Virus record (IMG/VR): IMGVR_UViG_3300044530_000622
Location: 1 to 64,000 of that record
Length of the DNA stretch: 64,000 nt
From: a virus
Reading direction: 5' to 3' (one strand)
Within the stretch, counting starts at the first letter, position 1, and every line of letters starts with the position of its first letter. Positions 1 through 64,000 of this stretch are shown piece after piece. Under the pieces are notes generated by a model. The model saw only the letters and a program-made list of their open reading frames with translations, was not told the DNA's origin and did not search any database. The translations under genes and the position numbers were made by a program.

Positions 1-2
1 AA

Positions 3-218
3 AGATTTAAATACATCAAGTACCAAGAAAACCCACAATGGGATAGGATTGACATTCAACAAGAACTTTCCCAATGGAGTATAAAAGGTTATCCAGACGG
101 GGATGTTGGAATTGAATGTGCATTTTTAGGTATAGAAACATTATTCTTAAACCAAGACGAATTGAAACAACTAATTGAATTTTTGCAATCAAAATTAGCG
201 AGCAATGACAAACAATAA
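3..218 (+). CDS. Hypothetical protein, 5'-truncated by window edge
   Basis: An open frame enters from the left edge (first full codon at base 3) and ends at TAA 216-218, showing 71 C-terminal residues. The tail has an amphipathic helix (DELKQLIEFLQSKL). Its stop overlaps the next start by 14 bases, as in most junctions here. I do not recognise the family. Confidence 0.6.
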   Translation, partial: RFKYIKYQENPQWDRIDIQQELSQWSIKGYPDGDVGIECAFLGIETLFLNQDELKQLIEFLQSKLASNDKQ

Positions 219-423
219 ACAACAAACGGCAGTGGAGTGGTTGTATGACAGATTCCTTTTTGCAGGTTATTCAATACCTTCTGAATGGAAAGAACAAGCC
301 AAAGAAATGGAGAAACAACAAATCATTGATGCCGCTAATACTTTATTGTACGCAGGACCTGGACCTGGCGATACATGGGCAGAACAATACTACAACGAAA
401 CCTACGGAGGAGGTGAGCAATGA
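205..423 (+). CDS. Small conserved-type phage protein, 72 aa
   Basis: The ATG at 205 lies inside the end of the preceding frame. The N-terminal part (QTAVEWLYDRFLF, then an acidic helical stretch and NTLLYAGPGPGDTW) is typical of short accessory proteins seen in many Bacteroidota phages. It has no membrane segment or metal motif, and its function is unknown. The stop overlaps the start of the next mini-gene (ATGA). Confidence 0.6.
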   Translation: MTNNKQQTAVEWLYDRFLFAGYSIPSEWKEQAKEMEKQQIIDAANTLLYAGPGPGDTWAEQYYNETYGGGEQ

Positions 424-500
424 TAATGTTAGCAGCACTACTAATAGCTTTACCTTTATGGCAAATAGTTTTTGAACTAAGAAAAATAAATAAGCAATAA
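420..500 (+). CDS. Single-span membrane micropeptide, 26 aa
   Basis: The ATG at 420 overlaps the previous TGA. The peptide is one hydrophobic helix (LAALLIALPLWQIVF) followed by a basic tail (RKINKQ), so it would be a small inner-membrane peptide with a cytoplasmic C-terminus. The coupling to the upstream gene and the clean hydrophobic-basic layout support it; length alone does not. Confidence 0.45.
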   Translation: MIMLAALLIALPLWQIVFELRKINKQ

Positions 501-526
501 TTAAATAGAAATACAAAACTAAAATT

Positions 527-709
527 ATGCCTAAATTAATTAAAATAGAAAGAACTGAACGCATCTACGAAGTAGAACTTACTGAGGAGCAATACAAACT
601 CTCAAAAGAGAGTGGGGAAGGTTTTGATGAGATCTATGAAGAGATGAGTGATAAGTTAGAATTAGCAAGAATAAAGGAAGGTCTAAATAGTAAATTTACT
701 CTAGAATGA
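527..709 (+). CDS. Small acidic hypothetical protein, 60 aa
   Basis: It starts at ATG 527 after a short A/T-rich gap and overlaps the next gene by 4 bases. The sequence alternates charged residues (IERTERIYEVELTEEQYKL) with predicted helix throughout and has no cysteines. I cannot place it in a family; its role is unknown. Confidence 0.55.
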   Translation: MPKLIKIERTERIYEVELTEEQYKLSKESGEGFDEIYEEMSDKLELARIKEGLNSKFTLE

Positions 710-948
710 TTAAATGGAAATATAAACCGTCAGGTAATTGCCCGGTACAGGCAGAAGGTTGGTTCTTAAAGCAACCCTTCTACTTTAGAGCAAGAGGTGA
801 ATTGGCTACTATTGAGTTTGGAAATCACTTCTATGTTCTAACTAAAACAGAACCTTACATGGCAGGTTGGCTACCTAAGTGGATATGTAAGTTGCTAATT
901 TACAAAGGATGTATTAAATTTATACTTAAACACAAATCAGATGAGTAA
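706..948 (+). CDS. Hypothetical protein, 80 aa
   Basis: This frame shares 4 bases with the upstream gene (ATGA). It is rich in aromatic and basic residues and contains three scattered cysteines and a short predicted beta region (YFRARGELATIEFGNHFYVL). I see no known domain. It belongs to a run of tightly coupled small genes up to about 2.5 kb. Confidence 0.55.
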   Translation: MIKWKYKPSGNCPVQAEGWFLKQPFYFRARGELATIEFGNHFYVLTKTEPYMAGWLPKWICKLLIYKGCIKFILKHKSDE

Positions 949-1294
949 GATTAAACAAACAAAAATACCGATGATCCTAACTGAGGATAATGTATTTAAA
1001 ATTGCTGTTGAGCAAAGAGTAATTGAAAACGAATTTAACTGGAAATTAGTTCGTGAACGTGATGGCTTAGTTAATCAATCCAGGGATATAAAATGGTTGG
1101 AATGGAACGAGGAAGGTAGAGTTAAGCAAGACTGTACTGAACCGGCAATAGGACGATCATTACTTATGTCTCCGTTTAATGATTTCTTTACTTGGATGAC
1201 AACAGATATTACAGAAATAGTTGAATCTTCAGAGGATGGTTCGTATCTTAAGTTTAATACAAGGAACAGCGTATACGAATTATTTAAGTTATGA
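941..1294 (+). CDS. Hypothetical protein, 117 aa
   Basis: ATG 941 lies 8 bases inside the previous frame. It is a soluble protein with alternating beta-like segments (FNWKLVRERDG; SYLKFNTRNSVYEL) and no visible catalytic motif. It is co-transcribed with its neighbours, judging by overlaps on both sides. Function unknown. Confidence 0.6.
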   Translation: MSKIKQTKIPMILTEDNVFKIAVEQRVIENEFNWKLVRERDGLVNQSRDIKWLEWNEEGRVKQDCTEPAIGRSLLMSPFNDFFTWMTTDITEIVESSEDGSYLKFNTRNSVYELFKL

Positions 1295-1713
1295 ACGAAG
1301 AATACGATCAATGGTACTGGAAACTCTACAGGTGGGTAAGATGGGAACTACCCTACCAGTACAAATATACTAAGTATGGAGTTAAAAACTTGTATAAATG
1401 GTTTTGGGTCATTTGGAAAGATAGAGACTGGGATCATCATTATATTTTTCAGGTATTAAAATTTAAATTAGAGAAACAGGCTAAACACTTAGCCCATGTT
1501 GGTTTTCATAATGGCGCCCAACGTGATGCTGAATTAATGATGACCTGTGTTAGACTAATCAATAAAATACAAAACGAGGATTATTATGCTGAATATTATG
1601 ATACTAAACCTATGACTGGTGAAATGTATTATAGAATACAAGCACAGCATAATAAAGCCAAACGTTTATTGTTCAAAATAATGAACGATAGGATTGAAGA
1701 ATGGTGGGATTGA
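1291..1713 (+). CDS. Trp/Tyr-rich hypothetical protein, 140 aa
   Basis: The N-terminus is unusually rich in Trp and Tyr (QWYWKLYRWVRW, then KWFWVIWKDRDW). A helical C-terminal half follows, with the pattern QAKHLAHVGFHNGAQRDAELM. It overlaps the upstream gene by 4 bases. The aromatic density suggests a protein- or membrane-surface binder, but I have no family match. Confidence 0.6.
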   Translation: MNEEYDQWYWKLYRWVRWELPYQYKYTKYGVKNLYKWFWVIWKDRDWDHHYIFQVLKFKLEKQAKHLAHVGFHNGAQRDAELMMTCVRLINKIQNEDYYAEYYDTKPMTGEMYYRIQAQHNKAKRLLFKIMNDRIEEWWD

Positions 1714-1749
1714 GTTGGAATTCTGAAAGATTATTCGTATATTAAGGAT

Positions 1750-2055
1750 ATGGTAAAACGATTAAGTAGAGAAGAGAAATGGAATAAAGCAGTTGTTGAG
1801 CTAATCAACAAGATGTTTGAAGTAGCCGGTCACGAAGTCACTTACGAGGATATCAAGGACCGAAAAGACGATTGGTATGCTCAATGGACTATGACTGTTG
1901 AGCAGAGTGAAGAATGGAAAGCATGGGGTAAGAAATACCTTATGAAGGAACTTAAGCTATATGCTAAAGTAGCCGAACGCGAAATGGCTATGTGCAGCTT
2001 AATGTGGGGTCTTAAATTCAGTAACTGGGAGGAATACAATAAAGATGAAAAGTAA
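1750..2055 (+). CDS. Hypothetical protein, 101 aa
   Basis: It starts 36 bases after the previous stop. The protein is helical, lysine- and glutamate-rich, with a Trp-rich segment around residues 35-55 (DWYAQWTMTVEQSEEW). It overlaps the next gene by 11 bases. No domain recognised. Confidence 0.6.
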   Translation: MVKRLSREEKWNKAVVELINKMFEVAGHEVTYEDIKDRKDDWYAQWTMTVEQSEEWKAWGKKYLMKELKLYAKVAEREMAMCSLMWGLKFSNWEEYNKDEK

Positions 2056-2470
2056 AATAGAATTTGAAAACCGGTACCGGGACATCTATACGTTTAGTAA
2101 AACTGACGAAGGAGATATTCTGTTTGAAGGAGAGTTTAAATGGATGCGATGCGGGTGGCCTAACGTTTATAATAGAGCTTATGAAGCCTATTGTGCTGAT
2201 GTTGATACTGATAAACAAATGACTCTAGGTAAGTTTAAAGAAGCCGTTCACGAATACGATAAGAAAACATTTGAATCAACTCCACTATCTAAAAAATACC
2301 GAGGTTTAGTCTATTCAGATACTACTAAAATCGATATGATCGATCCTTCAGGCGGACCTTATCTACATTCAGGATATGATATGGGAATGTTTGACGAATC
2401 ATTTAAAGGAATGATTGCTGAAGAATTTAAATCAGTTCCGGAAGGATACTTAATCAAGATTAAAAAATGA
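2045..2470 (+). CDS. Hypothetical protein, 141 aa
   Basis: A soluble mixed alpha/beta protein whose start lies within the previous gene. The C-terminal half has a Gly/Asp-rich segment (DMIDPSGGPYLHSGYDMG). No catalytic or metal motif is obvious. It precedes and overlaps the SGNH hydrolase gene by 4 bases, so the two are probably translated together. Confidence 0.6.
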   Translation: MKSKIEFENRYRDIYTFSKTDEGDILFEGEFKWMRCGWPNVYNRAYEAYCADVDTDKQMTLGKFKEAVHEYDKKTFESTPLSKKYRGLVYSDTTKIDMIDPSGGPYLHSGYDMGMFDESFKGMIAEEFKSVPEGYLIKIKK

Positions 2471-3264
2471 CAGTTAAAGACGCACTTGTATTAGTAGCCT
2501 TGAGCCTGGTAGTGGGATGGGTGGTAGTAGAATCAAAACCTGCCGTTAGAGATCCTTTAGCCTGGGGTGAATTACCTCAAGTAGATACTATCAAGCAGGA
2601 TACAATCAAACAAGACACAGTCCTTTCAGTTAAAGGAAAGAAGGCTTTGTTTATTGGTGATTCACACTCGGCAGCTGACTACGGATGGCAGCATCAGCTC
2701 TGTAAGAAGACTAAGATGACTTATTTGAATACTGCCGTTGGCGGGAAGCAAACAGCATGGATGGTTGAACAGGCAAGAGCAAAAGTGACTGAGTACTTTG
2801 ATTACTGCTTCATCTACGGAGGTGCTAATGATATGGCCGGTAACAGACCGCCTATGAAATCAGTTAAGAATATTCAGGCAATTGTTAATATGTGCAACCG
2901 ACACGGAGTAACTCCAATTGTTATTACCGGATTTGATCCGGTGACTTGTATTAACATTAAGGGAAGGGATGTATATAAAGGTTATCCTCAACGTTATGCT
3001 AAGTTCCAACAGTATCTTATTGATTCTATTAAAGGAGCAGTAGTCATTGAGACACACTGCATTTCAAGAACTGATTGTGGAGACTTTTTATGTCATATGA
3101 CCGCTACAGGGCATAAAAAGATGGCACTATGTATTATAGATAAATTAAATTTAAAGATCTATGAAAATACATCGTCAAAGAAAAAACACCAAGAAAAAGA
3201 ATTACGGGTCAACCAAAATTCCAAAGTCACTGTCAAACAATCCATGGTGGAGGTTGATAAGTAA
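2467..3264 (+). CDS. SGNH/GDSL-type hydrolase, membrane-anchored or secreted
   Basis: A probable esterase or deacetylase of the SGNH fold, 265 aa. Residues 3-22 form a hydrophobic signal-anchor. A TIKQDT repeat linker follows, then block I (FIGDSHSAAD, nucleophile Ser), a Gly-containing block, block III (YGGANDM, Asn) and a C-terminal Asp/His block (GDFLCHMTATGH). In phages such enzymes often act on acetylated surface polysaccharide or cell wall; the substrate here is unknown. The last 35 residues are lysine-rich and overlap another frame (3161-3307), so the tail may be partly dispensable. Confidence 0.75.
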   Translation: MTVKDALVLVALSLVVGWVVVESKPAVRDPLAWGELPQVDTIKQDTIKQDTVLSVKGKKALFIGDSHSAADYGWQHQLCKKTKMTYLNTAVGGKQTAWMVEQARAKVTEYFDYCFIYGGANDMAGNRPPMKSVKNIQAIVNMCNRHGVTPIVITGFDPVTCINIKGRDVYKGYPQRYAKFQQYLIDSIKGAVVIETHCISRTDCGDFLCHMTATGHKKMALCIIDKLNLKIYENTSSKKKHQEKELRVNQNSKVTVKQSMVEVDK

Positions 3265-3307
3265 GGTTACTGAAAAAGAAGCAAATACAATCTACGAAAT
3301 TTTTTAG
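3161..3307 (+). CDS. Possible overlapping basic mini-protein, 48 aa
   Basis: A second ATG-initiated frame runs inside the 3' end of the hydrolase gene for about 104 bases and continues 43 bases past it to TAG 3305-3307. The product is strongly basic (KIHRQRKNTKKKNYG), with a protein-like tail (NPWWRLISKVTEKEANTIYEIF, split here as NPWWRL and EANTIYEIF). The overlap is longer than usual for this genome, so it could be chance; the sensible tail keeps it as a candidate. Confidence 0.4.
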   Translation: MKIHRQRKNTKKKNYGSTKIPKSLSNNPWWRLISKVTEKEANTIYEIF

Positions 3308-3338
3308 TTGCTTTTGTAACTAATAGTTCGTATCTTTA
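3308..3338 (+). promoter_or_regulatory. Host-type promoter for the 3354 gene
   Basis: TTG at 3308, exactly 20 bases, then TATCTTTA at 3331-3338, followed by AGTAT and a short A-rich leader to ATG 3354. This matches the Bacteroidota TTTG/TAnnTTTG layout. Confidence 0.65.
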
Positions 3339-3353
3339 AGTATAATAAAAGTT

Positions 3354-3554
3354 ATGGCATACGTTCCTAAACCACCTCCGGCTCCTTTGGACAAATACGT
3401 TCGGGAGTATGTTAATGAAACAGGGATAGTATCTACTTGGTATTATGACAAGAGCGTATCTACCAGCGGACCTTACCGCGTAGATCACAAATATTCAAAA
3501 GAGTATTTAGATTCTTTAAAGGAAAAAAAGAAAAGAAAATTAAAAACAAAATAA
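3354..3554 (+). CDS. Hypothetical protein, 66 aa, basic C-terminus
   Basis: First gene after a promoter. The N-terminus is proline-rich (YVPKPPPAPLDKYVREYV) and the C-terminus is a lysine/arginine tail (KEKKKRKLKTK). The stop and the next ATG share one base. No family recognised; the tail could bind nucleic acid. Confidence 0.55.
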   Translation: MAYVPKPPPAPLDKYVREYVNETGIVSTWYYDKSVSTSGPYRVDHKYSKEYLDSLKEKKKRKLKTK

Positions 3555-3754
3555 TGAATAAGGTTACACAAAAAAAATTATGGAAAGGATTCGCTCTTTT
3601 CTCTTTAGTCGCTAACATTCTCGGAATGATTCTAGGAGTGTGGGTAGGAACCGCTTGGATTGCATTCGGGCATGGAATTTCTGCTGTAATATCAGGTCTC
3701 ATCTACTTAGACACTCTTAATGAAGGCCCGGAGGACAATGACGATGAGCAGTAG
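3554..3754 (+). CDS. Two-helix membrane protein, 66 aa
   Basis: Two hydrophobic stretches (residues about 12-32, FALFSLVANILGMILGVWVG, and 34-51) are joined by a very short turn, with an acidic tail (EGPEDNDDEQ). It is likely an inner-membrane hairpin. It overlaps the next gene. Holin-like size and topology, but nothing diagnostic; the role is unassigned. Confidence 0.55.
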   Translation: MNKVTQKKLWKGFALFSLVANILGMILGVWVGTAWIAFGHGISAVISGLIYLDTLNEGPEDNDDEQ

Positions 3755-3995
3755 TATGGAATTCAAATCACTCTTCGACTTTTTAGGCAAAGCTGCTGGT
3801 CGTGAATTAGGATTGGAAGTAGCTAAAGCAGCTCTCGTAGAAGGAATTGTGGTACAAACAAAAAATGTTTCTAACAGACAATACAAAGGAGAAATTAAAA
3901 TGTACCCTGTATATTGGCTAGAAGCATATTTTGACACAGGAGCTACGCCAAGCACAAAGATTCTTTACAACGAACCAGACGACTTACTTCTTTAA
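3738..3995 (+). CDS. Hypothetical protein, about 85 aa
   Basis: Several in-frame ATGs exist (3720, 3738, 3744, 3756). I prefer 3738 or 3744 because GGAGG lies just upstream. The core FKSLFDFLGKAAGRELGLEVAKAA is helical, then a beta-rich half ends in DDLLL. It overlaps the membrane protein by about 17 bases. No known domain. Confidence 0.5.
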   Translation: MTMSSSMEFKSLFDFLGKAAGRELGLEVAKAALVEGIVVQTKNVSNRQYKGEIKMYPVYWLEAYFDTGATPSTKILYNEPDDLLL

Positions 3996-3998
3996 GCT

Positions 3999-4136
3999 AT
4001 GCAAAAAATAGACATTAATTCAGCTTATGAAGCTGAAATTAAGAAAGTATTAGATGCTATTTGGGAAAATCGTTTTCGAATAAACTTGAATAATTTAGAA
4101 AAATTACGTAAATTAGCTAACAAAACAAAATTATGA
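3999..4136 (+). CDS. Small helical protein upstream of queC, 45 aa
   Basis: ATG 3999 follows the previous stop by 3 bases and the stop TGA 4134-4136 overlaps the queC start (ATGA), so the two are translationally coupled. The sequence is one long amphipathic helix (EAEIKKVLDAIWENRF). Unknown function. Confidence 0.5.
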   Translation: MQKIDINSAYEAEIKKVLDAIWENRFRINLNNLEKLRKLANKTKL

Positions 4137-4951
4137 ATAAACAAGCAGTGCTTAGCTTATCCGGGGGGATGGATTCCTCAACACTGTTACTACGTCTACT
4201 TGCCGATGGCTACGAAGTTACAGCACTATCCTTTGACTACGGTCAGAAACATAAAGTTGAACTCGAAAGAGCAAAAGCTCTAGTTCAATATTTAAATCAC
4301 CAAGTAACCCCCTTAGGGTATCCAGTAATCAGATATCAAGTAATTAAGCTTGACGGTTTAGCTCAATTGCTTAACTCTACTCTAGTTACAGGCGGTGCTG
4401 ATGTTCCTGAAGGGCATTATGCTGAAGAGAATATGAAAGCAACCGTTGTTCCGAATAGGAATAAAATCTTCAGTTCAATCATTCAAGCAGTTGCATTATC
4501 AGTTTCAGAACAGAAGAATACTAAATGCGTTATTGCAATGGGAATCCATTCTGGCGATCATGCTATTTATCCAGACTGCCGGGAAGAATTTAGGGATGCA
4601 GACTTTGAAGCATTTAAATCAGGTAACTGGGGTGCAGATAAAGTAAGCCTTTATACTCCCTATCTAAAGTCAACCAAGTTTGGAATCTTGAGAGATGGAG
4701 AGAAGTGCTGCGATAAAATGCATATTGACTTTGATTCTGTTTATGAAAAGACTAACACCTCTTATAAGCCAATCCAGATCAACGGTAGGTGGTACTCTGA
4801 TTACAAGTCAGCATCCTCAGTAGAGAGAGTAGAAGCATTCATTAAACTACAAAGAAAAGATCCAGTTCAATACGCTGACGAAGGCGGACCGGTAACTTGG
4901 GAGCAAGTAGTTGAACATGTTAAAAACGTTTTGAGTAAGCATGAAGGATAA
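4133..4951 (+). CDS. queC: QueC, 7-cyano-7-deazaguanine (preQ0) synthase
   Basis: Converts 7-carboxy-7-deazaguanine to preQ0 using ATP and ammonia. The PP-loop is intact (SGGMDS, residues 10-15), followed by the family blocks SFDYGQKH and VVPNRNKIF and a motif resembling AIYPDCREEF. Length 272 aa, about 40 longer than E. coli QueC. Odd point: the C-terminal zinc knuckle that normally carries four Cys is replaced (TSYKPI, then YSDYKSASSVERVEAF), so no metal-binding cysteines remain there. It sits apart from queD/queE (5.5-7.4 kb) and folE/queF (39.6-43.1 kb) but completes the same pathway. Confidence 0.88.
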   Translation: MNKQAVLSLSGGMDSSTLLLRLLADGYEVTALSFDYGQKHKVELERAKALVQYLNHQVTPLGYPVIRYQVIKLDGLAQLLNSTLVTGGADVPEGHYAEENMKATVVPNRNKIFSSIIQAVALSVSEQKNTKCVIAMGIHSGDHAIYPDCREEFRDADFEAFKSGNWGADKVSLYTPYLKSTKFGILRDGEKCCDKMHIDFDSVYEKTNTSYKPIQINGRWYSDYKSASSVERVEAFIKLQRKDPVQYADEGGPVTWEQVVEHVKNVLSKHEG

Positions 4952-5111
4952 GTATTACCTAATAGTAAATAAAGACGGAGAAGCTTATGCCGGTATGGTA
5001 CAAGGCTCTCTGATCTGGACTCACAACTGGGCTGCAGGAAAAGCTCTACACAAAGAAAATACATCACGAGTATTAGTATCAAACCCAGGAACAGAATTAT
5101 TAGAACTATGA
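4941..5111 (+). CDS. Small hypothetical protein, 56 aa
   Basis: ATG 4941 lies inside the end of queC and its stop overlaps the next ATG. Beta-rich sequence (KYYLIVNKDGEAYAGMVQG). No recognised domain. The overlaps on both sides are the main support. Confidence 0.5.
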   Translation: MKDKYYLIVNKDGEAYAGMVQGSLIWTHNWAAGKALHKENTSRVLVSNPGTELLEL

Positions 5112-5263
5112 ACCAACCAGACCCTAAACTACACCAGCTGGTAAGCTTTTTAAAATCAGCTGTTAGAATCTCCGGCTACGTTGCTCTATTCTGGAGCATC
5201 AGCCTTGGAGCATTTATTTTAATCTTATCAGAATTAATAGGTATTATAGAAGAATTAGTATGA
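5108..5263 (+). CDS. Single-span membrane protein, 51 aa
   Basis: An N-terminal soluble helix of about 20 residues is followed by a hydrophobic segment (GYVALFWSISLGAFILIL) and an acidic end. It overlaps both neighbours by 4 bases (ATGA) and precedes the thioredoxin gene. Function unknown. Confidence 0.5.
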   Translation: MNQPDPKLHQLVSFLKSAVRISGYVALFWSISLGAFILILSELIGIIEELV

Positions 5264-5508
5264 AGAAAATTTTATATTTTAGTGCACCTTGGTGCGGTCC
5301 TTGTAAGCAATTCGGACCAGTAATGGAACAGATGGGACAATCAATCCCAGTACAAAAAATTAATGTTGACGATCAACCTGACCTAGCTACTGCTTACTCA
5401 GTACGTAATGTACCTACAGTAATCATTGTTAAGGACGGTGAAGTAGTTAACAGAATGGTTGGAGTTCAAACTCCGACAGCAGTTATGAACGCATACAATA
5501 ATGCTTAA
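5260..5508 (+). CDS. Thioredoxin-like protein
   Basis: 82 aa with the redox motif WCGPC at residues 11-15 and the cis-proline segment VRNVPTVII. It lacks the first strand and helix of standard thioredoxin (about 105 aa), a common phage/glutaredoxin-sized version. It would reduce disulfides, for example in a phage or host nucleotide-metabolism enzyme; no ribonucleotide reductase is in this window to confirm the partner. Last gene of the run that starts at 3354. Confidence 0.85.
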   Translation: MKKILYFSAPWCGPCKQFGPVMEQMGQSIPVQKINVDDQPDLATAYSVRNVPTVIIVKDGEVVNRMVGVQTPTAVMNAYNNA

Positions 5509-5511
5509 GGC

Positions 5512-5542
5512 TTGCTTATATTAAATAAAGTTCATATATTAA
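5512..5542 (+). promoter_or_regulatory. Promoter for queD
   Basis: TTG 5512, 20-base spacer, TATATTAA 5535-5542; the ATG follows after 3 bases, so the mRNA would be leaderless or nearly so. Confidence 0.55.
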
Positions 5543-5545
5543 GTT

Positions 5546-6010
5546 ATGGGAAAATATCAATCAACAAAAGTATTTGACGGATTCAGCTGCGTATTCCGTC
5601 AATGGAAAGCAGAGGGAACTCATTGTAAGTACGTTCATGGATACGGAGTATCTTTTAAAGTATGGTTTGAAGGAGAGTTAGACGAAAAGAACTGGGTATG
5701 GGATTTCGGAGGAATGAAGAGAGCTAAAGGAACTATCGACGGAATGAATCCAAAAGCATGGATGGACTATATGTTCGATCATACTATGATTATTGCCGAA
5801 GATGATCCGTTCCTTGAATCATTTAAGTTAATGGATCGAGCAGGAGCAGCTCAAGTAAGAATCCTACCCGCAGTAGGAGCAGAGAAATTTGCTGAGCATA
5901 TCTTTAATAAGCTTCAGGAATTTATTCATACAGAGACAGAAGGCAGAGTGAGAGTAGTTCGAGTAGACTTTATGGAACATGGACGCAATTCAGCAATTTA
6001 CGAAGGATAA
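5546..6010 (+). CDS. queD: QueD-like 6-carboxytetrahydropterin synthase
   Basis: Makes 6-carboxy-5,6,7,8-tetrahydropterin from dihydroneopterin triphosphate, the step between FolE and QueE. Visible family marks: FSCVFRQW, then THCKYVHGYG (catalytic Cys with a His-Gly motif), WDFGGMK, MFDHTMII and, near the C-terminus, VRVDFMEHG. The usual HGH zinc pair reads HGY here, with an extra His before the Cys (THC), so metal ligation may be rearranged. 154 aa versus about 120 in E. coli. It starts a promoter-driven unit continuing to queE, now interrupted by an HNH gene. Confidence 0.8.
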   Translation: MGKYQSTKVFDGFSCVFRQWKAEGTHCKYVHGYGVSFKVWFEGELDEKNWVWDFGGMKRAKGTIDGMNPKAWMDYMFDHTMIIAEDDPFLESFKLMDRAGAAQVRILPAVGAEKFAEHIFNKLQEFIHTETEGRVRVVRVDFMEHGRNSAIYEG

Positions 6011-6012
6011 TT

Positions 6013-6036
6013 ATGACAGTAGAAATTAAAATCTAG
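6013..6036 (+). pseudogene. Remnant of the queE 5' end
   Basis: Directly after queD, ATG 6013 opens a 7-codon frame (MTVEIKI, then TAG). It matches the real queE start at 6648 (MSIEIKK): the two 20-base stretches differ at only a few positions. This is what would remain if the HNH gene had inserted into, and partly duplicated, the queE start. Confidence 0.55.
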
Positions 6037-6065
6037 TGTGACCCTTAGTAAATTATTTTTACTAC

Positions 6066-6074
6066 TATTTATAA
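6066..6074 (+). promoter_or_regulatory. TATTTATAA motif (late-type) before the HNH gene
   Basis: TATTTATAA at 6066-6074 lies 3 bases before ATG 6078, the same geometry as before the virion-type genes at 11012, 56668 and 62038. Confidence 0.4.
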
Positions 6075-6077
6075 TAA

Positions 6078-6617
6078 ATGGACTATCAAAAAATTTATTA
6101 TCAATTAGTACTGAAAGCTAAGACTAGAGAAGAAATAAGTGGGTATTTTGAAACACATCATATAATACCTAGATGCTTACACGGAACTAATAATCCAGAT
6201 AACCTCGTAAAGCTTACAGCTAAAGAGCATTTCTTAGCCCACTTACTTCTTACTGAAATTTACCCAACAAATCAAAAACTGAAATACGCTCTGTGGATGA
6301 TGGCAACAATGGAAGCAAGCAACCAAAGTAGGTACAGAGTTTCTGCAAAAACATACCAGAGAATAAAAGAAAGCTTAAATAAAAAAACAGAAGAGCATAA
6401 AAAGAAAATCTCAGAAAGTCTAAAAAAAGCTTACGCAGAAGGTTCTCGAGGAACAAACAAAGGTAAAAAAATGCCAGTTGAAGTAGGTAGGAGAATATCA
6501 GAAGCTAAAAAAGGCATGGTCGGTACTAATTTAGGTAAGCTAATGTCTGAAGAGCAAAAGAAAAAAATCTCAGAAACATTAAAGAGAAAGAACCAAAATA
6601 AAAAGTTGGATCTATAA
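6078..6617 (+). CDS. HNH homing endonuclease with NUMOD3-like repeats
   Basis: 179 aa. Residues 25-58 carry the HNH core (ETHHIIPRCLHG, then NLVKLTAKEHFLAH). The lysine-rich C-terminus repeats a DNA-binding module of the NUMOD3 type (HKKKISESLKKAYAEG; GRRISEAKKGM; QKKKISETLKRK). Such free-standing endonucleases cut uninvaded relatives near their insertion point. It separates queD from queE and is preceded by a duplicated queE start, consistent with a mobile insertion. AAA-rich codons set it apart slightly. Confidence 0.85.
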   Translation: MDYQKIYYQLVLKAKTREEISGYFETHHIIPRCLHGTNNPDNLVKLTAKEHFLAHLLLTEIYPTNQKLKYALWMMATMEASNQSRYRVSAKTYQRIKESLNKKTEEHKKKISESLKKAYAEGSRGTNKGKKMPVEVGRRISEAKKGMVGTNLGKLMSEEQKKKISETLKRKNQNKKLDL

Positions 6618-6636
6618 TAAAAAATAACTATATTAA
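6606..6636 (+). promoter_or_regulatory. Promoter for queE
   Basis: TTG 6606 (inside the end of the HNH gene), 20 bases, TATATTAA 6629-6636, ATG at 6648. It restores independent expression of queE after the insertion. Confidence 0.55.
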
Positions 6637-6647
6637 TAAAAAATATT

Positions 6648-7439
6648 ATGTCAATAGAAATTAAAAAACCAGGTCGTATTTTAGATTACAACAAAAAATT
6701 ACCCATCATCGAACTTTATACTTGCATCCAGTCTGAAGGTTCAAGGCAGGGAAGACCTACCGTTGCTATCAGAACAACCGGATGTACTCACAGATGTTGG
6801 TTTGGCGAAGGCGGATGGTGTGATAGTTGGTATAGCAGTATACACCCTGAGAAAGGGCATATTACATTTAACGACATCATTAAAATTTATGATGAGAATC
6901 CAACCATTACTGAAATGATGTTGACTGGAGGTTCACCTACCATGCAGCCAGATCTATGTAATGAATTAACGCATTTTGCTAATCAAAGAGGAATATTTAT
7001 AACTATTGAAACAGAAGGTTCTCATTTTGTCGAGACGGATTATCCAATTGGTCTTATTTCCCTATCACCTAAGTTTAGTAATAGTGTGCCTAAGCTTGAT
7101 GTTACTACTCCAATGGGTAAACTGGTCGACCAGAAGATGATCGATCAGCATAATAAGCTACGTTTAAATGATGATGCAATTGAGAAGACCCTTGCATACC
7201 ATTCGGACTACCATTACAAACCAGTGTATGACGGTACTGAAGAAACAATGAATGAGATTGAAGAATTTAGAGTAAAGCACAACATCCCTAAGAATAAAAC
7301 CTGGTTGATGCCTGCTGGTGATAACAGAGAGGAATTGATCAAGCAGTATCCAATCTCATTAGAAAAAGCATTCGACATGGGCTACAATTGGACAGGAAGG
7401 GATCACATAATAAGCTGGGACACTAAGCGAGCAGTATAA
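6648..7439 (+). CDS. queE: QueE, 7-carboxy-7-deazaguanine synthase (radical SAM)
   Basis: Radical-SAM enzyme that rearranges 6-carboxytetrahydropterin to 7-carboxy-7-deazaguanine. Residues 21-42 resemble the family N-terminus (IELYTCIQSEGSRQGRP). The 4Fe-4S cysteines are C46, C50 and C58 (TGCTHRCWFGEGGWCDSW), spaced CX3CX7C rather than the textbook CX3CX2C, as in other expanded QueE loops. The SAM-binding motif LTGGSPTMQ follows at 92-100. 263 aa. Ends overlap the next ATG. Confidence 0.88.
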   Translation: MSIEIKKPGRILDYNKKLPIIELYTCIQSEGSRQGRPTVAIRTTGCTHRCWFGEGGWCDSWYSSIHPEKGHITFNDIIKIYDENPTITEMMLTGGSPTMQPDLCNELTHFANQRGIFITIETEGSHFVETDYPIGLISLSPKFSNSVPKLDVTTPMGKLVDQKMIDQHNKLRLNDDAIEKTLAYHSDYHYKPVYDGTEETMNEIEEFRVKHNIPKNKTWLMPAGDNREELIKQYPISLEKAFDMGYNWTGRDHIISWDTKRAV

Positions 7440-7633
7440 TGAAAACAGTTTTAATTATAGTAGCATTAATTCATGCAGACCTTTCACAGGACATGTATAG
7501 CTACAAAGCAGTTAAAGTTCGACCTAGGCAGGATAGTACTGCTATGAAAAAGATAGATCGCATATGTGATACATTCACAGTGATTTCAGTAATGCCTTAT
7601 CAAATAGGTCATAAAATTGAAGTAGATCGATAA
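7439..7633 (+). CDS. Hypothetical protein, 64 aa
   Basis: Starts on the last base of queE. The N-terminal 10-12 residues are hydrophobic (KTVLIIVALI) but too short for a clear signal peptide. The rest is a mixed basic sequence. Joined to both neighbours by 1-base overlaps. Unknown. Confidence 0.5.
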   Translation: MKTVLIIVALIHADLSQDMYSYKAVKVRPRQDSTAMKKIDRICDTFTVISVMPYQIGHKIEVDR

Positions 7634-8034
7634 TGGACTTACTATCAACACACCCCGTTAAGAAATCTGATTTAGGCTTTCACGGCAATCTATTCGGAGG
7701 CAAATTGCTTTCATGGGTAGATGCTGCCGTGGCAGCTTATGCAATGGAGAAATGCCGGTCACAGAATATGATTACTATTGCTCTTGACGAGTGTGTTTTT
7801 AGAAAACCTGCCAAGGAAAAACAGCTGATAAAAATCTATGCAGAAATGTTTAAGGTTGGAAATACCTCAGCAACGTTCCGGATTCAAGCAAGAGCCTACA
7901 ATGTTTTTAGAGGCGATGAAGCTATTCTACTTGCAACCAACATGACCTTCGTTAGAGTAGACGATGAAGGAATTCCTATCCCAATTTCAGAACAAGTTAA
8001 GAGAGCATTTAAAATACCCGAATCTAAATTATGA
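7633..8034 (+). CDS. Hotdog-fold acyl-CoA thioesterase (YciA-like)
   Basis: 133 aa, a complete hotdog domain: HPVKKSDLGFHGNLFGGKLLSWVD contains the active-site Asn-Leu-Phe-Gly-Gly and Asp (seen as GNLFGGKLLSWVD), and the central strand reads ITIALDECVFRKPA. The family hydrolyses acyl-CoA thioesters. A thioesterase is unusual in a phage; it could release CoA or fatty acids during takeover or act on an unknown thioester. Part of the queE downstream run. Confidence 0.75.
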   Translation: MDLLSTHPVKKSDLGFHGNLFGGKLLSWVDAAVAAYAMEKCRSQNMITIALDECVFRKPAKEKQLIKIYAEMFKVGNTSATFRIQARAYNVFRGDEAILLATNMTFVRVDDEGIPIPISEQVKRAFKIPESKL

Positions 8035-8213
8035 CCGAGCCTGAAAAGTTAGCTTTAATATCTAAGTTGGATTATGAGATGACTAAAGCCATATTAAATG
8101 GACACAAATCTGTTGAGGGAGATAAATTCCAGGAACACAGAGACACTATTTTAAAATTACGAATTGAATTATTTCCAGACTCGATTTGGGCATTAGGAAC
8201 AAAACAAGATTAA
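8031..8213 (+). CDS. Small hypothetical protein, 60 aa
   Basis: Overlaps the thioesterase gene by 4 bases and ends 3 bases before thyA. Helical, charged (EPEKLALISKLDYEMTKAIL). No domain seen. Confidence 0.5.
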   Translation: MTEPEKLALISKLDYEMTKAILNGHKSVEGDKFQEHRDTILKLRIELFPDSIWALGTKQD

Positions 8214-8216
8214 GTT

Positions 8217-9380
8217 ATGAATCGATTAGACGAACAATACCAATCCCTCCTTCAGGACATTATTGACTTTGGAGCCGACAAGCAAGACAGAACAGGAACT
8301 GGAACTAAAAGTATTTTTGGTTACATGATTCATCATAACATGAGGAATGGTTTTCCACTACTAACTACTAAAAAGGTTGCATTTAAAACAATGGCTACTG
8401 AATTGATGTGGTTCTTAAAAGGAGATACAAATATTAAATATTTAGTTGATAACGGATGTAATATTTGGAATGGTGATGCTTACCAAGCCTATATTAAAAG
8501 ATATAATAAAGGTGAATATGTTGGTAAAACCAAATTATTAGAGAATTCTAAGAAAAACAGAACATTAACTGAACCATTTACAATAGAAGAATTCATTGAC
8601 AAAATCAAAACCGATGATGAGTTTGCTAATACGTGGGGTGAATTAGGTCCAATCTATGGTAAACAATGGAGAAATTGGGAAGGTGTAACAAAAACACAAT
8701 TAACATCTACAAGCTATGAATTGGGTTGGGGTAATTTTGACCAAATCGCAAACCTAATCTCTGAACTCAAAACAAACCCAGACTCAAGACGATTAATGGT
8801 TAATGCTTGGAATGTAGGTGAATTAGACCAAATGGTACTTCCACCTTGTCATTATGGATTTCAAGTTTATACAAGAGAACTAACATGGGAAGAACAAGTT
8901 CAATGGGTTATGAAGAATACTAATGTTGAATGGGAAAATCTTTACATAGTAGAAGAGATAGCTAAACCATCTACTCCTAAGCGAGCAATCTCATTATCTT
9001 GGAACCAAAGATCGGTTGATGTGTTTTTAGGTTTGCCGTTTAATATTGCTTCATACGGTTTGTTATTAGAAATTATTGCTAAGGTAGTTAACATGGTACC
9101 TGAGCATCTGGTTGGCCATTTAGGTGATACGCATCTATATAACAACCATATTGAACAAGCAAAGGAGCAGATTAGCAGAGAGCCATTTGAGTTACCTACA
9201 CTAAATATAAACACCGAATTCTGGCAAACAGAATCAGGAGAATGCGGAGTAGGTCCAATTAGCACTTCAGGCTTCATTTCAGGCTTAGCAGATGATAATT
9301 TCTGTAAATGCCTATTAGAAGATATCCAGTTAACTAATTACCAATCACACCCAATAATCAAAGCACCGTTAAGTAATTAA
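8217..9380 (+). CDS. thyA: Thymidylate synthase (ThyA), enlarged
   Basis: Methylates dUMP to dTMP with methylene-tetrahydrofolate. All key blocks are present: DRTGTGTKSIFG, LTTKKVAFKTMATELMWFL, WGELGPIYGKQWRNW, the catalytic LPPCHYGFQ (Cys211), SLSWNQRSVDVFLGLPFN and HLGDTHLYNNH. At 387 aa it is about 120 longer than E. coli ThyA. The extra sequence is in an insertion around residues 90-125 and another after the catalytic Cys (about 225-250), a pattern I associate with marine phage ThyA. It supplies dTMP for phage DNA. Confidence 0.93.
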   Translation: MNRLDEQYQSLLQDIIDFGADKQDRTGTGTKSIFGYMIHHNMRNGFPLLTTKKVAFKTMATELMWFLKGDTNIKYLVDNGCNIWNGDAYQAYIKRYNKGEYVGKTKLLENSKKNRTLTEPFTIEEFIDKIKTDDEFANTWGELGPIYGKQWRNWEGVTKTQLTSTSYELGWGNFDQIANLISELKTNPDSRRLMVNAWNVGELDQMVLPPCHYGFQVYTRELTWEEQVQWVMKNTNVEWENLYIVEEIAKPSTPKRAISLSWNQRSVDVFLGLPFNIASYGLLLEIIAKVVNMVPEHLVGHLGDTHLYNNHIEQAKEQISREPFELPTLNINTEFWQTESGECGVGPISTSGFISGLADDNFCKCLLEDIQLTNYQSHPIIKAPLSN

Positions 9381-9395
9381 TCCATATTTATTAAT

Positions 9396-9971
9396 ATGAG
9401 ATTCATTATAGTTTTATTTTTACTTCCGTTATCATTATTAGCACAGTTAAGAGATTCAATCTATATTAAAACAGACATTTATGAAGCAGTTTATTCCGAG
9501 GTTCTTCAACAACCTAAACGAGTATGGTACACAGTTCAATGCACTGCCGGCACCGCTGCTAGAACAGGCATGGATTTTTATACCGTTCCTGGCATCGTAA
9601 CCTCAGATGCTAACGACTATGTTGCTAATGTTTGGGACAAAGGTCATTGTGCTCCTGCTGCTGATTTTAATTGCACAAGAGAAATGCTCCTTAAGACTTT
9701 CTCCTATGTGAACTGCGTACTACAGCATGAAAGACTAAACAGAGGAGTCTGGAGAATGTTAGAGGTTAGAGAAAGGGAATTAGCTAAACAAGGTAAAGTG
9801 TTTGTTGAGATCAGAATGGTTTACTCTCCAAGATCTCAGAAGCTACCAACCGGTGCAACTATTCCGGATGGATTTTTTAAGACAATTAAAGTTGCAAATA
9901 CGACAGAAGTTTATTATTTTTCCAATACAGTTCCAACATTAAGTAGTTATACGCAGTACAAAATTAAATAA
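9396..9971 (+). CDS. Secreted DNA/RNA non-specific endonuclease (NUC1-like)
   Basis: 191 aa with a signal peptide (RFIIVLFLLPLSLLAQ, cleavage near Ala16). The beta-beta-alpha-metal core is at residues 81-90 (DKGHCAPAAD, matching DRGH-x-PAAD with catalytic His84), followed by LNRGVWRMLE. These enzymes degrade DNA and RNA in the periplasm or outside the cell. In a phage it could scavenge nucleotides or clear competing DNA; the phage's own modified DNA might be tolerated. It lies between thyA and a phosphoribosyltransferase, fitting nucleotide recycling. Confidence 0.8.
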   Translation: MRFIIVLFLLPLSLLAQLRDSIYIKTDIYEAVYSEVLQQPKRVWYTVQCTAGTAARTGMDFYTVPGIVTSDANDYVANVWDKGHCAPAADFNCTREMLLKTFSYVNCVLQHERLNRGVWRMLEVRERELAKQGKVFVEIRMVYSPRSQKLPTGATIPDGFFKTIKVANTTEVYYFSNTVPTLSSYTQYKIK

Positions 9972-9976
9972 GTTAT

Positions 9977-10486
9977 ATGGTTCTATTCACAGAAGAGGAA
10001 ATTCAAACAAGAGTAAAAAGTCTTGCCCTTGAGGTAAGCTACAAAAACAATCCTGAGAATTCATCAAGGGTTATGATCGGAGTTCTAAACGGAGCATTTA
10101 TGTTCTTCGCAGACCTGGTTCGTAACATGGAGGTTGATTGTGAAATCGACTTTATGCAAGCAAAATCATACTTAGGGCAAGTTCAAGACCGGGTAGATAT
10201 TCTGAAGGATGTCTCAATTGATTTAAAAGATAAGGACGTCTTTATAGTTGACGACATCTACGATTCGGGTAACACTATGAAACGCTTGATAGCCCATCTT
10301 CAAACTAAGGGAGCTAAGTCAATTACTCCGGTTACTTTATTTAAAAGAAGCTATTCCTATATGGAGGATCTTATCTACGGATTTGAATTAAATAATGAAG
10401 CATGGTTGGTAGGTTACGGCCTTGATGCAACTAACGGAACTAAGCGAAACCAGCCTTTTATCACCGGAGAAATAATTGAAGAATAA
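9977..10486 (+). CDS. hpt: Hypoxanthine-type phosphoribosyltransferase
   Basis: Purine salvage enzyme, 169 aa, joining a purine base to PRPP. The PRPP loop VFIVDDIYDSGNT is at residues 88-100, and VMIGVLNGAFMFFADL near the N-terminus is typical of HPRT. Base preference (hypoxanthine or guanine) cannot be read from the sequence; a 7-deazaguanine-related role is conceivable but unsupported. Two bases separate it from the next gene. Confidence 0.85.
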   Translation: MVLFTEEEIQTRVKSLALEVSYKNNPENSSRVMIGVLNGAFMFFADLVRNMEVDCEIDFMQAKSYLGQVQDRVDILKDVSIDLKDKDVFIVDDIYDSGNTMKRLIAHLQTKGAKSITPVTLFKRSYSYMEDLIYGFELNNEAWLVGYGLDATNGTKRNQPFITGEIIEE

Positions 10487-10487
10487 T

Positions 10488-10997
10488 ATGTTACTAACAA
10501 GCAAAGAAATATTAGAGAGAGGGATTGTAATTCCTTCGCAGTACTCAAAACCAACCCAGGTTGGAATTGACCTTTCAGTATGTAAAGTTGAACGCATTTT
10601 AGCAGGTTCAGTAGTTTACAAGGACTTAACTATTATAGATCCTTTAAACTTCATGGAAGTTGATACCGTTAAGATTGACGGCAAGGAATGCTGGAGATTA
10701 GACAAAGGAAGTTACGCAATCACCTTCAACGAAGGATGTAAGATTCCTGACAATGCAACTGGGTTTGTTCTTCATAGATCTTCTCTGTACAGGACAGGAA
10801 CTTCGATTGTTTCTCCCGTTTGGGATTCAGGATATGAAACAGAGAAAATGGGTACGGTGATGATTGTTAGCGTATTCTTAATCTTAGAAAAGAATGCTAG
10901 AGCAGCTCAAATGTTCTTCCATGAGAATGCTCCTGTAGACGAACTCTACGACGGTCAGTGGCAAGGCGGTACTAATGCTTGGGAACAGAAAAAATAA
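10488..10997 (+). CDS. dCTP deaminase / dUTPase family protein
   Basis: 169 aa from ATG 10488; a TTG 12 bases upstream is a poorer start. Trimeric dUTPase/dCTP-deaminase fold signatures: THRSSLYRTG-like (GFVLHRSSLYRTG), then SPVWDSGYETEKMGTV, equivalent to the V-D-P/S-G-Y/F segment. It would supply dUMP for ThyA and keep dUTP low. Which of the two activities it has is not clear: the deaminase catalytic Glu region is not plainly matched. Confidence 0.75.
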   Translation: MLLTSKEILERGIVIPSQYSKPTQVGIDLSVCKVERILAGSVVYKDLTIIDPLNFMEVDTVKIDGKECWRLDKGSYAITFNEGCKIPDNATGFVLHRSSLYRTGTSIVSPVWDSGYETEKMGTVMIVSVFLILEKNARAAQMFFHENAPVDELYDGQWQGGTNAWEQKK

Positions 10998-10999
10998 CC

Positions 11000-11008
11000 T
11001 ATTTATAA
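11000..11008 (+). promoter_or_regulatory. TATTTATAA late-type motif before 11012
   Basis: CTATTTATAA spans about -13 to -4 relative to ATG 11012, the position a gp55-dependent element would take if transcription starts at the ATG. Confidence 0.45.
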
Positions 11009-11011
11009 GAT

Positions 11012-11860
11012 ATGAAACGTTCAGTAATAAAAGAACTTATTAAAAGATCAATGCGTGAAGTAGCTCCAAAGACAAATTCTGGTGTAATGACTCCCGAAGA
11101 GGAGAAAGATGCTGCTGCAATGGCTGCTATCAATAAATACGAAAAAGAAGAAAAAGAAATGGATCTCCGTAGCGGACCTTCTGTAGTTCCTGGAGCAGTT
11201 CCAATGAAGGAGGGTAGTAATATTCCTACCGATATTAAATGGGAAGTTGCAGACGTATTAGACTACTATGACAATTATAGTGCTGACTTAACTGTACATG
11301 GTTATTCACCTACAACAGGTAAGACTTACGGCGGCAGCGTTGTCGGCACAGAAGCTGGTGGCGGTGACTGGGATTTCCAAGAAAGCGATATAGATTATAT
11401 TGAAGAAATGCCAGAGGATAGCCCTATAAATGAAGCATCTAGCAAATCAGCTGAGATCTTAAACAGACCAGCTCACGCTATAAGCTTTGAACAGATGGGT
11501 ATGATTATGATGCTTGCTGATGAACTAGGCGAAAATAGACAAGCTGACGAGTTTCTATCCGGAGTAGTTTCAAAGAAAGCAGCTCAGGCGTATATTGAAA
11601 AACTTATAACTAGGGTAGATGGTGAAGACGGTGTACTTGCTGAAGCAGAAAAAATTGTTGCTGCATGGGCTGAAAAGCAAACTATTAAGGAAGAAATGAT
11701 CGGTGGGTATATTGATGTACTAGGTTCTGACTTCGAAGACGGTGTTAAGATGGTAGAGAAAGCTTGGAATGTATGGAAAGCAGGGTCAATGACAGAGCCA
11801 GGAATGGTTGACGGTGCTAGACAAGATATTATGACTCACATAGGGAATGCTCTAATCTAA
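11012..11860 (+). CDS. Hypothetical virion-type protein, 282 aa
   Basis: Begins with a basic helix (KRSVIKELIKRSMREV) like the starts of the 55789 and 62038 products (helix rich in K/R/E followed by low-complexity sequence). An acidic Gly/Pro linker follows, with a C-terminal helical domain from about residue 140. Preceded by the late-type motif and followed by a strong terminator, so it is a single-gene unit. Possibly a structural or scaffold-associated protein; no fold recognised. Confidence 0.6.
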   Translation: MKRSVIKELIKRSMREVAPKTNSGVMTPEEEKDAAAMAAINKYEKEEKEMDLRSGPSVVPGAVPMKEGSNIPTDIKWEVADVLDYYDNYSADLTVHGYSPTTGKTYGGSVVGTEAGGGDWDFQESDIDYIEEMPEDSPINEASSKSAEILNRPAHAISFEQMGMIMMLADELGENRQADEFLSGVVSKKAAQAYIEKLITRVDGEDGVLAEAEKIVAAWAEKQTIKEEMIGGYIDVLGSDFEDGVKMVEKAWNVWKAGSMTEPGMVDGARQDIMTHIGNALI

Positions 11861-11885
11861 GCAAACCAAAAAATAAACTTTTAAG

Positions 11886-11911
11886 AGCCCTTGCAACCCA
11901 AGGGCTTTTTT
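11886..11911 (+). terminator. Intrinsic terminator
   Basis: Stem AGCCCTTG / CAAGGGCT with loop CAACC, followed by six T. The TTG of the next promoter lies in its left arm. Confidence 0.85.
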
Positions 11912-11921
11912 CATATATTTA
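11891..11921 (+). promoter_or_regulatory. Promoter for DNA polymerase, nested in terminator
   Basis: TTG 11891 (terminator stem), 20 bases, TATATTTA 11914-11921, then AGTA and ATG 11926. Start probably leaderless. Confidence 0.65.
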
Positions 11922-11925
11922 AGTA

Positions 11926-14262
11926 ATGGTTGTCGAAAAAAAGTATTACCTTGTCAATAGCAAAGAGCTAGTTGATCTCCTTATCCAGCATATTAACGAG
12001 AAAGAGATTCTTGCTTATGATACAGAAACAGACTCTTTAAATACTCGCAAAGGAAGGATTATTGGTTTTTCTGTTTCGGGTGAAGAAGGAATGGGCTTTT
12101 ATATGCCGACTATGTTTTGGAATAACGAAACTCAAACTCTTGACGAGTGTCAGATTGAAAGCATTGGCTGTCATCGAATAGCAAAGAAGATTATTTCGAT
12201 GCTGGTTGGAAAGAAACTTGTTATGCATAATGCTTCTTTTGACTGCCGTTATACAGATAACTTCTACAAAGTCAACTTGCTACCTTCACTTTGGGTTGAT
12301 ACTGCTTTACTAGTTCACACGGTAAAAGAAGAAGGAGCATTCGGGTATGGAGCAAGTCCTTTCGGACTAAAATCAATCGCCATTATGATTCAAGATAAGA
12401 TCGGTTTGAATGTTGAAGAAGCAGCTAACCAAGAACAGATCAACCTTAAGAACTCAATTAAGGAGAATGGCGGTTCAGTTACTAAAGATAACTTTGAGAT
12501 TTACAAAGCAGATATTAACCTGTTGAGTGAATATGCTGCTGCGGATACGGATCTTACTTTGCGTATTTGTAATCACTTTCTACCGGTTCTCGAGCATGAA
12601 GGACTAACTAAGTTCTTCTTTGAAGACGAAGTAATGCCCCTTTATAGAGAGGTTACTATACCAATGGAAATCGAAGGGATAGCCCTTGATATACCTTTGA
12701 TAGAACAAACTAGAGATGCTATCTTAACTGACCAGGAGAAGTATCGCCGGGCAGTAATTGAAGAACTACTTAAGCTACAAAAAGTTAAAGAATGGATTAT
12801 CGATTCAGCATTAACTGAATTCCCTCCAGGTCATAAAGGAACTTGGGCTTGTACGTTGGTTGATATGTATAAGCTCCCTATACCTAAAAACTCGAGAAAC
12901 TATTCTTTAAAGCAGGCTAACATCCTTATACTAGAGGATAGTCCGGTAAAAGATTATTTGCTTTCTGGAGATTTAGATTGCTTAACTGAAGAAGTTGTTA
13001 CTAAAGTTTCTATGAAGCTTTGGAAAGACTTTAACGACGGGGAGTGGTTAAATATTCAATCAAAGAAGCAGTTAGGTGATATCGCTTTTAACTACTTGAA
13101 AGAGAAGCCGTTATCTAAAACGACTAAAGGCCAAGCTCAATTCGATGATGATATGATTCAAGCTTTATCAGACAAATACGAATGGTGTAGGAACTTACGT
13201 ATCTATAATAAGCTCCTAAAGATTAAGTCAACCTACGTGGATCGATTTTACGATCAAGCAGAGGATGGACGTTTCTTCCCTTATTTTAAACAGAACGGAA
13301 CTGTGTCAGGCAGATACGGATCTGACCTTCAGCAGTTACCTAAGCCTAAAGAAGATGGAGAAGCAGATCCAATCATCGTTAAATACAATAACGAGATCAG
13401 AGCATTCTTTACAACAGACCCTGGTTACTTGTTGATTGATAATGACTTCGAGTCTTTAGAGCCTCACATTTTCGCTTCCATATCTAATGACGAAGCCATG
13501 CAAGAGATCTTTAGTCAAGGTCATGATTTCTATTCAACGGTTGCTATCCGAACCGAAAAGCTTGACGAACAAAGAGATAAGTACCCCGACGGAGTATCAG
13601 CTGATAAAAAGGCTCCTAACTTCCTTAAGAAGCTTGATGCACCTAAACGAAATCAAGCAAAGGGTTATTCGTTAGGAGTTGCTTACGGAATGTCTCCTTA
13701 CGCACTTGCAATGTCCTTAGGAGTACCTCAAGAAGAAGGAAAGAGGCTTCACGAAGGTTATATGAAAGGGTTCCCGGGAGTTGCTGAATGGATTGACAAT
13801 TCAAGAGCATTGTTTAAAAGAGATGGCTTTATTAAAAACCAAGTAGGTCGAATCCGACACCTTGATAGAGGTAAAGCGGTTTATGATTCTTTTGGAGAAA
13901 GGATTATGGATTGGAAGTTTAGAAATGATCTTACTAAAGAGATTGGAGGAGATAATGTAAAGAGACTCTACGGAGATTATAAGAATGCTTTGAATAACTG
14001 CTTAAACTTTCAAATTCAATCTTTAGCAGCATCAGTGGTTAATCGAGCAGCTTTAGCCATTAATAGGGAGTTTAAGAGAAGAGACTGGGACGGTATCGTT
14101 ATTGCCCAGATTCATGACCAATTGATCATTAAGATTAGAGAAGACTTAGTTCATGAAGCAGCTGAAGTAGTTAAGCATGTTATGGAAACCACTACCCAGC
14201 TACCAGGGGTAACCTTAAAGGCACCACCGGAAATAGCAAAGAATTTTAGGGATGGTCACTAA
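11926..14262 (+). CDS. polA: DNA polymerase I-type replicative polymerase (family A)
   Basis: 778 aa. Residues 1-230 are a DnaQ-like 3'-5' proofreading domain (YDTETDSL with D32/E34; HNASFDCRYTD; YAAADTDLT). The polymerase domain follows: NGTVSGRYGSDLQQLP, motif A DNDFESLEPHIFASIS, finger helix KRNQAKGYSLGVAYG and motif C QIHDQLII. No 5'-3' exonuclease domain. Motif C reads HDQ: catalytic Asp731 is kept but the next residue, normally Glu, is Gln732. It is the only DNA polymerase in the window. Confidence 0.93.
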   Translation: MVVEKKYYLVNSKELVDLLIQHINEKEILAYDTETDSLNTRKGRIIGFSVSGEEGMGFYMPTMFWNNETQTLDECQIESIGCHRIAKKIISMLVGKKLVMHNASFDCRYTDNFYKVNLLPSLWVDTALLVHTVKEEGAFGYGASPFGLKSIAIMIQDKIGLNVEEAANQEQINLKNSIKENGGSVTKDNFEIYKADINLLSEYAAADTDLTLRICNHFLPVLEHEGLTKFFFEDEVMPLYREVTIPMEIEGIALDIPLIEQTRDAILTDQEKYRRAVIEELLKLQKVKEWIIDSALTEFPPGHKGTWACTLVDMYKLPIPKNSRNYSLKQANILILEDSPVKDYLLSGDLDCLTEEVVTKVSMKLWKDFNDGEWLNIQSKKQLGDIAFNYLKEKPLSKTTKGQAQFDDDMIQALSDKYEWCRNLRIYNKLLKIKSTYVDRFYDQAEDGRFFPYFKQNGTVSGRYGSDLQQLPKPKEDGEADPIIVKYNNEIRAFFTTDPGYLLIDNDFESLEPHIFASISNDEAMQEIFSQGHDFYSTVAIRTEKLDEQRDKYPDGVSADKKAPNFLKKLDAPKRNQAKGYSLGVAYGMSPYALAMSLGVPQEEGKRLHEGYMKGFPGVAEWIDNSRALFKRDGFIKNQVGRIRHLDRGKAVYDSFGERIMDWKFRNDLTKEIGGDNVKRLYGDYKNALNNCLNFQIQSLAASVVNRAALAINREFKRRDWDGIVIAQIHDQLIIKIREDLVHEAAEVVKHVMETTTQLPGVTLKAPPEIAKNFRDGH

Positions 14263-14306
14263 GCAATATTTATATAAAATAATCGATTATTAGAATAAAC
14301 ATCTAA

Positions 14307-14594
14307 ATGGATAAAACAACACTTGAACGATTAGATGATGATGATTGGTACAGCTTAAAACGAAAACCACTCCCATTATCAGCAGAAACTTTACTTAAAT
14401 TAGGTAGGTGTTGCGGAAATAAATGCTTAAATTGTCCATACAAACCAAAACATACCATAGGAAATGAAAATATTCACTTTGACCACGAAAGCCAAATCCC
14501 AATTAGACAAACTGATGGTGGAGGAACAATGCACCGAAGATCATTTTTTAAGAGTATCGGTGAAAGGTGGAGGTTGTTCTGGTCTAACTTATGA
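14307..14594 (+). CDS. Cys-rich DUF5522-like protein, possibly frameshifted
   Basis: Residues 27-46 carry the motif LLKLGRCCGNKCLNCPYKPK, matching the small CCGxxCxxCPY proteins common in Bacteroidota. The frame then runs 131 bases out of phase over the Fe-S carrier gene, an exceptionally long overlap. In the carrier's phase a TAG lies at 14458-14460, just before the carrier's ATG, so a one-base shift after the Cys motif would give the expected short protein. The last 45 residues (after about 50) are therefore suspect. Confidence 0.5.
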   Translation: MDKTTLERLDDDDWYSLKRKPLPLSAETLLKLGRCCGNKCLNCPYKPKHTIGNENIHFDHESQIPIRQTDGGGTMHRRSFFKSIGERWRLFWSNL

Positions 14595-14796
14595 TTTAGA
14601 CTTTGATGATACGATAGTTCCTTTTGATGAAATATCAGAAGATCAAGGTTTAAAATTAGTTATTGATAAAAGATCTCTACTGTATTTATTAGGAACCGAA
14701 TTAGACTTTACTGAAGGCCTAAACGGCAAAGGATTCCTATTCACTAACCCAAACGCAAGCAGGACTTGCGGCTGCGGTGAAAGTTTTGGTATTTAA
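14464..14796 (+). CDS. A-type iron-sulfur carrier (IscA/ErpA/HesB family)
   Basis: 110 aa. The three conserved Cys are C38 (KGGGCSGLTYDLDF) and C102/C104 (TCGCGESF). A-type carriers deliver Fe-S clusters to apo-proteins; likely clients in this window are QueE (4Fe-4S radical SAM) and the RecB-type nuclease with four Cys at 17983. Only about 45 residues of the upstream Cys-rich protein precede it in non-overlapping sequence. Confidence 0.88.
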   Translation: MKIFTLTTKAKSQLDKLMVEEQCTEDHFLRVSVKGGGCSGLTYDLDFDDTIVPFDEISEDQGLKLVIDKRSLLYLLGTELDFTEGLNGKGFLFTNPNASRTCGCGESFGI

Positions 14797-14813
14797 TATT
14801 TATAATAAACAAG

Positions 14814-14843
14814 TTGCAATTTAAATAAAAGTTCGTATATTAA
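14814..14843 (+). promoter_or_regulatory. Promoter for the chaperonin unit
   Basis: TTG 14814, 19 bases, TATATTAA 14836-14843, ATG 14854. A TATTTATAA copy lies just upstream at 14797-14805, so early and late control may both act here. Confidence 0.55.
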
Positions 14844-14853
14844 AAGTAAAGTT

Positions 14854-15141
14854 ATGGATAAAAAAGAGAAAAACTCGAGTATTTACACGATTACCGATCC
14901 GTTATTAGAACCCTATTACATTCAATACGATCAGTATTGCTACACAGCTATTAAGAAAATTATTGCCGGAACTTCCGGAAGAGAGAGAGATCAAACGATT
15001 GGTTACTATTCTGATCTAGAAAGATGTTTAGATGTGATTGCAGAAGATTCAATTAAGAATAAAGATTATGATTCCCTGCAGAAATTTATCTCCGGTCATA
15101 AAACACGTTTACAAGAACTAAAACAAATAACAATAAAATGA
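14854..15141 (+). CDS. Hypothetical protein preceding groES, 95 aa
   Basis: Soluble helical protein (ERDQTIGYYSDLERCLDVIAED) whose stop overlaps the groES start by 4 bases, so it is made together with the chaperonins. No family match. Its position suggests a co-factor of folding, but that is inference. Confidence 0.55.
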   Translation: MDKKEKNSSIYTITDPLLEPYYIQYDQYCYTAIKKIIAGTSGRERDQTIGYYSDLERCLDVIAEDSIKNKDYDSLQKFISGHKTRLQELKQITIK

Positions 15142-15449
15142 AATTAAAAGCAATTTATAACGCAGTTATCCTTAAGCCTTACGAGTTGGAGGAAGAGTTA
15201 CACGGGAACATCATCGTTCCAGATTTAGGAAATGAAAAGAATAAGATCGGCCAGGTAATATCTGTCGGAGACGGAATAACAATCCCAGGAGTTGGTTTCG
15301 TAAAGACTACAGCCAAGTTCGGTGATATTGCCGTTCTACCAACGATGGGCTTTACTAAGTTCGAATTCAAAGGAGAAGATTACTACATCGGTCCAGAGAA
15401 TCAAATCTTAGCTATCATCGAAGACGATTTTACATCAGTACCTTTTTAA
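15138..15449 (+). CDS. groES: GroES-like co-chaperonin
   Basis: 103 aa beta-barrel co-chaperonin: NAVILKPYELEEE at the start, mobile-loop region around residues 22-32 (HGNIIVPDLGNEK), GQVISVGDG, and the closing strand GPENQILAIIED. The mobile-loop hydrophobic tripeptide reads IIV, compatible with GroEL binding. Three bases separate it from groEL, so the pair is probably a matched lid and ring. Confidence 0.88.
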   Translation: MKLKAIYNAVILKPYELEEELHGNIIVPDLGNEKNKIGQVISVGDGITIPGVGFVKTTAKFGDIAVLPTMGFTKFEFKGEDYYIGPENQILAIIEDDFTSVPF

Positions 15450-15452
15450 GTT

Positions 15453-17081
15453 ATGAGCAAACAGATAGAATATTCAAACCAAGCACGCAAGAAATTATCA
15501 GAAGGAATTGATAAGATTGCAAATGCAGTTACAGCAACTTTAGGACCTAACGGCCGGAATGTTGTTTATAGAAATGAGACAGGTGAAGTTCGTTCTACCA
15601 AGGACGGAGTTACGGTTGCAAAGATTATCTCTTTGAAAGACCCAGTACATTCAATCGCCGTTGATATGCTTAAACAAGCAGCTATCAAGACAGCAAACAT
15701 TGCTGGTGATGGAACTACTACAGCAACCCTACTTGCTCAATTCATTACCAATCAAGGATTAAAAGCCTTAGATAACGGAGGTAATGCAGTACAAATTAAA
15801 CGCGATATCGATAAAGCAGTTAAAGAAGTAATTGCTTACATCAAAGAAAATATCGCTGAAGATATTACTTCAGAGGGGCAGTTAGACCAGATCGCTTCTG
15901 TGTCTGCAAACAACGACCCTGAGGTAGGTTCTCTAATCACTTCAGCATTAGCTGCAGTAGGCAGAGACGGGATTGTTACTATTGAAGAATCTAGGACGGG
16001 TGATACCTACTTAGAGACAGTTGAAGGTATTCAGTTCGATCGAGGATTTAAATCACCTCACTTCGTTACTGATAATGCAACTATGTCTTCAGTGTTAGAC
16101 AATCCCTTAGTTTTAATTTATGATGGGAAGCTTTCACAGGCTAAGGACTTACTTCCTATCCTCGAATCAGTTTCATCTGATAATAAATCGTTGTTGATCA
16201 TCTGCGAAGATATTGATAATGAAGCTTTGGCTACCTTGATTGTAAATAAGATGAGAGGTACTATTAAAGTATGTGCAGTTAAAGCTCCTGACTTCGGAGA
16301 TAGAAGAAAGCTTATCATGGAAGACATTGCAGTCTTGACAGGCGGTCAAGTAATCTCTCCTGAGAAAGGAATGAAGTTAAGCCGGGTAGATAAAGCATGG
16401 TTAGGTGAAGCACGCAAGGCTAATATCCAGAAAGAATCTACTACTATCATCGACGGTAAAGGTGAAGTAGAAGCTATTACTTCTCGTATTGAAGACTTGA
16501 AAGCTCAGATCGATAATGCAAAGAGTCCTTTTGAGATGGAGAAGCTTCAGGAGCGTTTAGCTAAATTTACAGGCGGGGTATCAATCATTCACGTTGGAGG
16601 TAATTCAGAACTTGAAATGAAAGAGAAGAAGGACCGAGTAGAGGATGCTTTACATGCTACAAGAGCTGCTATTGCTGAAGGAATTGTTCCTGGCGGCGGA
16701 ATTGCTTTACTACGAAGTATGCCTAGCTGGACTGCCAGTGAGACAAGTACCGGATATCAAATTATATACATGGCATGTACAATGCCATTCTATAAAATTC
16801 TAACTAATGCTGGTTATGAGTACCAACAAATATCTGATATTAGCGGGCAAATTTGCGCGAATTCCGATAAGTGGACAGGTTGGAATCTTACAGAAGAGAA
16901 TGTTACTAATTTAAAAGATGCTGGTATCATTGATCCATTTAAAGTAACTAGAACGGCTCTAGAGAATGCAGCATCAGTAGCAGGAACAATCCTATTGACT
17001 GAATGTGTAGTTGCAGATGAACTTACAGAGAACGGTTCTAACAGCATGGACGATGCGTCTAATCAATTAATGCTAGGGTAA
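15453..17081 (+). CDS. groEL: GroEL-like chaperonin
   Basis: 542 aa, full-length with equatorial, intermediate and apical domains. ATP-site blocks are intact: TLGPNGRNV, STKDGVTVAK, AGDGTTTATLL and VEDALHATRAAIAEGIVPGGG (containing the hydrolysis Asp). The C-terminus ends in NSMDDASNQLMLG and lacks the Gly-Gly-Met tail of bacterial GroEL. It would fold phage capsid or enzyme polypeptides, with its own GroES next door. Encoding both partners is rare in phages. Confidence 0.95.
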   Translation: MSKQIEYSNQARKKLSEGIDKIANAVTATLGPNGRNVVYRNETGEVRSTKDGVTVAKIISLKDPVHSIAVDMLKQAAIKTANIAGDGTTTATLLAQFITNQGLKALDNGGNAVQIKRDIDKAVKEVIAYIKENIAEDITSEGQLDQIASVSANNDPEVGSLITSALAAVGRDGIVTIEESRTGDTYLETVEGIQFDRGFKSPHFVTDNATMSSVLDNPLVLIYDGKLSQAKDLLPILESVSSDNKSLLIICEDIDNEALATLIVNKMRGTIKVCAVKAPDFGDRRKLIMEDIAVLTGGQVISPEKGMKLSRVDKAWLGEARKANIQKESTTIIDGKGEVEAITSRIEDLKAQIDNAKSPFEMEKLQERLAKFTGGVSIIHVGGNSELEMKEKKDRVEDALHATRAAIAEGIVPGGGIALLRSMPSWTASETSTGYQIIYMACTMPFYKILTNAGYEYQQISDISGQICANSDKWTGWNLTEENVTNLKDAGIIDPFKVTRTALENAASVAGTILLTECVVADELTENGSNSMDDASNQLMLG

Positions 17082-17389
17082 TGGTTGGCAAGGGGAGAAT
17101 AGTTCTTATACAGGATAACATGTATGAGGTTGTTAGGATCTTAAAGCTTCGACCTGGAGCTGTTCTCCCTACCGAATCAGCCAATGAAATAAAAGAGGCA
17201 TGGCATGCCGAGAAAGTATTCAAACACGGAGACGAATACTTCTTTGTTAATGAAGTACAAACAGTTGAACCATTAGAAGATGAACAAGACAGAAATCAAG
17301 GAGAGCTTACAGTTGATAGCACAGAGAACACCGCCGGGGGACAGATGGACCTTGGAGGGGGAGATGGAGATCAGGAAGAGCATAACTGA
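17081..17389 (+). CDS. Hypothetical protein, 102 aa, acidic Gly-rich tail
   Basis: ATG shares the last base of groEL. The N-terminal half is beta-like (KGRIVLIQDNMYEVVRILKL); from residue 65 on it is acidic and Gly/Gln-rich (MDLGGGDGDQEEHN), probably disordered. Function unknown; co-expressed with the chaperonins. Confidence 0.55.
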   Translation: MVGKGRIVLIQDNMYEVVRILKLRPGAVLPTESANEIKEAWHAEKVFKHGDEYFFVNEVQTVEPLEDEQDRNQGELTVDSTENTAGGQMDLGGGDGDQEEHN

Positions 17390-17546
17390 TGCTTTAGAAG
17401 CTTATTACCAGAAAGCAACCTCAAAGCCTTTAGCCTACCGTCTGGAACCAATCCAGGGTAAATTATTTGCAATTAGAACTAGTGAAGTAGAAATACCAGA
17501 AGAACAACCAAAACAATATTCCATTTACGGAGATTACGAATTATGA
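17364..17546 (+). CDS. Hypothetical protein, 60 aa
   Basis: I place the start at ATG 17364 because a purine block (GGAGGGGGAG) sits just before it; ATG 17280 would add 28 residues but overlap the previous gene by 110 bases. Sequence MEIRKSITDALEAYYQKA is helical, then beta (LAYRLEPIQGKLFAI). No family. Confidence 0.5.
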   Translation: MEIRKSITDALEAYYQKATSKPLAYRLEPIQGKLFAIRTSEVEIPEEQPKQYSIYGDYEL

Positions 17547-17788
17547 AACAACAAGACTTAAAACTCAACATCGACCTTAAAAATACCCAGCCGGTATTAT
17601 CACCAGAAGGTAACCACGTTTTTGCCGAAGGAATGATCCTAAGGAAAATCTCTCGCTTTGTTGCAGGTACTGACGAAGATGCAGTAATGCCCATCCCAGT
17701 ATTCTACGACGTTAAGACAGGAAAGATCCTATTAGATACTTTACCTAAAGACTTAAGAGAGGAATACGCTGATGAGCAGAAAGATTAA
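17543..17788 (+). CDS. Hypothetical protein, 81 aa
   Basis: Overlaps both neighbours (4 and 17 bases). Beta-rich with a conserved-looking core (GMILRKISRFVAGTDED; PVFYDVKTGKILLD). The pattern is common among small phage proteins of unknown function. Confidence 0.55.
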   Translation: MKQQDLKLNIDLKNTQPVLSPEGNHVFAEGMILRKISRFVAGTDEDAVMPIPVFYDVKTGKILLDTLPKDLREEYADEQKD

Positions 17789-18008
17789 TTATACTAACTT
17801 CATTCCTGATTCTATTGTTGATTCTATCTTAAATAAGTTTGTTGATAGAGCCGAGATGGGCTTTAAGAAATACAGCAACACTCTCGATAGAAAAGATCTA
17901 AGTAAAGTAGAATGGATCAACCACGCCCAAGAAGAACTCATGGACGGTATTCTATACTTAGAAAGACTTAAACAGGAGATCGATGATCAAGTTACCGAAA
18001 GTAATTAA
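17772..18008 (+). CDS. MazG-like helical phage protein, 78 aa
   Basis: Residues 23-68 fit the all-helical MazG-like pattern often found in phages: RAEMGFKKYSNTLDR, then HAQEELMDGILYLERL with the EE..D metal-type spacing. Family members hydrolyse nucleotide triphosphates or pyrophosphates, but this short form may not be catalytic. Overlaps the nuclease gene by 26 bases. Confidence 0.5.
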   Translation: MSRKINYTNFIPDSIVDSILNKFVDRAEMGFKKYSNTLDRKDLSKVEWINHAQEELMDGILYLERLKQEIDDQVTESN

Positions 18009-18936
18009 GCAGATCCGGGAGCATAAGCTTCTGGAGATCGACAAAGAGACTCAGAAGAACATCTCTTACTCTCAAATGCAGGTCTATAATCAATGTCCTC
18101 ACCGTTGGAAGCTAACTTATAAAGACAAGATTAAAGTCTATAAGCCTTCCATTCATACTGTGTTCGGTAAAGCATTCCATGAAACAGTTCAGGACTGGCT
18201 AACAACCCTATATGAAGTATCAGGAGTGGCAGCCGATGCGATGGACTTAGAAGATAAACTTTACGAAGGATTAATCTTCCATTACTCAGACGAGAAGAAG
18301 AATAACAACGGAGAGCATTTTGTTACTGCGAAAGACTTACAGGAGTTCTACGAAGACGGCTGCACTATCCTTAAGTATATTAAAAAGAATAGAGCAGCTT
18401 ACTTCGGCAAACAGGGTTGGCATTTAGTAGGAGTTGAAATTCCACTAATGATTCAACCTATTGAAGACCATCCGGGAGTATTATTCAAAGGCTTTATTGA
18501 CTTAGTTCTATATCATGAACCTTCAGACGAGTATCATATCTTTGATATCAAGACTTCGACCAGAGGTTGGGGTGACAAGGATAAGAAAGACGAGATGAAA
18601 CAATCTCAATTGATCCTCTATAAGAATTTCTTTAATAAGCAGTTCGGAGTTAATCCGGAGAAGATTCATATTAAGTTCTTTATTGTTAAAAGAAAGCTTT
18701 GGGAACAATCTGATTTCGTTCAGAAGAGAGTGCAGGAGTTCATTCCAGCTTCAGGTCCGATTAAGACTAAGAAAGCAGTTGGTAAGATGGAAGAGTTTAT
18801 TAAAGAATGTTTCGAACCGACAGGGGAGATAAAAGAGAGAGTGTATGCAAGAACACCCTCGGCTAGTGCTTGTAAGTTTTGTCCGTTCTACGAACAGCCA
18901 AGGCACTGCGAGCATGCAGGGGCGAAGTTTAAATAA
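17983..18936 (+). CDS. PD-(D/E)XK nuclease, RecB/Cas4 type, with Fe-S cysteines
   Basis: 317 aa. N-terminal Cys38 (YNQCPHRWKL), then the nuclease core GFIDLVLYHE and FDIKTS (Asp and Lys of PD-D/E-K at about residues 172-192), and a C-terminal cysteine triplet C297, C300, C309 (CKFCPFYEQPRHC). This four-Cys layout is the AddB/Cas4 Fe-S staple. It probably trims DNA ends during replication, recombination or packaging. Start ATG 17983 overlaps the upstream gene. Confidence 0.85.
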   Translation: MIKLPKVIKQIREHKLLEIDKETQKNISYSQMQVYNQCPHRWKLTYKDKIKVYKPSIHTVFGKAFHETVQDWLTTLYEVSGVAADAMDLEDKLYEGLIFHYSDEKKNNNGEHFVTAKDLQEFYEDGCTILKYIKKNRAAYFGKQGWHLVGVEIPLMIQPIEDHPGVLFKGFIDLVLYHEPSDEYHIFDIKTSTRGWGDKDKKDEMKQSQLILYKNFFNKQFGVNPEKIHIKFFIVKRKLWEQSDFVQKRVQEFIPASGPIKTKKAVGKMEEFIKECFEPTGEIKERVYARTPSASACKFCPFYEQPRHCEHAGAKFK

Positions 18937-18986
18937 ATCTAGATCGCGAATTTAGGACAGTATATATTTATTATAAAGATATATTT

Positions 18987-19175
18987 ATGACAAAAGATAC
19001 AACTAAAACAATGGTATTAACCTCCGTGAAGGTGGAACAAGACCAGTTCAATGATTTTAAAGTAGAGTGCGTACGCGACCGGTTCACTCTGCATAACCTT
19101 GTAAATAAATGCATTCACCTTTATTTGAACGATAAAGACTTTCGAAAGGCAATTATCGATTATCAAGAGAAATAA
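18987..19175 (+). CDS. Small ribbon-helix-helix-like protein, 62 aa
   Basis: An N-terminal strand (MVLTSVKVEQDQFNDFKVEC) followed by two helices (TLHNLVNKCIHLYL; DFRKAIIDY) resembles the ribbon-helix-helix DNA-binding layout. It lies alone between the nuclease and the sugar cluster, with AT-rich sequence including TATATTTATTATAAAG before the ATG. A regulator is plausible but unproven. Confidence 0.5.
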   Translation: MTKDTTKTMVLTSVKVEQDQFNDFKVECVRDRFTLHNLVNKCIHLYLNDKDFRKAIIDYQEK

Positions 19176-19177
19176 GC

Positions 19178-19208
19178 TTGCCTTCCTCCCACTAATTAGT
19201 TATTTTAA
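19178..19208 (+). promoter_or_regulatory. Promoter for the glycan cluster
   Basis: TTG 19178, 20 bases, TATTTTAA 19201-19208, ATG 19218. Likely drives the first long block of sugar genes. Confidence 0.5.
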
Positions 19209-19217
19209 AGTTATATT

Positions 19218-20654
19218 ATGAAAGACGGTTACATACGAAAAGACAAACGAAAGAAAATTTTATTAATGTGCGATGACATTCGGGTTCATTCCGGTATCGC
19301 TCACATGGGTCGGGAGCTTGTGATCAATACAGCTCACCACTTTAATTGGGTTAACTTAGGAGGAGCTGTCAAGCATCCAGAAGCTGGTCAACGCTTTGAT
19401 CTCTCCGAGGATACTAACAGGCAAGCCGGCATCCAGGATTCCTCGGTGATGCTCTATCCGACAGACGGGTACGGAAATCCCGATCTAACCCGCCAGTTAA
19501 TTCAAATGGAGAAGCCGGATGCAATCTTCATCATTACCGATCCAAGATATTGGACTTGGTTATTCCAAATGGAGAATGAGATCCGGAGACACATCCCGAT
19601 CGTGTATTTGAATATTTGGGATGACTATCCGGCACCTCTCTACAATAAAGAGTTTTATGAGTCGTGTGATGCATTGTTCGGCATTTCAAAGCAGACAGTT
19701 AATATCAATAAATTAGTCTTAGGAGATAAAGCTCAATATAAAATGATTGAGTATGTACCTCATGGAGTAAACGAAGACAATTTTAAACCGTTAACTGAAG
19801 ACGTATTAGGTTCAAAAGAGTTTACGGAGTTTAAAAAGCAGATGTTTCAAGGAAAGGAGATCGACTTCGTCGTTCTATTTAATTCCAGGAACATTCGCCG
19901 GAAACAGATCCCGGATACAATCTTAGCATTCAGACACTTCGTGGATAGTCTTCCAAAAGAGAAAGCAAAGAAGTGTTTACTTCTTATGCATACCCAGCCG
20001 GTTGAAGAGCATGGAACAGACTTAAATGCAGTCGTTGAATTATTCTGTTCGGAGGAGCATATCAACGTTCATTTCACAGGAGGTATGTTCGATCATACTC
20101 GGATGAACTGGTTGTATAACCTCGCAGATACTTGCATACTATTAACCTCGAATGAGGGATGGGGTTTATGTTTGACTGAGGCTCTACTTGTAGGTATGCC
20201 TATTATTGCAAACGTTACCGGTGGAATGCAAGACCAGATGAGATTTGTTAAAGATGGAGTATGGATGGACTTTGATTACGATTTCCCATCCAATCACAGA
20301 GGTACTTATAGAGAGCATGGAGAGTGGGCATTCCCAGTCTATCCAGTCTCAAGATCAATCCAAGGTTCAGTACCAACTCCTTACATCTGGGATGATAGAT
20401 GTGAAGCAGAGGATGCTGCTCAGATGATCGAGGAGGTGTACTTGCTTGGAAATACAGAGAGAAAGAGGAGAGGTGAAGCTGGTAGGAAGTGGGCTGCAGG
20501 TCCGGAAGCAGGGTTTACTTCTAAAATCATGGGAGAAAGAATCGTTAAGCATATGGATACTCTATTTGAAACTTGGACACCGAGAGAAAAATACGAATTA
20601 ATCCTTGCAGGAGAAGTTGCTAGAAAGAAGATAGTTCATAAATTAAAATATTAA
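19218..20654 (+). CDS. GT4-like glycosyltransferase
   Basis: 478 aa GT-B protein. Rossmann-like N-terminus (KKILLMCDDIRVHSGIAHMG), middle segment LFNSRNIRRKQIPD, and the donor-binding region GWGLCLTEALLVGMPIIANV (about residues 312-332), the EX7E-type motif with acidic residues in place. Transfers a sugar from a nucleotide donor; acceptor unknown. First gene of a cluster whose products may decorate the virion or the host surface. One-base overlap with the next transferase. Confidence 0.82.
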   Translation: MKDGYIRKDKRKKILLMCDDIRVHSGIAHMGRELVINTAHHFNWVNLGGAVKHPEAGQRFDLSEDTNRQAGIQDSSVMLYPTDGYGNPDLTRQLIQMEKPDAIFIITDPRYWTWLFQMENEIRRHIPIVYLNIWDDYPAPLYNKEFYESCDALFGISKQTVNINKLVLGDKAQYKMIEYVPHGVNEDNFKPLTEDVLGSKEFTEFKKQMFQGKEIDFVVLFNSRNIRRKQIPDTILAFRHFVDSLPKEKAKKCLLLMHTQPVEEHGTDLNAVVELFCSEEHINVHFTGGMFDHTRMNWLYNLADTCILLTSNEGWGLCLTEALLVGMPIIANVTGGMQDQMRFVKDGVWMDFDYDFPSNHRGTYREHGEWAFPVYPVSRSIQGSVPTPYIWDDRCEAEDAAQMIEEVYLLGNTERKRRGEAGRKWAAGPEAGFTSKIMGERIVKHMDTLFETWTPREKYELILAGEVARKKIVHKLKY

Positions 20655-21955
20655 TGAAGCCATTATACGTAATTAGTTGCCCGATAGATACCTATTCCGG
20701 GTATGGATCAAGATCAAGAGACTTAGTTAAAGCAATCATCGAACTCGACAAGTATGATGTTAAGATACTACCACAAAGATGGGGAAGTACTCCCTGGGGC
20801 TTTATCGAAGACTTTAAAGAGGATTGGGGCTTTCTTAAAGAACATATTTTAACATCTCCTCAATTACCCCGTCAGCCAGAAATCTGGTCTCAGTTAACAG
20901 TTCCTAATGAATTCCAGGCTGTAGGTAAATACAACATCGGCTTTACAGCCGGAGTTGAGACTACGATGTGTGCGCCGGAGTGGATTGAAGGACTAAATAG
21001 AATGGATATTACTTTCGTATCATCTACATTTTCAAAAGAGGCTTTAGAGAAATCAAACTTCGAAGAGAAAGATAAAAAAACAAATCAGTTAATACGAACT
21101 ATTAAGCTTGAAAAGCCTTTAGAGGTTTTATTTGAAGGAGTAGATATTACGAAATATCTTCCTTTAGAATCTAAAGAGGTAGTTGATATTAATCTTTCTA
21201 GCATTAAGGAAGACTTCGCTTATTTATTTGTCGGTCATTGGCTGCAAGGAGACCTTGGAGAGGATAGAAAGAATGTTGGGTTACTCATCAAAGCATTCTA
21301 TGAAACATTTAAGAATAAAGCTAAAAAACCTGCATTGATACTTAAAACTTCAATGGGCGGAACTTCTTATATGGACCGAGAAGAGATACTAAAAAGAATT
21401 GCCTCAATCAGAAAGACTGTCAATTCTGTTAATATCCCGAACGTCTACCTACTTCATGGAGAGTTTTCCGATCAAGAGGTTAACCAGCTATATAATCACC
21501 CTAAAGTAAAAGCAATGGTTAATCTAACCAAGGGTGAAGGCTTTGGAAGACCTTTATTAGAATTTTCGTTAATAAAGAAACCGATCCTAGTTAGTGATTG
21601 GTCTGGACACTTAGATTATTTAGATTCAGAATTCGTTACCTTAATCCCAGGAAAACTAAAACCAGTCCATCCAAGTGCTTACGTACCGGGAATTATTTTA
21701 GAAGGCGCTCAATGGTTTTCACCTGATGCAGGTATGTTAGGAGCAAAAATGAGGGATGTATTTGAGAACTACAAAAAGTATACTGACGGAGCAAAGAGAC
21801 AGGCTTATAGGTCGAAAACTGAATTCTCTTATGATAAGATGAAAGAGAGATTAGATACGTTATTAACCAAGCATATACCTGAATTCCCAAAGGAGATAAA
21901 GCTTCAACTACCTCAGTTAAAGAAAATTGAACTACCTAAACTTAAAAAGCTATAA
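20654..21955 (+). CDS. GT4-like glycosyltransferase
   Basis: 433 aa GT-B enzyme: SCPIDTYSGYGSRSRDLV at the start (donor-side glycine loop), VGHWLQGDLGEDRKNVGLLI, then GEGFGRPLLEFSLIKKPILV near residue 294. The C-terminus has a repetitive Lys-Leu-Pro tail (LQLPQLKKIELPKLKKL). Coupled to genes on both sides by 1-base overlaps. Confidence 0.82.
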   Translation: MKPLYVISCPIDTYSGYGSRSRDLVKAIIELDKYDVKILPQRWGSTPWGFIEDFKEDWGFLKEHILTSPQLPRQPEIWSQLTVPNEFQAVGKYNIGFTAGVETTMCAPEWIEGLNRMDITFVSSTFSKEALEKSNFEEKDKKTNQLIRTIKLEKPLEVLFEGVDITKYLPLESKEVVDINLSSIKEDFAYLFVGHWLQGDLGEDRKNVGLLIKAFYETFKNKAKKPALILKTSMGGTSYMDREEILKRIASIRKTVNSVNIPNVYLLHGEFSDQEVNQLYNHPKVKAMVNLTKGEGFGRPLLEFSLIKKPILVSDWSGHLDYLDSEFVTLIPGKLKPVHPSAYVPGIILEGAQWFSPDAGMLGAKMRDVFENYKKYTDGAKRQAYRSKTEFSYDKMKERLDTLLTKHIPEFPKEIKLQLPQLKKIELPKLKKL

Positions 21956-22152
21956 TGAAAGACTTACTAACAGTTATCTTAAACTTTAGATACCTCTTCA
22001 GACGTACCCGGAGAGAGGTACAGAAACTAACCCACGAAAGACTTCTGGGTAAGTATATGAATAACTACGTGACTAAAACTAAAGTAGTTCAAAGAAAAGC
22101 ATCCTTGAAAGCTTTAGAAGACTATAAAAAAAAGACTAAATGGACAATTTAA
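21955..22152 (+). CDS. Basic hypothetical protein, 65 aa
   Basis: Strongly basic and helical (RRTRREVQKLTHERLLG). Overlaps the previous stop and the next start. No domain; may be a membrane-proximal or nucleic-acid-binding helper. Confidence 0.5.
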   Translation: MKDLLTVILNFRYLFRRTRREVQKLTHERLLGKYMNNYVTKTKVVQRKASLKALEDYKKKTKWTI

Positions 22153-22595
22153 CAATCTGCGATAGATGCGGCTCCGATGCTTGCTACACTCAGGAAGTCT
22201 CTCCTGAAGTTACTAACTACCTTTGTTACGGTTGCGGGTTTATTACCAACACTGTTATGACTGAAGGAAGCGAATTTATTACTTTACAGGCAGAAATTCT
22301 TCCTGAGCTCTACAAAGATCTATTCTTTAAAGATGCAGAAGGTAAGATCTGGATGCCAAATACGGTTAACCAGCCCGATAAAGGAATGGTATTTGCTCAA
22401 GGATCAAATAAGAGTGAATGGAGATGGACCGGAGTTAAGGCAGTTCCTGTCAAGGAAGAGGAGAAGAAGAAGTATCCTAAGCCAGGCAAGAAGAACGAAT
22501 ACTATGAATTCAGAATGGATATGTCTACAGCTAAGTACTTTGAAGAAAAAGACTTCATGGATGCTCTAGAATATATTGGCATTTTAGGAGCTTAA
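22140..22595 (+). CDS. Zinc-ribbon phage protein, 151 aa
   Basis: N-terminal zinc ribbon with two knuckles (CDRCGSDAC and CYGCGF, residues 7-38) followed by a domain with MPNTVNQPDKGMVF and a basic PKPGKK loop. I recall similar proteins from marine T4-like phages without an assigned role. Ends within the next promoter. Confidence 0.6.
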   Translation: MDNLTICDRCGSDACYTQEVSPEVTNYLCYGCGFITNTVMTEGSEFITLQAEILPELYKDLFFKDAEGKIWMPNTVNQPDKGMVFAQGSNKSEWRWTGVKAVPVKEEEKKKYPKPGKKNEYYEFRMDMSTAKYFEEKDFMDALEYIGILGA

Positions 22596-22607
22596 TTCAT
22601 ATATTAA
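22576..22607 (+). promoter_or_regulatory. Promoter for 22612
   Basis: TTG 22576, 21 bases, TATATTAA 22600-22607, ATG 22612: leaderless geometry. Confidence 0.5.
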
Positions 22608-22611
22608 TAAT

Positions 22612-23226
22612 ATGAAAATTAGCTATGCTATTACAGTCTGTGATGAATTAGAGGAGATTAAACGCTTAGTTGATTTCCTTATTTCTAACAAACACAAAGA
22701 AGATGAGATAATAATCCTATTCGATCAGAGTAAAGGCACTCAAGAAGTAATAACCTACCTTGATACAATTAAATCAGAAGGATGTTTAGTAAGCAACCGC
22801 TTTGAAGGACATTTTGCAGACTGGAAGAACTTATTATCATCACACTGTACCGGCGATTTCATATTCCAGATAGATGCTGATGAATACTTACCTGCAGAGT
22901 TTATCGACCTCCTTCATCAAATACTGGAAGCTAACCCCGAAGTTGATCTGTACTATGTTCCTAGGATTAATACTGTAAGTGGTCTCACCCCGGAGCATAT
23001 ACAGAAATGGGGTTGGAGAGTACAGAACGGAAGAGTGAATTGGCCTGATTACCAGAGCAGAATCTATAGAAACAACCCAGAGATCAAATGGGAGAATAAA
23101 GTTCATGAAAAGATTGTTGGGTTCAAACAATATACTACCTTACCTGCAGTAGATGAATTAGCTTTGATTCACCCTAAGACTATCGAAAGACAGGAAAAAC
23201 AAAACAATTATTACGAAACATTATGA
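22612..23226 (+). CDS. GT2 glycosyltransferase, short
   Basis: 204 aa GT-A fold. ISYAITVCDELEEIKRLVDFL at the N-terminus and the metal-binding DXD-type motif QIDADEYLP near residue 85, plus WENKVHEKIVGF typical of family-2 enzymes acting on surface glycans. Overlaps the FkbM gene by 4 bases. Confidence 0.8.
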   Translation: MKISYAITVCDELEEIKRLVDFLISNKHKEDEIIILFDQSKGTQEVITYLDTIKSEGCLVSNRFEGHFADWKNLLSSHCTGDFIFQIDADEYLPAEFIDLLHQILEANPEVDLYYVPRINTVSGLTPEHIQKWGWRVQNGRVNWPDYQSRIYRNNPEIKWENKVHEKIVGFKQYTTLPAVDELALIHPKTIERQEKQNNYYETL

Positions 23227-23846
23227 TAAAATACGAAGATAAAGAGTATGAGATACAGTACCACCCAGACCTTATAGGGCGGATAGCTTCAGAAAATAAT
23301 ACTTTTTTTGAGGAATGGCTATTGACACCGTTAAAAGAAAAAGTAAAGTCTTTTGATTTTGTTATAGATGTAGGTGCAAACATTGGTAATCACGCTTTGT
23401 TTTTTAAGAAAGTATGTAAAGCAGATCGGGTGGTTTGTTTTGAACCTCACCCCGATAACCTTCCTTTATTACACAAAAACTGCTCAGATTGTGAAATTTA
23501 TGATGTAGGAATCTCTTCTGACAATATACAAGGGTTCCTAGAATTTGTAAATAGTATGGATCATAACTCAGGAACATCTAAAGTAAGTTCAAACGGACAT
23601 CCAATAGTACTAAGAACATTAGATAGTTATGATTTTTTAAATGTTACTTTTATTAAAATAGATGTTGAAGGTTTAGAGTTAGAAGTTTTAAGAGGAGCTC
23701 AAAAAACAATTGAGCAAAATCATCCTGATGTTATGGTCGAAATACATTTAGGAGTGACAGTGGAAGCTGTACAAGCATTACTACCAGGTTACGTATGGGA
23801 AAAAGTATCTTTTGAAGATCATTACCTTTTCACCTACGTTAAGTAA
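23223..23846 (+). CDS. FkbM-type SAM methyltransferase
   Basis: 207 aa; motif I VIDVGANIGNHALFF (about residues 46-60), FEPHPDNLPLLHKN and the family strand FIKIDVEGLELEVLRGA. FkbM enzymes O-methylate sugars or other hydroxyls, so it probably caps a glycan made by this cluster. Confidence 0.85.
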   Translation: MIKYEDKEYEIQYHPDLIGRIASENNTFFEEWLLTPLKEKVKSFDFVIDVGANIGNHALFFKKVCKADRVVCFEPHPDNLPLLHKNCSDCEIYDVGISSDNIQGFLEFVNSMDHNSGTSKVSSNGHPIVLRTLDSYDFLNVTFIKIDVEGLELEVLRGAQKTIEQNHPDVMVEIHLGVTVEAVQALLPGYVWEKVSFEDHYLFTYVK

Positions 23847-23848
23847 TT

Positions 23849-24805
23849 ATGACAAAGGTAGCATTAATAACAGGAGTTACTGGGATGGTTGGAAGCCACA
23901 TGGCGGATTTTCTGTTAGAGAAAGGCTATACCGTTTATGGATCAACCAGGGATATAAACACATCTAAAAAAGATAACATTGTTCAGATTCAAGATAAAAT
24001 AAATTTCTTACAAGTCGATATAAATGACCAAGCATCACTCTACAAAGCAGTCACCCAAGCCAACCCGGATGAAATCTATAACTTTGGTGCAGTATCTTTT
24101 GCACCGAATAGCTGGATTACCCCAGAGTATACCGCTAACGTAAATGGTGTTGGTGTATTAAGATTCTTAGAAGCAATTAAACAGGTCAATCCTGATATTA
24201 AATTTTACCAAGCAGGCACTAGTGAAATCTTTGGTAACTTAAAGTACACTACGGCTAACGAACAGACTATTCCTTACCCAAAGTCACCTTACGGAGTAGC
24301 TAAGTTATACGCTCAATGGATCATTAGAAACTACAGAGAGTCCTATGGACTGTTTGCCTGTAATGGTATCAGCTTTAACCACGAATCAGAAAGAAGAGGC
24401 TTGGAGTTTGTTACTAGAAAGATTACTAATGGAATAGCTAAAATAGCTAAAGGAGAAATCGATAGTATTGAACTAGGTAATTTAGATGTGACAAGGGATT
24501 GGGGTTATGCTCCTGACTTCGTTGAAGCTATGTGGTTGATGTTACAAAATGATACCGCTGAAGACTTTGTTATATCAACTAACGAGTCTCACTCTCTAAG
24601 ATATTTGCTAGAGGTTGCTTTTAAAGCAGTTGGAATAACTGACTACAATGCCTATATTACAATTAATCCAAAGTTTGTCCGCAATAACGATATTCAAGAT
24701 TTAAAAGGAGATTACAGTAAAATAAACAATCATTTAGGATGGGCTCCTAAAACCTCATTCGAAGAAATGATTACAAAAATGGTTAACCACGATTTAAAGA
24801 GATGA
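23849..24805 (+). CDS. gmd: GDP-mannose 4,6-dehydratase-like SDR
   Basis: 318 aa NAD(P)-dependent SDR. N-terminal GVTGMVGSHMADFLLEKG, catalytic YGVAKLYA (YxxxK) preceded by AGTSEIFG, and the GMD-type segment NHESERRGLEFVTRKI. It produces a 4-keto-6-deoxy sugar nucleotide, probably from GDP-mannose. Shorter than E. coli Gmd (about 370 aa). Makes donor substrate for the surrounding transferases. Confidence 0.85.
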   Translation: MTKVALITGVTGMVGSHMADFLLEKGYTVYGSTRDINTSKKDNIVQIQDKINFLQVDINDQASLYKAVTQANPDEIYNFGAVSFAPNSWITPEYTANVNGVGVLRFLEAIKQVNPDIKFYQAGTSEIFGNLKYTTANEQTIPYPKSPYGVAKLYAQWIIRNYRESYGLFACNGISFNHESERRGLEFVTRKITNGIAKIAKGEIDSIELGNLDVTRDWGYAPDFVEAMWLMLQNDTAEDFVISTNESHSLRYLLEVAFKAVGITDYNAYITINPKFVRNNDIQDLKGDYSKINNHLGWAPKTSFEEMITKMVNHDLKR

Positions 24806-26028
24806 AAACAAATACAGTATTAAAGTTAAACTCACACTACGTTTCAGATTTTATTAAAGACGAAACAGATTATGAAGGCAGAAACAAATACAGCCTGGAT
24901 TTGCAGATAGAAGAAAGTACAGGTGCTGTTAGATTAGTAGAAGATGCTCCCAACGAAACAATGTGGGGTAAGTATTGGTACCGTTCTGGTATTAATGCTA
25001 CCATGACTAAAGAGCTAGGGAACATTGTTAGCGAAATTACCTCTCGGGTGAAGTACAAGGAAGGGGATGTGTGGTTAGATATTGCCTGTAATGATGGCAC
25101 AATGCTTAAACAGATTCCTAATGAGTTTGTTAAGCTAGGTATCGACCCTTGCGATGATTCCTTTTACCAAGAATCTTCTAAACACGGAACAGTCATTCAG
25201 GATTATTTTTCTTATGATGCTTACCAAAGGACCGGTCATGGTGATAAGAAAGCAAAGGTAATTACAACCATTGCAATGTTTTACGACTTATCTGATCCGA
25301 ATTCATTTGTTCACGATGTTACAAAGATCCTAGATGATAATGGTGTTTGGGTATTACAGTTGAGTTATACTCCACTAATGATCCAACAGCTTGCATTTGA
25401 CAATATTTGCCATGAGCATCGCTACTACTATTCACTGAAGACAGTTATGAATCTCTTTGCTAACCACAGCTTAAAGATTGTTGATTGTGAATTGAATGAT
25501 GTTAACGGAGGAAGCTTCCGCATCTACGTACAGAAGAATAATGCCGATGTTACTTCGTTTGGAACTTCACCATTAAGAGATGTTTGCAATTATCGAATTC
25601 AATCAATACTTTCTTTAGAAGAGAAGATCAATATTGAATCTCCAGAGGTATGGGCTGAGTATCAAAATCAAATTGATGCTTTAAAAGAAGAAACAGTTTC
25701 CTTTATCAAAGGAGAAGTAGCCAAAGGAAAAACAATTTACGGATATGGAGCATCAACAAAAGGAAACACTCTGCTTCAGTACTTTGAATTAGACCACACT
25801 TTGATTACAGCTATTGCCGAACGCAGTCCTTATAAGTTCGGATTGAAAACAATCGGAACAGACATTCCAATCATCTCAGAAGATGAAATGAGAGCAGCTA
25901 AGCCTGATTACTTATTAGTACTTCCCTGGCACTTTATTAGCGAGTTTGTTTCAAGAGAGCAAGAGTTCTTAAATAAAGGTGGTAAATTTATTGTACCTTG
26001 TCCTAAATTTGAGATCATCAGTAAATAA
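24802..26028 (+). CDS. Sugar C-methyltransferase (NovU/TylC3-like)
   Basis: 408 aa. SAM motif WLDIACNDGTML (around residue 93), the family segments HEHRYYYSLKTVMNLF and NGGSFRIYVQKN, and the C-terminal domain GYGASTKGNTLLQYFEL. These enzymes C-methylate keto-sugar nucleotides, a logical step after the neighbouring dehydratase. The N-terminal Cys-rich zinc domain usual in the family is not visible here. Confidence 0.8.
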   Translation: MKTNTVLKLNSHYVSDFIKDETDYEGRNKYSLDLQIEESTGAVRLVEDAPNETMWGKYWYRSGINATMTKELGNIVSEITSRVKYKEGDVWLDIACNDGTMLKQIPNEFVKLGIDPCDDSFYQESSKHGTVIQDYFSYDAYQRTGHGDKKAKVITTIAMFYDLSDPNSFVHDVTKILDDNGVWVLQLSYTPLMIQQLAFDNICHEHRYYYSLKTVMNLFANHSLKIVDCELNDVNGGSFRIYVQKNNADVTSFGTSPLRDVCNYRIQSILSLEEKINIESPEVWAEYQNQIDALKEETVSFIKGEVAKGKTIYGYGASTKGNTLLQYFELDHTLITAIAERSPYKFGLKTIGTDIPIISEDEMRAAKPDYLLVLPWHFISEFVSREQEFLNKGGKFIVPCPKFEIISK

Positions 26029-27500
26029 TGAGTTTAGTAAAACCTTACATAATAGGTATTGCTGGAGAATCTGGAGTAGGTAAATCTACAATGACCGGGA
26101 TTGTGCAATTGTTTTTTGGAAAAGAAAATACAATCACTCTTAGTACAGATGATTTGCATAGGTGGGAAAGGACAAGTCCGAATTGGGATATCTTTACCCA
26201 CCTTAACCCAGAAGCTAATAACTTAGAGTTAGGAGATATTCACTTAAAGGAACTATCTGAAGGTAATTCTATTTATCGTTCTGCTTACGACCACGGTACA
26301 GGAACATTTAAAGCACCTGAAAAGATTGAATCTAATAGAATAATTATCAATCAAGGCCTTCATGCATTCTATACTGAACAATCTCAGCAGTTAACTGATC
26401 TTAAAATCTTTATTAATACAGACGAAACATTACGTACTCACTGGAAGATAATCAGAGATACTGAAAAGAGGGGCTATAAGTACAGTGCTGTCATAGATGC
26501 AATCAATAGGAGGAAGCTTGATGCTATAAAAATAAACGAAAGGCAAATTGCTATTGCGGATGTTATTGTTGATATGATACCAGAAAAGCCAATTAGGAAC
26601 ATTGGAGATAAGAATGAAGTAGTTGATGTAGTAATAAGTTACCGGTTTATAAAACCTGCTAATGAATACTTATTTACTTTTGTTAAAGACTATAACACAG
26701 ACATAAAAGACTTTATTGAACTTTCTAATAACCTTGGAGCTGATATCTTACTATGTCAACACACAGGAGGAAATATCTCTATAAAGACCGGTGATCATAT
26801 GTTTATAAAAGCTTCTGGCTTTAAGATGAAAGATGTGAGTAGAGTGAATGGTTACTCAATTGTTCGACCTGCTATGATGAAAGGTATTTCAACCTCTGAG
26901 AGGTATGATGCTTTATTTGAATCTGATATATTCTACACAGGTAAAAGACCTTCGATGGAAGTTGGCTTACATGCTTTATTAAACAAATACACTATCCACC
27001 TGCACCCTGTTTACCTGACAGCTATTCTTTGCTTAGGTAATGTAAAAGAAGTTCTTCAGGAAATTTATAACGATTATGAATATACCTATGTTCCTTATAC
27101 AGCACCTGGGTATTCCCTATTCAAAGCTTTAGAGCGATTGAAAGACAAACCAAGCATTACCTTCTTACAGAACCACGGATTGATAATAAGTTCAGATTCA
27201 AAGGAAGAAGCGTTAACTTTGGTGAAAGATATTACATACAAAGCACAGAAGTATTTGCAGAACCAGATATTAAGCTTTATAACATTTACATTAGCTTTTG
27301 CTAAAGAGAAGAAGAGTGAGCATTATTACTTCCCTGACGCAGTAATCTTCTCAGATAAAAAACAAAGCCTGGAAGTACTTGCCTTCAACAACTATATTCA
27401 CTACATTACAGAAACACTACAGTCCAGACATACATTATTCAGTGATGATATGTTTGAGCTTTTAAGTTTAGAATCAGAAAAATACAGAAAGAGTTTATGA
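26028..27500 (+). CDS. Fused P-loop kinase and class II aldolase
   Basis: 490 aa with two domains. Residues 1-200: uridine-kinase/phosphoribulokinase-like P-loop (GIAGESGVGKSTMTG, residues 10-24; STDDLHRW). Residues 215-445: class II aldolase/adducin fold (HTGGNISIKTGDHMFIKAS; metal site HLHPVYLTA; FLQNHGLIIS). It could phosphorylate a small sugar or polyol and then cleave or epimerise it. I do not know this domain pairing as a described enzyme. Next to a nucleotidyltransferase and HAD phosphatase, it suggests a dedicated donor pathway. Confidence 0.75.
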   Translation: MSLVKPYIIGIAGESGVGKSTMTGIVQLFFGKENTITLSTDDLHRWERTSPNWDIFTHLNPEANNLELGDIHLKELSEGNSIYRSAYDHGTGTFKAPEKIESNRIIINQGLHAFYTEQSQQLTDLKIFINTDETLRTHWKIIRDTEKRGYKYSAVIDAINRRKLDAIKINERQIAIADVIVDMIPEKPIRNIGDKNEVVDVVISYRFIKPANEYLFTFVKDYNTDIKDFIELSNNLGADILLCQHTGGNISIKTGDHMFIKASGFKMKDVSRVNGYSIVRPAMMKGISTSERYDALFESDIFYTGKRPSMEVGLHALLNKYTIHLHPVYLTAILCLGNVKEVLQEIYNDYEYTYVPYTAPGYSLFKALERLKDKPSITFLQNHGLIISSDSKEEALTLVKDITYKAQKYLQNQILSFITFTLAFAKEKKSEHYYFPDAVIFSDKKQSLEVLAFNNYIHYITETLQSRHTLFSDDMFELLSLESEKYRKSL

Positions 27501-28327
27501 AAGTAATTATACCAATGGCCGGATTTGGTAACCGGTTTGTAAAAGCAGGGTACAGAGATCCAAAACCTCTTATTACAGTTAACGGAAAAAGGATTCTTGA
27601 ATACATCTGCGGTATGTTTAATAAAGAAGATGAGTTGATTTTTATCTGCAATCACCATCACCTAACAACAACCTCCATGAGAGAAATTATAATTAATATT
27701 AGGTCTGATGCTACCATCGTTGGAGTACCTCCTCACAAAAAAGGCCCGGTATACACTATGACAGGAATGGAGAGCTATATTGATGATAATGAAGAGGTTA
27801 TAGTTTGCTACTGTGATAATCCCTACTTGTGGAACTACGCAGAATTTAAAAAATGGATTAAGGAAAGTGAAAGTGATGGATGTATTTTGAGTCATGTTGG
27901 ATTTCATCCTCACCGATTAAGCTCTACCTTTATGGCTTATATGAAAGAAAGTGACTTAGCGGTTTCTGAGATAAAAGAGAAAGAGCCTTATACGGAAGAT
28001 CCGATGCAGGAGCATGCCTCTACCGGGACTTACTACTTTAAGAAAGGATTTTATATTAAGAAGTATTTCCAACAACTCATGGACTTAGATATAAACTACA
28101 ACGGAGAATATTACGTTACGTTAGTTTATAATTTATTGATTCAGGATAATTTGAAAGTGACTTGCTACCCTACCGACTTCGTTACAGTGTTCGGCACTCC
28201 AGAAGAGGTTGAGAACTTTGAAGCATGGCAAACAATCTTAAGAGGTCTACAAGTTAGAAGCGAAGAGGATTTAATTAGAACTTATAGGTACTGGAAGGAA
28301 TATAATGAACAAGGAGATACACAATAA
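27497..28327 (+). CDS. Sugar-phosphate nucleotidyltransferase
   Basis: 276 aa. The N-terminal signature VIIPMAGFGNRFVKAGYRDPKP is the nucleotide-binding loop of the NTP-transferase family; metal Asp in VCYCDNPY and substrate region EHASTGTYYF. It activates a phosphorylated sugar or polyol as an NDP derivative; nucleotide and substrate are not determinable by eye. Overlaps both neighbours. Confidence 0.8.
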   Translation: MKVIIPMAGFGNRFVKAGYRDPKPLITVNGKRILEYICGMFNKEDELIFICNHHHLTTTSMREIIINIRSDATIVGVPPHKKGPVYTMTGMESYIDDNEEVIVCYCDNPYLWNYAEFKKWIKESESDGCILSHVGFHPHRLSSTFMAYMKESDLAVSEIKEKEPYTEDPMQEHASTGTYYFKKGFYIKKYFQQLMDLDINYNGEYYVTLVYNLLIQDNLKVTCYPTDFVTVFGTPEEVENFEAWQTILRGLQVRSEEDLIRTYRYWKEYNEQGDTQ

Positions 28328-28655
28328 AAACAATGCTTACCCTATAGCTTTTGTTGATATAGATGAGACGATTTGCTTCTATGAAGGAGATAGAGTCTAT
28401 GAATTAGCTACACCAAGCCGGGAAAACATTCAGAAGATAAACAAGCTTTATAATGAAGGTTGGATTATTACTTATTGGACAGCTAGAGGAAGTTCTGATC
28501 CTACCAACAAAGAGCGTATGGAAGAATACCGAGCATTAACTTTAAAGCAATTAAAGGAATGGGGAGCAAAGTTCCACAACCTAGAGGTTGGAGATAAAAA
28601 ACCTCTTTATGATTTAGTTGTTGACGATAAAGCAAAAAGAATAGAAGAATTATGA
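28305..28655 (+). CDS. HAD-family phosphatase, small
   Basis: 116 aa minimal HAD: catalytic FVDIDETICFY (nucleophile Asp, residues about 16-20), motif II YWTARGSS and the terminal acidic DLVVDDKAKR. Removes a phosphate from an intermediate of the adjacent kinase/aldolase/nucleotidyltransferase route. Overlaps the upstream gene by 23 bases. Confidence 0.8.
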   Translation: MNKEIHNKNNAYPIAFVDIDETICFYEGDRVYELATPSRENIQKINKLYNEGWIITYWTARGSSDPTNKERMEEYRALTLKQLKEWGAKFHNLEVGDKKPLYDLVVDDKAKRIEEL

Positions 28656-29110
28656 TTTTAATTTCACATAGAGGAAACATTACCGGCAGGATACCGGACT
28701 CCGAGAACCGACCTAGCTACATTCAGGATACTATTACTTTAGGATACGATGTTGAGATTGATGTTCGAATGAAAGAAGGTCAACTGTATCTAGGTCACGA
28801 CCATCCGCAATATCGAGTTGAGTTGAGCTGGCTACTGGAAAGAAAAGATAAGCTGTGGGTGCATACAAAAGATTTTGAGAGTCTGGATTTCCTAATCGAG
28901 ACAGGTCTAAGAATCTTTTTCCACGAACAGGAAAGGCAAACTATTATTAACAATACTAATCTGATCTGGTCTCATGACTTAGAATCTGCTAATAGTAAAT
29001 CAATTATCCCTTTGCTAGATCTTCAAAGCATTAACGAGTATGGTTATATAGCTCAAGATGTTTATGGAGTATGTTCGGATTATTTACATGAAGTAGAAAC
29101 TCTGTTATGA
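28652..29110 (+). CDS. GDPD-like phosphodiesterase domain, short
   Basis: 152 aa. The first half matches glycerophosphodiester phosphodiesterase blocks: ISHRGN, SENRPSYIQ, DVEIDVR and LYLGHDHP (catalytic His and acidic metal ligands). It is about 90 residues shorter than standard GDPD (around 240), so it may be a compact version of the TIM-barrel. In a glycan cluster it might process a phosphodiester-linked substituent. Confidence 0.7.
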   Translation: MILISHRGNITGRIPDSENRPSYIQDTITLGYDVEIDVRMKEGQLYLGHDHPQYRVELSWLLERKDKLWVHTKDFESLDFLIETGLRIFFHEQERQTIINNTNLIWSHDLESANSKSIIPLLDLQSINEYGYIAQDVYGVCSDYLHEVETLL

Positions 29111-29934
29111 TACCTATAGATATTGTTCTGCAAGGACCTTTGCAGCCATACACTGCTCGTATTGCTGATCACTATACAAAATTACCTTTTGTAAATGCTG
29201 TAGTAATATCCTGCTGGGAGACTTGCCCTGATATTGACGATACTATGATTGATTGGGAAAATCCAAAGATCTATGTATTGAAGAGTAAGGATGTAGAATT
29301 TCCTGGAAGCTGGAATAGAAACCGATTAGTTAAGTCCTCTTACGAAGGTATTAAAGCAACCGCTGCTGAGTATGTAATAAAGATGAGAGGAGATCAAATA
29401 GTTTCTTTGGAGAGCATGTTGAAGCTTTATGATTACTACTTCAGCAAAAATGAAATCAACTCAGAGTATTTTAGAGAAGAAACTAAACCATTAGCTAAAA
29501 TCGGTATTATGGCTATGTGTAAAGATTATCCTTACCATCCGATTGATCATATATTCTGGGGCAGAAAAGAAGACCTACTTACCTTATTTGGAATTGAGTA
29601 TGATATGTCTTGGCATGATGAAGCAGCGTTAAGTAGGCCTTACGAAGAGCTTTATACAAGGTCAGAAGTTTACCTAACCATTCCTTACGTTGCTAAATAT
29701 AACAAAGAGGCAGCTAAGCACCTTACAGATGCTGATACATACTTAAAAGATAAAGCACCGAAAGTATCAGAAGCTTTAAACACAAGTCAGGAAGTGATGG
29801 AAGAACTGTTCCTACTTTTTCCAAAAATACAAATGCAGTGGCCTAAAAATGGAATGCAACAATACCACTACGATGTAATGGAGACAGAAAGAGGCGGTCA
29901 TGCTTACTGGGCAACAGATGTAGATTTTTCTTAA
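29107..29934 (+). CDS. WavE-like glycosyltransferase
   Basis: 275 aa, resembling the WavE LPS-core family: IDIVLQGPLQPYTARI, VVISCWETCPDID, YVIKMRGDQIVSLE and HPIDHIFWGRKEDL are in the expected order. Presumably transfers a sugar to the glycan being built. Last gene before an intergenic promoter. Confidence 0.72.
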   Translation: MIPIDIVLQGPLQPYTARIADHYTKLPFVNAVVISCWETCPDIDDTMIDWENPKIYVLKSKDVEFPGSWNRNRLVKSSYEGIKATAAEYVIKMRGDQIVSLESMLKLYDYYFSKNEINSEYFREETKPLAKIGIMAMCKDYPYHPIDHIFWGRKEDLLTLFGIEYDMSWHDEAALSRPYEELYTRSEVYLTIPYVAKYNKEAAKHLTDADTYLKDKAPKVSEALNTSQEVMEELFLLFPKIQMQWPKNGMQQYHYDVMETERGGHAYWATDVDFS

Positions 29935-29940
29935 GATAAA

Positions 29941-29971
29941 TTGCTATTTACTAAACTAATCCTTATATTAT
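29941..29971 (+). promoter_or_regulatory. Promoter inside the glycan cluster
   Basis: TTG 29941, 20 bases, TATATTAT 29964-29971, ATG 29978. Splits the cluster into two transcription units. Confidence 0.5.
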
Positions 29972-29977
29972 AATATT

Positions 29978-30607
29978 ATGTTAAACAACTACGAATTAAC
30001 ACAGGACGGTGTTATTAAGCAAATCGAATGTAAGCCTTACAACTACGACATTGATTATTCAGATAGTAGATACTCTCACTTCAATGACAGAGGAAACATT
30101 TTGAATTTGAGATTGGGTTATATTATTGGCGCAACTGGAGAGGTCCCTAAATCGCTTATGGATGTTGGATACGGTAATGGAGACTTTTTAGAATCTTGCC
30201 GAGGATTTATTGGAGAGCTTTACGGTAACGATATACAGCCAGCCTATCCTTTGAACCCGGGAATTAACTTCGTTGATGATATTACTAACCAGTACGCTGA
30301 CGTTATTACATTCTTTGATAGCTTAGAACATTTTGGCGATATTGAGTTCGTTAAGAACCTTCAATGTAAGTATGCTGTTATCAGCTTACCTTGGTGCGTT
30401 AATGGCTTAGATGATGCTTGGTTTGAAACCTGGAAGCATAGAAAGCCTGATGAACACTTGTACCATTTCACAGAAAAGAGTTTAGAAGCTTTTATGAACA
30501 GGCAAGGGTTCGATATGATTAATTACTGCAATGTTGAAGATAAGGTTCGAGTTGATAAAGCATTGTCACCAAACATCTTAACAGCTTGCTTCAAGAAGAG
30601 AATTTAA
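29978..30607 (+). CDS. SAM-dependent methyltransferase, class I
   Basis: 209 aa; motif I LMDVGYGNGDFLESC, acidic strand VITFFDSLEHFGD and the LYHFTEKSLEAFMNRQGF helix typical of Methyltransf_23-like enzymes. No zinc or other extra domain. Probably methylates a sugar. TAATG overlap with the next gene. Confidence 0.78.
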   Translation: MLNNYELTQDGVIKQIECKPYNYDIDYSDSRYSHFNDRGNILNLRLGYIIGATGEVPKSLMDVGYGNGDFLESCRGFIGELYGNDIQPAYPLNPGINFVDDITNQYADVITFFDSLEHFGDIEFVKNLQCKYAVISLPWCVNGLDDAWFETWKHRKPDEHLYHFTEKSLEAFMNRQGFDMINYCNVEDKVRVDKALSPNILTACFKKRI

Positions 30608-31428
30608 TGAGAACTGAGAACTTTACTATCTGCGGTAAGCTTGGTGACTTTATGCATATGATGTTCGGTATGAAGCATCTATGTGAGAAGAATAATACAA
30701 TGGCAGATATTTACCTCTACCATGTTGAAGGAGGGTTCGAATTAGGAACTGATACAGCATACAAGGAACTTCGCGACTTGGTAATGAACCAACCATTTGT
30801 TAATTCCTTTCAGATGCTTGAGGACTTTAAGATAGTGCCTACTAATCCAAATGTTATTAGTGGGCCTATTGAAGTCTACGAACCTAAATTGGTAGAGGAA
30901 GGCTTTACGCACCTAGAGCATTTTATGAGATCTCCTCACCTCTATAAGACTTGCTGGTCTGAAATCTTTAGCTTAACTTTTGATTTTGAAATTAAAAAGC
31001 CTTATCAGTGGATACAGTTCAATGAGATTGATCCATACTTTACCGATAAGGTTATTATTAACAGGAGGTACAGTCACTCAAGGATTAATAATGAATTCCC
31101 TTACCAAAGTATTATGGAAGCTTATCCGGGACAGGTTGTCTTTATCGGTACTGAGCAGAAGGATTATGATTTATTCCCATTCAAAGATCAATGTGAGTTC
31201 TACCAAATAGGGGATGTGCATAATTGGTTTACAGCAATTAACTCAGCAGCACTCTATGTAGGTAACTTATCAGGACCATCCTCAATTGCTTCCGCTTTAG
31301 ATAAGAAACGAATTATTGAATTACCAATGACCGGAGATGCTTACCATTGGATAGGTGAAGAGAAGTATTCAGACAATATCGGTTGGTTCGTTAACCCAGA
31401 AATTAATTATATTAACTTTAATGAATAA
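30607..31428 (+). CDS. GT-B-type glycosyltransferase (GT9-like)
   Basis: 273 aa from ATG 30607 (a TTG 21 bases upstream is not needed). ICGKLGDFMHMMFGMKHL resembles the GT9 acceptor loop, and YVGNLSGPSSIASALDKKRI matches the C-terminal donor-binding G-P/T-S-x-H/A region. Identification rests on fold-level motifs only. Confidence 0.62.
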   Translation: MRTENFTICGKLGDFMHMMFGMKHLCEKNNTMADIYLYHVEGGFELGTDTAYKELRDLVMNQPFVNSFQMLEDFKIVPTNPNVISGPIEVYEPKLVEEGFTHLEHFMRSPHLYKTCWSEIFSLTFDFEIKKPYQWIQFNEIDPYFTDKVIINRRYSHSRINNEFPYQSIMEAYPGQVVFIGTEQKDYDLFPFKDQCEFYQIGDVHNWFTAINSAALYVGNLSGPSSIASALDKKRIIELPMTGDAYHWIGEEKYSDNIGWFVNPEINYINFNE

Positions 31429-32221
31429 AAATTTACTTATAGGAGCAATCAGTAATAACTATTCTGTTGCTGATATTAAGAATTGGGTGCAAACTTCTAA
31501 GTTCGAAGATACAGACAGAGTCTTGTATTTATATAATGGAAATTCAAATTCACCTTTAGTATCATACTTAGCTGAAAATAATGTAGATGTTTACCTTCCA
31601 CAGGTTAATTTCTTTGGAGCGATACAGGATGAGTTTTTGACAGACACCGGAAGAGTAACCCCGGAAAGCTCTTACAACCTAGTACATAATATTCGGTTCC
31701 TTCACATTGCTAACTTCCTTAATGATATGCAGTATGAGAAAGTATTCATAACAGATGTGAAGGACGTTGTGTTTACTCAATCACCTTTTTCAAGAGTACC
31801 TTTAGAAGGCATCATTGCAACCGGGGAGGTTATTAAGTATGAAGATCACAGATGGAACTTAGAACATCTTTATGTTAACTTAGGCTTCCTAGGATCTGAA
31901 TTAGCAGAAGAGGAAGTTCTTAATGTTGGAGTATTTGGAGGCGGAGCAGAGGATGTTAAAGCTCTATGTAAAGATATCTTCCTAATGTCTTGTGGTAAAT
32001 TTAAAGTTGCCGATCAGACTTCTTTTAATTATCTTACAAGAAATTCTTACAAACATAAAACAACCTTCACAAGTCTAGAAGATAAATTTGCAGTTCATCT
32101 ACATGTTATTAAAGAAGGAGTGGTTAAGTTTGATTTGAATACTTTAAAAGACTACACAGTTATTCACCAATATGATAGATTCGGAGATGAAATACTCAAT
32201 TATTATACCTTACCGGAATAG
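31421..32221 (+). CDS. Putative glycosyltransferase, 266 aa
   Basis: ATG 31421 overlaps the previous stop by 8 bases. FITDVKDVVFTQSPF is a DXD-like metal motif context, and ADQTSFNYL with a terminal VIHQYDRF fits the pattern of small GT-A enzymes that keep a distal acidic/His residue. No precise family. Confidence 0.6.
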   Translation: MNKNLLIGAISNNYSVADIKNWVQTSKFEDTDRVLYLYNGNSNSPLVSYLAENNVDVYLPQVNFFGAIQDEFLTDTGRVTPESSYNLVHNIRFLHIANFLNDMQYEKVFITDVKDVVFTQSPFSRVPLEGIIATGEVIKYEDHRWNLEHLYVNLGFLGSELAEEEVLNVGVFGGGAEDVKALCKDIFLMSCGKFKVADQTSFNYLTRNSYKHKTTFTSLEDKFAVHLHVIKEGVVKFDLNTLKDYTVIHQYDRFGDEILNYYTLPE

Positions 32222-32915
32222 GGAAGAGCATCTGGAGGTATTGCTACCAAGACTGCAAGATAAGTTTGCAGATAAAGAATATGAAATTATAATCTCCGAA
32301 CAAGGTAACGAAGATAATTTCCAGATTGCTATTGTAAATAATATTGGCTTCAAAGAAGCAACCGGGGATGTTATTATTCTACATCAGGTTGATTATTATC
32401 CAGCTGACGATTTAGATTATACTTTTACCGGAACTGTTACTCTAATGGGAGCAAAAGCATTCTTCCTTGATAAGGACAACGCAAGCTTAAGGCCTGAGCA
32501 TGACATTCCAGGCGGTTACAGAAGCTTCTCTCAAGCAATCGATCCTAATTTTTACGGCGGGGTTGTAATGATGTCAAGAGAGCAGTTTGAGGTTATTAAC
32601 GGTTTAAATCCTCTATATAAAGGGTGGGGTAACGAAGATGAAGACTTAAGAGAGAGACTAAGATGGGCTAGTATTCCTGTAGTGAGACAGTCTGAAGGTA
32701 CTTATTTCTGTTTGTACCATGATGATAATGGAGCAATGCATTTGAAACCAGAACAGGATCAAAGAGACTTCTACGAAGGAAAGATGCTATACCAAAAAGC
32801 TTATGAATATAGGCATGTTGGTTATGATAATATTGAATATACTTTAGAGGAAATACCAATAGGATTAGAGAATGTAAAATGGATTAAATCAAACAACTAC
32901 AAAATAAATTTATGA
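32187..32915 (+). CDS. Beta-1,4-galactosyltransferase-like GT (GT7 type)
   Basis: Start at ATG 32187 (MKYSIIIPYRNREEHLEVL); ATG 32172 is an alternative. The family marks IIPYRNREEHL, QVDYYPADDLDY, YGGVVMMSREQFEVINGL and WGNEDEDLRERL are all typical of GT7/B4GalT proteins, with the acceptor motif GWGNEDED. 242 aa. Overlaps the upstream gene by 35 bases. Confidence 0.8.
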   Translation: MKYSIIIPYRNREEHLEVLLPRLQDKFADKEYEIIISEQGNEDNFQIAIVNNIGFKEATGDVIILHQVDYYPADDLDYTFTGTVTLMGAKAFFLDKDNASLRPEHDIPGGYRSFSQAIDPNFYGGVVMMSREQFEVINGLNPLYKGWGNEDEDLRERLRWASIPVVRQSEGTYFCLYHDDNGAMHLKPEQDQRDFYEGKMLYQKAYEYRHVGYDNIEYTLEEIPIGLENVKWIKSNNYKINL

Positions 32916-33289
32916 AAGTAGAAATATCAGACGGAGAGTTGCTAGATAAAATTAGCATACTGCAAATTAAATTAGAACGGATTTCAGACGAAAGTAAACT
33001 GAAGAACATACATACAGAGTATACAGAATTAACTAATATAGGAGCTAGCCTTTTAGAAGATGAGCAGGTTCGTATCCTATACGAAAAAGTGAAAACAGTT
33101 AACGAAACACTTTGGGATCTAGAGGATGATATTCGAATGAAAGAGAAGAATAAAGTCTTTGATGAAGAGTTTATTCATTATGCTAGACAAATTTATGTTA
33201 CTAACGACAAGAGAGCAGAAGTTAAAAAAGAAATTAACCTACTGACAGGTTCATTATTTGTGGAAGAAAAATCCTATGAGCAATACTAA
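32912..33289 (+). CDS. DUF6165-like helical protein, 125 aa
   Basis: ISDGELLDKISILQIKLERI at the N-terminus is characteristic of the DUF6165 group found in LPS/capsule gene sets; the rest is a long coiled coil. It may pair with a glycosyltransferase. It overlaps the following GT9 gene. Confidence 0.65.
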   Translation: MKVEISDGELLDKISILQIKLERISDESKLKNIHTEYTELTNIGASLLEDEQVRILYEKVKTVNETLWDLEDDIRMKEKNKVFDEEFIHYARQIYVTNDKRAEVKKEINLLTGSLFVEEKSYEQY

Positions 33290-34166
33290 TTGTTTAGTAG
33301 TAACTTTTGGCTTCTTTGGAGATATTATCTTCGCAACATCCTTAGCTGAAAAGCTAAAAGGAGAAGGTTATTCTCAAGTAGATTACTTAATCGGCTTTCC
33401 ACAAGTAGCTCAATTAGTTGAGAACAATCCATTTATAGATAGGGTCTTTATATCACAAATACCAGGCCCTAAACCTTATCATCCCTGTACTGGGAATAAT
33501 TACAGCAAGGTTATTGAGTTAGGAGCTTTAGACTATCAAATTACTCCTTGCGAACAATACCAACAGCAAGCCGGCTTTGAAGAATTATCCTCCGGGTATG
33601 TAGTTTACACCACTCCGGAATATGATGCTATTGCTAGAGATGTTGTTGTTGAATTAAGACAGACAGGTAACAAACCAGTTCTTGCTTTTATGACTAATTG
33701 GCAACCAAAGACTTACCTATTTACTCCTGAGCAGTATGAAGCAGGTGTAGATGTTCCAAACCTAGGTTACGGAGGAGCACATAGAGACATTCAATACATA
33801 GTAAACGAACTGCAGGAGCATTTTACTTTATACCCAATCGGTGTTGGAGATGCCAACCAGCAACAGACTTTATATTTGCCAGATGATGATCAAAAATCAC
33901 TTTTGTTTGAAGCTTCTATAATGAAGCATTGTGTTGCATTTATCGGAACTGATGGAGGATTAGCTACAATTGCTGCAGGAGTAGGGACTAAGACTGTAAT
34001 TACAGGCGACTTTAATTTACAGCTTTACGGTTGGAATGGAGTGTTAAAGCAGATTAAACAGCCTCGTTTAGGTCCTAGAGAATATTTTGGAGATCCTCAT
34101 ACGGTACTAGATGCCTACTTAGCCGATAAAGAAGTTGCAAATCATATAATAAATTTGCTATCATAG
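33276..34166 (+). CDS. GT9 (heptosyltransferase-like) glycosyltransferase
   Basis: 296 aa from ATG 33276. FGFFGDIIFATSLAEKL is the GT9 N-terminal glycine loop, and FIGTDGGLATIAAGVGTKTV replaces the usual GTDTGxxHLAAALG donor motif. Probably transfers a heptose or related sugar from an ADP/GDP donor. Confidence 0.78.
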   Translation: MSNTNCLVVTFGFFGDIIFATSLAEKLKGEGYSQVDYLIGFPQVAQLVENNPFIDRVFISQIPGPKPYHPCTGNNYSKVIELGALDYQITPCEQYQQQAGFEELSSGYVVYTTPEYDAIARDVVVELRQTGNKPVLAFMTNWQPKTYLFTPEQYEAGVDVPNLGYGGAHRDIQYIVNELQEHFTLYPIGVGDANQQQTLYLPDDDQKSLLFEASIMKHCVAFIGTDGGLATIAAGVGTKTVITGDFNLQLYGWNGVLKQIKQPRLGPREYFGDPHTVLDAYLADKEVANHIINLLS

Positions 34167-34169
34167 TAT

Positions 34170-34865
34170 ATGAAAATAATCTATAGAATATCCGATTCAG
34201 GTTATAGCAAAGTAAAACCAGTTTACATAAACAATGAGGCCTGTCTGAAGAATGCTATCCAGACCTTCCCTTGGTTTGATAACGACTGGACTATCCTTGC
34301 AGATAATATCTCAGAAGAGACTAACGATATGATTCAAAAGCATAGCCCTAGAAACTTTATTGAGTATATTTCTGTCGGTCATGGAGCAGGTACCTTTAAC
34401 TTGGCTTTAGATGAAGCGCTGCAATTACCGGATGAAGAAGTTGTTTACTTCCTAGAGAATGATTACTTACATAAACCAAACTCAGATAAAATTATTAAAG
34501 AAGGTTTGCAATTAGGAGCTTCGTTCATATCTTTATATGATCATCCTGATAAGTATCTACCGCCATCCCGAGGAGGGAATCCCTACTGTGAAGGAGGAGC
34601 AGAAGATACTCGAGTATACTTAACGGAATCAACTCATTGGAAGATAACAAACTCAACTACTATGACCTTTGCAGCTACAGTCTCAACATTAAAGAGAACA
34701 GAAGAAACTCTCCGTAAGTATACTCAAGGAAGCTATCCTGAGGACTTTAAAATGTTCTTAGATTTGAGAGAGCAGGGAGAGTTATTAATAAGCTCTATTC
34801 CCGGGTATGCAACTCATGGAGAGACAGCTTGGCTATCACCTCTAACAGATTGGAGCTTAGTATGA
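34170..34865 (+). CDS. Putative glycosyltransferase, 231 aa
   Basis: Begins KIIYRISDSGYSKVKPVY. FLENDYLHKP is an ExDY metal-type motif, followed by a Gly/Pro-rich active-site loop (PPSRGGNPYCEGG) and THGETAWLSPL at the end. The pattern suggests a GT-A enzyme, but I cannot name the family. ATGA overlap with the next gene. Confidence 0.58.
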   Translation: MKIIYRISDSGYSKVKPVYINNEACLKNAIQTFPWFDNDWTILADNISEETNDMIQKHSPRNFIEYISVGHGAGTFNLALDEALQLPDEEVVYFLENDYLHKPNSDKIIKEGLQLGASFISLYDHPDKYLPPSRGGNPYCEGGAEDTRVYLTESTHWKITNSTTMTFAATVSTLKRTEETLRKYTQGSYPEDFKMFLDLREQGELLISSIPGYATHGETAWLSPLTDWSLV

Positions 34866-35617
34866 TCTCAGTAATCATCCCTACATATAAAGAGCCTGAA
34901 ACGCTGGACTTATGTTTAAGATCAGCCATTAACGGACAGAGGTTAAACAACCAAATTATAGTAGTGGTAGATGGGTTCTATGAGGTTAATAAGGAGGTTC
35001 TTGATAGGTATAAAGACTCTGTTGAGATTCTAGTTTTAGAAGAGAACGTCGGGCTTTGCCGGGCAACTAACTTAGGAGTTTATAATGCTAAGTTTGATAA
35101 GATTCTGATTGTAAATGATGATAATGTCTTTCCGGATGTATGGGATCAAGTGTTACTTGAGGAATATAAACCCGGATATGTATTAGCTCCTAATCAAATC
35201 GAGCCTTCTCCTTCTATCTTCAGACAATTCCATATTAAGGATCTAGGAAGAGATCCTAAAACGTTTGACCTACAAACTTACTGGGATTACGAAAATTCAG
35301 TCAGGGAGGGTAAAACAGAAGAATCGGGATCAACTTTACCGATCTTTATGAACAAATATGATTACATAAGATTAGGCGGATGGGATGAAAATTATGAAGC
35401 AGGTATGGTAGCTGATTGGGATTTCTTTTTAAAATGTGCTATATCAGATTTAAAAATGGTTAGAACATATAATTGTCACTTTTACCATTTTGCTTCCATT
35501 TCAACTAACGGCGAAAAAAGACTGCAGGCAGAACAAAAAGGACACGAGTATGCAAAATACAAATGGAGTAGCTATATTTATTCTCATCCAGAAACTAATT
35601 TAAAATTTATACTATGA
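34862..35617 (+). CDS. GT2 glycosyltransferase
   Basis: 251 aa from ATG 34862. Classic family 2: SVIIPTYKEPETLDLCLRSA, NVGLCRATNLGV, IVNDDNVFPDV (DXD-type) and GGWDENYEAGMVADWDFFL (acceptor/catalytic Asp). Last transferase of the cluster. Confidence 0.85.
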   Translation: MISVIIPTYKEPETLDLCLRSAINGQRLNNQIIVVVDGFYEVNKEVLDRYKDSVEILVLEENVGLCRATNLGVYNAKFDKILIVNDDNVFPDVWDQVLLEEYKPGYVLAPNQIEPSPSIFRQFHIKDLGRDPKTFDLQTYWDYENSVREGKTEESGSTLPIFMNKYDYIRLGGWDENYEAGMVADWDFFLKCAISDLKMVRTYNCHFYHFASISTNGEKRLQAEQKGHEYAKYKWSSYIYSHPETNLKFIL

Positions 35618-35931
35618 AGAAAATAGATGAGCCAATCTACCTCGAAGTTTATTTTGAGGACGAAGAAGATATTGAACAAAGCTTTGCCGAAACTCTCAAG
35701 ACTCCTGAGTTCAAAGAAGTTATTAAGTTGAGAGTATTAGAAAGAATCACCGATGCAATCAATGATGGAAGAGACGAACTAGTCTTATTTAGAATGGTTT
35801 ACTATGGATTAGATCTTTCAGTCGAGAGGAAGCAGTTCAAGAAATTATTAAACCTTATTCTAACTATTTATCAGCAGGAAGAAGATTACTTAAAATGTGT
35901 TGAAATTAAAAACCTAATAGATAAAATATGA
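35614..35931 (+). CDS. Small helical protein with C-terminal YLKCVEIKNLI motif
   Basis: 105 aa, acidic N-terminus (YFEDEEDIEQSF) and a C-terminal helix LTIYQQEEDYLKCVEIKNLI. The Tyr/Cys/Ile pattern recurs at the ends of the products at 37587 and 56668. Similar short proteins occur in T4-like phages; function unknown. Chains into the next gene through ATGA. Confidence 0.55.
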   Translation: MKKIDEPIYLEVYFEDEEDIEQSFAETLKTPEFKEVIKLRVLERITDAINDGRDELVLFRMVYYGLDLSVERKQFKKLLNLILTIYQQEEDYLKCVEIKNLIDKI

Positions 35932-36098
35932 AATTCGGATTCTATAGAAAGAATGATCCTAACAAGGAGGTAATAATGACCCAAGCAGCTGAAACTATGC
36001 AGCAAGCAGTTAGCTTCTTTGCAGCAATGAAAGGCTTACCAGTCGAACAATTTTTAGAGATATTCTCAGTTACAAATATAAAATCACGTCTTAGATAA
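35928..36098 (+). CDS. Small hypothetical protein, 56 aa
   Basis: Overlaps the previous stop. KEVIMTQAAETMQQAVSFF then KGLPVEQFLEIF: two short helices, no cysteines. Support comes from coupling and a protein-like composition. Unknown. Confidence 0.5.
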   Translation: MKFGFYRKNDPNKEVIMTQAAETMQQAVSFFAAMKGLPVEQFLEIFSVTNIKSRLR

Positions 36099-36102
36099 TC
36101 TT

Positions 36103-36501
36103 ATGGAAGGTTTTGAAAGTATTAAGAAGGGTCTTGAAAAGGCTCTTGGGGTTAGGTTTAAAGTTATTGATATAACAGAGGATGGAATCTTGGAAGAAGA
36201 AAAGAAACTCTTCACCAAGATGATTAATCATTTAGAGAAGTTAGTTACTAACGAGCATAAAACATTCACTCAGACAGGGATCGATACCTCAACTATCGTT
36301 GCTCCATACTGGACTATGATGGAAGAGATGTTAAGCTTTGCCTTTAATGAAGAGGTTGCTAGTATTGTTTGGTGGTATGTTTATGAGAGAAAGAATGCAG
36401 CTGGAGATATAATGGCCTGGGAGGATGAAGATGGAACAGAATACTTCTTTAAGACTCCCGGAGATCTTTATGAGCTAATTGTTTTTAAGTTCGACTTATA
36501 A
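36103..36501 (+). CDS. Hypothetical protein, 132 aa
   Basis: Four bases after the previous stop. Helical, with an aromatic core (YWTMMEEMLSFAF; VWWYVYERKN) and an acidic C-terminal stretch (AWEDEDGTEYFF). Phage proteins of this form are common and uncharacterised. The stop is followed by a promoter. Confidence 0.58.
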   Translation: MEGFESIKKGLEKALGVRFKVIDITEDGILEEEKKLFTKMINHLEKLVTNEHKTFTQTGIDTSTIVAPYWTMMEEMLSFAFNEEVASIVWWYVYERKNAAGDIMAWEDEDGTEYFFKTPGDLYELIVFKFDL

Positions 36502-36504
36502 AAC

Positions 36505-36535
36505 TTGCTATTCCCTAAAGAAATTCATATATTAT
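36505..36535 (+). promoter_or_regulatory. Promoter for the DksA-like gene
   Basis: TTG 36505, 20 bases, TATATTAT 36528-36535, then a 21-base leader to ATG 36557. Confidence 0.55.
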
Positions 36536-36556
36536 AACAAAATAAAATAGTAAGTT

Positions 36557-36814
36557 ATGACAGTACAGTGTATTAAATGTAAAGAAGCAATCCCGGAAGG
36601 TCGATTGAAAGCACTTCCAAGTGCTACAACATGCGTTAGTTGTTCATCATCTAAGATGAAAAGATCTATCACAATAACAAAAGGAGAGGGTGAAGATACT
36701 TTCAACGACTTAGTTATCATGGAAGCAGATCAGTATGACCAAGTCTTTGGAAAGAAAAATCAATCAACATCAAACTTTCGGGATGATGAATTGATAGACA
36801 ATGACCAAGATTAA
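36557..36814 (+). CDS. DksA/TraR-type zinc-finger protein, 85 aa
   Basis: The four-cysteine finger CIKCKEAIPEGRLKALP...CVSCSSSK (residues 5-32) is the DksA/TraR C4 finger. DksA-like proteins enter the RNA polymerase secondary channel; phage versions can redirect transcription. The long coiled-coil arm of DksA is missing, so it may act by other contacts. Overlaps the next gene by 14 bases. Confidence 0.72.
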   Translation: MTVQCIKCKEAIPEGRLKALPSATTCVSCSSSKMKRSITITKGEGEDTFNDLVIMEADQYDQVFGKKNQSTSNFRDDELIDNDQD

Positions 36815-37433
36815 GTTTCTATCTAAGGATATGGTCTTATCGGCGATGAGCCGAACTAGATCTAACCGAGCAGCTGCCCGGTATCTTTCAGTATCTTTTG
36901 TGCATTATAAAAAATATGCTAAACAATACAAGGATGAAGCACTAGGAATATCTCTATGGGAAAAGCATAAAAACCAATCCGGTACAGGCATTCCAAAGTT
37001 CTTAACAGGTAAATCAGATGAACCATCTTTATTGGATATCGTAGAAGGTAATGCATCACCGCATTCCTTTACACCGGCAAAGATAAAAGATCGAATGATC
37101 ACTGAAGGTTACCTACTAGAGGAATGTTACAATTGCCATTTTAGTGAGAGGAGAGTCCTTGATTACAAAATGCCTCTCCTTATGCACTTTAAGGATGGTA
37201 ATAAAAAGAACTACCGAGCAGAAAACTTAGACCTACTTTGCTACAATTGCTTCTTCTTAACAGTAGGAGACGTATTTGAAAATAAACAAATACAAGGACT
37301 TGAAGATCACGTAACTATTTATAAGCAGGAAGAACCTAGCTGGGAACTTGACGAATACCAACTTCAGAGATTAAAAGAGTTGGGATTGACAGATGAAGAA
37401 CCGAAGCAGGATGATTTCATCAGCCGCTTATGA
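36801..37433 (+). CDS. HTH-HNH endonuclease-like protein, 210 aa
   Basis: N-terminal helix-turn-helix-like region (LSAMSRTRSNRAAARYLSVS), then a treble-clef HNH candidate: CYNCHF near residue 110 and LLMHFKDGNKKNYRAENLDL followed by CYNCFF (two CxxC pairs). Could be a free-standing endonuclease or a DNA-binding component of packaging. A metal-dependent role is likely; precise job unknown. Confidence 0.65.
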   Translation: MTKIKFLSKDMVLSAMSRTRSNRAAARYLSVSFVHYKKYAKQYKDEALGISLWEKHKNQSGTGIPKFLTGKSDEPSLLDIVEGNASPHSFTPAKIKDRMITEGYLLEECYNCHFSERRVLDYKMPLLMHFKDGNKKNYRAENLDLLCYNCFFLTVGDVFENKQIQGLEDHVTIYKQEEPSWELDEYQLQRLKELGLTDEEPKQDDFISRL

Positions 37434-37585
37434 AGAAGACAAAGCACGAAAAGATCCTAGAGAATAAGGAAAAAGAGAAGAGAAAGCATTTGGAGAGAAT
37501 TGCAACCGAAATGCTCAAAGCAGATGAGAAAGCCACTCAGATGAAAAAATACACCCTAAAAAGAAATCCCCTTGATTTATTCTGA
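37430..37585 (+). CDS. Lysine-rich helical peptide, 51 aa
   Basis: Starts inside the previous stop (ATGA) and ends 1 base before the next gene. Very basic helix (KHEKILENKEKEKRKHLERI) with a short hydrophobic end. Possible nucleic-acid or protein binder. Confidence 0.45.
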   Translation: MKKTKHEKILENKEKEKRKHLERIATEMLKADEKATQMKKYTLKRNPLDLF

Positions 37586-37586
37586 G

Positions 37587-37907
37587 ATGAGAACATATAA
37601 GGTTAAGTCTGAAGCAGATTTTATGGAAAGAGTTAAGCAAGGAGATGCCAAGCTTGCCTCTATTATATGTACTGCAATTATAGCTAATCTAGATTGTACT
37701 AAGAAGCATGTGCATATTATCTCAGTAGAGATGGAAGATGAAGAAGAATTTTATGATTTAACTTGCAATCCTGAAGAATTTATCGTTACTTTAGAGAAGA
37801 ATTTAAAAGTACTGGTAGATAATGAATTATACGAACAATGCCGGGAAGTAGTTGAAGCAATAAAACATTTAAAACAAAAAGAAATAAGTTATGAAAAATC
37901 TAATTAG
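37587..37907 (+). CDS. Small helical protein with C-terminal YEQCREVVEAI motif
   Basis: 106 aa from ATG 37587. Mixed N-terminal domain (SEADFMERVKQGDAKLASII) and a terminal helix NLKVLVDNELYEQCREVVEAIK that parallels the ends of the 35614 and 56668 products. Unknown function. Confidence 0.55.
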   Translation: MRTYKVKSEADFMERVKQGDAKLASIICTAIIANLDCTKKHVHIISVEMEDEEEFYDLTCNPEEFIVTLEKNLKVLVDNELYEQCREVVEAIKHLKQKEISYEKSN

Positions 37908-38208
37908 TACAGAACAAAAAGACAAGTTGAAAGTTATCTTCAACCGATTTATGAACGTTGCAATTGTTACTGCAACCTTAATTGGAGGCTTTGGTCTCGG
38001 TTACTACTTCAATGAATTGAAGATGAAACCTAAAGCAGTTAATGAAACTATCTTGAATAAAGAAGTTCGAATCGCAATCGATTCAGAAGACAAATTGATT
38101 ATGATGGATCGCAAGACTGGTAGCTATACTATTTATAGTGACTCAATCGGACGAATTATCTTTAAGATGTATGCTTCTAAGATTGCTAGTCCGGTATCAA
38201 CTAAATAA
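37891..38208 (+). CDS. Single-span membrane protein, 105 aa
   Basis: TM segment at residues 22-42 (MNVAIVTATLIGGFGLGYYF) and an extracytoplasmic beta-rich domain (VRIAIDSEDKLIMMDRKTG). Placed directly before a lytic transglycosylase, it could belong to a lysis or envelope module, but the sequence shows no spanin or holin signature. Confidence 0.55.
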   Translation: MKNLISTEQKDKLKVIFNRFMNVAIVTATLIGGFGLGYYFNELKMKPKAVNETILNKEVRIAIDSEDKLIMMDRKTGSYTIYSDSIGRIIFKMYASKIASPVSTK

Positions 38209-38216
38209 ACTAAAGG

Positions 38217-38744
38217 ATGTTTGCTAAAGTAAGAAACTGGTATTTAATTATTCTCTTGGGAGTTATTGGGTTGATGTATATTAACTTCAATCAACGCCTG
38301 GATTACTTTGAAGAACGTTTAGATTTAGCTAACGGAACTATCTCACTCCAGATGTATGAGTCGATTGAGCACTGGAGTGATAGTTTAAAGATACCGAAGC
38401 ATATTGCATACAACGTTGCTTACTTAGAGACTAGATACCAAGGTCCTTTTGATTTTGATTATAACCCATACCAGACCTCATTCGCAGGTGCTGTTGGTCC
38501 GATGCAGATTATTACTCGATGGGCTAGGCCTTATGTTAGGAAGCGATTGAGTGAGAAAGAATTAAAGACTAATATTGATTTGAATGTTAAGATCAGTATG
38601 CAGATGCTCCGTAAGTGGTACTCAATGCATGGTGATTGGATGTTAGCATGCGGTGCTTATAACTCCGGCCGACCTATCAGAAACGGTTACGCTCAGTACG
38701 CAGCATCAAATAAGGACTATAAAAATAAATGGATTAAAATATGA
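38217..38744 (+). CDS. Membrane-anchored lytic transglycosylase
   Basis: 175 aa. N-terminal signal-anchor (WYLIILLGVIGLMYINF), then the SLT fold: YLETRY (catalytic Glu in VAYLETRYQG), GAVGPMQIITRWA and ACGAYNSGRP. Cleaves the glycan backbone of peptidoglycan; as an anchored enzyme it probably acts during lysis or local wall opening. Preceded by another membrane protein, followed by a coupled mini-gene. Confidence 0.85.
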   Translation: MFAKVRNWYLIILLGVIGLMYINFNQRLDYFEERLDLANGTISLQMYESIEHWSDSLKIPKHIAYNVAYLETRYQGPFDFDYNPYQTSFAGAVGPMQIITRWARPYVRKRLSEKELKTNIDLNVKISMQMLRKWYSMHGDWMLACGAYNSGRPIRNGYAQYAASNKDYKNKWIKI

Positions 38745-38860
38745 GCAAAACATCAAACCACCAAAAGCTACACGTTTTGAAAACATGGTTAGACTCCTTT
38801 AAGACAAGGAAGCCAAAGCCTGTGATGAAAAAGACCTACGTAGCTTATGAAGAAGATTAA
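38741..38860 (+). CDS. Basic mini-protein, 39 aa
   Basis: ATG overlaps the transglycosylase stop (ATGA) and the frame ends inside the next gene's start. Sequence LHVLKTWLDSFKTRKPKPV is basic with one amphipathic helix. Weakly supported. Confidence 0.4.
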   Translation: MSKTSNHQKLHVLKTWLDSFKTRKPKPVMKKTYVAYEED

Positions 38861-39053
38861 GAAAACACCTCAAGAGCACCCTGAAGAGATTGAAAGCTTC
38901 AGTCATGTATTTGAATCAATGGAAGACGAACTGCTGGTAGAGATGGCTCTCATTTACCCTCAACAGCTGCGTGACTTATGTGTATTCCTTTGCTTAGATT
39001 ACCAGATGGCAGAGGAAGAAATGCAGTTTAAATCAGTTCGTTATAAAAACTAA
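38847..39053 (+). CDS. Small acidic hypothetical protein, 68 aa
   Basis: Helical acidic protein (EEIESFSHVFESMEDELLVEM) with two Cys in a hydrophobic helix (DLCVFLCLDY). No family. Four bases precede the next ATG. Confidence 0.5.
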   Translation: MKKIKKTPQEHPEEIESFSHVFESMEDELLVEMALIYPQQLRDLCVFLCLDYQMAEEEMQFKSVRYKN

Positions 39054-39057
39054 AGTT

Positions 39058-39264
39058 ATGACATTAAAGGAAAAATATAAACTAGGTAGAAAATTTGCAA
39101 AAGAAGGTAACATTGCACAAGCAGATAGAATGTTTGATTTATGTATTGTTCACCTATCGAAAGAAACCATAAACGGACTCCAGGAGATTGAAGGAATAAG
39201 AATAGATCTTTGGAAGACTAGAGTTTGGACTGCAGTAGAAAAAGCTGGCTTACTCCCAGATTAA
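39058..39264 (+). CDS. Small TPR-like helical protein, 68 aa
   Basis: Helix pair (LKEKYKLGRKFAKEGNIAQADRM) reminiscent of a single TPR hairpin. The C-terminus ends in AVEKAGLLPD. Unknown partner. Confidence 0.5.
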   Translation: MTLKEKYKLGRKFAKEGNIAQADRMFDLCIVHLSKETINGLQEIEGIRIDLWKTRVWTAVEKAGLLPD

Positions 39265-39279
39265 TTCGTATCTTTAGGC
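39265..39279 (+). promoter_or_regulatory. Promoter for 39280
   Basis: TTCGTATCTTTAGGC directly abuts ATG 39280; upstream at the expected 20-base distance the sequence reads CTGG rather than TTG, so the upstream element is weak. Confidence 0.5.
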
Positions 39280-39606
39280 ATGGGAGAAAAAAGAGGCAAT
39301 ACTGGTAAATTAGAATTTGATTTTAATACCGCATGGGCACATGAAATTCAAATGAATAACGGTAAGTGGTACCGAGCATTAGATATTGATTTCAGATCGT
39401 TTAATGGACCGAGAAGAATCTCTGGCCCGAAAGGGATAGCATTAGGAGAGCATTTAGGTAGCGAGACTTTCGAGTATAATGGTCCTGTATACTTCTATAA
39501 GACTAATATCCGCTGTAATCCTCACGAGCATGAGAAAGGTAAGATCATCTACCAAGGAGGAGAGACTAGAGTAGAAGCAGAAAGAACTTCCGTTGCTGGA
39601 TTATAA
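39280..39606 (+). CDS. Hypothetical protein, 108 aa, leaderless
   Basis: The ATG immediately follows the promoter motif. Beta-rich (GKWYRALDIDFRSFNGPRRI; SETFEYNGPVYFYKTNIRC) with one internal Cys and His cluster (NPHEHEKG). The sequence is protein-like but unfamiliar. Ends just before the folE promoter. Confidence 0.55.
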   Translation: MGEKRGNTGKLEFDFNTAWAHEIQMNNGKWYRALDIDFRSFNGPRRISGPKGIALGEHLGSETFEYNGPVYFYKTNIRCNPHEHEKGKIIYQGGETRVEAERTSVAGL

Positions 39607-39607
39607 G

Positions 39608-39638
39608 TTGCATACTAAAACAAAAGTTACTATATTAT
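39608..39638 (+). promoter_or_regulatory. Promoter for the folE-dpdA unit
   Basis: TTG 39608, 20 bases, TATATTAT 39631-39638, ATG 39643. Drives the DNA-modification genes. Confidence 0.55.
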
Positions 39639-39642
39639 ATTT

Positions 39643-40320
39643 ATGGATTTAAAAGAATTTTCAGACGGTCTTGAATTAGCGAGCATGGGCTTTGCTAACG
39701 GCAAGGCACCCGGTTATCCGTTCACCGAAAAAGAGAAATGGAAGATGGTTGATAAGGCAGCAGATGCTTACGGAAAGTTTCTAGATGCATTAGGTTGTGA
39801 TTGGAAGAATGATCCTAACTCTTCTGATACTCCTCGCAGGGTAGCAAAAGCATACGTATTCGATTTATGGAAAGGACGTTACGATATGATGGATAACGTT
39901 ACTGCATTTCCTTCAGATGGATACGACGGAATGGTATTTGAAGGCAATATTCCAATTACCTCTATGTGTTCTCATCATCACCAAACAATCCAAGGCCGGG
40001 TTCATATCGGTTACATTCCTTCTCCAGAAGGTAAGGTTGTCGGTTTATCAAAGCTAAATAGGATTGTTGAATACTTCGGAAGAAGAGGAACAATCCAAGA
40101 ACAATATACAGTTGCAGTCCATAACGCAGTGAATAAGATTTGTGAAGGTAATCAGGGAGTAGCTGTAATGGTCGAAGCAACCCACAATTGCGTATCTTGC
40201 AGAGGAGTAAAGCATGCAGGAGCTTCTATGAAAACTTCAAAGTTATCAGGATGCTTCATGATGGAAGATTCAGCAAGAGCAGAGTTTTACGAATTCGTTA
40301 AAGGATATAGCTGCAAGTAA
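39643..40320 (+). CDS. folE: GTP cyclohydrolase I (FolE)
   Basis: Opens GTP to dihydroneopterin triphosphate, the first step of preQ0 synthesis and of folate. 225 aa, the normal length. Zinc ligands: MCSHHHQ (Cys109 and following His) and HNCVSCRGVKHAG (second Cys); GLSKLNRIVEYFGRR is the signature block. First gene of the dpd unit, sharing one base with the transglycosylase. Confidence 0.93.
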   Translation: MDLKEFSDGLELASMGFANGKAPGYPFTEKEKWKMVDKAADAYGKFLDALGCDWKNDPNSSDTPRRVAKAYVFDLWKGRYDMMDNVTAFPSDGYDGMVFEGNIPITSMCSHHHQTIQGRVHIGYIPSPEGKVVGLSKLNRIVEYFGRRGTIQEQYTVAVHNAVNKICEGNQGVAVMVEATHNCVSCRGVKHAGASMKTSKLSGCFMMEDSARAEFYEFVKGYSCK

Positions 40321-41111
40321 TGATTAAGATAGCGCACGAATCTCCTATCGATTTATTCTCTTACGTTCAAACTAAGACTGATTACGATTACTGCTTAGTT
40401 CATTTGTTAGAGGAGAGTGAAGCCTATAAAGAAGCCTTTGTTGAAGCCTGTAAAGAACGAGAAGTTATTTTAGATAATTCAATCTTTGAATTAGGAGAGG
40501 CTTTTGATATGAAGAAGTTCTTCGAATGGAATAATAAGCTTGAGCCTACCTGGTACATCATCCCAGATGCTTTAGAGGATGCAAAGACAACAATCTTTAA
40601 TGCTTACGTATGGAATCAGTTTCATAGACCAACCGCTAAGGGTAAAAGTATTGCAGTAGTTCAAGGAAAGACTTATGAGGAGATCGTGGAATGCTATCAG
40701 ACTTTAGATGACAAGCTGGATGTTGATATGATTGCAATCTCTTTTGATTATTCTCTCTATGAAAAAATAGTTCCTAATCCGAACAAGCTTGTAAGCTGGA
40801 TGCTAGGAAGAGTTGCTTTGCTAGGCAGATTAGAGAAGGACGGTATTATTAATAAGCAAAAGCCTCACCACTTACTCGGTTGTGCATTACCTCAAGAAGG
40901 TCAGTTCTACAAAGGATATGATTGGATTTACTCAATGGATACTTCTAACCCAGTAGTACATGCTATTAAAGGAATTCCTTATCCTCACTCCGGGCTTAAG
41001 ACAAAAGAGTCTCAGAAGCTATTTGAATTAATTAACTACCCGGCAGACCAAATCAGCAAGCATAACTTAGATTGGAATATTGACGTCTTTAAAGCATGGT
41101 GGAATGGGTAA
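40320..41111 (+). CDS. dpdA: DpdA-like DNA 7-deazaguanine transglycosylase
   Basis: 263 aa, predicted TIM-barrel related to tRNA-guanine transglycosylase: VILDNSIFELGEAF, IIPDALEDAKTT, VVQGKTYEEIVECY, HHLLGCALPQEGQFY and WIYSMDTSNPVVHA, with acidic residues at positions expected for base exchange (Asp52 and the Asp of SMDTSNP). No TGT zinc motif, as in viral DpdA. It would swap guanine in DNA for preQ1 or a related base. Subfamily not decidable by eye. Encoded between folE and the formyltransferase. Confidence 0.8.
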   Translation: MIKIAHESPIDLFSYVQTKTDYDYCLVHLLEESEAYKEAFVEACKEREVILDNSIFELGEAFDMKKFFEWNNKLEPTWYIIPDALEDAKTTIFNAYVWNQFHRPTAKGKSIAVVQGKTYEEIVECYQTLDDKLDVDMIAISFDYSLYEKIVPNPNKLVSWMLGRVALLGRLEKDGIINKQKPHHLLGCALPQEGQFYKGYDWIYSMDTSNPVVHAIKGIPYPHSGLKTKESQKLFELINYPADQISKHNLDWNIDVFKAWWNG

Positions 41112-41649
41112 GTGGATTGCATTCTTCTCTCAGACTGGCAACGAGATTGCTGAAGTAAGTAATCATTTAGATCGATGGCCTGATGTTATTATTACCAATG
41201 AAAGACCGGCCCGGTTAAGGAAAATAAACCAAGAGGTGCTCTCTAAAAATATTATAACATTACCGAACCAACCAACCGTAGAAGACTACCGTAGCGTCTT
41301 AGCAGAAGCAATCGGTATTGATACATACGTGATCACCTTACATGGATGGTTAAGAGTAATACCTACAGAAGTGATTGAAGAGTATTCAACTATCTACAAT
41401 GGACATCCTGGTTTGATCACTAAATACCCTGAACTGAAAGGAAAAGATCCTCAGATGAAAGCCTGGAATCTAGATTTGAGTAGTTCCGGCTGTGTAATTC
41501 ATCAAGTAACAGCAGGAGTGGATGATGGTCCGGTAGTTAGATCTCAGCAGATAAGCATCAGGAACCTTACAATGGATGAAATGTTTCAGAAGCTGCATAA
41601 CATCTCAGTCGATATGTGGGTAAACTTTCTTAAAAGACATTGGCTTTAA
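41104..41649 (+). CDS. dpdN: PurN-fold formyltransferase, candidate dPreQ1 formyltransferase (DpdN)
   Basis: 181 aa from ATG 41104. Formyltransferase core with a complete Asn-His-Asp set: YNGHPGLITKYPEL (Asn99, His101), and VIHQVTAGVDDGPVV (Asp140). The family uses 10-formyl-tetrahydrofolate. Coupled to the DpdA-like gene and located next to queF, it matches the predicted enzyme that formylates preQ1 in DNA. The alternative, a sugar N-formyltransferase for the glycan cluster, is less likely from position. Confidence 0.75.
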   Translation: MGKWIAFFSQTGNEIAEVSNHLDRWPDVIITNERPARLRKINQEVLSKNIITLPNQPTVEDYRSVLAEAIGIDTYVITLHGWLRVIPTEVIEEYSTIYNGHPGLITKYPELKGKDPQMKAWNLDLSSSGCVIHQVTAGVDDGPVVRSQQISIRNLTMDEMFQKLHNISVDMWVNFLKRHWL

Positions 41650-41671
41650 TCAAATTAACTTCGTATATTAA
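41640..41671 (+). promoter_or_regulatory. Promoter for 41677
   Basis: TTG 41640, 21 bases, TATATTAA 41664-41671, ATG 41677. Confidence 0.5.
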
Positions 41672-41676
41672 TACTA

Positions 41677-42213
41677 ATGAGAATATCATTTACAGGAGCT
41701 CAATCAACAGGTAAGACTACTCTACTAGAAGCAATTAAGCAGAACGAGGAGTTCAGGTACAAATACGAATTCATCGACGAGATTACCCGCCGGATGGTTA
41801 AGAAGGGTTTGAAGATAAACGAAGCAGGAGGTAATACTACCCAGCTTCTAATTATGAATGAGCATATTAAGAATACTCTGTATACTGATGCTATTATGGA
41901 TAGATGTGTCATCGACGGAGTAGTTTATACTCATTGGTTATACCAGCAAGGTAGTGTTGAGAAGTGGGTATGGGAATACTCTATGAACGTATTCAATCAT
42001 TACAAGGATCGCTATGATTATATCTTCTATCTAAAGCCTGAATTCGATATCGTAGACGATGGAACCAGGAGCACTAATACTCAATTCAGAGATGATATAG
42101 TAGACTTATTTGAACGATACATTAAGCATATAAAAGTTCCTGTAGTATACCTAACAGGATCAGTAGAAGAAAGATTAGAAAAATTTTATACAACAATAAA
42201 GAATCATGGATAA
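41677..42213 (+). CDS. P-loop kinase/AAA_28-like protein (NadR-kinase-like)
   Basis: 178 aa. Walker A ISFTGAQSTGKTTLLEAI at the very start, VIDGVVYTHWLY (LID/acceptor region) and IFYLKPEFDIVDDGTRST, resembling the ribosylnicotinamide-kinase type. Inserted between the formyltransferase and queF. Substrate not readable; a nucleotide or deazapurine nucleoside is conceivable. Confidence 0.7.
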   Translation: MRISFTGAQSTGKTTLLEAIKQNEEFRYKYEFIDEITRRMVKKGLKINEAGGNTTQLLIMNEHIKNTLYTDAIMDRCVIDGVVYTHWLYQQGSVEKWVWEYSMNVFNHYKDRYDYIFYLKPEFDIVDDGTRSTNTQFRDDIVDLFERYIKHIKVPVVYLTGSVEERLEKFYTTIKNHG

Positions 42214-43129
42214 TAATCAAAATACAGTAATTGAAATTGCCGGCAAACACCTTGGTAAGGTAGGCGGTGAGGGTTACAAGTCAACGTATGCTCCTGAGCT
42301 TCTCGTTGCAGTACCTCGCTACTACAACCGAGAGAGTTACAGCATTAAAGAAGGTGACCTACCCTTTGTAGGCGGTGATGTTTGGAATGCTTATGAAGTA
42401 TCAGCAATCACAGAGAATGGACGTCCGGTAAACGGAATGATGAAGATCTACTGTCCGGCAGATAGTCCTGCTCACGTAGAGTCTAAGTCAATCAAGCTTT
42501 ACTTGAACTCCTTTAACATGACCCGTTTGGGTTCTACAGCACACGAATGTGTTAACTTAGTTGAGCAGATGGTCACTAAAGATCTATCTAAACTATTACA
42601 GACAGAAGTTGAAGTTAAGTTCTTTACGAACGAGTTTACTCCTGAGGTAGAGTTTGGAACAGATTACATACACCTTGACCAGGCAGTTAATTTAGACGAA
42701 GAAACTTTCGATACATTCCATTCAGATGCTAGTCAGTTGCAATCAATGGAAGTAGCTCCTAATGAGGTAGCAGTTACGACTAAGATAACTTCAAACCTTT
42801 TGAGAAGTAACTGTAGGGTAACCAACCAACCAGACTGGGGTGATGTTTATATCGAGATTGAGACTACCGGAACAAATGCTCCTGATTTCAAATCGTTAGC
42901 AAAGTACATCGTATCTCATAGAGAGGTGTCTCATTTCCACGAAGAGATTTGTGAGATGATGTTTATGCATTTAACAGAAGCTTATCAACCTTCTCGTTTG
43001 ATGGTAGCTTGTTTGTATACCCGTAGAGGAGGATTGGATATTAATCCTATCAGAGCAACTCATACAGATATGATCCCAACAATGTTCACAGATGTAAATT
43101 ACAGAAACAAAAAAACACTTAGACAATAA
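42206..43129 (+). CDS. queF: QueF, preQ0 reductase (NADPH-dependent)
   Basis: Reduces the nitrile of preQ0 to the aminomethyl group of preQ1. 307 aa, bimodular long form. N-terminal half: VWNAYEVSAI and the NADPH motif ESKSIKLYLNSFN. C-terminal half: catalytic LRSNCRVTNQPDWG (Cys203, with the following Asp), HFHEEICEMMF (His-Glu) and YTRRGGLDINPIRA. All catalytic residues are present. Its product is the base that DpdN would formylate. Confidence 0.92.
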   Translation: MDNNQNTVIEIAGKHLGKVGGEGYKSTYAPELLVAVPRYYNRESYSIKEGDLPFVGGDVWNAYEVSAITENGRPVNGMMKIYCPADSPAHVESKSIKLYLNSFNMTRLGSTAHECVNLVEQMVTKDLSKLLQTEVEVKFFTNEFTPEVEFGTDYIHLDQAVNLDEETFDTFHSDASQLQSMEVAPNEVAVTTKITSNLLRSNCRVTNQPDWGDVYIEIETTGTNAPDFKSLAKYIVSHREVSHFHEEICEMMFMHLTEAYQPSRLMVACLYTRRGGLDINPIRATHTDMIPTMFTDVNYRNKKTLRQ

Positions 43130-43130
43130 T

Positions 43131-43487
43131 ATGACAAACGTACTCGTACTCGGTATCGTAGGCGCATTTATCATTTTGGTAATCGCTGCCTACCTTCAGT
43201 CAAGAAAAACTCGTCAAGAGTTAATCGCTGAAATGGAAGAAGAAATTCTTCGTCAAAAAGCTCCCGTAGCAAAACCTGCTCCGGTCGTAGCTAAAGTTAA
43301 ACCTGCAGTAGTAGCTGTAAAAGAGATTCCTGCAGTAGTAGAAGCATTAGCAGCTAAAGCAGTAGTACAGGAAATGGCTGCAGTTAAAGCAGCAGTACAG
43401 GAGATGGTAACAACTCAAGAAGCCCCTGCTGTGAAACCAAAAGCAAAGCGTAAGCGTCCGGCTAAGAAAAAACCAGCGCAAGATTAA
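43131..43487 (+). CDS. Membrane protein with Ala/Val/Lys/Pro-rich tail, 118 aa
   Basis: TM at residues 5-24 (VLGIVGAFIILVIAAYL), a charged helix, then a low-complexity repeat (PAVVA-KVKPAVVAVKEIPAVVEALAAK style units) ending in a basic Lys/Arg tail (KPKAKRKRPAKKKPAQD). The tail resembles histone-H1-like or TonB-like segments. Role unknown; perhaps anchors DNA or spans the periplasm. Confidence 0.6.
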   Translation: MTNVLVLGIVGAFIILVIAAYLQSRKTRQELIAEMEEEILRQKAPVAKPAPVVAKVKPAVVAVKEIPAVVEALAAKAVVQEMAAVKAAVQEMVTTQEAPAVKPKAKRKRPAKKKPAQD

Positions 43488-43550
43488 AAAGAAGATCGCG
43501 CGAATTCTCAAGAACTTCCCCACACGGGGAGAAGATATGAGTAAGAGTAA

Positions 43551-43574
43551 GGGGCCTACGGGCCCCATTCTTTT
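43551..43574 (+). terminator. Intrinsic terminator
   Basis: GGGGCC-TACG-GGCCCC followed by ATTCTTTT. A second hairpin (CCCC-ACAC-GGGG, 43518-43529) precedes it. Ends the dpd/queF unit before the sigma-factor promoter. Confidence 0.8.
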
Positions 43575-43576
43575 AG

Positions 43577-43607
43577 TTGTTTAGTTGAAATATGATTCGT
43601 ATATTAA
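43577..43607 (+). promoter_or_regulatory. Promoter for the ECF sigma gene
   Basis: TTG 43577, 20 bases, TATATTAA 43600-43607, ATG 43612. Confidence 0.6.
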
Positions 43608-43611
43608 GTAG

Positions 43612-44148
43612 ATGGAACAGGAACAGGTAGATACGGTTAAGCTAGCTCAAGAACTTAAAGCAGGTTCAGAGAGTGCTAAAGCACTTCTCTATACTAGGTA
43701 TAAGGCATACTTTTCAAAACTAGCATACAAGTATGTCAATAATGTAGATGATACAGATGATGTAGTCTGTGATAGCTTTGTAAGAATCTTTAGGTATATT
43801 GGACAACTAAAGGATGATAATTACTTAGTAGCATGGTGTGGTAGAGTGGTAATAACCACAGCACTTAATCATATAAAGAAGAGAAAGTATGAGCAATATC
43901 AGAAAGATGTAACCGTAGTAAATCCAGGAAGATGTAATGATACTCATTCACCTATGGACTTACAGGTGGTTATGAAATGTATAGATAATTTAGCACCGGG
44001 ATATAAAAGAGTGATTGAAATGTTCTGTATTGAAGGACTATCTGGACCAGAGATAGCAAAGGAATTAAATGTAGGGCATGTAACTGTCCGATCACAATTG
44101 TATAAAGCAAGAAAGGTATTAAAGAAAGCTATGAGACATGAATATTGA
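43612..44148 (+). CDS. ECF-type RNA polymerase sigma factor
   Basis: 178 aa with sigma region 2 (YKAYFSKLAYKYVNNVDD, DSFVRIFRYI, WCGRVVITTALNHIKKRK) and region 4 helix-turn-helix (APGYKRVIEMFCIEGLSG and NVGHVTVRSQLYKARKVL). It would direct host RNA polymerase to a subset of phage promoters. It sits immediately before the AACCGTA array and the many-promoter region. An ECF sigma beside a separate gp55-like sigma (58453) means two phage sigma factors. Confidence 0.88.
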   Translation: MEQEQVDTVKLAQELKAGSESAKALLYTRYKAYFSKLAYKYVNNVDDTDDVVCDSFVRIFRYIGQLKDDNYLVAWCGRVVITTALNHIKKRKYEQYQKDVTVVNPGRCNDTHSPMDLQVVMKCIDNLAPGYKRVIEMFCIEGLSGPEIAKELNVGHVTVRSQLYKARKVLKKAMRHEY

Positions 44149-44197
44149 ACCTAGTAAGAAGGAGTAGAGTAATTCAGGGTATAGCCAATATAAAGAA

Positions 44198-44371
44198 AAC
44201 CGTATAGAAAATCGTAGAAGAGTCAACCGTAGGATAGTATGGTAGAGGTAACCGTAAGATAGGTAACCGTAGGAACTAGACAACCGTAGTGAGTAAACCG
44301 TATAGGGAACTGTAAAGAAAACCGTAAGGAGTCAACCGTAGTGTTAGACGACCGTAGCTTATTAAACCGTA
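44198..44371 (+). repeat. AACCGTA iteron-like array, 12 copies
   Basis: Twelve heptamers in the same orientation start at 44198, 44210 (AATCGTA), 44225, 44250, 44265, 44282, 44296, 44308 (AACTGTA), 44320, 44334, 44350 (GACCGTA) and 44365. Nine are exact. Spacing is 12-25 bases, mostly 12-17, with AG-rich spacers. No coding frame fits. Likely multiple binding sites for one protein: replication initiator, repressor or the nearby sigma. Confidence 0.75.
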
Positions 44372-44566
44372 GAGTATACTATAGATAAGTATAGACGTAT
44401 GGTAAGACTATAAGACAATGAGAAAACATAATATAAAGGGTAAGGGTGATATGGGAAGTGTGTAATGAAAAGTAATGTGTGTTAACTAGTAGTGGGTATA
44501 ACATGGTACTATATAAAAGAATGGTAATGGTGTGTAGAAAATAGACAAGGGAAGAGTGGAGAGTAT

Positions 44567-44875
44567 TTAGGAGAGTTTACCGGCATGTGTACCGCTCCGG
44601 TCGATTTCGCAAGACTCGCCGGTCGATCGACTCGAGGTACCGCCCCGGGCATGGGGGGAGACCTGCAGGAACAGTGGGGGGTAAGGGGAGACCCGCCGCA
44701 GGCGGGACATGGGGGGGGGGGAGGTCTGGGAAAAGAAACCGCTGGGGAAGACTTGGGGATGTGGTTCTAGGGGGAGTGGTAAGGTACCACTGAAAGTACC
44801 ACTTATTCCAGGGCCCAAACTACGTCTGATTTCTTCAACCCCTTTGGAGCCGCCCTTCGTACTATCTTCCGACAT
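44567..44875 (-). CDS. Possible leaderless minus-strand protein, 102 aa
   Basis: On the minus strand the ATG at 44875 directly follows a full promoter (TTCGTATCTTTAGG), and the frame starts MSEDSTKGGSKGVEEIRRS. The rest is Pro/Ser/Gly-rich because it reads the G-rich island. The start geometry is convincing, but the sibling repeat at 46330 loses the frame within 14 codons, so an RNA product is as likely. Confidence 0.35.
   Translation of the reverse strand: MSEDSTKGGSKGVEEIRRSLGPGISGTFSGTLPLPLEPHPQVFPSGFFSQTSPPPMSRLRRVSPYPPLFLQVSPHARGGTSSRSTGESCEIDRSGTHAGKLS
44577..44816 (+). other. G-rich, GC-rich island
   Basis: A sudden composition change in an AT-rich genome: repeated G runs (six at 44652 and about 44676, eleven at 44711-44721), pairs of direct repeats such as GTACCACT, and several palindromic six-mers (CTCGAG, GGTACC, CCCGGG, CTGCAG). 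On the + strand it is non-coding; a minus-strand frame runs through it. Could form quadruplexes in unmodified DNA. Confidence 0.6.
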
Positions 44876-44889
44876 CCTAAAGATACGAA
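44820..44889 (-). repeat. Divergent-promoter repeat, copy 1
   Basis: About 65 bases matching 46330-46407: shared CTACGTCTGATTTCTTCA, CGCCCTTCGTACT and CCGACATCCTAAAGATACG in the same order. Read on the minus strand it starts with a promoter and ATGTCGGAA. Confidence 0.75.
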
Positions 44890-44908
44890 CATTAGTTCAG
44901 GGGACAAA
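44878..44908 (-). promoter_or_regulatory. Minus-strand promoter 1
   Basis: On the minus strand: TTTG (complement of CAAA 44905-44908), 19 bases, TATCTTTA (complement of 44878-44885), GG, then ATG. It points toward the G-rich island, the array and, antisense, the ECF sigma gene. Confidence 0.6.
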
Positions 44909-45087
44909 CACTTTTTTTTATTTTTACCATATTTATTAATGTAGTCTACAGAGACATTGACGTTACATAAGGAAACGAGCTTAGGGCACATAATAAAATA
45001 ACAATCAAAAGCTTCTAGAACCTACAGAAACACTATAGTGGCCACAAAAAATGCTTTGGATGGTCGTTATTTTTTTTTGTCTAAAGG

Positions 45088-45118
45088 TTGCTTCTTCGGA
45101 GGCTTATTCGTATATTTA
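45088..45118 (+). promoter_or_regulatory. Promoter P1 of the small-gene region
   Basis: TTG 45088, 20 bases, TATATTTA 45111-45118, GGTAT, then a 20-base A-rich leader to ATG 45143. Preceded by GGAGGCTTATTCG, shared with the 46032 and 46481 promoters. Confidence 0.7.
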
Positions 45119-45142
45119 GGTATCAATAAGATAAAAACAGTT

Positions 45143-45931
45143 ATGAAAAACACATTTTTAACCACAGAGCAGATCGCCATTATGGCCCCTGCAGTTCTCG
45201 AGACTGGTGTCTCTTCAAAAGTATCTTCAAAGTATGTTCACGTACCCACTATCGATTTAATCGGTGATATGGCTACGATGGGATGGAATGTTGTTGATGC
45301 AAAGCAAAGAAAGACTCGCAAAGATGAAGCGGGTGGAAGCTTTAGTAAGCACATGGTTGTATTCAGAAACGACGATGTAGTTATTAAGAGTGAGGATGGA
45401 GAGGTTGTTTACCCTCAGATCCTATTGAGTAACTCTCACGATGGTCTTTCTTCATTCCAGTTCAGAGCCGGTTTGTTCAGATTGATTTGTTCTAATGGGT
45501 TGGTTATTGCAACCAAAGATTTCGGTTCTATGACCATCCGTCATAAGGGCTATTCTTTTGAGGAGTTAAAGAAGACGGTTATGGGGTTGGTTGAAACCTT
45601 ACCGGTGACTGTTGAGACCTTGAATAAATTTAGAGAGGTTACTTTGACTGAGGATCAGAAGGTTGAGATGGCTTTAGCTGCTTTGGGTATTAGATTTGGA
45701 GAAGGTGGAGCTGAGGTTACGGCTGAGGAAATTCTTAAGCCTGTTCGTTCTGAGGATGAAGGGAATGATCTTTGGACAGTCTTTAATGTGATTCAAGAGA
45801 AGATGGTTCGTGGTGGTTTTAAATACAAAGCCTCTACCGGCCGAAATAAGACGGCTAGGTCTATCAAGAACTTCAATAGAGATATTGAATTGAATGAGAA
45901 GCTTTACGAGCTTGCAGAATCGTTCATTTAA
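45143..45931 (+). CDS. DUF932-type protein, 262 aa
   Basis: From ATG 45143, placed by the leader ACAGTT. DUF932 hallmarks: VPTIDLIGDMATMGW, HMVVFRNDDVV, EVVYPQILLSNSHDGLSSFQ, AGLFRLICSNGLV. This plasmid/phage family is abundant in mobile elements and has no settled function, though nucleic-acid association has been suggested. Own promoter and own terminator make it a single-gene unit. Confidence 0.8.
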   Translation: MKNTFLTTEQIAIMAPAVLETGVSSKVSSKYVHVPTIDLIGDMATMGWNVVDAKQRKTRKDEAGGSFSKHMVVFRNDDVVIKSEDGEVVYPQILLSNSHDGLSSFQFRAGLFRLICSNGLVIATKDFGSMTIRHKGYSFEELKKTVMGLVETLPVTVETLNKFREVTLTEDQKVEMALAALGIRFGEGGAEVTAEEILKPVRSEDEGNDLWTVFNVIQEKMVRGGFKYKASTGRNKTARSIKNFNRDIELNEKLYELAESFI

Positions 45932-45935
45932 AGAG

Positions 45936-45961
45936 TGGGCCTTCGGGCCCATTTTTTTTTT
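45936..45961 (+). terminator. Intrinsic terminator
   Basis: TGGGCC-TTCG-GGCCCA with a UUCG tetraloop, followed by ten T. Confidence 0.9.
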
Positions 45962-45969
45962 TATTTTAG

Positions 45970-46000
45970 TTGGTCCCTTGGAGGCTTATTCGTATATTTA
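45970..46000 (+). promoter_or_regulatory. Promoter P2
   Basis: TTG 45970, 20 bases, TATATTTA 45993-46000, GGTAT; leader of about 27 A-rich bases ending AAGGTT before ATG 46032. Confidence 0.7.
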
Positions 46001-46031
46001 GGTATAGGAAAAAAGAAATAAAAAAAAGGTT

Positions 46032-46259
46032 ATGATAATCACAGAAAAAAACAACATCGAACTCTTCAGATTGAAGACAATCATCACAGGTCTTGAATTT
46101 GAAATCAAAACAGGCATGAAGATGTCTAGATTCTCAGCTAGGGATGCAGCTAAGCAGACATTGGGATTAAGTTCTAAATCCAGAGTCCAAAGCATCGAGC
46201 TCTACTTTGCAATGATTGAGCTTCACAATGAGAAGGTAAAAGAACTCACAGAGCAATAG
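46032..46259 (+). CDS. Small hypothetical protein, 75 aa
   Basis: Helical (LFRLKTIITGLEFEIKTGMK, then FSARDAAKQTLGLSSKSRVQ). The C-terminal half resembles small phage proteins predicted as helix-turn-helix-like, but I cannot confirm DNA binding. Own promoter and terminator. Confidence 0.6.
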   Translation: MIITEKNNIELFRLKTIITGLEFEIKTGMKMSRFSARDAAKQTLGLSSKSRVQSIELYFAMIELHNEKVKELTEQ

Positions 46260-46282
46260 TTTGGTTTAAGTTATATGAGAAG

Positions 46283-46310
46283 CTGGCCCCGAAAGGGGTC
46301 GGTTTTTTTT
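46283..46310 (+). terminator. Intrinsic terminator
   Basis: CTGGCCCC-GAAA-GGGGTCGG (two wobble pairs, GNRA loop) followed by eight T. Confidence 0.85.
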
Positions 46311-46329
46311 CATACCATTTTTTTTTAAA

Positions 46330-46407
46330 GAACAGCCTACGTCTGATTTCTTCAGGTTTTTACCCCGCCCTTCGTACTCCATCTTTCCGACATCCTAAAG
46401 ATACGAA
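46330..46407 (-). repeat. Divergent-promoter repeat, copy 2
   Basis: Second copy of the 44820 repeat, about 1.5 kb away. Minus-strand reading from ATG 46393 gives only a 13-residue peptide (MSERWSTKGGVKT, stop at 46352). Sequence beyond the stop is conserved, pointing to a functional RNA or DNA element rather than a conserved protein. Confidence 0.7.
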
Positions 46408-46426
46408 AAACAATTTTAATTTCCAA
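46396..46426 (-). promoter_or_regulatory. Minus-strand promoter 2
   Basis: Complement of CAA 46424-46426 gives TTG, exactly 20 bases, then TATCTTTA (complement of 46396-46403). Fires toward the terminator of the 46032 gene. Confidence 0.6.
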
Positions 46427-46446
46427 CAAAAGAATAAATAAATTAG

Positions 46447-46477
46447 TTGTTTGTTTAGAGGCTTATTCGTATCTTTA
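46447..46477 (+). promoter_or_regulatory. Promoter P3, leaderless
   Basis: TTG 46447, 20 bases, TATCTTTA 46470-46477, GGT, ATG 46481. The ATG sits about where transcription should begin. Confidence 0.7.
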
Positions 46478-46480
46478 GGT

Positions 46481-46660
46481 ATGGGAAATAAAGAACTACA
46501 AGCTATTGCAGACGACACAAGCAGGACTCCAAAGGAGAGAGACTTGGCTAGAATCTTAGCATTATCAACAATGATGTTGACTAGCGGTAACTACGAAGGA
46601 GCTTCTAACATTCTTAACATTTATGTTGAGGAAAAAAATAAAATAAAAGTTGGTTATTAA
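46481..46660 (+). CDS. Leaderless small protein, 59 aa
   Basis: Starts at ATG 46481 in the promoter's initiator region. Helical: NKELQAIADDTSRTPKERDL, ILALSTMMLTSGNYEGASNI. The middle resembles a TPR-like pair. Unknown role. Confidence 0.6.
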   Translation: MGNKELQAIADDTSRTPKERDLARILALSTMMLTSGNYEGASNILNIYVEEKNKIKVGY

Positions 46661-46680
46661 AGAGAAGATTCGTATCTTTA
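46650..46680 (+). promoter_or_regulatory. Promoter P4
   Basis: TTG 46650 (inside the previous gene's end), 20 bases, TATCTTTA 46673-46680, leader ending AAGGTT before ATG 46708. Confidence 0.65.
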
Positions 46681-46707
46681 GGTATAGAAAAGAAATAAAA
46701 AAAGGTT

Positions 46708-47058
46708 ATGATAAACAATATTAAAAACGCAATCGACAGGGTTTCCAACAGCTACCCTTCCATCTTTACTAAAGATGATGTAATTAAGTTGTTAGCAGAT
46801 TTATCTGCAGAAATGCAGGATGAAGCTCCAAAGCAAGTAATTGATAAGGATGTTCTCCTAACTACTTTCCGACAAATGCTTTCAGAGAAAGATTGGGATG
46901 ATGTTGCTGATAAGGATCAATTTGAGTTAAGTATTGGTTATGATAATAAAATTGAGATTGATAGAATTGCGATTGATGAGGATTTCTTAATTGATTCAGC
47001 TGTTGATTCATTGGAAGCTCTTTGGGATGTTTTAGAGGAGGCAGGAAACGAAGATTAA
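46708..47058 (+). CDS. Acidic hypothetical protein, 116 aa
   Basis: Begins INNIKNAIDRVSNSYPSIFT, then an acidic helical body (FRQMLSEKDWDDVADKDQFE) and DSAVDSLEALWDVLEEAGNED. Very acidic, all-helical, perhaps a DNA-mimic or inhibitor type of small phage protein; that is speculation from composition. Confidence 0.6.
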   Translation: MINNIKNAIDRVSNSYPSIFTKDDVIKLLADLSAEMQDEAPKQVIDKDVLLTTFRQMLSEKDWDDVADKDQFELSIGYDNKIEIDRIAIDEDFLIDSAVDSLEALWDVLEEAGNED

Positions 47059-47068
47059 AAAAAATTGG

Positions 47069-47096
47069 GGGAGGGTTGGTTCCCTCCCTTTTTTTT
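47069..47096 (+). terminator. Terminator overlapping the next promoter
   Basis: GGGAGGG-TTGGTT-CCCTCCC and eight T. The TTG of promoter 47076 is the loop of this hairpin, and the T run leads into TTCG. Confidence 0.85.
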
Positions 47097-47106
47097 CGTA
47101 TATTTA
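47076..47106 (+). promoter_or_regulatory. Promoter P5 in terminator loop, leaderless
   Basis: TTG 47076, 20 bases, TATATTTA 47099-47106, GGT, ATG 47110. Confidence 0.7.
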
Positions 47107-47109
47107 GGT

Positions 47110-47457
47110 ATGGGAGAAAATAAAAAAACACTTGTGGAGTACAACGAACATGTACTAAGCATTCACAAATTAGTTAAAGAGACTTACGGTGTTGAATGCC
47201 ACGCTATGGCTAACGCTATTACTACTAAACTAATTTCACCATCTTTATTGATGAGACACATGCTGACAGGGGAAGTAGTTCCAGATCCAGAGTATATTAT
47301 GTTCTCTGTAGCTAAGGACCTTAATCAATGTCAGATCAAGGAAGACACCTTTGGGGATTATGTTTCGGGTCTTGCTGACCCTGATAAGATACACGGTATT
47401 TTAGATGAAGCGATGGAGTTAACAGACAATGCCGGGTTCGGCGATGTTGAAGCTTAA
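47110..47457 (+). CDS. Leaderless hypothetical protein, 115 aa
   Basis: MGENKKTLVEYNEHVLSIHK, with a Cys/His pair (YGVECHAMANAI) and an acidic helical end (GILDEAMELTDNAGF). No domain recognised. Flanked by near-identical terminator-promoter blocks on both sides. Confidence 0.6.
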   Translation: MGENKKTLVEYNEHVLSIHKLVKETYGVECHAMANAITTKLISPSLLMRHMLTGEVVPDPEYIMFSVAKDLNQCQIKEDTFGDYVSGLADPDKIHGILDEAMELTDNAGFGDVEA

Positions 47458-47468
47458 AAAAAGATTAG

Positions 47469-47496
47469 GGGAGGGTTGGTTCCCTCCCTTTTTTTT
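47469..47496 (+). terminator. Terminator, near-identical to 47069
   Basis: The same GGGAGGG-TTGGTT-CCCTCCC hairpin and eight T as at 47069, so the whole block is a duplicated module. Confidence 0.85.
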
Positions 47497-47506
47497 CGTA
47501 TATTTA
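47476..47506 (+). promoter_or_regulatory. Promoter P6 in terminator loop, leaderless
   Basis: TTG 47476, 20 bases, TATATTTA 47499-47506, GGT, ATG 47510. Confidence 0.7.
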
Positions 47507-47509
47507 GGT

Positions 47510-47818
47510 ATGGTTAAAAAGACAAATAAATCCACCGATGAGACTTCCTTCCACGGCATTACGATTAAAACGACCTTGGGTAGGTTGAGAGCAGCATTCG
47601 GAGATCCGCAATGGGAGAGTAATGACGGGGAGGATAAAACCAACATCGATTACAATTTGGAAACTCCCGACGGAGATGTATTCACGGTTTACGATTGGAA
47701 AAATTATCGCCCCATTGGTGAGGATGAGGTTTTGGATTTTCACATCGGAGCAGATTCGAGCCGAATTGCTTTCCAGGCAAAAAATGAAATGCATAAAATG
47801 GGACTTTTTGTTGGTTAA
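47510..47818 (+). CDS. Leaderless hypothetical protein, 102 aa
   Basis: Beta-rich (SFHGITIKTTLGRLRAAFG; YNLETPDGDVFTVYDWKNY) with HIGADSSRIAFQAKNEM near the end. Resembles small phage proteins whose fold is unknown to me. The next promoter's TTG lies in its stop region. Confidence 0.6.
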   Translation: MVKKTNKSTDETSFHGITIKTTLGRLRAAFGDPQWESNDGEDKTNIDYNLETPDGDVFTVYDWKNYRPIGEDEVLDFHIGADSSRIAFQAKNEMHKMGLFVG

Positions 47819-47841
47819 TTGAAATATAATTCTTATCTTTA
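47811..47841 (+). promoter_or_regulatory. Promoter P7, leaderless
   Basis: TTG 47811, 20 bases, TATCTTTA 47834-47841, GGT, ATG 47845. Confidence 0.68.
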
Positions 47842-47844
47842 GGT

Positions 47845-48120
47845 ATGGAAGTTAATAAGGTTATAGAATTGCTAGGAGATAAGATCTTCACAGTTTCCTT
47901 CACAAAGAAGGATGGTTCAATCAGATTGATGAATGCTCGTAGGGGTGTTACTAAAGGAGTCAAAGGAGTTGGAATGTCTTACAATCCCTCTGAGAAAGGA
48001 TTGGTCGTTGTCTTTGATATGCAGAAAGAAGCATTCAGGATGATTAATGCTAATACTATTCACGAGATTAAAGCAGACAAAAATATTTACGTTTTTAAGG
48101 ATGGAGAGTTGGTTCTTTGA
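47845..48120 (+). CDS. SH3-like beta-barrel phage protein, 91 aa
   Basis: FTVSFTKKDGSIRLMNARRG, GVTKGVKGVGMSYNPSEKGL and FRMINANTIHEIKADKN follow the pattern of the small SH3-fold proteins widespread in Bacteroidota phages. Such proteins probably bind nucleic acid or RNA polymerase, but none is characterised to my knowledge. Leaderless start. Confidence 0.68.
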   Translation: MEVNKVIELLGDKIFTVSFTKKDGSIRLMNARRGVTKGVKGVGMSYNPSEKGLVVVFDMQKEAFRMINANTIHEIKADKNIYVFKDGELVL

Positions 48121-48139
48121 ACCAGCTTTCGTATCTTTA
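48109..48139 (+). promoter_or_regulatory. Promoter P8
   Basis: TTG 48109 (in the previous gene), 20 bases, TATCTTTA 48132-48139, short leader ending AAGGTT to ATG 48157. Confidence 0.68.
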
Positions 48140-48156
48140 GGTATAGAAAAAAGGTT

Positions 48157-48375
48157 ATGATAAAGCTAGTCGTTGGTTACAGGCCCATTACAGATGAAGG
48201 AAGGAAGCTTGAGATTGCTTCTTCAGATAAATTGAAACTTGAATTGACAAGCTCCTATAAGAGGGAAACTCTTTATCAGGATTTCGATTGTAACATTTAT
48301 ACTTACGCTCAGCTTATGGGGACTATGGTCCGGTTCATGGATGGGTCTACTATGGAGCTAGAGATTGCGAAATGA
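48157..48375 (+). CDS. Hypothetical protein, 72 aa
   Basis: Beta-rich with charged loops (VVGYRPITDEGRKLEIAS; LTSSYKRETLYQDFDCNIYT). Overlaps the next gene by 4 bases, so the pair forms one unit. Unknown. Confidence 0.58.
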   Translation: MIKLVVGYRPITDEGRKLEIASSDKLKLELTSSYKRETLYQDFDCNIYTYAQLMGTMVRFMDGSTMELEIAK

Positions 48376-48554
48376 ACTACAGCAGGATAAGTAGGTCTAG
48401 ATGGAAGCATCTGAAGGAGGTGGCTGACATGTATGAGGTAGTCGGCTACCAGAATGGTAAGAACAATATCTACTGTGAGGTCAAAGTCTGGAATAGAGAC
48501 AAGAATGACAATATCAGATACAATCACGTGGTTATTAATGAGAGTTGGTATTGA
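48372..48554 (+). CDS. Hypothetical protein, 60 aa
   Basis: Basic, Tyr/Asn-rich (SRISRSRWKHLKEVADMYEV; NKNNIYCEVKVWNRDKND). Translationally coupled to the 48157 gene. Ends before the next promoter. Confidence 0.52.
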   Translation: MNYSRISRSRWKHLKEVADMYEVVGYQNGKNNIYCEVKVWNRDKNDNIRYNHVVINESWY

Positions 48555-48563
48555 AAAATAAAG

Positions 48564-48594
48564 TTGTTTAATAAAAAAATAATTCTTATCTTTA
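48564..48594 (+). promoter_or_regulatory. Promoter P9, leaderless
   Basis: TTG 48564, 20 bases, TATCTTTA 48587-48594, GGT, ATG 48598. Confidence 0.68.
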
Positions 48595-48597
48595 GGT

Positions 48598-48774
48598 ATG
48601 AAAATAAAGGACTTGATATTAGAATTACAGAAACAGAATCCAGAATCAGAAATTGAGTTTGTTGGTCTGGTTGAGTATGGGTTTGGAGAGACAATAGAAT
48701 TCGTTTCCGAGGAGTGTCACATCCAGGAAGAAGACGGGTTTGTTCAATTAATCATTCAAGGAGAAGAAAATTAA
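48598..48774 (+). CDS. Leaderless small acidic protein, 58 aa
   Basis: KIKDLILELQKQNPESEIEF, then beta strands and EECHIQEEDGFVQLIIQ. Ends 5 bases before the next ATG, which has its own AAGGTT leader. Length below the usual cut-off but promoter and coupling support it. Confidence 0.55.
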   Translation: MKIKDLILELQKQNPESEIEFVGLVEYGFGETIEFVSEECHIQEEDGFVQLIIQGEEN

Positions 48775-48779
48775 AGGTT

Positions 48780-49070
48780 ATGAAAATAGATACAAAATTT
48801 AAGTATGCTGCTATTACTCCAGAAGGAGAAATCTTGAACATGTTTACCAACAAGGATATGTTCTCTAAGAAAGAAACAGCAGAGAACAATCTTAAGAAAT
48901 GGATTGAAGAAGCTAAATTTCATGAAAAGAATGCAAAAGCATATGGTGAATCTTACCCAGAGTATCTAGAGTTTTGTTTAAAGAGTGTGGAACATTACAG
49001 AAATCAAGCAGAGATGTTTGAAGCTTGCCGAGTAGCTAAAATTAAAATTACTTTGGAAGTAGTTGGTTAA
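48780..49070 (+). CDS. Hypothetical protein, 96 aa
   Basis: ATG 48780 follows AAAGGTT, the same ribosome-binding context as other leadered genes here. Pattern: DTKFKYAAITPEGEILNMFT, then a long charged helix (AENNLKKWIEEAKFHEKNAK), ending KIKITLEVVG. Unknown. Confidence 0.6.
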   Translation: MKIDTKFKYAAITPEGEILNMFTNKDMFSKKETAENNLKKWIEEAKFHEKNAKAYGESYPEYLEFCLKSVEHYRNQAEMFEACRVAKIKITLEVVG

Positions 49071-49093
49071 TTGAATTATATTTCTTATATTTA
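49063..49093 (+). promoter_or_regulatory. Promoter P10
   Basis: TTG 49063 (within the previous gene's last codons), 20 bases, TATATTTA 49086-49093, leader to ATG 49114. Confidence 0.66.
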
Positions 49094-49113
49094 GGTATAT
49101 TAAAATAAAGGTT

Positions 49114-49365
49114 ATGAAGATATTAGAAAATCACGAAGAACAAATCACTGTTCGAACTTACTACATCATGATGGATAATACACGTCATGTCTGGTATAAA
49201 GAATTTATGAACCCAGAAGGAACGAAAGTTCTTGATGTTGATATTGTTGATGAGGATAATTACTCAATCATTCTGGAGTTGGATGATGATGATGTTCAAA
49301 GAATTGAAAGCATGGTTGATGCATTCAACGAGCATGGAGAGTTTGCTTATCAAGATAAATTCTAA
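49114..49365 (+). CDS. Hypothetical protein, 83 aa
   Basis: Beta-rich front (EEQITVRTYYIMMDNTRHVW), acidic helical end (ILELDDDDVQRIESMVDAFN). No known domain. Confidence 0.58.
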   Translation: MKILENHEEQITVRTYYIMMDNTRHVWYKEFMNPEGTKVLDVDIVDEDNYSIILELDDDDVQRIESMVDAFNEHGEFAYQDKF

Positions 49366-49370
49366 GAGCT

Positions 49371-49466
49371 ATGAAAGCATGTCAACATAAAACCACCTAC
49401 GTTGCAGTAAGACACGTATCAGGGTTAATATTACGCAAATGCCGGGATTGCGGTAAAGCGGTTTAA
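49371..49466 (+). CDS. Zinc-binding micropeptide, 31 aa
   Basis: ATG 49371, 5 bases after the previous stop. CQHKTTYVAV and KCRDCGKAV give a CxH...CxxC set typical of a tiny zinc ribbon. Its size is below the usual limit, but metal spacing argues it is real. Confidence 0.5.
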   Translation: MKACQHKTTYVAVRHVSGLILRKCRDCGKAV

Positions 49467-49474
49467 AAAAAAAG

Positions 49475-49505
49475 TTGTTTATTTAAAAAATAATTCATAT
49501 ATTTA
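49475..49505 (+). promoter_or_regulatory. Promoter P11
   Basis: TTG 49475, 20 bases, TATATTTA 49498-49505, GGTAT, leader ending AAGGTT to ATG 49526. Confidence 0.68.
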
Positions 49506-49525
49506 GGTATAGATAAATAAAGGTT

Positions 49526-50065
49526 ATGGAAAACAAAAAATTATTCTCAGACACAATTACTGACGAGCAGTACAGAAAGCTTACTCGCCCTACTCTCGAT
49601 TATGAACGTAAACCTAATCATCCGAATGATGTTCGGTCATCGATTAACTTCAATGAATTGCATGAAAGCGTTCGAGAGATTGTTTCTAGTCTTCCGATAG
49701 TCGAATTCCCGAACTCATTCTTCGATTACTTTTTGGATGGAGATCAGCAGTTCTACTTGGTTACTTATAAAGAGAAAATCTTCTTGGTTGATACTCAGGG
49801 TTATGATTATGCCCGTTATGTAATTCAGCTAAAGGATTTGGTTATTCTTGAGAAAGCTGATACTATGCAGATGAAGAGTCACCCTGGAATGGTTGAAGAG
49901 ATTATTAGCATGCTTAAGCATATGGATGTTGACGGGGAGACTATGGAGTATATCATTCGGAGTGTAGGGATGGAAGAGCAGATGCTTCGTCAATTATTCT
50001 TGACCGGGGATGATTACTTGTTAACTAATTTAGTTGCAGGAAGGGAATATGGATTCCATATTTAA
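49526..50065 (+). CDS. Hypothetical protein, 179 aa
   Basis: N-terminal LFSDTITDEQYRKLTRPTLD, a beta region (QQFYLVTYKEKIFLVDTQGYD, shown in parts) and a helical C-terminus (VEEIISMLKHMDVDGETMEY). Larger than its neighbours; no family recognised. Confidence 0.62.
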   Translation: MENKKLFSDTITDEQYRKLTRPTLDYERKPNHPNDVRSSINFNELHESVREIVSSLPIVEFPNSFFDYFLDGDQQFYLVTYKEKIFLVDTQGYDYARYVIQLKDLVILEKADTMQMKSHPGMVEEIISMLKHMDVDGETMEYIIRSVGMEEQMLRQLFLTGDDYLLTNLVAGREYGFHI

Positions 50066-50267
50066 CTACTACGATTATATAAACCACTGCGGGAATAGAA
50101 TGTTTGCAATAGCCGGTGTGAAAGCCATGCCGGCTAGATACTGCAGCATCCTCTTCACAGGCTCTTTTAAAGAGTGCATGGAGAGGCTTGACCCTCCCGG
50201 CTTAGAAGGCTCGGTAGAGGATTTGCAGGCAAAGGTTGCTATCCCGATAAATATTTCTTATCTTTAG
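50049..50267 (+). CDS. Hypothetical protein, 72 aa
   Basis: Start at ATG 50049 (a TTG 15 bases upstream is less likely). DYINHCGNRMFAIAGVKAMP, SILFTGSFKECMERLDPPGL. The gene's end contains the next promoter, an overlap of coding and control sequence. Unknown. Confidence 0.52.
   Translation: MDSIFNYYDYINHCGNRMFAIAGVKAMPARYCSILFTGSFKECMERLDPPGLEGSVEDLQAKVAIPINISYL
50236..50266 (+). promoter_or_regulatory. Promoter P12 inside a coding end, leaderless
   Basis: TTG 50236 and TATCTTTA 50259-50266 with the 20-base gap lie within the last codons of 50049-50267; ATG 50270 follows. Confidence 0.62.
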
Positions 50268-50269
50268 AT

Positions 50270-50509
50270 ATGATAGAAGAGTTATTAGAGAAGAGAGAAG
50301 ATCTGTTTGAGATTGCTGCCTTGCTATATGGTGACGCTTTTGTTACATGCAAAGACTTTTGGGGGTCTCCGACTGAGAGACACTTGCAGGAGCTATATGA
50401 AGAGCTCTACAACCTGGGGCATAAGTTCCCAGAGCCTTCAGAGGAGCAGAAAGATGCAGCGATAATTTTAGCAAAAAAGTTAGGATTAGGGTTGCCTCCA
50501 GAAGATTAA
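50270..50509 (+). CDS. Leaderless small acidic protein, 79 aa
   Basis: IEELLEKREDLFEIAALLYG, FVTCKDFWGSPTERHLQELY, ending KLGLGLPPED. The acidic helical content and the leaderless start match the neighbours. Unknown. Confidence 0.57.
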   Translation: MIEELLEKREDLFEIAALLYGDAFVTCKDFWGSPTERHLQELYEELYNLGHKFPEPSEEQKDAAIILAKKLGLGLPPED

Positions 50510-50522
50510 TTTCATATCTTTA
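50492..50522 (+). promoter_or_regulatory. Promoter P13
   Basis: TTG 50492 (in the previous gene), 20 bases, TATCTTTA 50515-50522, leader ending AAAAAAGGTT to ATG 50553. Confidence 0.66.
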
Positions 50523-50552
50523 GGTATAGAAAAAAGAAATAAAAAAAAGGTT

Positions 50553-51335
50553 ATGACAAAAAATGAAAGTTTAGAAATCGTTAAAGCAGCTCTTATTGAG
50601 AAAAGAGATGTAATCGAAGTTACTTGTTCGGCTCTTGAGAAGGAAGCTAAGGAAGAAAAGAAGGCAATCTTTGAGAAACTATTTGCAGATGAATTAGTAT
50701 CTTATGCAGATGTTGCTGTTGAGATGGGGTATAGTGGGATGTATTTTAAGATTGGGCATAAGGAGATTGGGAGCATTACTGAGAGGAGCTATTGGAGAGA
50801 TGAAGATAAGGATAGGAAGTATTACTTTAATACTTACGCTACTATATGTGAGGATGAATTTGAATTCAGGAGATTAATTTTCAATGGTAAGGTTGCTGAA
50901 AGGATGCTTAATGATATGGATAGTATTAAAGAAGCGTTTGCAACTCCTTATAGTAAGAAGGTAGAATTAGCTGCTCTGGCTTCCGAATATGAAATTCTTT
51001 CATCAGAAATTAAGCAGAAGGATTATCAGATGCAAGAAGCTAGAAAGCAAGATATTATCGATAAATTGAACGGAGAGGGAATGGAGTGGAATTCAGATCT
51101 ATGCTTTGAGTTTAATCGCCAATGGACTTCTTATCTAGTAAAGAAATTAAAAATCGTTAAAGCAACTAAATCTGGTAAAACTGTTGATTTAGAAGTTACA
51201 TACGTTCAATATGATTGGAGCTATGAAGAGGATGGCAGCGGTAAGAGAGTGGAGAAAGAAGACCGAATTGTTACGCATGAGGGAATCAAAATGGAGTACG
51301 TGATGGGTAATTTTAGAAAGACCATCTACAAATAA
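50553..51335 (+). CDS. Hypothetical protein, 260 aa
   Basis: The largest product of the small-gene region besides DUF932. Helical front (VTCSALEKEAKEEKKAIFEK), a middle with GHKEIGSITERSYWRDED, and a C-terminal beta domain (VDLEVTYVQYDWSYEEDGSG). Looks like a coiled-coil arm with a globular end. No family. Confidence 0.62.
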   Translation: MTKNESLEIVKAALIEKRDVIEVTCSALEKEAKEEKKAIFEKLFADELVSYADVAVEMGYSGMYFKIGHKEIGSITERSYWRDEDKDRKYYFNTYATICEDEFEFRRLIFNGKVAERMLNDMDSIKEAFATPYSKKVELAALASEYEILSSEIKQKDYQMQEARKQDIIDKLNGEGMEWNSDLCFEFNRQWTSYLVKKLKIVKATKSGKTVDLEVTYVQYDWSYEEDGSGKRVEKEDRIVTHEGIKMEYVMGNFRKTIYK

Positions 51336-51366
51336 GAAACCTTTATTTTCTTTTGATAAAAAGTTT

Positions 51367-51396
51367 GGGGGCCAGTAGGTCCCCTGCTTTTGTTTT
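51367..51396 (+). terminator. Intrinsic terminator
   Basis: GGGGGCC-AGTA-GGTCCCC followed by TGCTTTTGTTTT; moderate T run. Confidence 0.65.
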
Positions 51397-51406
51397 CGTA
51401 TCTTTA
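51376..51406 (+). promoter_or_regulatory. Promoter P14
   Basis: TATCTTTA 51399-51406 with GGTAT; the upstream element reads TAG at the TTG position, so this one is probably weaker. Leader ends AAGGTT before ATG 51431. Confidence 0.55.
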
Positions 51407-51430
51407 GGTATCAAAGAAATAAAAAAGGTT

Positions 51431-51682
51431 ATGACAAGAGACAGAATGATTTTAGCACTCCGAGAAAAAGGAGTTCATGTAGTAGGAACAACAGAAGAGT
51501 TCGGCATTGGTGGAGAAGGTATTTGGATATCAGGAGAGTCTCATCCAAGCCTGTTCGACTACTACTCTGAGAGATGGATGGATACCTTCGGAGTACAGCC
51601 TAAATTGAACGACTTCGTTGAAGAGAACGGATGGTACTTTGAGTGGTACGATGCAGGCACAATGATGGTTTGGCTTAGCTAA
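51431..51682 (+). CDS. Hypothetical protein, 83 aa
   Basis: TRDRMILALREKGVHVVGTT, then FGIGGEGIWISGESHPSLFD and a Trp/Tyr-rich end. Start at ATG 51431 after AAGGTT. Protein-like, unfamiliar. Confidence 0.58.
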   Translation: MTRDRMILALREKGVHVVGTTEEFGIGGEGIWISGESHPSLFDYYSERWMDTFGVQPKLNDFVEENGWYFEWYDAGTMMVWLS

Positions 51683-51698
51683 ATAATAAAAAAAAGAG

Positions 51699-51729
51699 TT
51701 GCCTCTTCGGAGGCTTCTTCTTATCTTTA
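51699..51729 (+). promoter_or_regulatory. Promoter P15
   Basis: TTG 51699, 20 bases (including CTTCGGAGG), TATCTTTA 51722-51729, GGTAT; leader to ATG 51762. Confidence 0.68.
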
Positions 51730-51761
51730 GGTATAATAAAAAAGAAACAAAAAAATAGGTT

Positions 51762-52046
51762 ATGAACATTCAAACATTATCTTACAAAGAACTAGTAGCA
51801 GAAGCTACTACCAAAGGTCTCCAGAAGGCTAGTCAAACCAAGAAGGAAGACTTGATCAAATTCTTAACCGGGCTAACAGCTCAGAAGAGAGAGAAGAAGC
51901 CGGTTGATCCTCGCATCGTTGAGATGGCAGATGGGTCTTTGACCACCAGAGAGATTGCTAAGGAGCTTGGAGTGAAGTACTCAGATGTTTATTTTGCTTT
52001 GAAGAAGGCAGGTCTAACAGCAAAGCCAGTAAAGAAAAAGAATTAA
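51762..52046 (+). CDS. SAP-like and HTH protein, 94 aa
   Basis: Residues 5-34 resemble a SAP DNA-binding helix pair (LSYKELVAEATTKGL, TKKEDLIKFL). Residues 50-80 form a helix-turn-helix (MADGSLTTREIAKELGVKYS, DVYFALKKAGL), and the tail is basic (KPVKKKN). A DNA-binding regulator is likely; the AACCGTA array or the shared promoters are possible targets. Confidence 0.68.
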   Translation: MNIQTLSYKELVAEATTKGLQKASQTKKEDLIKFLTGLTAQKREKKPVDPRIVEMADGSLTTREIAKELGVKYSDVYFALKKAGLTAKPVKKKN

Positions 52047-52056
52047 AAAAGATTAG

Positions 52057-52080
52057 GGGAGGGTTGGAAACTCCCTCCCT
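52057..52080 (+). terminator. Hairpin overlapping the next promoter
   Basis: GGGAGGG-TTGGAAACT-CCCTCCC with only a short T-rich tail; TTG of promoter 52064 is in the loop, as at 47069. Confidence 0.6.
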
Positions 52081-52094
52081 TATTCGTATCTTTA
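52064..52094 (+). promoter_or_regulatory. Promoter P16 in hairpin loop, leaderless
   Basis: TTG 52064, 20 bases, TATCTTTA 52087-52094, GGT, ATG 52098. Confidence 0.68.
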
Positions 52095-52097
52095 GGT

Positions 52098-52361
52098 ATG
52101 GAGAAAAAAATAAACAACCAAACTACTTACTTTAAAAAATCTCAATTACTTTATTCCCTCTACGGTCGCCAAGACGACTTTTTAGACACATTTAAAAACG
52201 CCCCTTCTATTACCCATAACGACGAAACCTTAATACCAACATCCTATGTATTAAACTTATTCGAAGACAATATCATATATCAAAATGGACGCACCGACAA
52301 CGGTCAGTCTTTATCCGACATACTCATTAACGACCCCACCTTACACCAAATAACTCTTTAA
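52098..52361 (+). CDS. Leaderless hypothetical protein, 87 aa
   Basis: EKKINNQTTYFKKSQLLYSL, YGRQDDFLDTFKNAPS, then a beta/helix end (TLIPTSYVLNLFEDNIIYQN). Codon use is distinctly C-ending (gac, acc, ccc) compared with neighbours, suggesting a recent acquisition or different selection. Confidence 0.58.
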   Translation: MEKKINNQTTYFKKSQLLYSLYGRQDDFLDTFKNAPSITHNDETLIPTSYVLNLFEDNIIYQNGRTDNGQSLSDILINDPTLHQITL

Positions 52362-52375
52362 AAAAAAGTTTGAGG

Positions 52376-52401
52376 AAAGGTTGGATTAACCAGCCTTTCT
52401 T
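52376..52401 (+). terminator. Hairpin overlapping the next promoter
   Basis: AAAGGTTGG-ATTAA-CCAGCCTTT, then CTTCTTA. The TTG of promoter 52381 lies in the left arm. Confidence 0.6.
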
Positions 52402-52411
52402 CTTATCTTTA
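52381..52411 (+). promoter_or_regulatory. Promoter P17
   Basis: TTG 52381, 20 bases, TATCTTTA 52404-52411, GGTAT, leader ending AAAGGTT to ATG 52431. Confidence 0.68.
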
Positions 52412-52430
52412 GGTATCAAAAGAAAAGGTT

Positions 52431-52637
52431 ATGATAAACAAAACAGAACTAAAACCAAACTACACAATCTTTGGGAACAAAGGTAACGTATGGAGCAACA
52501 CTGCTCACATCTACAAATCAGGAACAGGAAACCTATGTGGTACTCCAGCTCTAAGTTCAAACCATGCTAGTATCTTAAATGAAGCTGGATGTCCTAAATG
52601 TAACGCAATATACTTAGCCGATGAAAAATCTAATTAA
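52431..52637 (+). CDS. Small Cys-containing protein, 68 aa
   Basis: LKPNYTIFGNKGNVWSNTAH, LCGTPALSSNHASIL, ending AGCPKCNAIYLADEKSN. The CxxC with an earlier Cys and His suggests zinc binding (zinc-ribbon-like). Overlaps the next mini-gene by 17 bases. Confidence 0.58.
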   Translation: MINKTELKPNYTIFGNKGNVWSNTAHIYKSGTGNLCGTPALSSNHASILNEAGCPKCNAIYLADEKSN

Positions 52638-52719
52638 AGAATCAATCATAGGAGGTCTATACCTCTTTGGAGCATCAATGATAGGAGCCATAGTAGTGGT
52701 TGCTCTATATAACATTTAA
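52621..52719 (+). CDS. Single-span membrane micropeptide, 32 aa
   Basis: KNLIKESIIGGLYLFGASMI and GAIVVVALYNI: a glycine-rich membrane helix with a basic start. Last gene before a non-coding stretch. Supported by coupling only. Confidence 0.42.
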   Translation: MKNLIKESIIGGLYLFGASMIGAIVVVALYNI

Positions 52720-53112
52720 ACCTTTAGTTTTCATATAGGGGGGAGTCGGCTACGGTCGGCTCTTTCTGTCTTAGGCAGACGGTAGTAGGTAGGTAGTAGG
52801 TACGATGTACGTACTCAATACAAGTGTAGTTAATATCACTATAGTAGGTATACGGTTAGCTCGTAGCCAGACCTACGCGTATTTTTCCGACAAAATCCTA
52901 GTATATAATGTATATATCTATATAATAACATAATAAGTACAAGGTAGGTATCTCCCAAAGTCTTTTTAAAAGACAATGTAACTTATAATGAATAGTATGA
53001 ATATGGTGATAACACTTGGATAACCAAACTACCCCTATGAATTCCAAATTGTAACCTAGGTCAGAAAACCCATAGACTCAATTTTTTTTTCCGGAAGATT
53101 TTTAGTGCATAG
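52720..53112 (+). other. Non-coding region with inverted AACCGTA-type sites
   Basis: About 390 bases without a gene. It carries TACGGTC at 52751 and TACGGTT at 52851, the inverse complements of the array unit at 44198-44371, plus a GTAGTAGGTAGGTAGTAG short tandem run (52790-52801) and TGTACGTAC. A stretch of T before 53093 and AT-rich sequence follow. Could be an operator/origin partner of the array. Confidence 0.5.
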
Positions 53113-53143
53113 TTGGTTATATAAGTATATCTTCGTATATTTA
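53113..53143 (+). promoter_or_regulatory. Promoter for the GIY-YIG gene
   Basis: TTG 53113, 20 bases, TATATTTA 53136-53143 (without the usual GGTAT), leader ending AAAGGTT to ATG 53159. Confidence 0.6.
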
Positions 53144-53158
53144 CATACAATAAAGGTT

Positions 53159-53788
53159 ATGAGAAGATCTCACATTAGTTTGTTTGAATTAGCAATGCTT
53201 GAATCCCAAGGGTTCGTTAGGATATATTGCATGTTGAACCCAAGTACGGTACCTAACGTACCCGGTAAACTACCTGAATACTATAACAACTTTCAGAAAT
53301 TACTTTTAAAGTACCCCCGGATACCTTCGGAAAGTGTTTTAGACTTCATAGGATGTGAGTATGTATCCGATATAGAGGTACGCTCTAATGACGGCGGCGG
53401 CTCTATCACTTGGATACTTTTATATGCTAAAGATAAACTTAAGTTACAAGACAGAGAAAGAGCTGAGACTTCAGGTAAGTATGTCTACGTCTTAACCAAT
53501 GAGGCATATCCTAACTTATGTAAGGTCGGTAAGGCAGTAAACCCGGAGACAAGGATCAACGGTATCAATTCGGCCGGTACCGTGTCCGAATGGATCTTAA
53601 GGTATGCTCTACCGGTCACCAATGACTATAAGGTTGAAAACCTGGTCCATCGTCACCTGCAGGAATTTCGTAGAGACTCTGACCAGGGTCATGCCCGGGA
53701 GTTCTTTGAGGTAGACTTTGAGACTGCTGTCAAAGCAGTTGAATACTTTGGTAAAGATTTTTATGCCGGTGAATCAATTATTTATTAA
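53159..53788 (+). CDS. T5orf172/GIY-YIG-type nuclease, 209 aa
   Basis: An N-terminal segment of about 100 residues of unknown type is followed by a GIY-YIG domain of the T5orf172 class: KYVYVLTNEAYPNLCKVGKA, INGINSAGTVSEW, and the metal region VENLVHRHLQEFRRD (Arg/His/Glu in order). May cut host DNA or act as a mobile nuclease. Ends just before the tRNA promoter. Confidence 0.72.
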   Translation: MRRSHISLFELAMLESQGFVRIYCMLNPSTVPNVPGKLPEYYNNFQKLLLKYPRIPSESVLDFIGCEYVSDIEVRSNDGGGSITWILLYAKDKLKLQDRERAETSGKYVYVLTNEAYPNLCKVGKAVNPETRINGINSAGTVSEWILRYALPVTNDYKVENLVHRHLQEFRRDSDQGHAREFFEVDFETAVKAVEYFGKDFYAGESIIY

Positions 53789-53794
53789 AAAGGC

Positions 53795-53825
53795 TTGCCC
53801 TGTTTATTTGTTATTCGTATATTTA
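53795..53825 (+). promoter_or_regulatory. Promoter of the tRNA cluster
   Basis: TTG 53795, 20 bases, TATATTTA 53818-53825, 28 bases before tRNA-Leu. It is the only host-type promoter seen before the tRNAs. Confidence 0.62.
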
Positions 53826-53853
53826 TATATATACCTGTAAGGCGAACTAGAAT

Positions 53854-53942
53854 GCTACTGTGGGGGAATAGGTAGACCCGCGGGACTTAAAATCCCGTTT
53901 GCCGTAAAGCAAGTGCCGGTTCGACCCCGGCCAGTAGTACCA
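53854..53942 (+). tRNA. tRNA-Leu (anticodon UAA)
   Basis: Acceptor GCTACTG / CAGTAGT, long variable arm, anticodon loop CTTAAAA (UAA), T arm GCCGG-TTCGACC-CCGGC and encoded CCA at 53940-53942. Reads the AT-rich codon UUA, common in these genes. Confidence 0.9.
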
Positions 53943-53946
53943 ACTT

Positions 53947-54129
53947 ATGAAAAAACTAATCTATATCGCCGTGATGGTCGTTTTAGCAGCTTGCTCGAAC
54001 GAGACCTCAACCACTTCTACGGATTCAACTTCTGTTGATTCTATCGCTACCGATTCTCTTATTGAGAGTTCAGAAGCTCATGCTGATTCACTCCACATGG
54101 AGGTTGAAAAATTAAAGTCAGATAATTAA
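53947..54129 (+). CDS. Small lipoprotein, 60 aa
   Basis: Lipobox VVLAACSN (Cys16) after a hydrophobic signal, then a Ser/Thr/Asp-rich disordered tail (TSTTSTDSTSVDSIATD) and a short helix. It would be lipid-anchored in the outer or inner membrane; possible roles include superinfection exclusion, but nothing in the sequence proves one. Sits between tRNA-Leu and tRNA-Arg. Confidence 0.75.
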   Translation: MKKLIYIAVMVVLAACSNETSTTSTDSTSVDSIATDSLIESSEAHADSLHMEVEKLKSDN

Positions 54130-54137
54130 TCTGATCC

Positions 54138-54214
54138 GATCTTGTAGCTCAGCTGGATAGAGCAACTGCCTTCTAAGCAGTAGGTCACAGGTTCGAATCC
54201 TGTCAGGATCACCA
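54138..54214 (+). tRNA. tRNA-Arg (anticodon UCU)
   Basis: Acceptor GATCTTG / CAGGATC, anticodon stem ACTGC/GCAGT with loop CTTCTAA (UCU), T arm ACAGG-TTCGAAT-CCTGT, encoded CCA 54212-54214. Reads AGA. Confidence 0.92.
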
Positions 54215-54218
54215 AAGT

Positions 54219-54229
54219 AGTTCTTTGAC
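54219..54229 (+). promoter_or_regulatory. boxA-like antitermination motif 1
   Basis: AGTTCTTTGAC, close to the Bacteroidota rRNA-operon boxA. The same 11-mer recurs at 54892, after the last tRNA. Confidence 0.45.
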
Positions 54230-54244
54230 GTATAAAAATTAATC

Positions 54245-54313
54245 GCGGATTGGTGTAATGGTAACATATTGGGCTCATAACCCAGAGTTGATAGTTCGAG
54301 TCTGTCGTCCGCA
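54245..54313 (+). tRNA. tRNA-Met/CAU
   Basis: Acceptor GCGGAT paired to the 3' strand with one wobble, anticodon loop CTCATAA (CAU), T loop TTCGAGT. No encoded CCA. It could be Met or, if lysidinylated, Ile; the sequence alone does not decide. Confidence 0.82.
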
Positions 54314-54329
54314 ACAAAGGAAAAGTAGT

Positions 54330-54535
54330 GAAGCTGTAATTGAGAGGTAGAGTGTTTTAAATACTGAAAAAGGGTTAATAGTAGGTAGGCGTCACTCATT
54401 GCACTTAATCAGAAACCCTGAAAGACCCGAAGCTTTTCTTTTACAAAATCCGGTGTTCGTGAGGGGGAAGCAACAAGAACGAAAACACTCTCATTAAATA
54501 TGTTGCACGTGTAAGTAACGGAACCTTACACAAAT
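54330..54535 (+). other. tRNA spacer with D-arm-like remnant and hairpin
   Basis: About 200 non-coding bases. The first 60 contain AATTGAGAGGTAGAGTG, like a decayed D arm, without a complete tRNA. The end is a clear hairpin (GTGTAAG-9 nt-CTTACAC, 54509-54531) five bases before tRNA-Ser. The layout parallels the next spacer. Confidence 0.5.
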
Positions 54536-54536
54536 T

Positions 54537-54623
54537 GGAAGATTGGCAGAGTGGCCGATTGCGTTAGTCTTGAAAACTAAAGATGTTGAAAAGCATCCGT
54601 AGGTTCGAATCCTACATCTTCCG
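54537..54623 (+). tRNA. tRNA-Ser (anticodon UGA)
   Basis: Acceptor GGAAGAT / ATCTTCC, anticodon stem TTAGT/ACTAA with loop CTTGAAA (UGA), class II variable arm (GATGTTGAAAAGCATC), T arm GTAGG-TTCGAAT-CCTAC. No CCA encoded. Confidence 0.9.
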
Positions 54624-54627
54624 CACC

Positions 54628-54731
54628 TTAATACCAGTTCAGGTTCGTGAACAAAGGAGGCCTGTTCTTCTCGTGCAAGAAAGAAATCACGTTAAATCTC
54701 CTCATGTTAGGTGGAGTTGGTGACCTAACAA
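54628..54731 (+). other. tRNA spacer with hairpin
   Basis: Paralogous in layout to the preceding spacer: GGTTCGTGA near the start, TTAAAT, then hairpin TGTTAGG-12 nt-CCTAACA (54705-54730) three bases before tRNA-Gln. Probably a processing signal. Confidence 0.5.
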
Positions 54732-54733
54732 AA

Positions 54734-54806
54734 TTACCCTTTCGTCTAACGGCAGGACAACTGGTTTTGGTCCAGTTAATGGTAGTTCGAATCTATCAGG
54801 GGTAAC
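54734..54806 (+). tRNA. tRNA-Gln (anticodon UUG)
   Basis: Acceptor TTACCCT / GGGGTAA, anticodon loop TTTTGGT (UUG), T loop TTCGAAT. No CCA encoded. Reads CAA. Confidence 0.88.
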
Positions 54807-54810
54807 AATC

Positions 54811-54882
54811 GCTCGGTTCGTCTATCGGTTAGGACACCAGGTTTTCATCCTGGTAAGAGGGGTTCGACTCCCCTACCGAGTA
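54811..54882 (+). tRNA. tRNA-Glu (anticodon UUC)
   Basis: Acceptor GCTCGGT / ACCGAGT, anticodon stem CCAGG/CCTGG with loop TTTTCAT (UUC), T arm AGGGG-TTCGACT-CCCCT. Reads GAA. Only four bases after tRNA-Gln. Confidence 0.92.
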
Positions 54883-54891
54883 CAAATTAGA

Positions 54892-54902
54892 AGTTCTTTG
54901 AC
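54892..54902 (+). promoter_or_regulatory. boxA-like antitermination motif 2
   Basis: Second exact copy of AGTTCTTTGAC, 10 bases after tRNA-Glu and before the 54923 gene. Confidence 0.45.
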
Positions 54903-54922
54903 TTAAAAAAAAGAAACAAATT

Positions 54923-55225
54923 ATGAATGAAATTATTTTAGCTTATGGTCTAGGAGTTGTCAGTGTTGGTATTTTAATACTAATGAGGGTGGTTCTTAGG
55001 GCAGACAAAAATGTTACCGAACTCGAACAGGTGATTGAAAATTCAATGCGTGACCATCAAACATCTATACAGGATGTCTATCGACAGATAGAAACTGTAG
55101 AGCGTGAGATCGCTTATCGGAATCAAGAATTAGATCGAAAGATCGACTCTCGGATCGATAAATTAGATTTTCGAATTACAGATCAATTAAATTACATTAA
55201 GAGCAAATCTGCTCAGGATTATTAA
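54923..55225 (+). CDS. Membrane-anchored coiled-coil protein, 100 aa
   Basis: TM at residues 5-25 (LAYGLGVVSVGILILMRVVL) and a long coiled coil (ELEQVIENSMRDHQTSIQDV, then heptads with RKIDSRIDKLDF). Could be a spanin-like or scaffold protein; the lack of a lipobox partner argues against a two-component spanin. Followed by a strong terminator. Confidence 0.62.
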   Translation: MNEIILAYGLGVVSVGILILMRVVLRADKNVTELEQVIENSMRDHQTSIQDVYRQIETVEREIAYRNQELDRKIDSRIDKLDFRITDQLNYIKSKSAQDY

Positions 55226-55268
55226 TCAAATGTCTAACCCGTCGAGGGATTTCTAATTTACTATTATA

Positions 55269-55300
55269 GACCTATCGTTAACTCGGTAGGTCTTTTTTTT
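55269..55300 (+). terminator. Intrinsic terminator
   Basis: GACCTATCG-TTAA-CTCGGTAGGTC and eight T. Separates the tRNA/54923 block from the late genes. Confidence 0.9.
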
Positions 55301-55320
55301 ATGTCTATTTATCAGGGAAT

Positions 55321-55473
55321 ATGGCACCGACTAAAGGAAAATCAAAATCTACCTCTGTTATACTTAAGGTTGCGAAGAAGCAGGTAAAGAGAAAAGGCAT
55401 TCATGCTAAGACTAAAATGTCTAAAATTAAAACCTCTAAAAATTACGTAAAAGTTTCTAGAGGACAAGGTTAA
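55321..55473 (+). CDS. Basic virion-type peptide, 50 aa
   Basis: MAPTKGKSKSTSVILKVAKK, then KQVKRKGIHAKTKMSKIK and an RGQG end. Highly lysine-rich, like internal DNA-binding or ribosome-like small proteins. A near-late motif (TATTTATCA, 55306) precedes it. Confidence 0.55.
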   Translation: MAPTKGKSKSTSVILKVAKKQVKRKGIHAKTKMSKIKTSKNYVKVSRGQG

Positions 55474-55510
55474 TTTGCTTCTTTTACTTTTATTACTTAT
55501 ATTAACTGTT

Positions 55511-55741
55511 ATGAACAGTTCATGGAGAATTATTGCAATCCAACCTGATGAGTATATTACAGGTGTATTAAGATTAAAGGATGGTAAGAAATTCTTTCTC
55601 GGTGATATAACACCACACGGTCCTATAAATAGCTTCAGTGTTTACCAGGGGTCTATTCAAGTAGAGTTAGGTCTTAGCAGTGTTCATGGTATTAAGGAGA
55701 TTCATCGAGCAACCCTCAAGTATTTGGAAGAGTTACCTTAA
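55511..55741 (+). CDS. Hypothetical protein, 76 aa
   Basis: From ATG 55511 (a TTG 36 bases upstream adds a hydrophobic leader that is probably artefactual). WRIIAIQPDEYITGVLRLKD, FFLGDITPHGPINSFSVYQG: beta-rich. Unknown. Confidence 0.52.
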   Translation: MNSSWRIIAIQPDEYITGVLRLKDGKKFFLGDITPHGPINSFSVYQGSIQVELGLSSVHGIKEIHRATLKYLEELP

Positions 55742-55788
55742 GTTCTTTTCTATAATTTGACGCTATTTATATAAAAGCGCTTTTTAAA

Positions 55789-56607
55789 ATGAATAAAGAA
55801 TTTAATAGAATGTTGAAACTTGCTGGTCTTATGACTGAAGGCTTGTATACTAATCAGATGACTTCTGAAGAGCCTGTAATGGAAGCTCCTATGAAAAAGA
55901 TGACTAAGGAGAAATTGAAGGCAAAGATTAAGGAGATGATGCTCCCTGAAGAGACTATTGGTCAAGAAGCTTATGCTGAGATGGGTAGCATGGATGAGTA
56001 TGATACTCAAGGTCTTACTAATGCAGCTAGTGTTGTTGATCATTATTTAAAGATGGCTTATGATGCTGGATCTATAGGTTCAGGATTTGATAATAACCTT
56101 GGTTACGATATGATGGATCATCTAAAGCAATTCTCTGGTGAGATGGATGGTATGAATGAGGATGCTTCGGATATCTCTAACTCTGTTTCTAAGTCTTCTG
56201 TTGAGGTTTTGGTTGCAGCTGCAAAAAGAATTATTGGTGCATTAAAGGATGGTGGATTTGAGCAGGAGGATATCTATGACTATATTATGGATAAGGTTAA
56301 GACTTTGTCTGTAGATGAAGCTCTTTTTGAGGCTAAGAAAGAAGAAGAAGAGGTTCCTGAAGAGGTTAATATTGATGTTGAGGCTCCTGTAGAAGATACT
56401 GCTGATACTACTGTTGATATTAATATGGATGGAACTCCTGATCTCGATACTGGTTCACCGGAGTTTAAAAAGGCATTTACAACTCTGATTGATGCTTACA
56501 ATGCTGCTAAAGAAATAGGTGATCCTAAATACACTCAAATGCTTGCTAATGCTGTAACTTATTTTAATAAAAATATGATACTTAAACCAGGTCAACCACA
56601 AGCATAA
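55789..56607 (+). CDS. Acidic virion-type protein, 272 aa
   Basis: Starts with a helix EFNRMLKLAGLMTEGLY, as in several T4-like prohead-core proteins, followed by MTKEKLKAKIKEMMLPEE, a helical domain and a long acidic linker (KKEEEEVPEEVNIDVEAPVE). The C-terminal helix ends in KPGQPQA. Preceded by a TATTTATAT motif. A scaffold, core or maturation component is my best guess. Confidence 0.58.
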   Translation: MNKEFNRMLKLAGLMTEGLYTNQMTSEEPVMEAPMKKMTKEKLKAKIKEMMLPEETIGQEAYAEMGSMDEYDTQGLTNAASVVDHYLKMAYDAGSIGSGFDNNLGYDMMDHLKQFSGEMDGMNEDASDISNSVSKSSVEVLVAAAKRIIGALKDGGFEQEDIYDYIMDKVKTLSVDEALFEAKKEEEEVPEEVNIDVEAPVEDTADTTVDINMDGTPDLDTGSPEFKKAFTTLIDAYNAAKEIGDPKYTQMLANAVTYFNKNMILKPGQPQA

Positions 56608-56653
56608 TTAAACTTAAAATATTTGGAAAGGATGCCTTATAGTGTCCTTTTCC

Positions 56654-56662
56654 TATTTATAA
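56654..56662 (+). promoter_or_regulatory. TATTTATAA late-type motif before 56668
   Basis: CTATTTATAATATATATG: the motif ends 5 bases before the ATG. Confidence 0.5.
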
Positions 56663-56667
56663 TATAT

Positions 56668-57105
56668 ATGGATCCTAGTTTAGTATTTGGATTATTTCAA
56701 GATCCTGAAGATAAGTCAGGTAAGAAAGTTAAAGAGATTTTAGATTTTTCAGACCACCCGTATGTCTTTATGGGAATGTTTACCCGGATTATTTTCAGGG
56801 GAGATGTACTTAATGATCAGGTGATTAGGTTTTTTACCGAGATTAATAAAGATTTAGATAAAGTAAATTTAGAACAGCTCAATAAGAGCTTGATTTTTAA
56901 TAGAGCTTATTCATATCTTTCTCAATTAAATTTAGAAGATTCATTTCACATAGATACACTCTTAGAGAAGGTAGATGATAACTTTTTACAGGCTTGTACT
57001 TTAGCTCTAGACCATTTTCTAGAGTTGGAGGAATATGAAAAATGTAGTTTTATAAAAAATATTATAGAATTTATAGAGTTTTCACAAAATAAGTTGCCTT
57101 TGTAG
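56668..57105 (+). CDS. Small late-region protein with C-terminal YEKCSFIKNII motif
   Basis: 145 aa from ATG 56668 (a TTG-led frame starts at 56623). Begins MDPSLVFGLFQDPEDKSGKK and ends in LALDHFLELEEYEKCSFIKN, the same Tyr-x-x-Cys-x-x-Ile helix found at the ends of 35614 and 37587. Similar proteins lie near baseplate genes in T4-like phages; function unknown. Confidence 0.58.
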   Translation: MDPSLVFGLFQDPEDKSGKKVKEILDFSDHPYVFMGMFTRIIFRGDVLNDQVIRFFTEINKDLDKVNLEQLNKSLIFNRAYSYLSQLNLEDSFHIDTLLEKVDDNFLQACTLALDHFLELEEYEKCSFIKNIIEFIEFSQNKLPL

Positions 57106-57173
57106 TTTTTAGTTCTTATCATCTATACATGGGGTTTGAGACAGGGGGGAAAAGTTAAAAGGGATATAATAAT

Positions 57174-57383
57174 ATGAGATATAGAGATCAAGTAATTAAC
57201 AAAGTAGAGGTATTAGAAAGTACCTTAAAGGTGTTGAGGCAGATTGTTCAAAGACAAGAGCCAATTAAAACATACTTAGAAACTATTGAAAGAGCGGAAG
57301 AACAGCTTAACCAAGTTAGACAGTATGTTGAAATGGAGCCGACAACTACTAATGAAGTAGGTGGCTTTTCCGGACAAAGGTAA
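57174..57383 (+). CDS. Small coiled-coil protein, 69 aa
   Basis: YRDQVINKVEVLESTLKVLR, TYLETIERAEEQLNQVRQYV: an uninterrupted coiled coil, then a Gly/Thr tail. T4-like phages carry comparable short proteins beside the late sigma gene. Role unknown. Confidence 0.55.
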   Translation: MRYRDQVINKVEVLESTLKVLRQIVQRQEPIKTYLETIERAEEQLNQVRQYVEMEPTTTNEVGGFSGQR

Positions 57384-57396
57384 TTATCTTTAGAGT

Positions 57397-58185
57397 ATGA
57401 ATTTAACAGCAGAACAGATCCAATCTAATTGGGAAGAATTTCTAGGGTATATTGACACCTATATTTCTTCTCCAAGAAAAGAAGACTTGCGTAAGTTTTA
57501 TGAAGACCGTGTAGATAGGTTTATCTTAATGCCAGCAGCTCATACTACTAAGTATCACAACTGTTTCCCCGGAGGATACATTGAACATGTTAATCGTGTT
57601 ATTAAAGCTTCCTTACACTTTGCAAAACTTTGGGAGAAGTTCGGCTGTGATATGTCTACCTTTACAATTGAAGAGTTAGTCTTTTCTGCTATGAATCATG
57701 ATTTAGGGAAAGTGGGAGATAGCCAAAACGATTTGTATTTACCCGGAAGAGATGAATGGAGAAAGAAAAACCTAGGTGAGGTTTACTCCTACAACAATGA
57801 GGTTGCTTTTATGACTATCCCGGATAGGTCCTTATTCTTACTTCAGGAAGCTAATATTAAATATTCTATGAATGAGATGCTTGCTATTAAAACTCACGAT
57901 GGACTATATGAAGAAGCTAACAAAGCTTATCTAATTTCCAGAATGCCAGAGAGTAGACCTAAATCAGTGATTATCTATATTTTACATCAAGCAGATCTAA
58001 TGGCTTCAGTAGTTGAGATGACAGTCAATCCTACAGAACAACCCAAGTCAAAACAGTTCTCAATTTCAAAAGAGACTACTCAGAAGAATCCAGTAACTCA
58101 CCAACAACAGGCAAAAAACAAAGCATTATCTAATATTCAGAGTGATGGTTTGAAGAATGCAATGTCTAACTTTTTCACAGACTAA
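57397..58185 (+). CDS. HD-domain phosphohydrolase
   Basis: 262 aa. Metal site HNCFPGGYIEHVNRVIKA and the HD pair in AMNHDLGKVGD (about residues 107-116); IKTHDGLYEEANKA supplies the downstream His/Asp. HD enzymes cleave phosphate esters of nucleotides or signalling molecules. Leaderless-type promoter TATCTTTA (57385-57392) precedes ATG 57397. The C-terminal 55 residues are Gln/Lys-rich. Confidence 0.8.
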   Translation: MNLTAEQIQSNWEEFLGYIDTYISSPRKEDLRKFYEDRVDRFILMPAAHTTKYHNCFPGGYIEHVNRVIKASLHFAKLWEKFGCDMSTFTIEELVFSAMNHDLGKVGDSQNDLYLPGRDEWRKKNLGEVYSYNNEVAFMTIPDRSLFLLQEANIKYSMNEMLAIKTHDGLYEEANKAYLISRMPESRPKSVIIYILHQADLMASVVEMTVNPTEQPKSKQFSISKETTQKNPVTHQQQAKNKALSNIQSDGLKNAMSNFFTD

Positions 58186-58472
58186 TGACGATATTAATTA
58201 CTATATTGAGTCTAGCAGTATGTGTATTAGGTTATACGACTTACAACTTACTTCGTAAAAATGAAAAGCAGGAAGATGTTTTAACTGCTTATTTACTGTA
58301 CATGGATAATTTATCTAAGATTATCGAACACAGTGAACAACAACTTCAAAAAATTGATAGCAAAGGCACATTCCAAAGTGATGATGAGATCGGTTGGTTC
58401 TTCGAGCAAATAAAGGTTATTCAAAGTAGATTAAATAACTTTAAATTGACCGATGACCGAGAAGAAAAATAA
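58185..58472 (+). CDS. Membrane-anchored helical protein, 95 aa
   Basis: TM at residues 3-22 (LITILSLAVCVLGYTTYNLL) and a soluble helical domain (DVLTAYLLYMDNLSKIIEHS). Regularly seen next to gp55-type genes in marine T4-like phages, as I recall. Overlaps the sigma gene by 20 bases. Function unknown. Confidence 0.58.
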   Translation: MTILITILSLAVCVLGYTTYNLLRKNEKQEDVLTAYLLYMDNLSKIIEHSEQQLQKIDSKGTFQSDDEIGWFFEQIKVIQSRLNNFKLTDDREEK

Positions 58473-59187
58473 AAATTACTTTACCCACGATACTCAACTT
58501 GCAATAGTTAAATATGTGCACACTGAGGATTATGCAGAACGTAATAAGATTTATAGAGAAGAGATTCACTATGCATTATATAAGTTAACACAGAACTTAA
58601 TTCATACTTTTAAATTCTACTACACAGAGGAAACAAACTTAGAAGACCTTCAGCACGAAGTAATTACCTTCCTACTAACTAAACTAGATCGCTTCAACCC
58701 TGAGAATGGAGCTAAAGCGTATTCTTATTTCGGAACAGTAGCTAAAAGATACCTAATTGCTTCTAATCAAAAGAATTATAAGAAGAGGTTAGAGTTACTC
58801 TCCTTAGATACCTTAAATACGGAACAGGAAGACGGTGAGGTTGTTTATGGAGACGTATTAGATGTAAATGGGGTACAGGCTGACACTCAAGTGTACCATC
58901 CGGTAGATGAAGTGTCTGAGTTCTTAGATATCTACGTGGAGCATTGTACAGATAACATCTACGAGTTATTCCCTAAAGATGAAGATGCACAGATTGCAGA
59001 TGCTATTCTCGAATTATTCAGAAAAAGAGAACATATAACAATCTTTAATAAGAAAGCTCTTTACATTTACATAAGGGAGATTATCGACGTTAAGACGCCT
59101 AGAATCACAAAAGTAGCTAACGAACTAGGGGATCTCTATAAGAAACAGTATGCATTCTATGTAGAGAACGGGTACGCAGACTTCTAA
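58453..59187 (+). CDS. gp55-like late sigma factor
   Basis: 244 aa. FTHDTQLAIVKYVHTEDYAE, AERNKIYREEIHYALYKLTQ, DLQHEVITFLLTKLDRFNPE and GAKAYSYFGTVAKRYLIASN correspond to sigma region 2 of the T4 gp55 type. It would direct RNA polymerase to late promoters, here probably TATTTATAA. Followed by such a motif at 59202. A sliding-clamp-binding tail is not obvious. Confidence 0.82.
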   Translation: MTEKKNKNYFTHDTQLAIVKYVHTEDYAERNKIYREEIHYALYKLTQNLIHTFKFYYTEETNLEDLQHEVITFLLTKLDRFNPENGAKAYSYFGTVAKRYLIASNQKNYKKRLELLSLDTLNTEQEDGEVVYGDVLDVNGVQADTQVYHPVDEVSEFLDIYVEHCTDNIYELFPKDEDAQIADAILELFRKREHITIFNKKALYIYIREIIDVKTPRITKVANELGDLYKKQYAFYVENGYADF

Positions 59188-59201
59188 ACTGTACTACTTT
59201 C

Positions 59202-59210
59202 TATTTATAA
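59202..59210 (+). promoter_or_regulatory. TATTTATAA late-type motif before 59225
   Basis: CTATTTATAA in the gap after the gp55-like gene; ATG is 15 bases downstream, the longest gap among the exact matches. Confidence 0.48.
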
Positions 59211-59224
59211 AAAATAGATTAACC

Positions 59225-59560
59225 ATGAGTTTAGATAAATTAATTTTTAAAAATAAGAAATTCGCAGACCTTCTAGAGGAGATTTACGACAATCAGAAGA
59301 AGAAAGAAAAGCAGATTTCAACTCTTATCTCTGAGTTACGTCCTTTAATTGAAGATACCGGAGATGCAACTTTGATAGTACCTCTTATTAAAGAGTACTT
59401 AGAGATCGGAGTTAAGAATGATGACCAACTTGTAAAGGTTGCAACAATCATCCAACGTATATTCCAGAATCAAGACTCCGCTACTGACTCGTTCGGGATT
59501 ACCGATGAAGAAAGGGAGCAGTTACTAAAAGAGATTAACAATATAAAAGAAGATAAGTAA
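59225..59560 (+). CDS. Late-region helical protein, 111 aa
   Basis: KLIFKNKKFADLLEEIYDNQ, EYLEIGVKNDDQLVKVATII and DEEREQLLKEINNIKEDK. A soluble all-helical protein between the late sigma and baseplate genes, as in many T4-like phages. No defined role. One-base overlap with the spike gene. Confidence 0.6.
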   Translation: MSLDKLIFKNKKFADLLEEIYDNQKKKEKQISTLISELRPLIEDTGDATLIVPLIKEYLEIGVKNDDQLVKVATIIQRIFQNQDSATDSFGITDEEREQLLKEINNIKEDK

Positions 59561-60798
59561 TGGCAAAATTTGGCTTTGGAGCTCTAGATGGTAGTTTTAA
59601 TAATAGCACCTCCGGTACTAGTAAAACCCTTGATGCATTAAAGTTAGCAAACTTAAATTCGACCGGGAGAGTACTTAGCGTCGTACTTGACGACTCTCAC
59701 CCAAAGTATAAAGAATTAGGTGGGCCAAAAGCTATCGGTGCAGTTGAGATAATTGACCTCTCTGGAGGTACAGGAGACTACTCTACAGTATCTGAAAATC
59801 AAAACTATAAAGTTGCTTACCCTTTACAGCCCGGTATTAAGAACTATCCGCTCGTAAATGAGGTTGTCTACTTAGTATCACAGCCGACAAAGAAAATAAT
59901 GCAGAGGAATTCTGCAAAAGCACTATACTACATTAGTGTAGTTAATCTTTGGAATCACCCACATCATAACGCTATCCCATATTCTGCAGGATCTTTAACC
60001 CCTGAGAATTCTAAAAATTACCAGGACTCTGCTTTAGGAAGTACAAATAAATTAACAGATACTTCAGGTACAATTAGGTTTGGCAAATACTTTAAAGAAC
60101 GTTCAGATATCTATCCACTACAGCCTTTCGAAGGAGATTTAATTTACGAAGGAAGGTGGGGCAATAGTATTAGGTTGAGCGGTACAGCTCCTGATAAAAA
60201 CCCCTGGTCCACTGTGGGCACCCAAGGAGACGCTATAACAATTATTAGGAACGGTCAAACAGATAACCCTACTAAGAATGGATGGGATTTTACAGTAGAA
60301 GATATCAACACAGATGCATCTTCTATCTACTTAACAACAACTCAAAAAGTACCGCTACTAGCAAATACAAATTACTTTAGTTATAAATCGAATCCCCCTA
60401 CCCTACCTGATGAATACACGGGCAAGCAGGTAATTATAAACTCTGGAAGGCTAGTCTTTAATACAACAGAAGATCACCTATTATTAAGTTCAGCAAAAAG
60501 TATCAGTTTAAGTTCTGCAGGAACAGTTAACATAGATGCTTCTGAAATGATAATTCAAACTAGTAAAATATACTTAGGATCTAAATCTGCAAAAGAACCT
60601 TTACTACTTGGAGATACAACAGTAGAGTTACTAAAGACAATGATTGACGTGCTTAAAGAACTAGTAACAGCCTCTTTAAAAGCATCTAATTCAGGCGGCC
60701 CAATACCAAGTCTAAATAAAAAAGCACCTGCATTATTAAAGAAACTTTTAACATTAAATCCCGACCTTCTTAAATCTAACTCTAACTTTACAGTATAA
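59560..60798 (+). CDS. Baseplate central spike / gp5-like protein
   Basis: 412 aa. An OB-fold-like core is signalled by LQPFEGDLIYEGRWGNSIRL. The beta-rich C-terminal part (LVFNTTEDHLLLSSAKSISL, GTVNIDASEMIIQ) resembles the repeat strands of spike helices. The N-terminal region GRVLSVVLDDSHPKYKELGG fits phage hub proteins. It would be the puncturing spike or hub attachment of the contractile tail; a lysozyme domain is not seen. Confidence 0.72.
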   Translation: MAKFGFGALDGSFNNSTSGTSKTLDALKLANLNSTGRVLSVVLDDSHPKYKELGGPKAIGAVEIIDLSGGTGDYSTVSENQNYKVAYPLQPGIKNYPLVNEVVYLVSQPTKKIMQRNSAKALYYISVVNLWNHPHHNAIPYSAGSLTPENSKNYQDSALGSTNKLTDTSGTIRFGKYFKERSDIYPLQPFEGDLIYEGRWGNSIRLSGTAPDKNPWSTVGTQGDAITIIRNGQTDNPTKNGWDFTVEDINTDASSIYLTTTQKVPLLANTNYFSYKSNPPTLPDEYTGKQVIINSGRLVFNTTEDHLLLSSAKSISLSSAGTVNIDASEMIIQTSKIYLGSKSAKEPLLLGDTTVELLKTMIDVLKELVTASLKASNSGGPIPSLNKKAPALLKKLLTLNPDLLKSNSNFTV

Positions 60799-62021
60799 TG
60801 GCAAACCCCTCCCCACCATACATTAAATTATCAAACGGTGATGTTATTATCTTTGAAAAATTAGGACCTCAAAAAAGAGCGGTTTTATTAAACTCTCAAA
60901 GCATTAGGTTGAGACAAGGTAGTTATTTAATAGGTGCAACAGAGAGACAACTAGCTGATACTATTATCTTAAGTTATCCTGCCCCACCCCCAACAATTAT
61001 TGAAGAAGTATTATTACCCTCCTCAACAACACCACCCCCCTCCCCACCCCCTGCACCTCCCACCACTCCCCCCATTGCTCCCCCTGAATTAGAAAAACAG
61101 AGAGAACAAGAAGCAGCTAAAAGAGATACTGTTAACAAAAAATTAAAGCTTCAAAGAACTCTGACTGCAGCAACCGTCGTTGCAACTGCAACACAATTAG
61201 CACCTCTGGATAGGATTAACCAAACAATCAATAGTAAGGTTGCAGATTTACAAGATAAAGCAATATCAACTTTACTATCTTTAGCGTCCCAACTAGGAAT
61301 AGAAGGATTAGATACTGCTAACCCGACCCTGCCAAATATATGCCCTCCACAGAGTATCCTAGATAGGGCATTACAGATACGTAATTCTTTAGGAACAGAT
61401 ATTGAAAATACTGCAAAATATGTTGATACTATAAATGCATCTTTAACAATACTAACTCCAATTGTAAATGGAACAGTTACATCTTTAGACGCTTTAACTT
61501 TACTAAAGACTGCTACATCAGTAGCTGCTAAGCTAGCTCCAACATTACCCGGAGCAGTTACAGCTTTAATAAGTGATTTAGATGACATTAAAACATCAAT
61601 TACATTCAAATCAGACGGAACACCTAAACTCCCGGAATTAAAAAGAGCTTTAGCACTGGGTAGTGAATACACCTCTGATGCAGCAAAAATACTTCAAACA
61701 ATTTTAATAGTGTTAGACGTAGTTGACCTTGTATTAGTGAAGTGTGGTAAGAAACCTAACGCACTAGGAGCAAACACTAGTAAACTTCTAGATACCATAA
61801 AATTAGCAGCTACCTCTATTATCGATTTGACCTATAAAGGTTTTACTTTTGAGATCGTAGAGAAACCGTTTAGCCCAACTCTAAAGCAAAAAATAGGTCA
61901 AGCTAAGAATAGTCAAGGAATCGTTTTACTACAAACAGAACCATCCTTCACAACAGACCCTCAAGTCCTTGTTAATGAATTAAAACTCATTATAGATAGG
62001 GATAACCTAAAAGCCAATTAA
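60798..62021 (+). CDS. Baseplate-region protein with poly-proline linker, 407 aa
   Basis: N-terminal beta domain (IKLSNGDVIIFEKLGPQKRA), a Pro/Ser/Thr linker at residues about 72-98 (STTPPPSPPPAPPTTPPIAP), then a long helical domain (RTLTAATVVATATQLAPLDR; TLLSLASQLGIEGLDTANPT). Co-translated with the spike (1-base overlap). Likely a tail-hub or tape-like structural component; family not identified. Confidence 0.62.
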   Translation: MANPSPPYIKLSNGDVIIFEKLGPQKRAVLLNSQSIRLRQGSYLIGATERQLADTIILSYPAPPPTIIEEVLLPSSTTPPPSPPPAPPTTPPIAPPELEKQREQEAAKRDTVNKKLKLQRTLTAATVVATATQLAPLDRINQTINSKVADLQDKAISTLLSLASQLGIEGLDTANPTLPNICPPQSILDRALQIRNSLGTDIENTAKYVDTINASLTILTPIVNGTVTSLDALTLLKTATSVAAKLAPTLPGAVTALISDLDDIKTSITFKSDGTPKLPELKRALALGSEYTSDAAKILQTILIVLDVVDLVLVKCGKKPNALGANTSKLLDTIKLAATSIIDLTYKGFTFEIVEKPFSPTLKQKIGQAKNSQGIVLLQTEPSFTTDPQVLVNELKLIIDRDNLKAN

Positions 62022-62025
62022 GAAA

Positions 62026-62034
62026 TATTTATAA
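62026..62034 (+). promoter_or_regulatory. TATTTATAA late-type motif before 62038
   Basis: AATATTTATAAAAGATG: motif ends 3 bases before ATG 62038, the closest match to the 11012 arrangement. Confidence 0.5.
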
Positions 62035-62037
62035 AAG

Positions 62038-62415
62038 ATGGATACCAAAGTATTTAAAAAACTCATCAAAGAAGCCGTAAGAGAAGCTATTCAAGAAGAA
62101 TTAAAGGAAATTCTACTAGAAGCAGTACGTGCCCCTAAAACAATCATTCAGGAGAGCTACTCAGCCCCTGTACCAGTTTCTACTCAACCAATAGTAGCCA
62201 GTATTAATGCAAGAGATAAATACAAAGAACTACTAGGTGAAATGATGGAATCAAAAAATGGAAACATTTCAATGACCTCAAACGACGCCATGTCTTTCGG
62301 AGCACAGCCTGGATACAGACCACCTGCAACAATAAATACTGCCGGTGAAGGATCAGCACTACCTGCAGGAGAAGTTAACCTAGACCAAATTATGGGTCTT
62401 ATTAAGAAGAAGTAA
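62038..62415 (+). CDS. Virion-associated hypothetical protein, 125 aa
   Basis: Opens with a charged helix (KVFKKLIKEAVREAIQEELK), a flexible middle (SAPVPVSTQPIVASINARDK) and a Gly-rich end. Its start resembles those of the 11012 and 55789 products, which also follow late-type motifs. Probably structural or scaffold-linked; unknown. Confidence 0.55.
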   Translation: MDTKVFKKLIKEAVREAIQEELKEILLEAVRAPKTIIQESYSAPVPVSTQPIVASINARDKYKELLGEMMESKNGNISMTSNDAMSFGAQPGYRPPATINTAGEGSALPAGEVNLDQIMGLIKKK

Positions 62416-62822
62416 TGGCATTTGATGCAAAGAAGATATTCCCAATAGATAAGAAACCTTCAGTCGCTGTAGGAGTCGGAATACCCTTTGCTGCACCCGC
62501 TGTTTTTACCTCCACCTATACTACTCAACAAGCTATTAAAAACAACCTGATTAACTTCTTTTTAACCGGGACCGGGCAGAGGTATTTAAATCCAACATTC
62601 GGAGCAGGGTTACAAGTTTATATTTTTGAGCAATTAAACAATAATACAGATGCAGCTTTAGAGCAAGACATCCAAAGTATTATAAGCGAGTTTTTTCCGA
62701 GTGTTATTGTTGAAAATTTAACGATAACCGGCAACCCTGATACAAATCAAATTACAGTCGCATTAAAATATTCAATTAAAGATACAGGTACAATAGATAG
62801 CTTACAAATATCATTCAACTAA
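62415..62822 (+). CDS. Baseplate wedge protein, gp25-like
   Basis: 135 aa GPW/gp25 family: KNNLINFFLTGTGQRYLNPT, FGAGLQVYIFEQLNN and the terminal strands ENLTITGNPDTNQITVALKY. In T4 gp25 closes the inner wedge next to the sheath. One-base overlap with the previous gene. Confidence 0.85.
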   Translation: MAFDAKKIFPIDKKPSVAVGVGIPFAAPAVFTSTYTTQQAIKNNLINFFLTGTGQRYLNPTFGAGLQVYIFEQLNNNTDAALEQDIQSIISEFFPSVIVENLTITGNPDTNQITVALKYSIKDTGTIDSLQISFN

Positions 62823-62823
62823 A

Positions 62824-64000
62824 ATGGCAATTAAAAGAGACATAAAATATTTAAATAAAGATTTTAGCACACTAAGGGCTTCCTTAATTGACTATGCTAA
62901 AACTTATTTCCCTACAACCTATAACGATTTCAGTCCGTCATCTCCTGGGATGATGTTTATGGAAATGGCAGCATACGTAGGGGACGTTATGTCATTTTAC
63001 TTAGATAACCAAATTCAAGAAACATACTTACAGTATGCTCGTCAGACAGATAACCTATTTGAATTAGCATACATGTTCGGGTACAAACCAAATGTAACAG
63101 GTGTTGCTACTACAACCATTGATTTCTACCAACAAATACCATCTAAATCATCTGCAAGTGTCTACATACCTGATTTTGACTATACCTTATTAATTGCTGA
63201 AAACGCAGTTGTATCTTCAACCTCTAACAGCGAAGTTAAATTTTTAATTCAAGACAGCGTAGACTTTTCAGTATCTTCATCACAGGATCCAACTGAGGTT
63301 ACAATCTTCCAAACAGCAGGAGTAAATCCAGTTAGCTACCTTTTGAAAAAAAGCAGACAAGCAATTTCTGCCACAATCAATTCCAGCGCCCTAACCTTCA
63401 CTAGCCCAGTACAATTTGATACACGGTTAATTAACGTAGATAAGATTGTTGGAATTTTAGATGCTACAGATAGTGATGGTAATAATTGGTACGAAGTAGA
63501 TTATTTAGCACAAGATGCGATTTACTCTGGTATTAAAAATACAAACCCCAATGACCCTAACCGGTCAATTGATAATGCAGATACACCATATATTCTACAG
63601 TTAGAACAAGTACAGAGAAGGTTTGCAACTAGATTTCTTGACTCAGGATCTCTACAACTACAATTTGGAGCAGGTACTGCAACAGATACAGACGAAACAA
63701 TTGTACCGAATCCAAACAATGTAGGCCTAGGATTACCCTTCCAACAATCTAAACTAACAACTGCCTACTCACCTACAAACTTTATCTTTACAAAGACGTA
63801 CGGTATCGCTCCTTCAAATACAACTATTAACGTCAGGTATTTAACAGGAGGCGGAGTAGCTGCAAACGTTCCTTCAAACGACCTAACAGTAATTACAGGA
63901 GATATTAGCTTCTTAAACTCAAACCTTAATGCAGCTACAGCTAATACTTACAGAGCGTCTTTAGCAGTAAATAACCCAGATGCAGCAGTTGGAGGTCAAG
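62824..64000 (+). CDS. Baseplate wedge protein, gp6-like, 3'-truncated
   Basis: Starts at ATG 62824, two bases after gp25, and stays open to the window end (392 codons seen). KRDIKYLNKDFSTLRASLID, NDFSPSSPGMMFMEMAAYVG and LQYARQTDNLFELAYMFGYK are hallmarks of T4 gp6-type wedge proteins, the structural ring of contractile baseplates. The remainder is beta-rich. The 3' end lies beyond the window. Confidence 0.85.
   Translation, partial: MAIKRDIKYLNKDFSTLRASLIDYAKTYFPTTYNDFSPSSPGMMFMEMAAYVGDVMSFYLDNQIQETYLQYARQTDNLFELAYMFGYKPNVTGVATTTIDFYQQIPSKSSASVYIPDFDYTLLIAENAVVSSTSNSEVKFLIQDSVDFSVSSSQDPTEVTIFQTAGVNPVSYLLKKSRQAISATINSSALTFTSPVQFDTRLINVDKIVGILDATDSDGNNWYEVDYLAQDAIYSGIKNTNPNDPNRSIDNADTPYILQLEQVQRRFATRFLDSGSLQLQFGAGTATDTDETIVPNPNNVGLGLPFQQSKLTTAYSPTNFIFTKTYGIAPSNTTINVRYLTGGGVAANVPSNDLTVITGDISFLNSNLNAATANTYRASLAVNNPDAAVGGQ

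What the first reader, a model, noticed from the sequence alone, without database searches (positions are those of the whole stretch)
39643..43129. Apparently complete 7-deazaguanine DNA-modification pathway ending in a formyltransferase
The window holds FolE, QueD (5546), QueE (6648), QueC (4133), QueF, a DpdA-like transglycosylase and a PurN-fold enzyme with intact Asn99/His101/Asp140. QueF implies preQ1 rather than preQ0, and the formyltransferase directly overlaps dpdA. The literature on viral 7-deazaguanines predicts a dPreQ1 formyltransferase (DpdN). This set fits that proposal and would make 7-(formylamino)methyl-7-deazaguanine DNA in a Bacteroidota phage. Whether formylation acts on the free base or on DNA is open.
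Basis: partly seen in the sequence, partly recalled or inferred. Interest (0 to 1): 0.85.

Follow-up and report, generated by a model that had tools for sequence, protein, structure and literature searches.

The report
Phage pathway for formylated 7-deazaguanine DNA
This bacterial virus carries a complete gene set that probably swaps the guanines in its DNA for a chemically altered, formyl-capped version; close relatives share it, and a nucleotide kinase plus swappable capping enzymes next to it suggest a testable explanation of how some viruses can replace every guanine.

Summary
The window (a 115-kb IMG/VR phage record) encodes FolE, QueD, QueE, QueC, a bimodular QueF, a short TGT-fold transglycosylase (DpdA) and a Formyl_trans_N protein with N99/H101/D140, which overlaps dpdA by 8 bp. 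The order FolE-DpdA-formyltransferase-kinase-QueF recurs in Flavobacterium phage immuto. Of 39 non-redundant QueF-anchored viral loci, 36 have the formyltransferase. All active-site residues tested are essentially invariant in about 140 relatives, and an invariant Glu replaces PurN's phosphate-binding Asn. N-formyl-preQ1 (fdPreQ1) DNA is the best reading. It is a new member of a published kind (predicted DpdN; that paper was not held, so its details are from memory).

(1) A deoxynucleoside-kinase-fold protein lies between the formyltransferase and QueF in 108 of 115 loci. Small P-loop kinases also adjoin short DpdAs in Campylobacter (100% dG replaced), Cellulophaga, Chryseobacterium and Bacillus phages, but none adjoins the four DpdA1/DpdA2 loci checked. 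(2) Where the formyltransferase is absent, a GNAT acetyltransferase lies in the gap in 3 of 4 loci, against 0 of 111 otherwise, so amine-capping enzymes look interchangeable. (3) Repeated Bacteroidota-type promoters support the host. Whether exchange happens on DNA or on nucleotides is open, and no activity was measured.

The parts
4133..4951 (+). QueC (7-carboxy- to 7-cyano-7-deazaguanine, preQ0)
   Evidence: Pfam QueC 3.3e-38
5546..6010 (+). QueD (6-carboxytetrahydropterin synthase)
   Evidence: Pfam PTPS 3.6e-15; PHROG QueD-like 1.3e-38; 73% to immuto QueD
6648..7439 (+). QueE (7-carboxy-7-deazaguanine synthase, radical SAM)
   Evidence: PHROG QueE-like 1.2e-45; 68% to immuto QueE
9977..10486 (+). 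Phosphoribosyltransferase; possible salvage of guanine released by base exchange (inferred)
   Evidence: Pfam Pribosyltran 5.4e-22; a different phosphoribosyltransferase lies in the cluster in 58/98 related loci
39265..39281 (+). Bacteroidota-type -7 promoter element upstream of the folE block (1 mismatch to the repeated consensus)
39643..40320 (+). FolE (GTP cyclohydrolase I)
   Evidence: Pfam 4.2e-44
40320..41111 (+). Short DpdA-type guanine transglycosylase (263 aa; DpdA3-like by memory of the literature)
   Evidence: Fold = TGT, 50/50 listed PDB matches; D52, D83, Q115, D207 conserved in 143-144/144; 60% to immuto protein annotated DpdA
41104..41649 (+). PreQ1 N-formyltransferase (DpdN-type), ATG at 41104
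   Evidence: Pfam Formyl_trans_N 1.6e-12; PDB profile best PurN 8.6e-14; N99/H101/D140 and E14 in 137/137
41677..42213 (+). P-loop kinase of deoxynucleoside-kinase fold (AAA_28)
   Evidence: Pfam AAA_28 1.6e-19; model pLDDT 92.7; top PDB fold matches are deoxynucleoside kinases, 1.3e-8; present in 108/115 related loci
42206..43129 (+). Bimodular QueF (preQ0 to preQ1, NADPH nitrile reductase)
   Evidence: QueF_N 8.3e-33 plus QueF 3.6e-18; ESKSxKL, C203, D210 in 137/137
11926..14262 (+). Family A DNA polymerase; directly follows QueF in many relatives, separate here
   Evidence: Pfam DNA_pol_A 6.4e-59; order in relatives

Best explanation
A phage of a Bacteroidota host makes its own preQ0 (FolE, QueD, QueE, QueC) and reduces it to preQ1 (QueF). 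A TGT-fold transglycosylase (short DpdA) exchanges guanine for the 7-deazaguanine base. The Formyl_trans_N enzyme transfers a formyl group from 10-formyl-tetrahydrofolate to the aminomethyl nitrogen, so the DNA carries 7-(formylamino)methyl-7-deazaguanine (fdPreQ1), probably at a high fraction of G, as a shield against nucleases. Shown here: gene content, folds, catalytic residues, gene linkage. Inferred: the product, the level of replacement and the function. Order of steps (inferred): formylation of the free base before exchange is slightly favoured (about 0.5), because QueF works on the free base and the enzyme has an invariant Glu where PurN binds a phosphate; formylation on DNA about 0.3, on a nucleotide about 0.2. 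Insertion: exchange on DNA follows published precedent for DpdA1 (about 0.55); exchange on free nucleotides followed by the adjacent kinase is the serious rival (about 0.35-0.4).
For: Complete gene set. DpdA model matches only TGT among the 50 listed PDB hits, with the TGT-like acidic and Gln residues conserved in 143-144/144 relatives and the motif order of TGT (DNSIFE / PDALED / VVQG / HHLLG..P / DTSNP, my reading). QueF is bimodular and keeps the NADPH motif E-S-K-S-x-K-L plus catalytic Cys203/Asp210 in 137/137, so it should be a nitrile reductase and not a QueF-L amidinotransferase (the difficulty of that distinction is described in PMC6884629). The formyltransferase keeps N/H/D in 137/137. 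QueF-anchored sampling, independent of the formyltransferase, gives it in 36/39 and DpdA in 38/39 non-redundant loci. It was not found where QueF is absent (CP220, phi13:1, MA9V-3, Youna2, BSTP12) or where DpdA is the long type (VH7D, L234). Where it is missing, GNATs lie in the DpdA-QueF interval in 3/4 loci against 0/111 with the formyltransferase, as expected if the job is capping the preQ1 amine. CP220, with a homologous DpdA, has 100% of dG replaced.
Against: No chemistry was measured. The formyltransferase substrate is inferred from gene linkage and conserved residues only. Its closest solved relatives are PurN enzymes. The deposited relatives call it phosphoribosylglycinamide formyltransferase, by homology. 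The high replacement level is extrapolated from CP220, whose DpdA is only about 40% identical and which makes dADG.
Confidence: 0.8

Rival explanations
1. Nucleotide-level route. Short DpdA exchanges guanine in dGMP (or deoxyguanosine), not in DNA; the adjacent deoxynucleoside-kinase-fold enzyme phosphorylates the modified (deoxy)nucleotide; a family A polymerase builds it in. In many relatives an NTP pyrophosphohydrolase could supply dGMP and a phosphoribosyltransferase could recycle guanine. This would explain complete replacement of G and would work like the Z-genome phages (MazZ/PurZ/DpoZ; own knowledge).
For: Kinase in 108/115 short-DpdA loci that have QueF, kept when the formyltransferase is lost (L099, L155, L227, L232). 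Small P-loop kinases of different Pfam families adjoin short DpdA in CP220 (AAA_28), phi13:1 and MA9V-3 (AAA_18/33), BSTP12/Youna2 (labelled thymidylate kinase in sister records). None adjoins DpdA1 or DpdA2 in CAjan, Dp-1, VH7D or L234. The kinase fold is closest to deoxyadenosine, deoxycytidine and deoxyguanosine kinases and TMK. CP220 has 100% replacement, while phages with other DpdAs have 0.02-32% of G (CAjan percentage computed from the table). PRA-PH/MazG in 48/98 and phosphoribosyltransferase in 58/98 non-redundant loci. DNA polymerase directly downstream in BSTP12, Youna2, StAshley. Short DpdAs are acidic, median pI 5.2.
Against: One sub-clade (7 loci, e.g. L291) and two further lineages (StAshley, L315) have short DpdA with no such kinase adjacent. 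Counting lineages, the kinase/DpdA-type association is only p=0.08. The window's record has no matching NTP pyrophosphohydrolase. My memory of Cui et al. 2023 is that insertion was judged post-replicative for all viral DpdAs. Kinases and MazG are common phage nucleotide-supply genes.
Confidence: 0.36
2. The kinase is an ordinary dNMP/deoxynucleoside kinase for dNTP supply, clustered with the pathway only because both belong to nucleotide metabolism; DpdA acts on DNA.
For: Deposited relatives are called thymidylate kinase. The kinase also occurs in Streptomyces phages with no 7-deazaguanine genes in the stretch seen.
Against: Tight placement between formyltransferase and QueF across very divergent loci, and different kinase families placed next to short DpdA in other lineages.
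Confidence: 0.5
3. The formyltransferase is a phage PurN that boosts purine synthesis, unrelated to DNA modification.
For: Best PDB profile matches are PurN.
Against: PurN's GSN phosphate loop is not kept: Glu14 invariant in 137/137. Strict linkage to DpdA-QueF. Swapped for GNATs in some relatives.
Confidence: 0.04
4. The genes raise queuosine precursors for host tRNA, DpdA being a tRNA TGT.
For: TGT fold.
Against: No CxC..C zinc cluster in the sequence. Homologous to CP220 gp056 of a phage with fully dADG-substituted DNA. A formylated amine could not be elaborated further to queuosine (own knowledge).
Confidence: 0.04
5. QueF acts as QueF-L and the DNA carries archaeosine (dG+) instead of dPreQ1.
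For: PMC6884629 warns that sequence alone separates QueF and QueF-L poorly.
Against: Bimodular QueF with the full NADPH motif in 137/137. A QueF-L-labelled phage enzyme (Dp-1) proved to give dPreQ1.
Confidence: 0.04

Closest known systems
7-deazaguanine cluster of Flavobacterium phage vB_FspM_immuto_2-6A (MW353175)
   Same: Same genes in the same order FolE-DpdA-formyltransferase-kinase-QueF; proteins 36-73% identical
   Different: Immuto has an NTP pyrophosphohydrolase between FolE and DpdA and a phosphoribosyltransferase before FolE, and keeps QueD/QueE within 5 kb; the window lacks the pyrophosphohydrolase and holds QueC/D/E 33 kb away
DpdN, predicted dPreQ1 formyltransferase, and fdPreQ1 (Cui et al. 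2023, NAR, doi 10.1093/nar/gkad657; paper not held, existence confirmed through citations, content from memory)
   Same: Same predicted reaction and product
   Different: Cannot be compared residue by residue here; the window member is from an uncultured phage
Short DpdA plus kinase of Campylobacter phages CP220/CPt10
   Same: Homologous DpdA (40%) and AAA_28 kinase (33-37%) side by side
   Different: No QueF or formyltransferase found; product dADG with 100% of dG replaced (PMC8306585)
DpdA2-type phages (Vibrio VH7D) and DpdA1-type phages (CAjan, Dp-1)
   Same: preQ0/preQ1 supply genes and a TGT-like DpdA
   Different: DpdA of 306-458 aa, not matched significantly by the short-DpdA profile; no adjacent kinase and no formyltransferase
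PurN glycinamide ribonucleotide formyltransferase
   Same: Formyl_trans_N domain with N/H/D catalytic triad
   Different: GAR phosphate loop altered (Glu in place of Asn), different gene context

Membership tests
DpdA (viral DNA-guanine transglycosylase, short type) | TGT-type TIM-barrel fold | tested here: met
   AF2 model pLDDT 96.7; 50/50 listed PDB matches are TGT, best 5.6e-7
DpdA (viral DNA-guanine transglycosylase, short type) | Conserved catalytic and base-recognition residues | tested here: met
   D52, D83, Q115, D207 in 143-144/144; correspondence to TGT D102/D156/Q203/D280 is my motif reading
DpdA (viral DNA-guanine transglycosylase, short type) | Genetic linkage to preQ0/preQ1 synthesis | tested here: met
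DpdA (viral DNA-guanine transglycosylase, short type) | Inserts a 7-deazaguanine into DNA | not testable with these tools
   Needs enzyme assay or virion DNA mass spectrometry
tRNA-guanine transglycosylase (Tgt) | Zinc-binding CxC...C...H cluster | tested here: not met
   Only four Cys in the sequence, no CxC
DpdN (predicted dPreQ1 formyltransferase) | Formyl_trans_N domain with Asn/His/Asp | tested here: met
DpdN (predicted dPreQ1 formyltransferase) | Occurs with QueF and DpdA | tested here: met
   36/39 QueF-anchored loci
DpdN (predicted dPreQ1 formyltransferase) | Formylates preQ1 or dPreQ1 | not testable with these tools
   Needs assay
PurN (GART) | GAR phosphate-binding loop with Asn | tested here: not met
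   Glu14 in 137/137 at the aligned position
Sugar N-formyltransferase | Best profile match to that family | tested here: not met
   Best PurN 8.6e-14 against best sugar enzyme 2.1e-6
QueF (NADPH nitrile reductase, bimodular) | QueF_N plus QueF domains, ESKSxK NADPH motif, catalytic Cys and Asp | tested here: met
QueF-L (amidinotransferase) | Single-domain protein without the NADPH motif (own knowledge) | tested here: not met
   Motif present in 137/137 and two domains
Deoxynucleoside / deoxynucleotide kinase (kinase 41677-42213) | P-loop and dNK/TMK fold | tested here: met
Deoxynucleoside / deoxynucleotide kinase (kinase 41677-42213) | Phosphorylates a (deoxy)nucleoside or nucleotide | not testable with these tools
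   Needs assay
Z-genome-like nucleotide-level replacement | dNTP pyrophosphohydrolase supplying dGMP | tested here: not met
   None found in the window's record; present in 48/98 related loci

The most novel reading that the evidence does not exclude
Short-DpdA phages replace guanine before replication: DpdA swaps the base on dGMP or deoxyguanosine, the partner kinase activates the modified nucleotide, and the polymerase installs it at every G. The preQ1 amine is capped by interchangeable enzymes (formyltransferase, GNAT, and in some phages an amidoligase-like protein plus GNAT), which predicts several unseen N-acyl-preQ1 DNA bases.
Probability: 0.35. Interest if true: 0.87.

Novelty: new member of a known kind. 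Interest (0 to 1): 0.6.

Why it matters
The cluster fits a predicted but (as far as I know) untested enzyme, DpdN, and shows that it is widespread: 486 viral-contig relatives were reported in one scan. The unremarked kinase and the swap of formyltransferase for acetyltransferases turn two open questions, how some phages replace all their guanines and whether the amine is modified before or after insertion, into simple assays with small proteins.

Tried and rejected
Profile search of DpdA against PDB sequences gave only chance matches, so the fold was used. The published paper on fdPreQ1/DpdN is not in the library. A nucleotide pyrophosphohydrolase in the window's own record was sought and not found. 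A sequence search of solved structures for the amidoligase-like protein found nothing; its Pfam match is below cut-off (0.002), so that assignment is tentative. I considered the kinase as a 5-hydroxymethyl-dU DNA kinase (thymidine hypermodification) and left it as unlikely: preQ1 and dADG carry no hydroxyl to phosphorylate, and no partner genes were looked for systematically. I ran no further search on the formyltransferase because its family is clear from sequence.
Full report
What was checked. The window is part of a 115-kb virus record; a 166-kb IMG/VR contig carries an identical copy of the block. The formyltransferase ATG at 41104 lies 8 bp inside dpdA; in that numbering N99, H101 and D140 are intact.

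Relatives. The same order FolE-DpdA-formyltransferase-kinase-QueF is found in Flavobacterium phage immuto 2-6A, whose record labels the middle genes DpdA, phosphoribosylglycinamide formyltransferase, thymidylate kinase and QueF. A profile scan of viral contigs reported 486 formyltransferase relatives, of which the best 80 were taken. To avoid choosing loci by the formyltransferase, I sampled by QueF: of 39 non-redundant loci with enough upstream sequence, 38 had DpdA, 37 the kinase and 36 the formyltransferase. All 80 QueF loci share a QueF subfamily, so this is deep conservation within related phages, not many independent inventions.

DpdA. Pfam gives nothing convincing. The AlphaFold2 model (pLDDT 96.7) has only TGT among the 50 listed PDB matches. 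Residues that my motif reading matches to the TGT nucleophile, general acid and base-recognition residues are conserved in 143-144 of 144. The protein is 263 aa with no CxC zinc site. Its profile recovers CP220 gp056, Cellulophaga phi13:1 gp036 and proteins of MA9V-3, Youna2 and BSTP12, but does not match the DpdAs of CAjan, Dp-1 or VH7D significantly. CP220 and CPt10 DNA has 100% of dG replaced by dADG (PMC8306585; also PMC10273834). In 2019 those phages were listed as lacking DpdA and a DpdA-independent route was considered (PMC6884629); the homolog is found here, and, from memory, the 2023 paper names the group DpdA3.

QueF. It is bimodular; the NADPH motif ESKSxKL and the catalytic Cys/Asp are present in 137/137, so preQ1 is the expected product. 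PMC6884629 cautions that QueF and QueF-L are hard to separate by sequence and reports dPreQ1 for Dp-1, whose enzyme had been predicted to be QueF-L.

Formyltransferase. Profile against solved structures: PurN first (8.6e-14), sugar N-formyltransferases far behind. The catalytic triad is invariant. PurN's phosphate-binding loop is changed, an invariant Glu standing at the aligned Asn, which argues against GAR and against a phosphate in that pocket. It was not found in phages with short DpdA but no QueF (CP220, phi13:1, MA9V-3, BSTP12, Youna2), nor in those with QueF but long DpdA (VH7D, L234). It therefore follows the pair short DpdA plus QueF, as expected for an enzyme that caps the preQ1 amine.

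Swaps. Among 115 non-redundant viral loci with DpdA and QueF, four lack the formyltransferase. In three of them a GNAT lies in the DpdA-QueF interval: fused to the kinase (L099), as a HAD-GNAT protein with a glyoxalase-like neighbour (L227/L124), or between kinase and QueF (L155). In the intervals of the 111 loci with the formyltransferase, 55 additional ORFs gave no GNAT at the same threshold; Fisher p = 2e-5. Two of the three GNAT calls are below Pfam's curated cut-off, but a relative of one (L311, from a bacterial bin, 49% identical) is above it. L155 and L311 also share a conserved protein with a weak amidoligase match. I read these as alternative caps on the same amine; this is inference.

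Kinase. It is present in 108 of 115 loci and is kept where the formyltransferase is lost. The predicted structure (pLDDT 92.7) is closest to deoxynucleoside kinases and thymidylate kinases. In five other named phages with short DpdA a small P-loop kinase is directly adjacent, from different Pfam groupings (sister Bacillus records call it thymidylate kinase). At four DpdA1/DpdA2 loci none is adjacent. Exceptions: a sub-clade of seven loci with a small protein in its place (DUF3310 in at least five of them), Brevundimonas phage StAshley and a Clostridia bin locus. By lineage this is 5/8 against 0/4, p = 0.08. A PRA-PH/MazG-type pyrophosphohydrolase adjoins DpdA in 48 of 98 loci and a phosphoribosyltransferase is nearby in 58 of 98; the window's record lacks the former and has an unlinked phosphoribosyltransferase. 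Together this resembles a nucleotide-level replacement pathway, but the case is circumstantial.

Host. The window has about 20 copies of GTTG-N20-TATMTTTAGGTAT-like intergenic elements, against 1.5-1.9 expected, matching the Bacteroidota primary sigma consensus (own knowledge), with one -7 element just upstream of the folE block. With immuto as the closest isolate, a Bacteroidota host is well supported.

Verdict. Observation confirmed; interpretation supported. The cluster is a new member of a published kind. The added value is the kinase association, the interchangeable amine caps and the resulting testable question about where guanine exchange happens.

Noticed in passing
window 6078-6617: HNH/NUMOD3 homing-type endonuclease gene inserted between queD and queE.
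   Followed up: partly
window 45087-53143: About 20 repeated intergenic elements GTTG-N20-TATMTTTAGGTAT, far above chance, resembling Bacteroidota sigma-A promoters.
   Followed up: partly
window 53854-54883: Cluster of six tRNA genes (Leu, Arg, Met, Ser, Gln, Glu).
   Followed up: no
window 43612-44148: Sigma-factor-like protein just after the queF block (my reading of the sequence); homologs lie after the block in L005 and L007.
   Followed up: no
L099 6120-7076: Kinase fused to a GNAT-like domain in a cluster without the formyltransferase.
   Followed up: partly
L155 9012-10052 and L311 6980-7975: Amidoligase-like protein (79% identical pair) in place of the formyltransferase, with a GNAT next to QueF; possible aminoacyl cap on preQ1.
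   Followed up: partly
L221, L222, L225, L243, L291, L293, L296: Sub-clade with the formyltransferase but no kinase; a small protein (DUF3310 in at least five) occupies its place.
   Followed up: partly
L316 6660-9236 (Brevundimonas phage StAshley): Family A DNA polymerase fused to a uracil-DNA-glycosylase-superfamily domain, next to a short DpdA.
   Followed up: no
L168 10862-11893 (CP220 gp055): HD phosphohydrolase fused to an AAA_33 kinase-like domain directly before the short DpdA.
   Followed up: no

Follow-up and report, generated by a model that had tools for sequence, protein, structure and literature searches.

A cluster of short direct repeats in a large T4-like phage is a feature of its phage family, conserved at an equivalent place in related genomes and not tied to the ECF-type sigma factor gene that stands beside it in the phage analysed here. 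The cluster lies within a 64,000-nucleotide stretch (the window) of an IMG/VR virus record and, together with the linker that adjoins it, may form an iteron-like region for the initiation of replication; we place this origin activity, deduced from sequence, somewhat below an even chance. The features around the array in the window are the following.

43551-43566, plus strand: terminator-like hairpin, separating the preceding gene from the ECF gene.
43590-43611, plus strand: promoter-like TTCGTATATTAAG, directly before the ECF start.
43612-44148, plus strand: gene for an ECF-type sigma factor of 178 aa (PF08281, E 5.9e-12; PF04542, E 1.5e-6).
44198-44371, plus strand: array of AGnnAACCGTA (core AACCGTA), 12 direct copies at a spacing of 12-17 with one of 25, kept in relatives.
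44372-44565, plus strand: linker, C-poor and G-rich on this strand, adjoining the 3' side of the array.
44566-44800, no strand assigned: GC-rich block, occupying the place of the relatives' second sub-array.
44819-44890, minus strand: putative promoter TTCGTATCTTTAGG, then a conserved short TACGAAGGGCGG...TTGAAGARATCAGACGTAG, pointing back at the array.
44891-45085, no strand assigned: AT-rich non-coding block, strongly conserved with locus L164 (about 12160-12370).
45143-45931, plus strand: DUF932 gene (PF06067, E 2.7e-27), at a distance of 0.8-3.5 kb to the array in every lineage compared.

The original prediction of a twelve-copy, one-direction AACCGTA array without coding sequence was confirmed, with 9 of 12 copies exact and three carrying one mismatch, far above shuffled sequence. 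Copies start at 44198, 44210 (AATCGTA), 44225, 44250, 44265, 44282, 44296, 44308 (AACTGTA), 44320, 44334, 44350 (GACCGTA) and 44365, all 12 on the plus strand, and the gap holds no reversed copy. The predicted spacing of mostly 12-17 bases was likewise borne out, a single gap of 25 excepted (in order: 12, 15, 25, 15, 17, 14, 12, 12, 14, 16 and 15). Within a 302-nt stretch, 9 exact copies and 12 with at most one mismatch were counted, against maxima of 2 and 6 in 300 dinucleotide-preserving shuffles, and across the whole window the exact word occurs 18 times against 4.45 expected, a number reached in 0 of 100 shuffles. No plus-strand open reading frame of at least 45 codons covers the array. 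Moreover, AG stands at positions -4/-3 of the heptamer in 11-12 of the 12 window copies, so that the repeat unit is 11 nt long, AGnnAACCGTA; in a 166-kb genome that contains the region (G001), the exact unit is found eight times inside the array and only twice elsewhere.

The window belongs to a 115-kb virus record which matches 115 kb of the IMG/VR contig G001 at 99.997% identity; the two (G000 and G001) are not independent, and metagenomic contigs may be incomplete. This is a large T4-like phage, whose gene content includes baseplate and queuosine-type genes, a DNA polymerase, GroEL and a late-sigma-like protein, and it is kin of the cultured Flavobacterium phage immuto (160 kb, complete), which was reached via the DUF932 protein; blastn of the array region against cultured phages gave no match. 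From this relative and from promoter-like TATnTTTAGG sites, the host is probably a member of the Bacteroidota. Genes for QueC-like, QueE-like, FolE, DpdA-like and QueF proteins lie at 4133-7439 and 39643-43129 of the window, and immuto is annotated with the identical set; with these queuosine/7-deazaguanine genes, the phage DNA probably carries a modified guanine. Two further observations on sequence composition were made: gp128 of immuto (MW353175, about 68330-68686) has a coding strand nearly free of C (150 nt with 0 C, 300 nt with 1% C), and multiple diverged internal repeats, in pieces of 80-330 bp that are 74-89% identical, lie at 146000-159000 of G001, in the final 13 kb that it shares with the record of the window and beyond the 64 kb of the window itself.

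Using DUF932 as an anchor, 23 loci were gathered. Arrays were present near this gene in L162, L163, L164, L165-169, L171 and L173-178, whose DUF932 proteins are 42-78% identical to that of the window, and the array is kept even where the nearby DUF932 is just 38-45% identical and the array-flanking genes differ. In the near relative L003/L161 the array is one unit shorter, the ECF gene has 92.7% DNA identity and the linker 99.0%, and about a dozen more metagenomic contigs share the arrangement of immuto. Loss of the array from close relatives with the same gene order had been named as the observation that would count against it, and the array was present in those relatives. DUF932 loci without a visible array (L170, L172, L179-L182) say little, since most end a few hundred bases from DUF932 or are very distant. 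In the whole or nearly whole genomes scanned there is one array locus per genome, always on the coding strand and in a gene-free gap. Furthermore, the word differs between lineages in all copies together, being AACCGTA, AACCGT[A/C], AACCGTC (L171) or, in the immuto group, ACCCGTT. The array gap of immuto is its largest ORF-free gap (678 bp) and contains two ACCCGTT sub-arrays in 12-nt steps (spacings 12, 12, 12, 12, 12 and 11); the arrays overall are spaced mostly 11-17, with modes at 12 and 14. A search for three AACCGTA in a row gave 120 matches among viral contigs, most of them repeats within coding sequence whose spacings are multiples of 3, and only irregular non-coding matches were taken further. 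Bacterial and archaeal genomes gave 91 matches, mostly in cyanobacterial and other chromosomes; the few irregular clusters among them have 7- or 19-nt steps and look unrelated.

Two sub-arrays around a linker are present in most lineages, among them the immuto-type and L162/L163-type phages. Strongly conserved blocks mark the linker of the immuto group, and the part of it that runs from GGAGAGACATAG to a pyrimidine-rich box ending in CTATA measures 220-223 bp in all distinct sequences but one (L223, 210). L162, L163, G003 and L175 again have, less and less clearly, a purine-rich sequence, a GTGTGTAG-like box and a pyrimidine box; a tighter scan with the linker pattern gave no match. The window retains the first sub-array and the C-poor linker, with the GC-rich block at the place of the second sub-array; judged by sequence, its linker is a possible counterpart of that between the relatives' sub-arrays. 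It holds the 150 bp with the lowest C content and the highest GC skew in the whole of G001, and the highest-skew 150 bp of G003 also lies at the array of that genome. In GC content the GC-rich block surpasses every other 200 bp of the genome (64.5% against 36.6%), and its RNA folding is not unusual.

The position of the array next to the ECF gene had suggested a control hub, a proposal that the relatives do not support. In a search of 13 records with PF08281 (sigma region 4), an ECF-type sigma was found only in G000, G001 and the contig of L164, together with a weak, sub-cut-off match to an HTH protein at 51933; the remaining array-bearing records that were searched gave none, among them the complete genome of immuto (160 kb) and the 173-kb contig G003, which has an AACCGTA array. 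Directly upstream of the array, the window has the ECF sigma gene, and so does L164, though with a short intervening stretch; L162/L163 have a gene for an unrelated 171-aa protein there, and the lines of G003 and L171 one for a different small protein. A function in which AAC and CGTA of adjacent copies serve as -35 and -10 elements, or in which the array titrates the sigma, would suit this adjacency in the window and L164 and some of the neighbour spacings (14-17), but many spacings (11-13) are unsuitable for an ECF promoter, the array persists without any ECF sigma, and the word has changed in the immuto group, where the ECF gene is absent. We regard such a hub as scarcely credible, and as a general function an ECF promoter or decoy is contradicted by the arrays that lack the gene.

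Around the array of the window, a transcript from the promoter-like TTCGTATATTAAG would cross the ECF gene and then the array; no terminator-like site was found between the two, so that the ECF transcript probably reads through. On the minus strand, the element at 44819-44890 can be followed as TTCGTATCTTTAGG, then TGTCGGAA...TACGAAGGGCGG...GAAGARATCAGACGTAG; it has a second copy in the window (about 46336-46410, minus strand) and is also found in L162 near 7265, L163 near 5040 and L164 near 12133. Since its nucleotides are kept despite differing reading frames, it may be a small RNA gene facing the array. The core of the neighbouring AT-rich block (AACGAGCTTAGGGCACATAA) occurs in only three IMG/VR contigs, every one from the lineage of the window phage, and RNA folding of this block (44891-45085) is not unusual. 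Further downstream, between 45000 and 52000, many early promoter-like sites have an ATG a few bases past TATnTTTAGG (e.g., CGTATCTTTAGGTATGGG), which suggests very short leaders or leaderless messages.

The statement that such arrays mark replication origins, partition sites or multi-site operators fits in its first part, given one locus per genome, conservation across the family and a concerted change of the word; multi-site operators are expected at more than one locus, and a partition site is unlikely because the phage is apparently virulent and immuto has no annotated partition gene. Many copies at a single locus that change their word together point to a trans-acting reader evolving with the array, and a replication start is a plausible unique cis-element in a virulent T4-like phage, for which reason the origin reading is favoured. 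The restriction to the coding strand, the linker of fixed length, the retention of the array in distant lineages, the exceptional size of the ORF-free gap in immuto and the skew extremes at the arrays of G001 and G003 were also counted in its favour. So was the annotation of the complete immuto genome, which includes a phage polymerase, SSB, a RecA-type recombinase, a DnaB helicase and a DnaG primase, and neither an initiator gene nor a partition gene. In the mechanism that we propose, a phage-encoded sequence-specific factor would bind the AGnnAACCGTA copies as an array, and a read-through transcript of the preceding early gene would cross the purine-rich stretch adjoining it. This stretch might then open or hold an RNA:DNA hybrid (a putative R-loop) at which the phage DnaB-type helicase, primase and polymerase could be loaded, so that array and linker would be the start of early DNA replication.

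Other results count against an origin or are neutral towards it. No initiator was recognised beside the array, where neighbours vary by lineage; those array-flanking genes that were scanned with Pfam and PHROGs gave no match to a Rep family, and candidate reader proteins among the early genes gave no informative family matches. A conserved HNH-type protein (36801-37433; gp107 in immuto) is encoded in the same gene cluster, and nothing ties it to the array. The array is far from the polymerase and helicase genes, and its 11-17 spacing is not helically phased, unlike that of plasmid iterons. In G001 and G003 the 60 bp of lowest stability lie directly beside the array, and a DNA unwinding element looked promising by percentile, but the low-melting stretch is unexceptional, since random windows of its length do as well in 28% of cases in G001, 7% in G003 and 68% in immuto, and this candidate was set aside. 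In G003 and immuto, but not in G001, GC skew at four-fold sites reaches its extremes no further than about 8 kb from the array, and neither GC nor AT skew at these sites has a clean switch at the array.

Among the alternatives to an origin, a long non-coding RNA has to be weighed, in which the array-linker-array transcript would bind many copies of one protein at its AACCGUA/ACCCGUU sites, as a decoy or scaffold, with hairpins in the linker. We consider this rather unlikely. It agrees with the placement of all copies on the coding strand in every lineage and with the lack of terminator-like sites between the ECF gene and the array. In ten immuto-group linkers, a proposed set of helices had 8 pairs with changes in both partners, where shuffles gave 2.2 (0 of 500) and sliding at most 5, an excess that leans to RNA and away from an origin, although the helices were drawn from the very alignment in which the changes were counted, much of the change comes from one divergent sequence (L278), and the covariation term of RNAalifold was about zero (0.05). 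A covariance model of the linker gave strong matches in the immuto group only, and weak ones (E 0.4-6) in five other lineages, where they occupy corresponding positions, exactly in the linkers of L171, L162/L163, L164, L173/L175 and the window/L161; a sequence-only model ranks a different window site higher, so purine-rich composition may explain part of these weak matches. The arrays themselves fold no better than shuffles and often worse (z mostly above 0), by which a structured RNA at the array was rejected, and Rfam gave no match at gathering or permissive thresholds. It is an unlikely proposition that array-linker-array is a new kind of phage non-coding RNA, which this T4-like family would encode at a single place in each genome, bordering the early region, and which would serve as scaffold or decoy for one protein, with tens of near-identical sites rewritten together in each lineage and a hairpin-bearing linker of fixed length.

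Control of the early-gene island just downstream, by a multi-site operator or enhancer, would explain why the array lies at the edge of this promoter-rich island in all lineages. However, other promoters in the genome do not carry the word, the next promoter lies anywhere between tens and several hundred bases from the array, and an operator would need neither a second sub-array nor a linker of fixed length, which leaves it distinctly improbable. Repeated short words also occur in some pac and centromere-like sites, but a role in packaging or partition is very doubtful; in immuto more than 50 kb separate the array from the gene for the large terminase and the annotation includes no partition gene, and the relatives resemble virulent T4-like phages, whose DNA is packaged by headful. 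Expansion of a repeat without function could account for the whole-unit difference in copy number between the window and L161; the irregular spacing is unlike slippage, the heptamer is kept while the spacers diverge, and place and strand are conserved across distant phages, so this reading is disfavoured and has very little probability.

Compared with known systems, the array is iteron-cluster-like and yet is not filed under any known family. It shares with the iterons of T4 oriE short direct repeats about 12 nt apart, in one cluster, one orientation and a syntenic place of a T4-like genome. T4 oriE lies in the region of gene 5 (baseplate hub) with repEA/repEB, whereas the array of the window is in an early region beside DUF932 and not among baseplate genes; arrays of this type are also non-coding, built of an 11-nt unit and, in most lineages, divided into two sub-arrays; their linker is conserved, and no gene resembling repEA/repEB was recognised. 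In T4 (AF158101, 79402-79569; L398, 7403-7570), the GTTGAAGGTAAT-like direct repeats found around oriE have a 24-nt period and lie inside the gene 5 coding sequence, so that protein coding is a confounder when their conservation is read as that of replication iterons. As for the R-loop origins oriF and oriG of T4, which have no repeat array, the region likewise offers a non-coding stretch close to an early promoter, strand-asymmetric and probably transcribed, that could hold an RNA:DNA hybrid. Plasmid-type iterons are tandem repeats of about 17-22 bp or more in helical register. Direct repeats within a non-coding region are shared with these and with the satellite PLE of phage ICP1, but the units here are 11-nt and asymmetric, spaced 11-17 nt and without a recognised initiator gene adjacent. 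The iterons of PLE are three semi-palindromic repeats of about 30 bp served by the initiator RepA (RepA_N), the specificity of which co-varies with the repeats (PMC8263062; PMC7145576). Large phage-borne non-coding RNAs, such as the Rfam families GOLLD and ROOL, likewise come from long non-coding stretches of phage genomes from water, but the array of the window has neither an Rfam match nor strong folding.

How T4-like phages choose their origins and what part the oriE iterons play in T4 are open questions (PMC3016281). Being non-coding, the array described here is free of the confounding between repeats and protein sequence, and since it occurs once per genome, with lineage-specific words and with a cultured carrier in immuto (Flavobacterium LMO8), it makes the question of the origin directly testable in this phage family.
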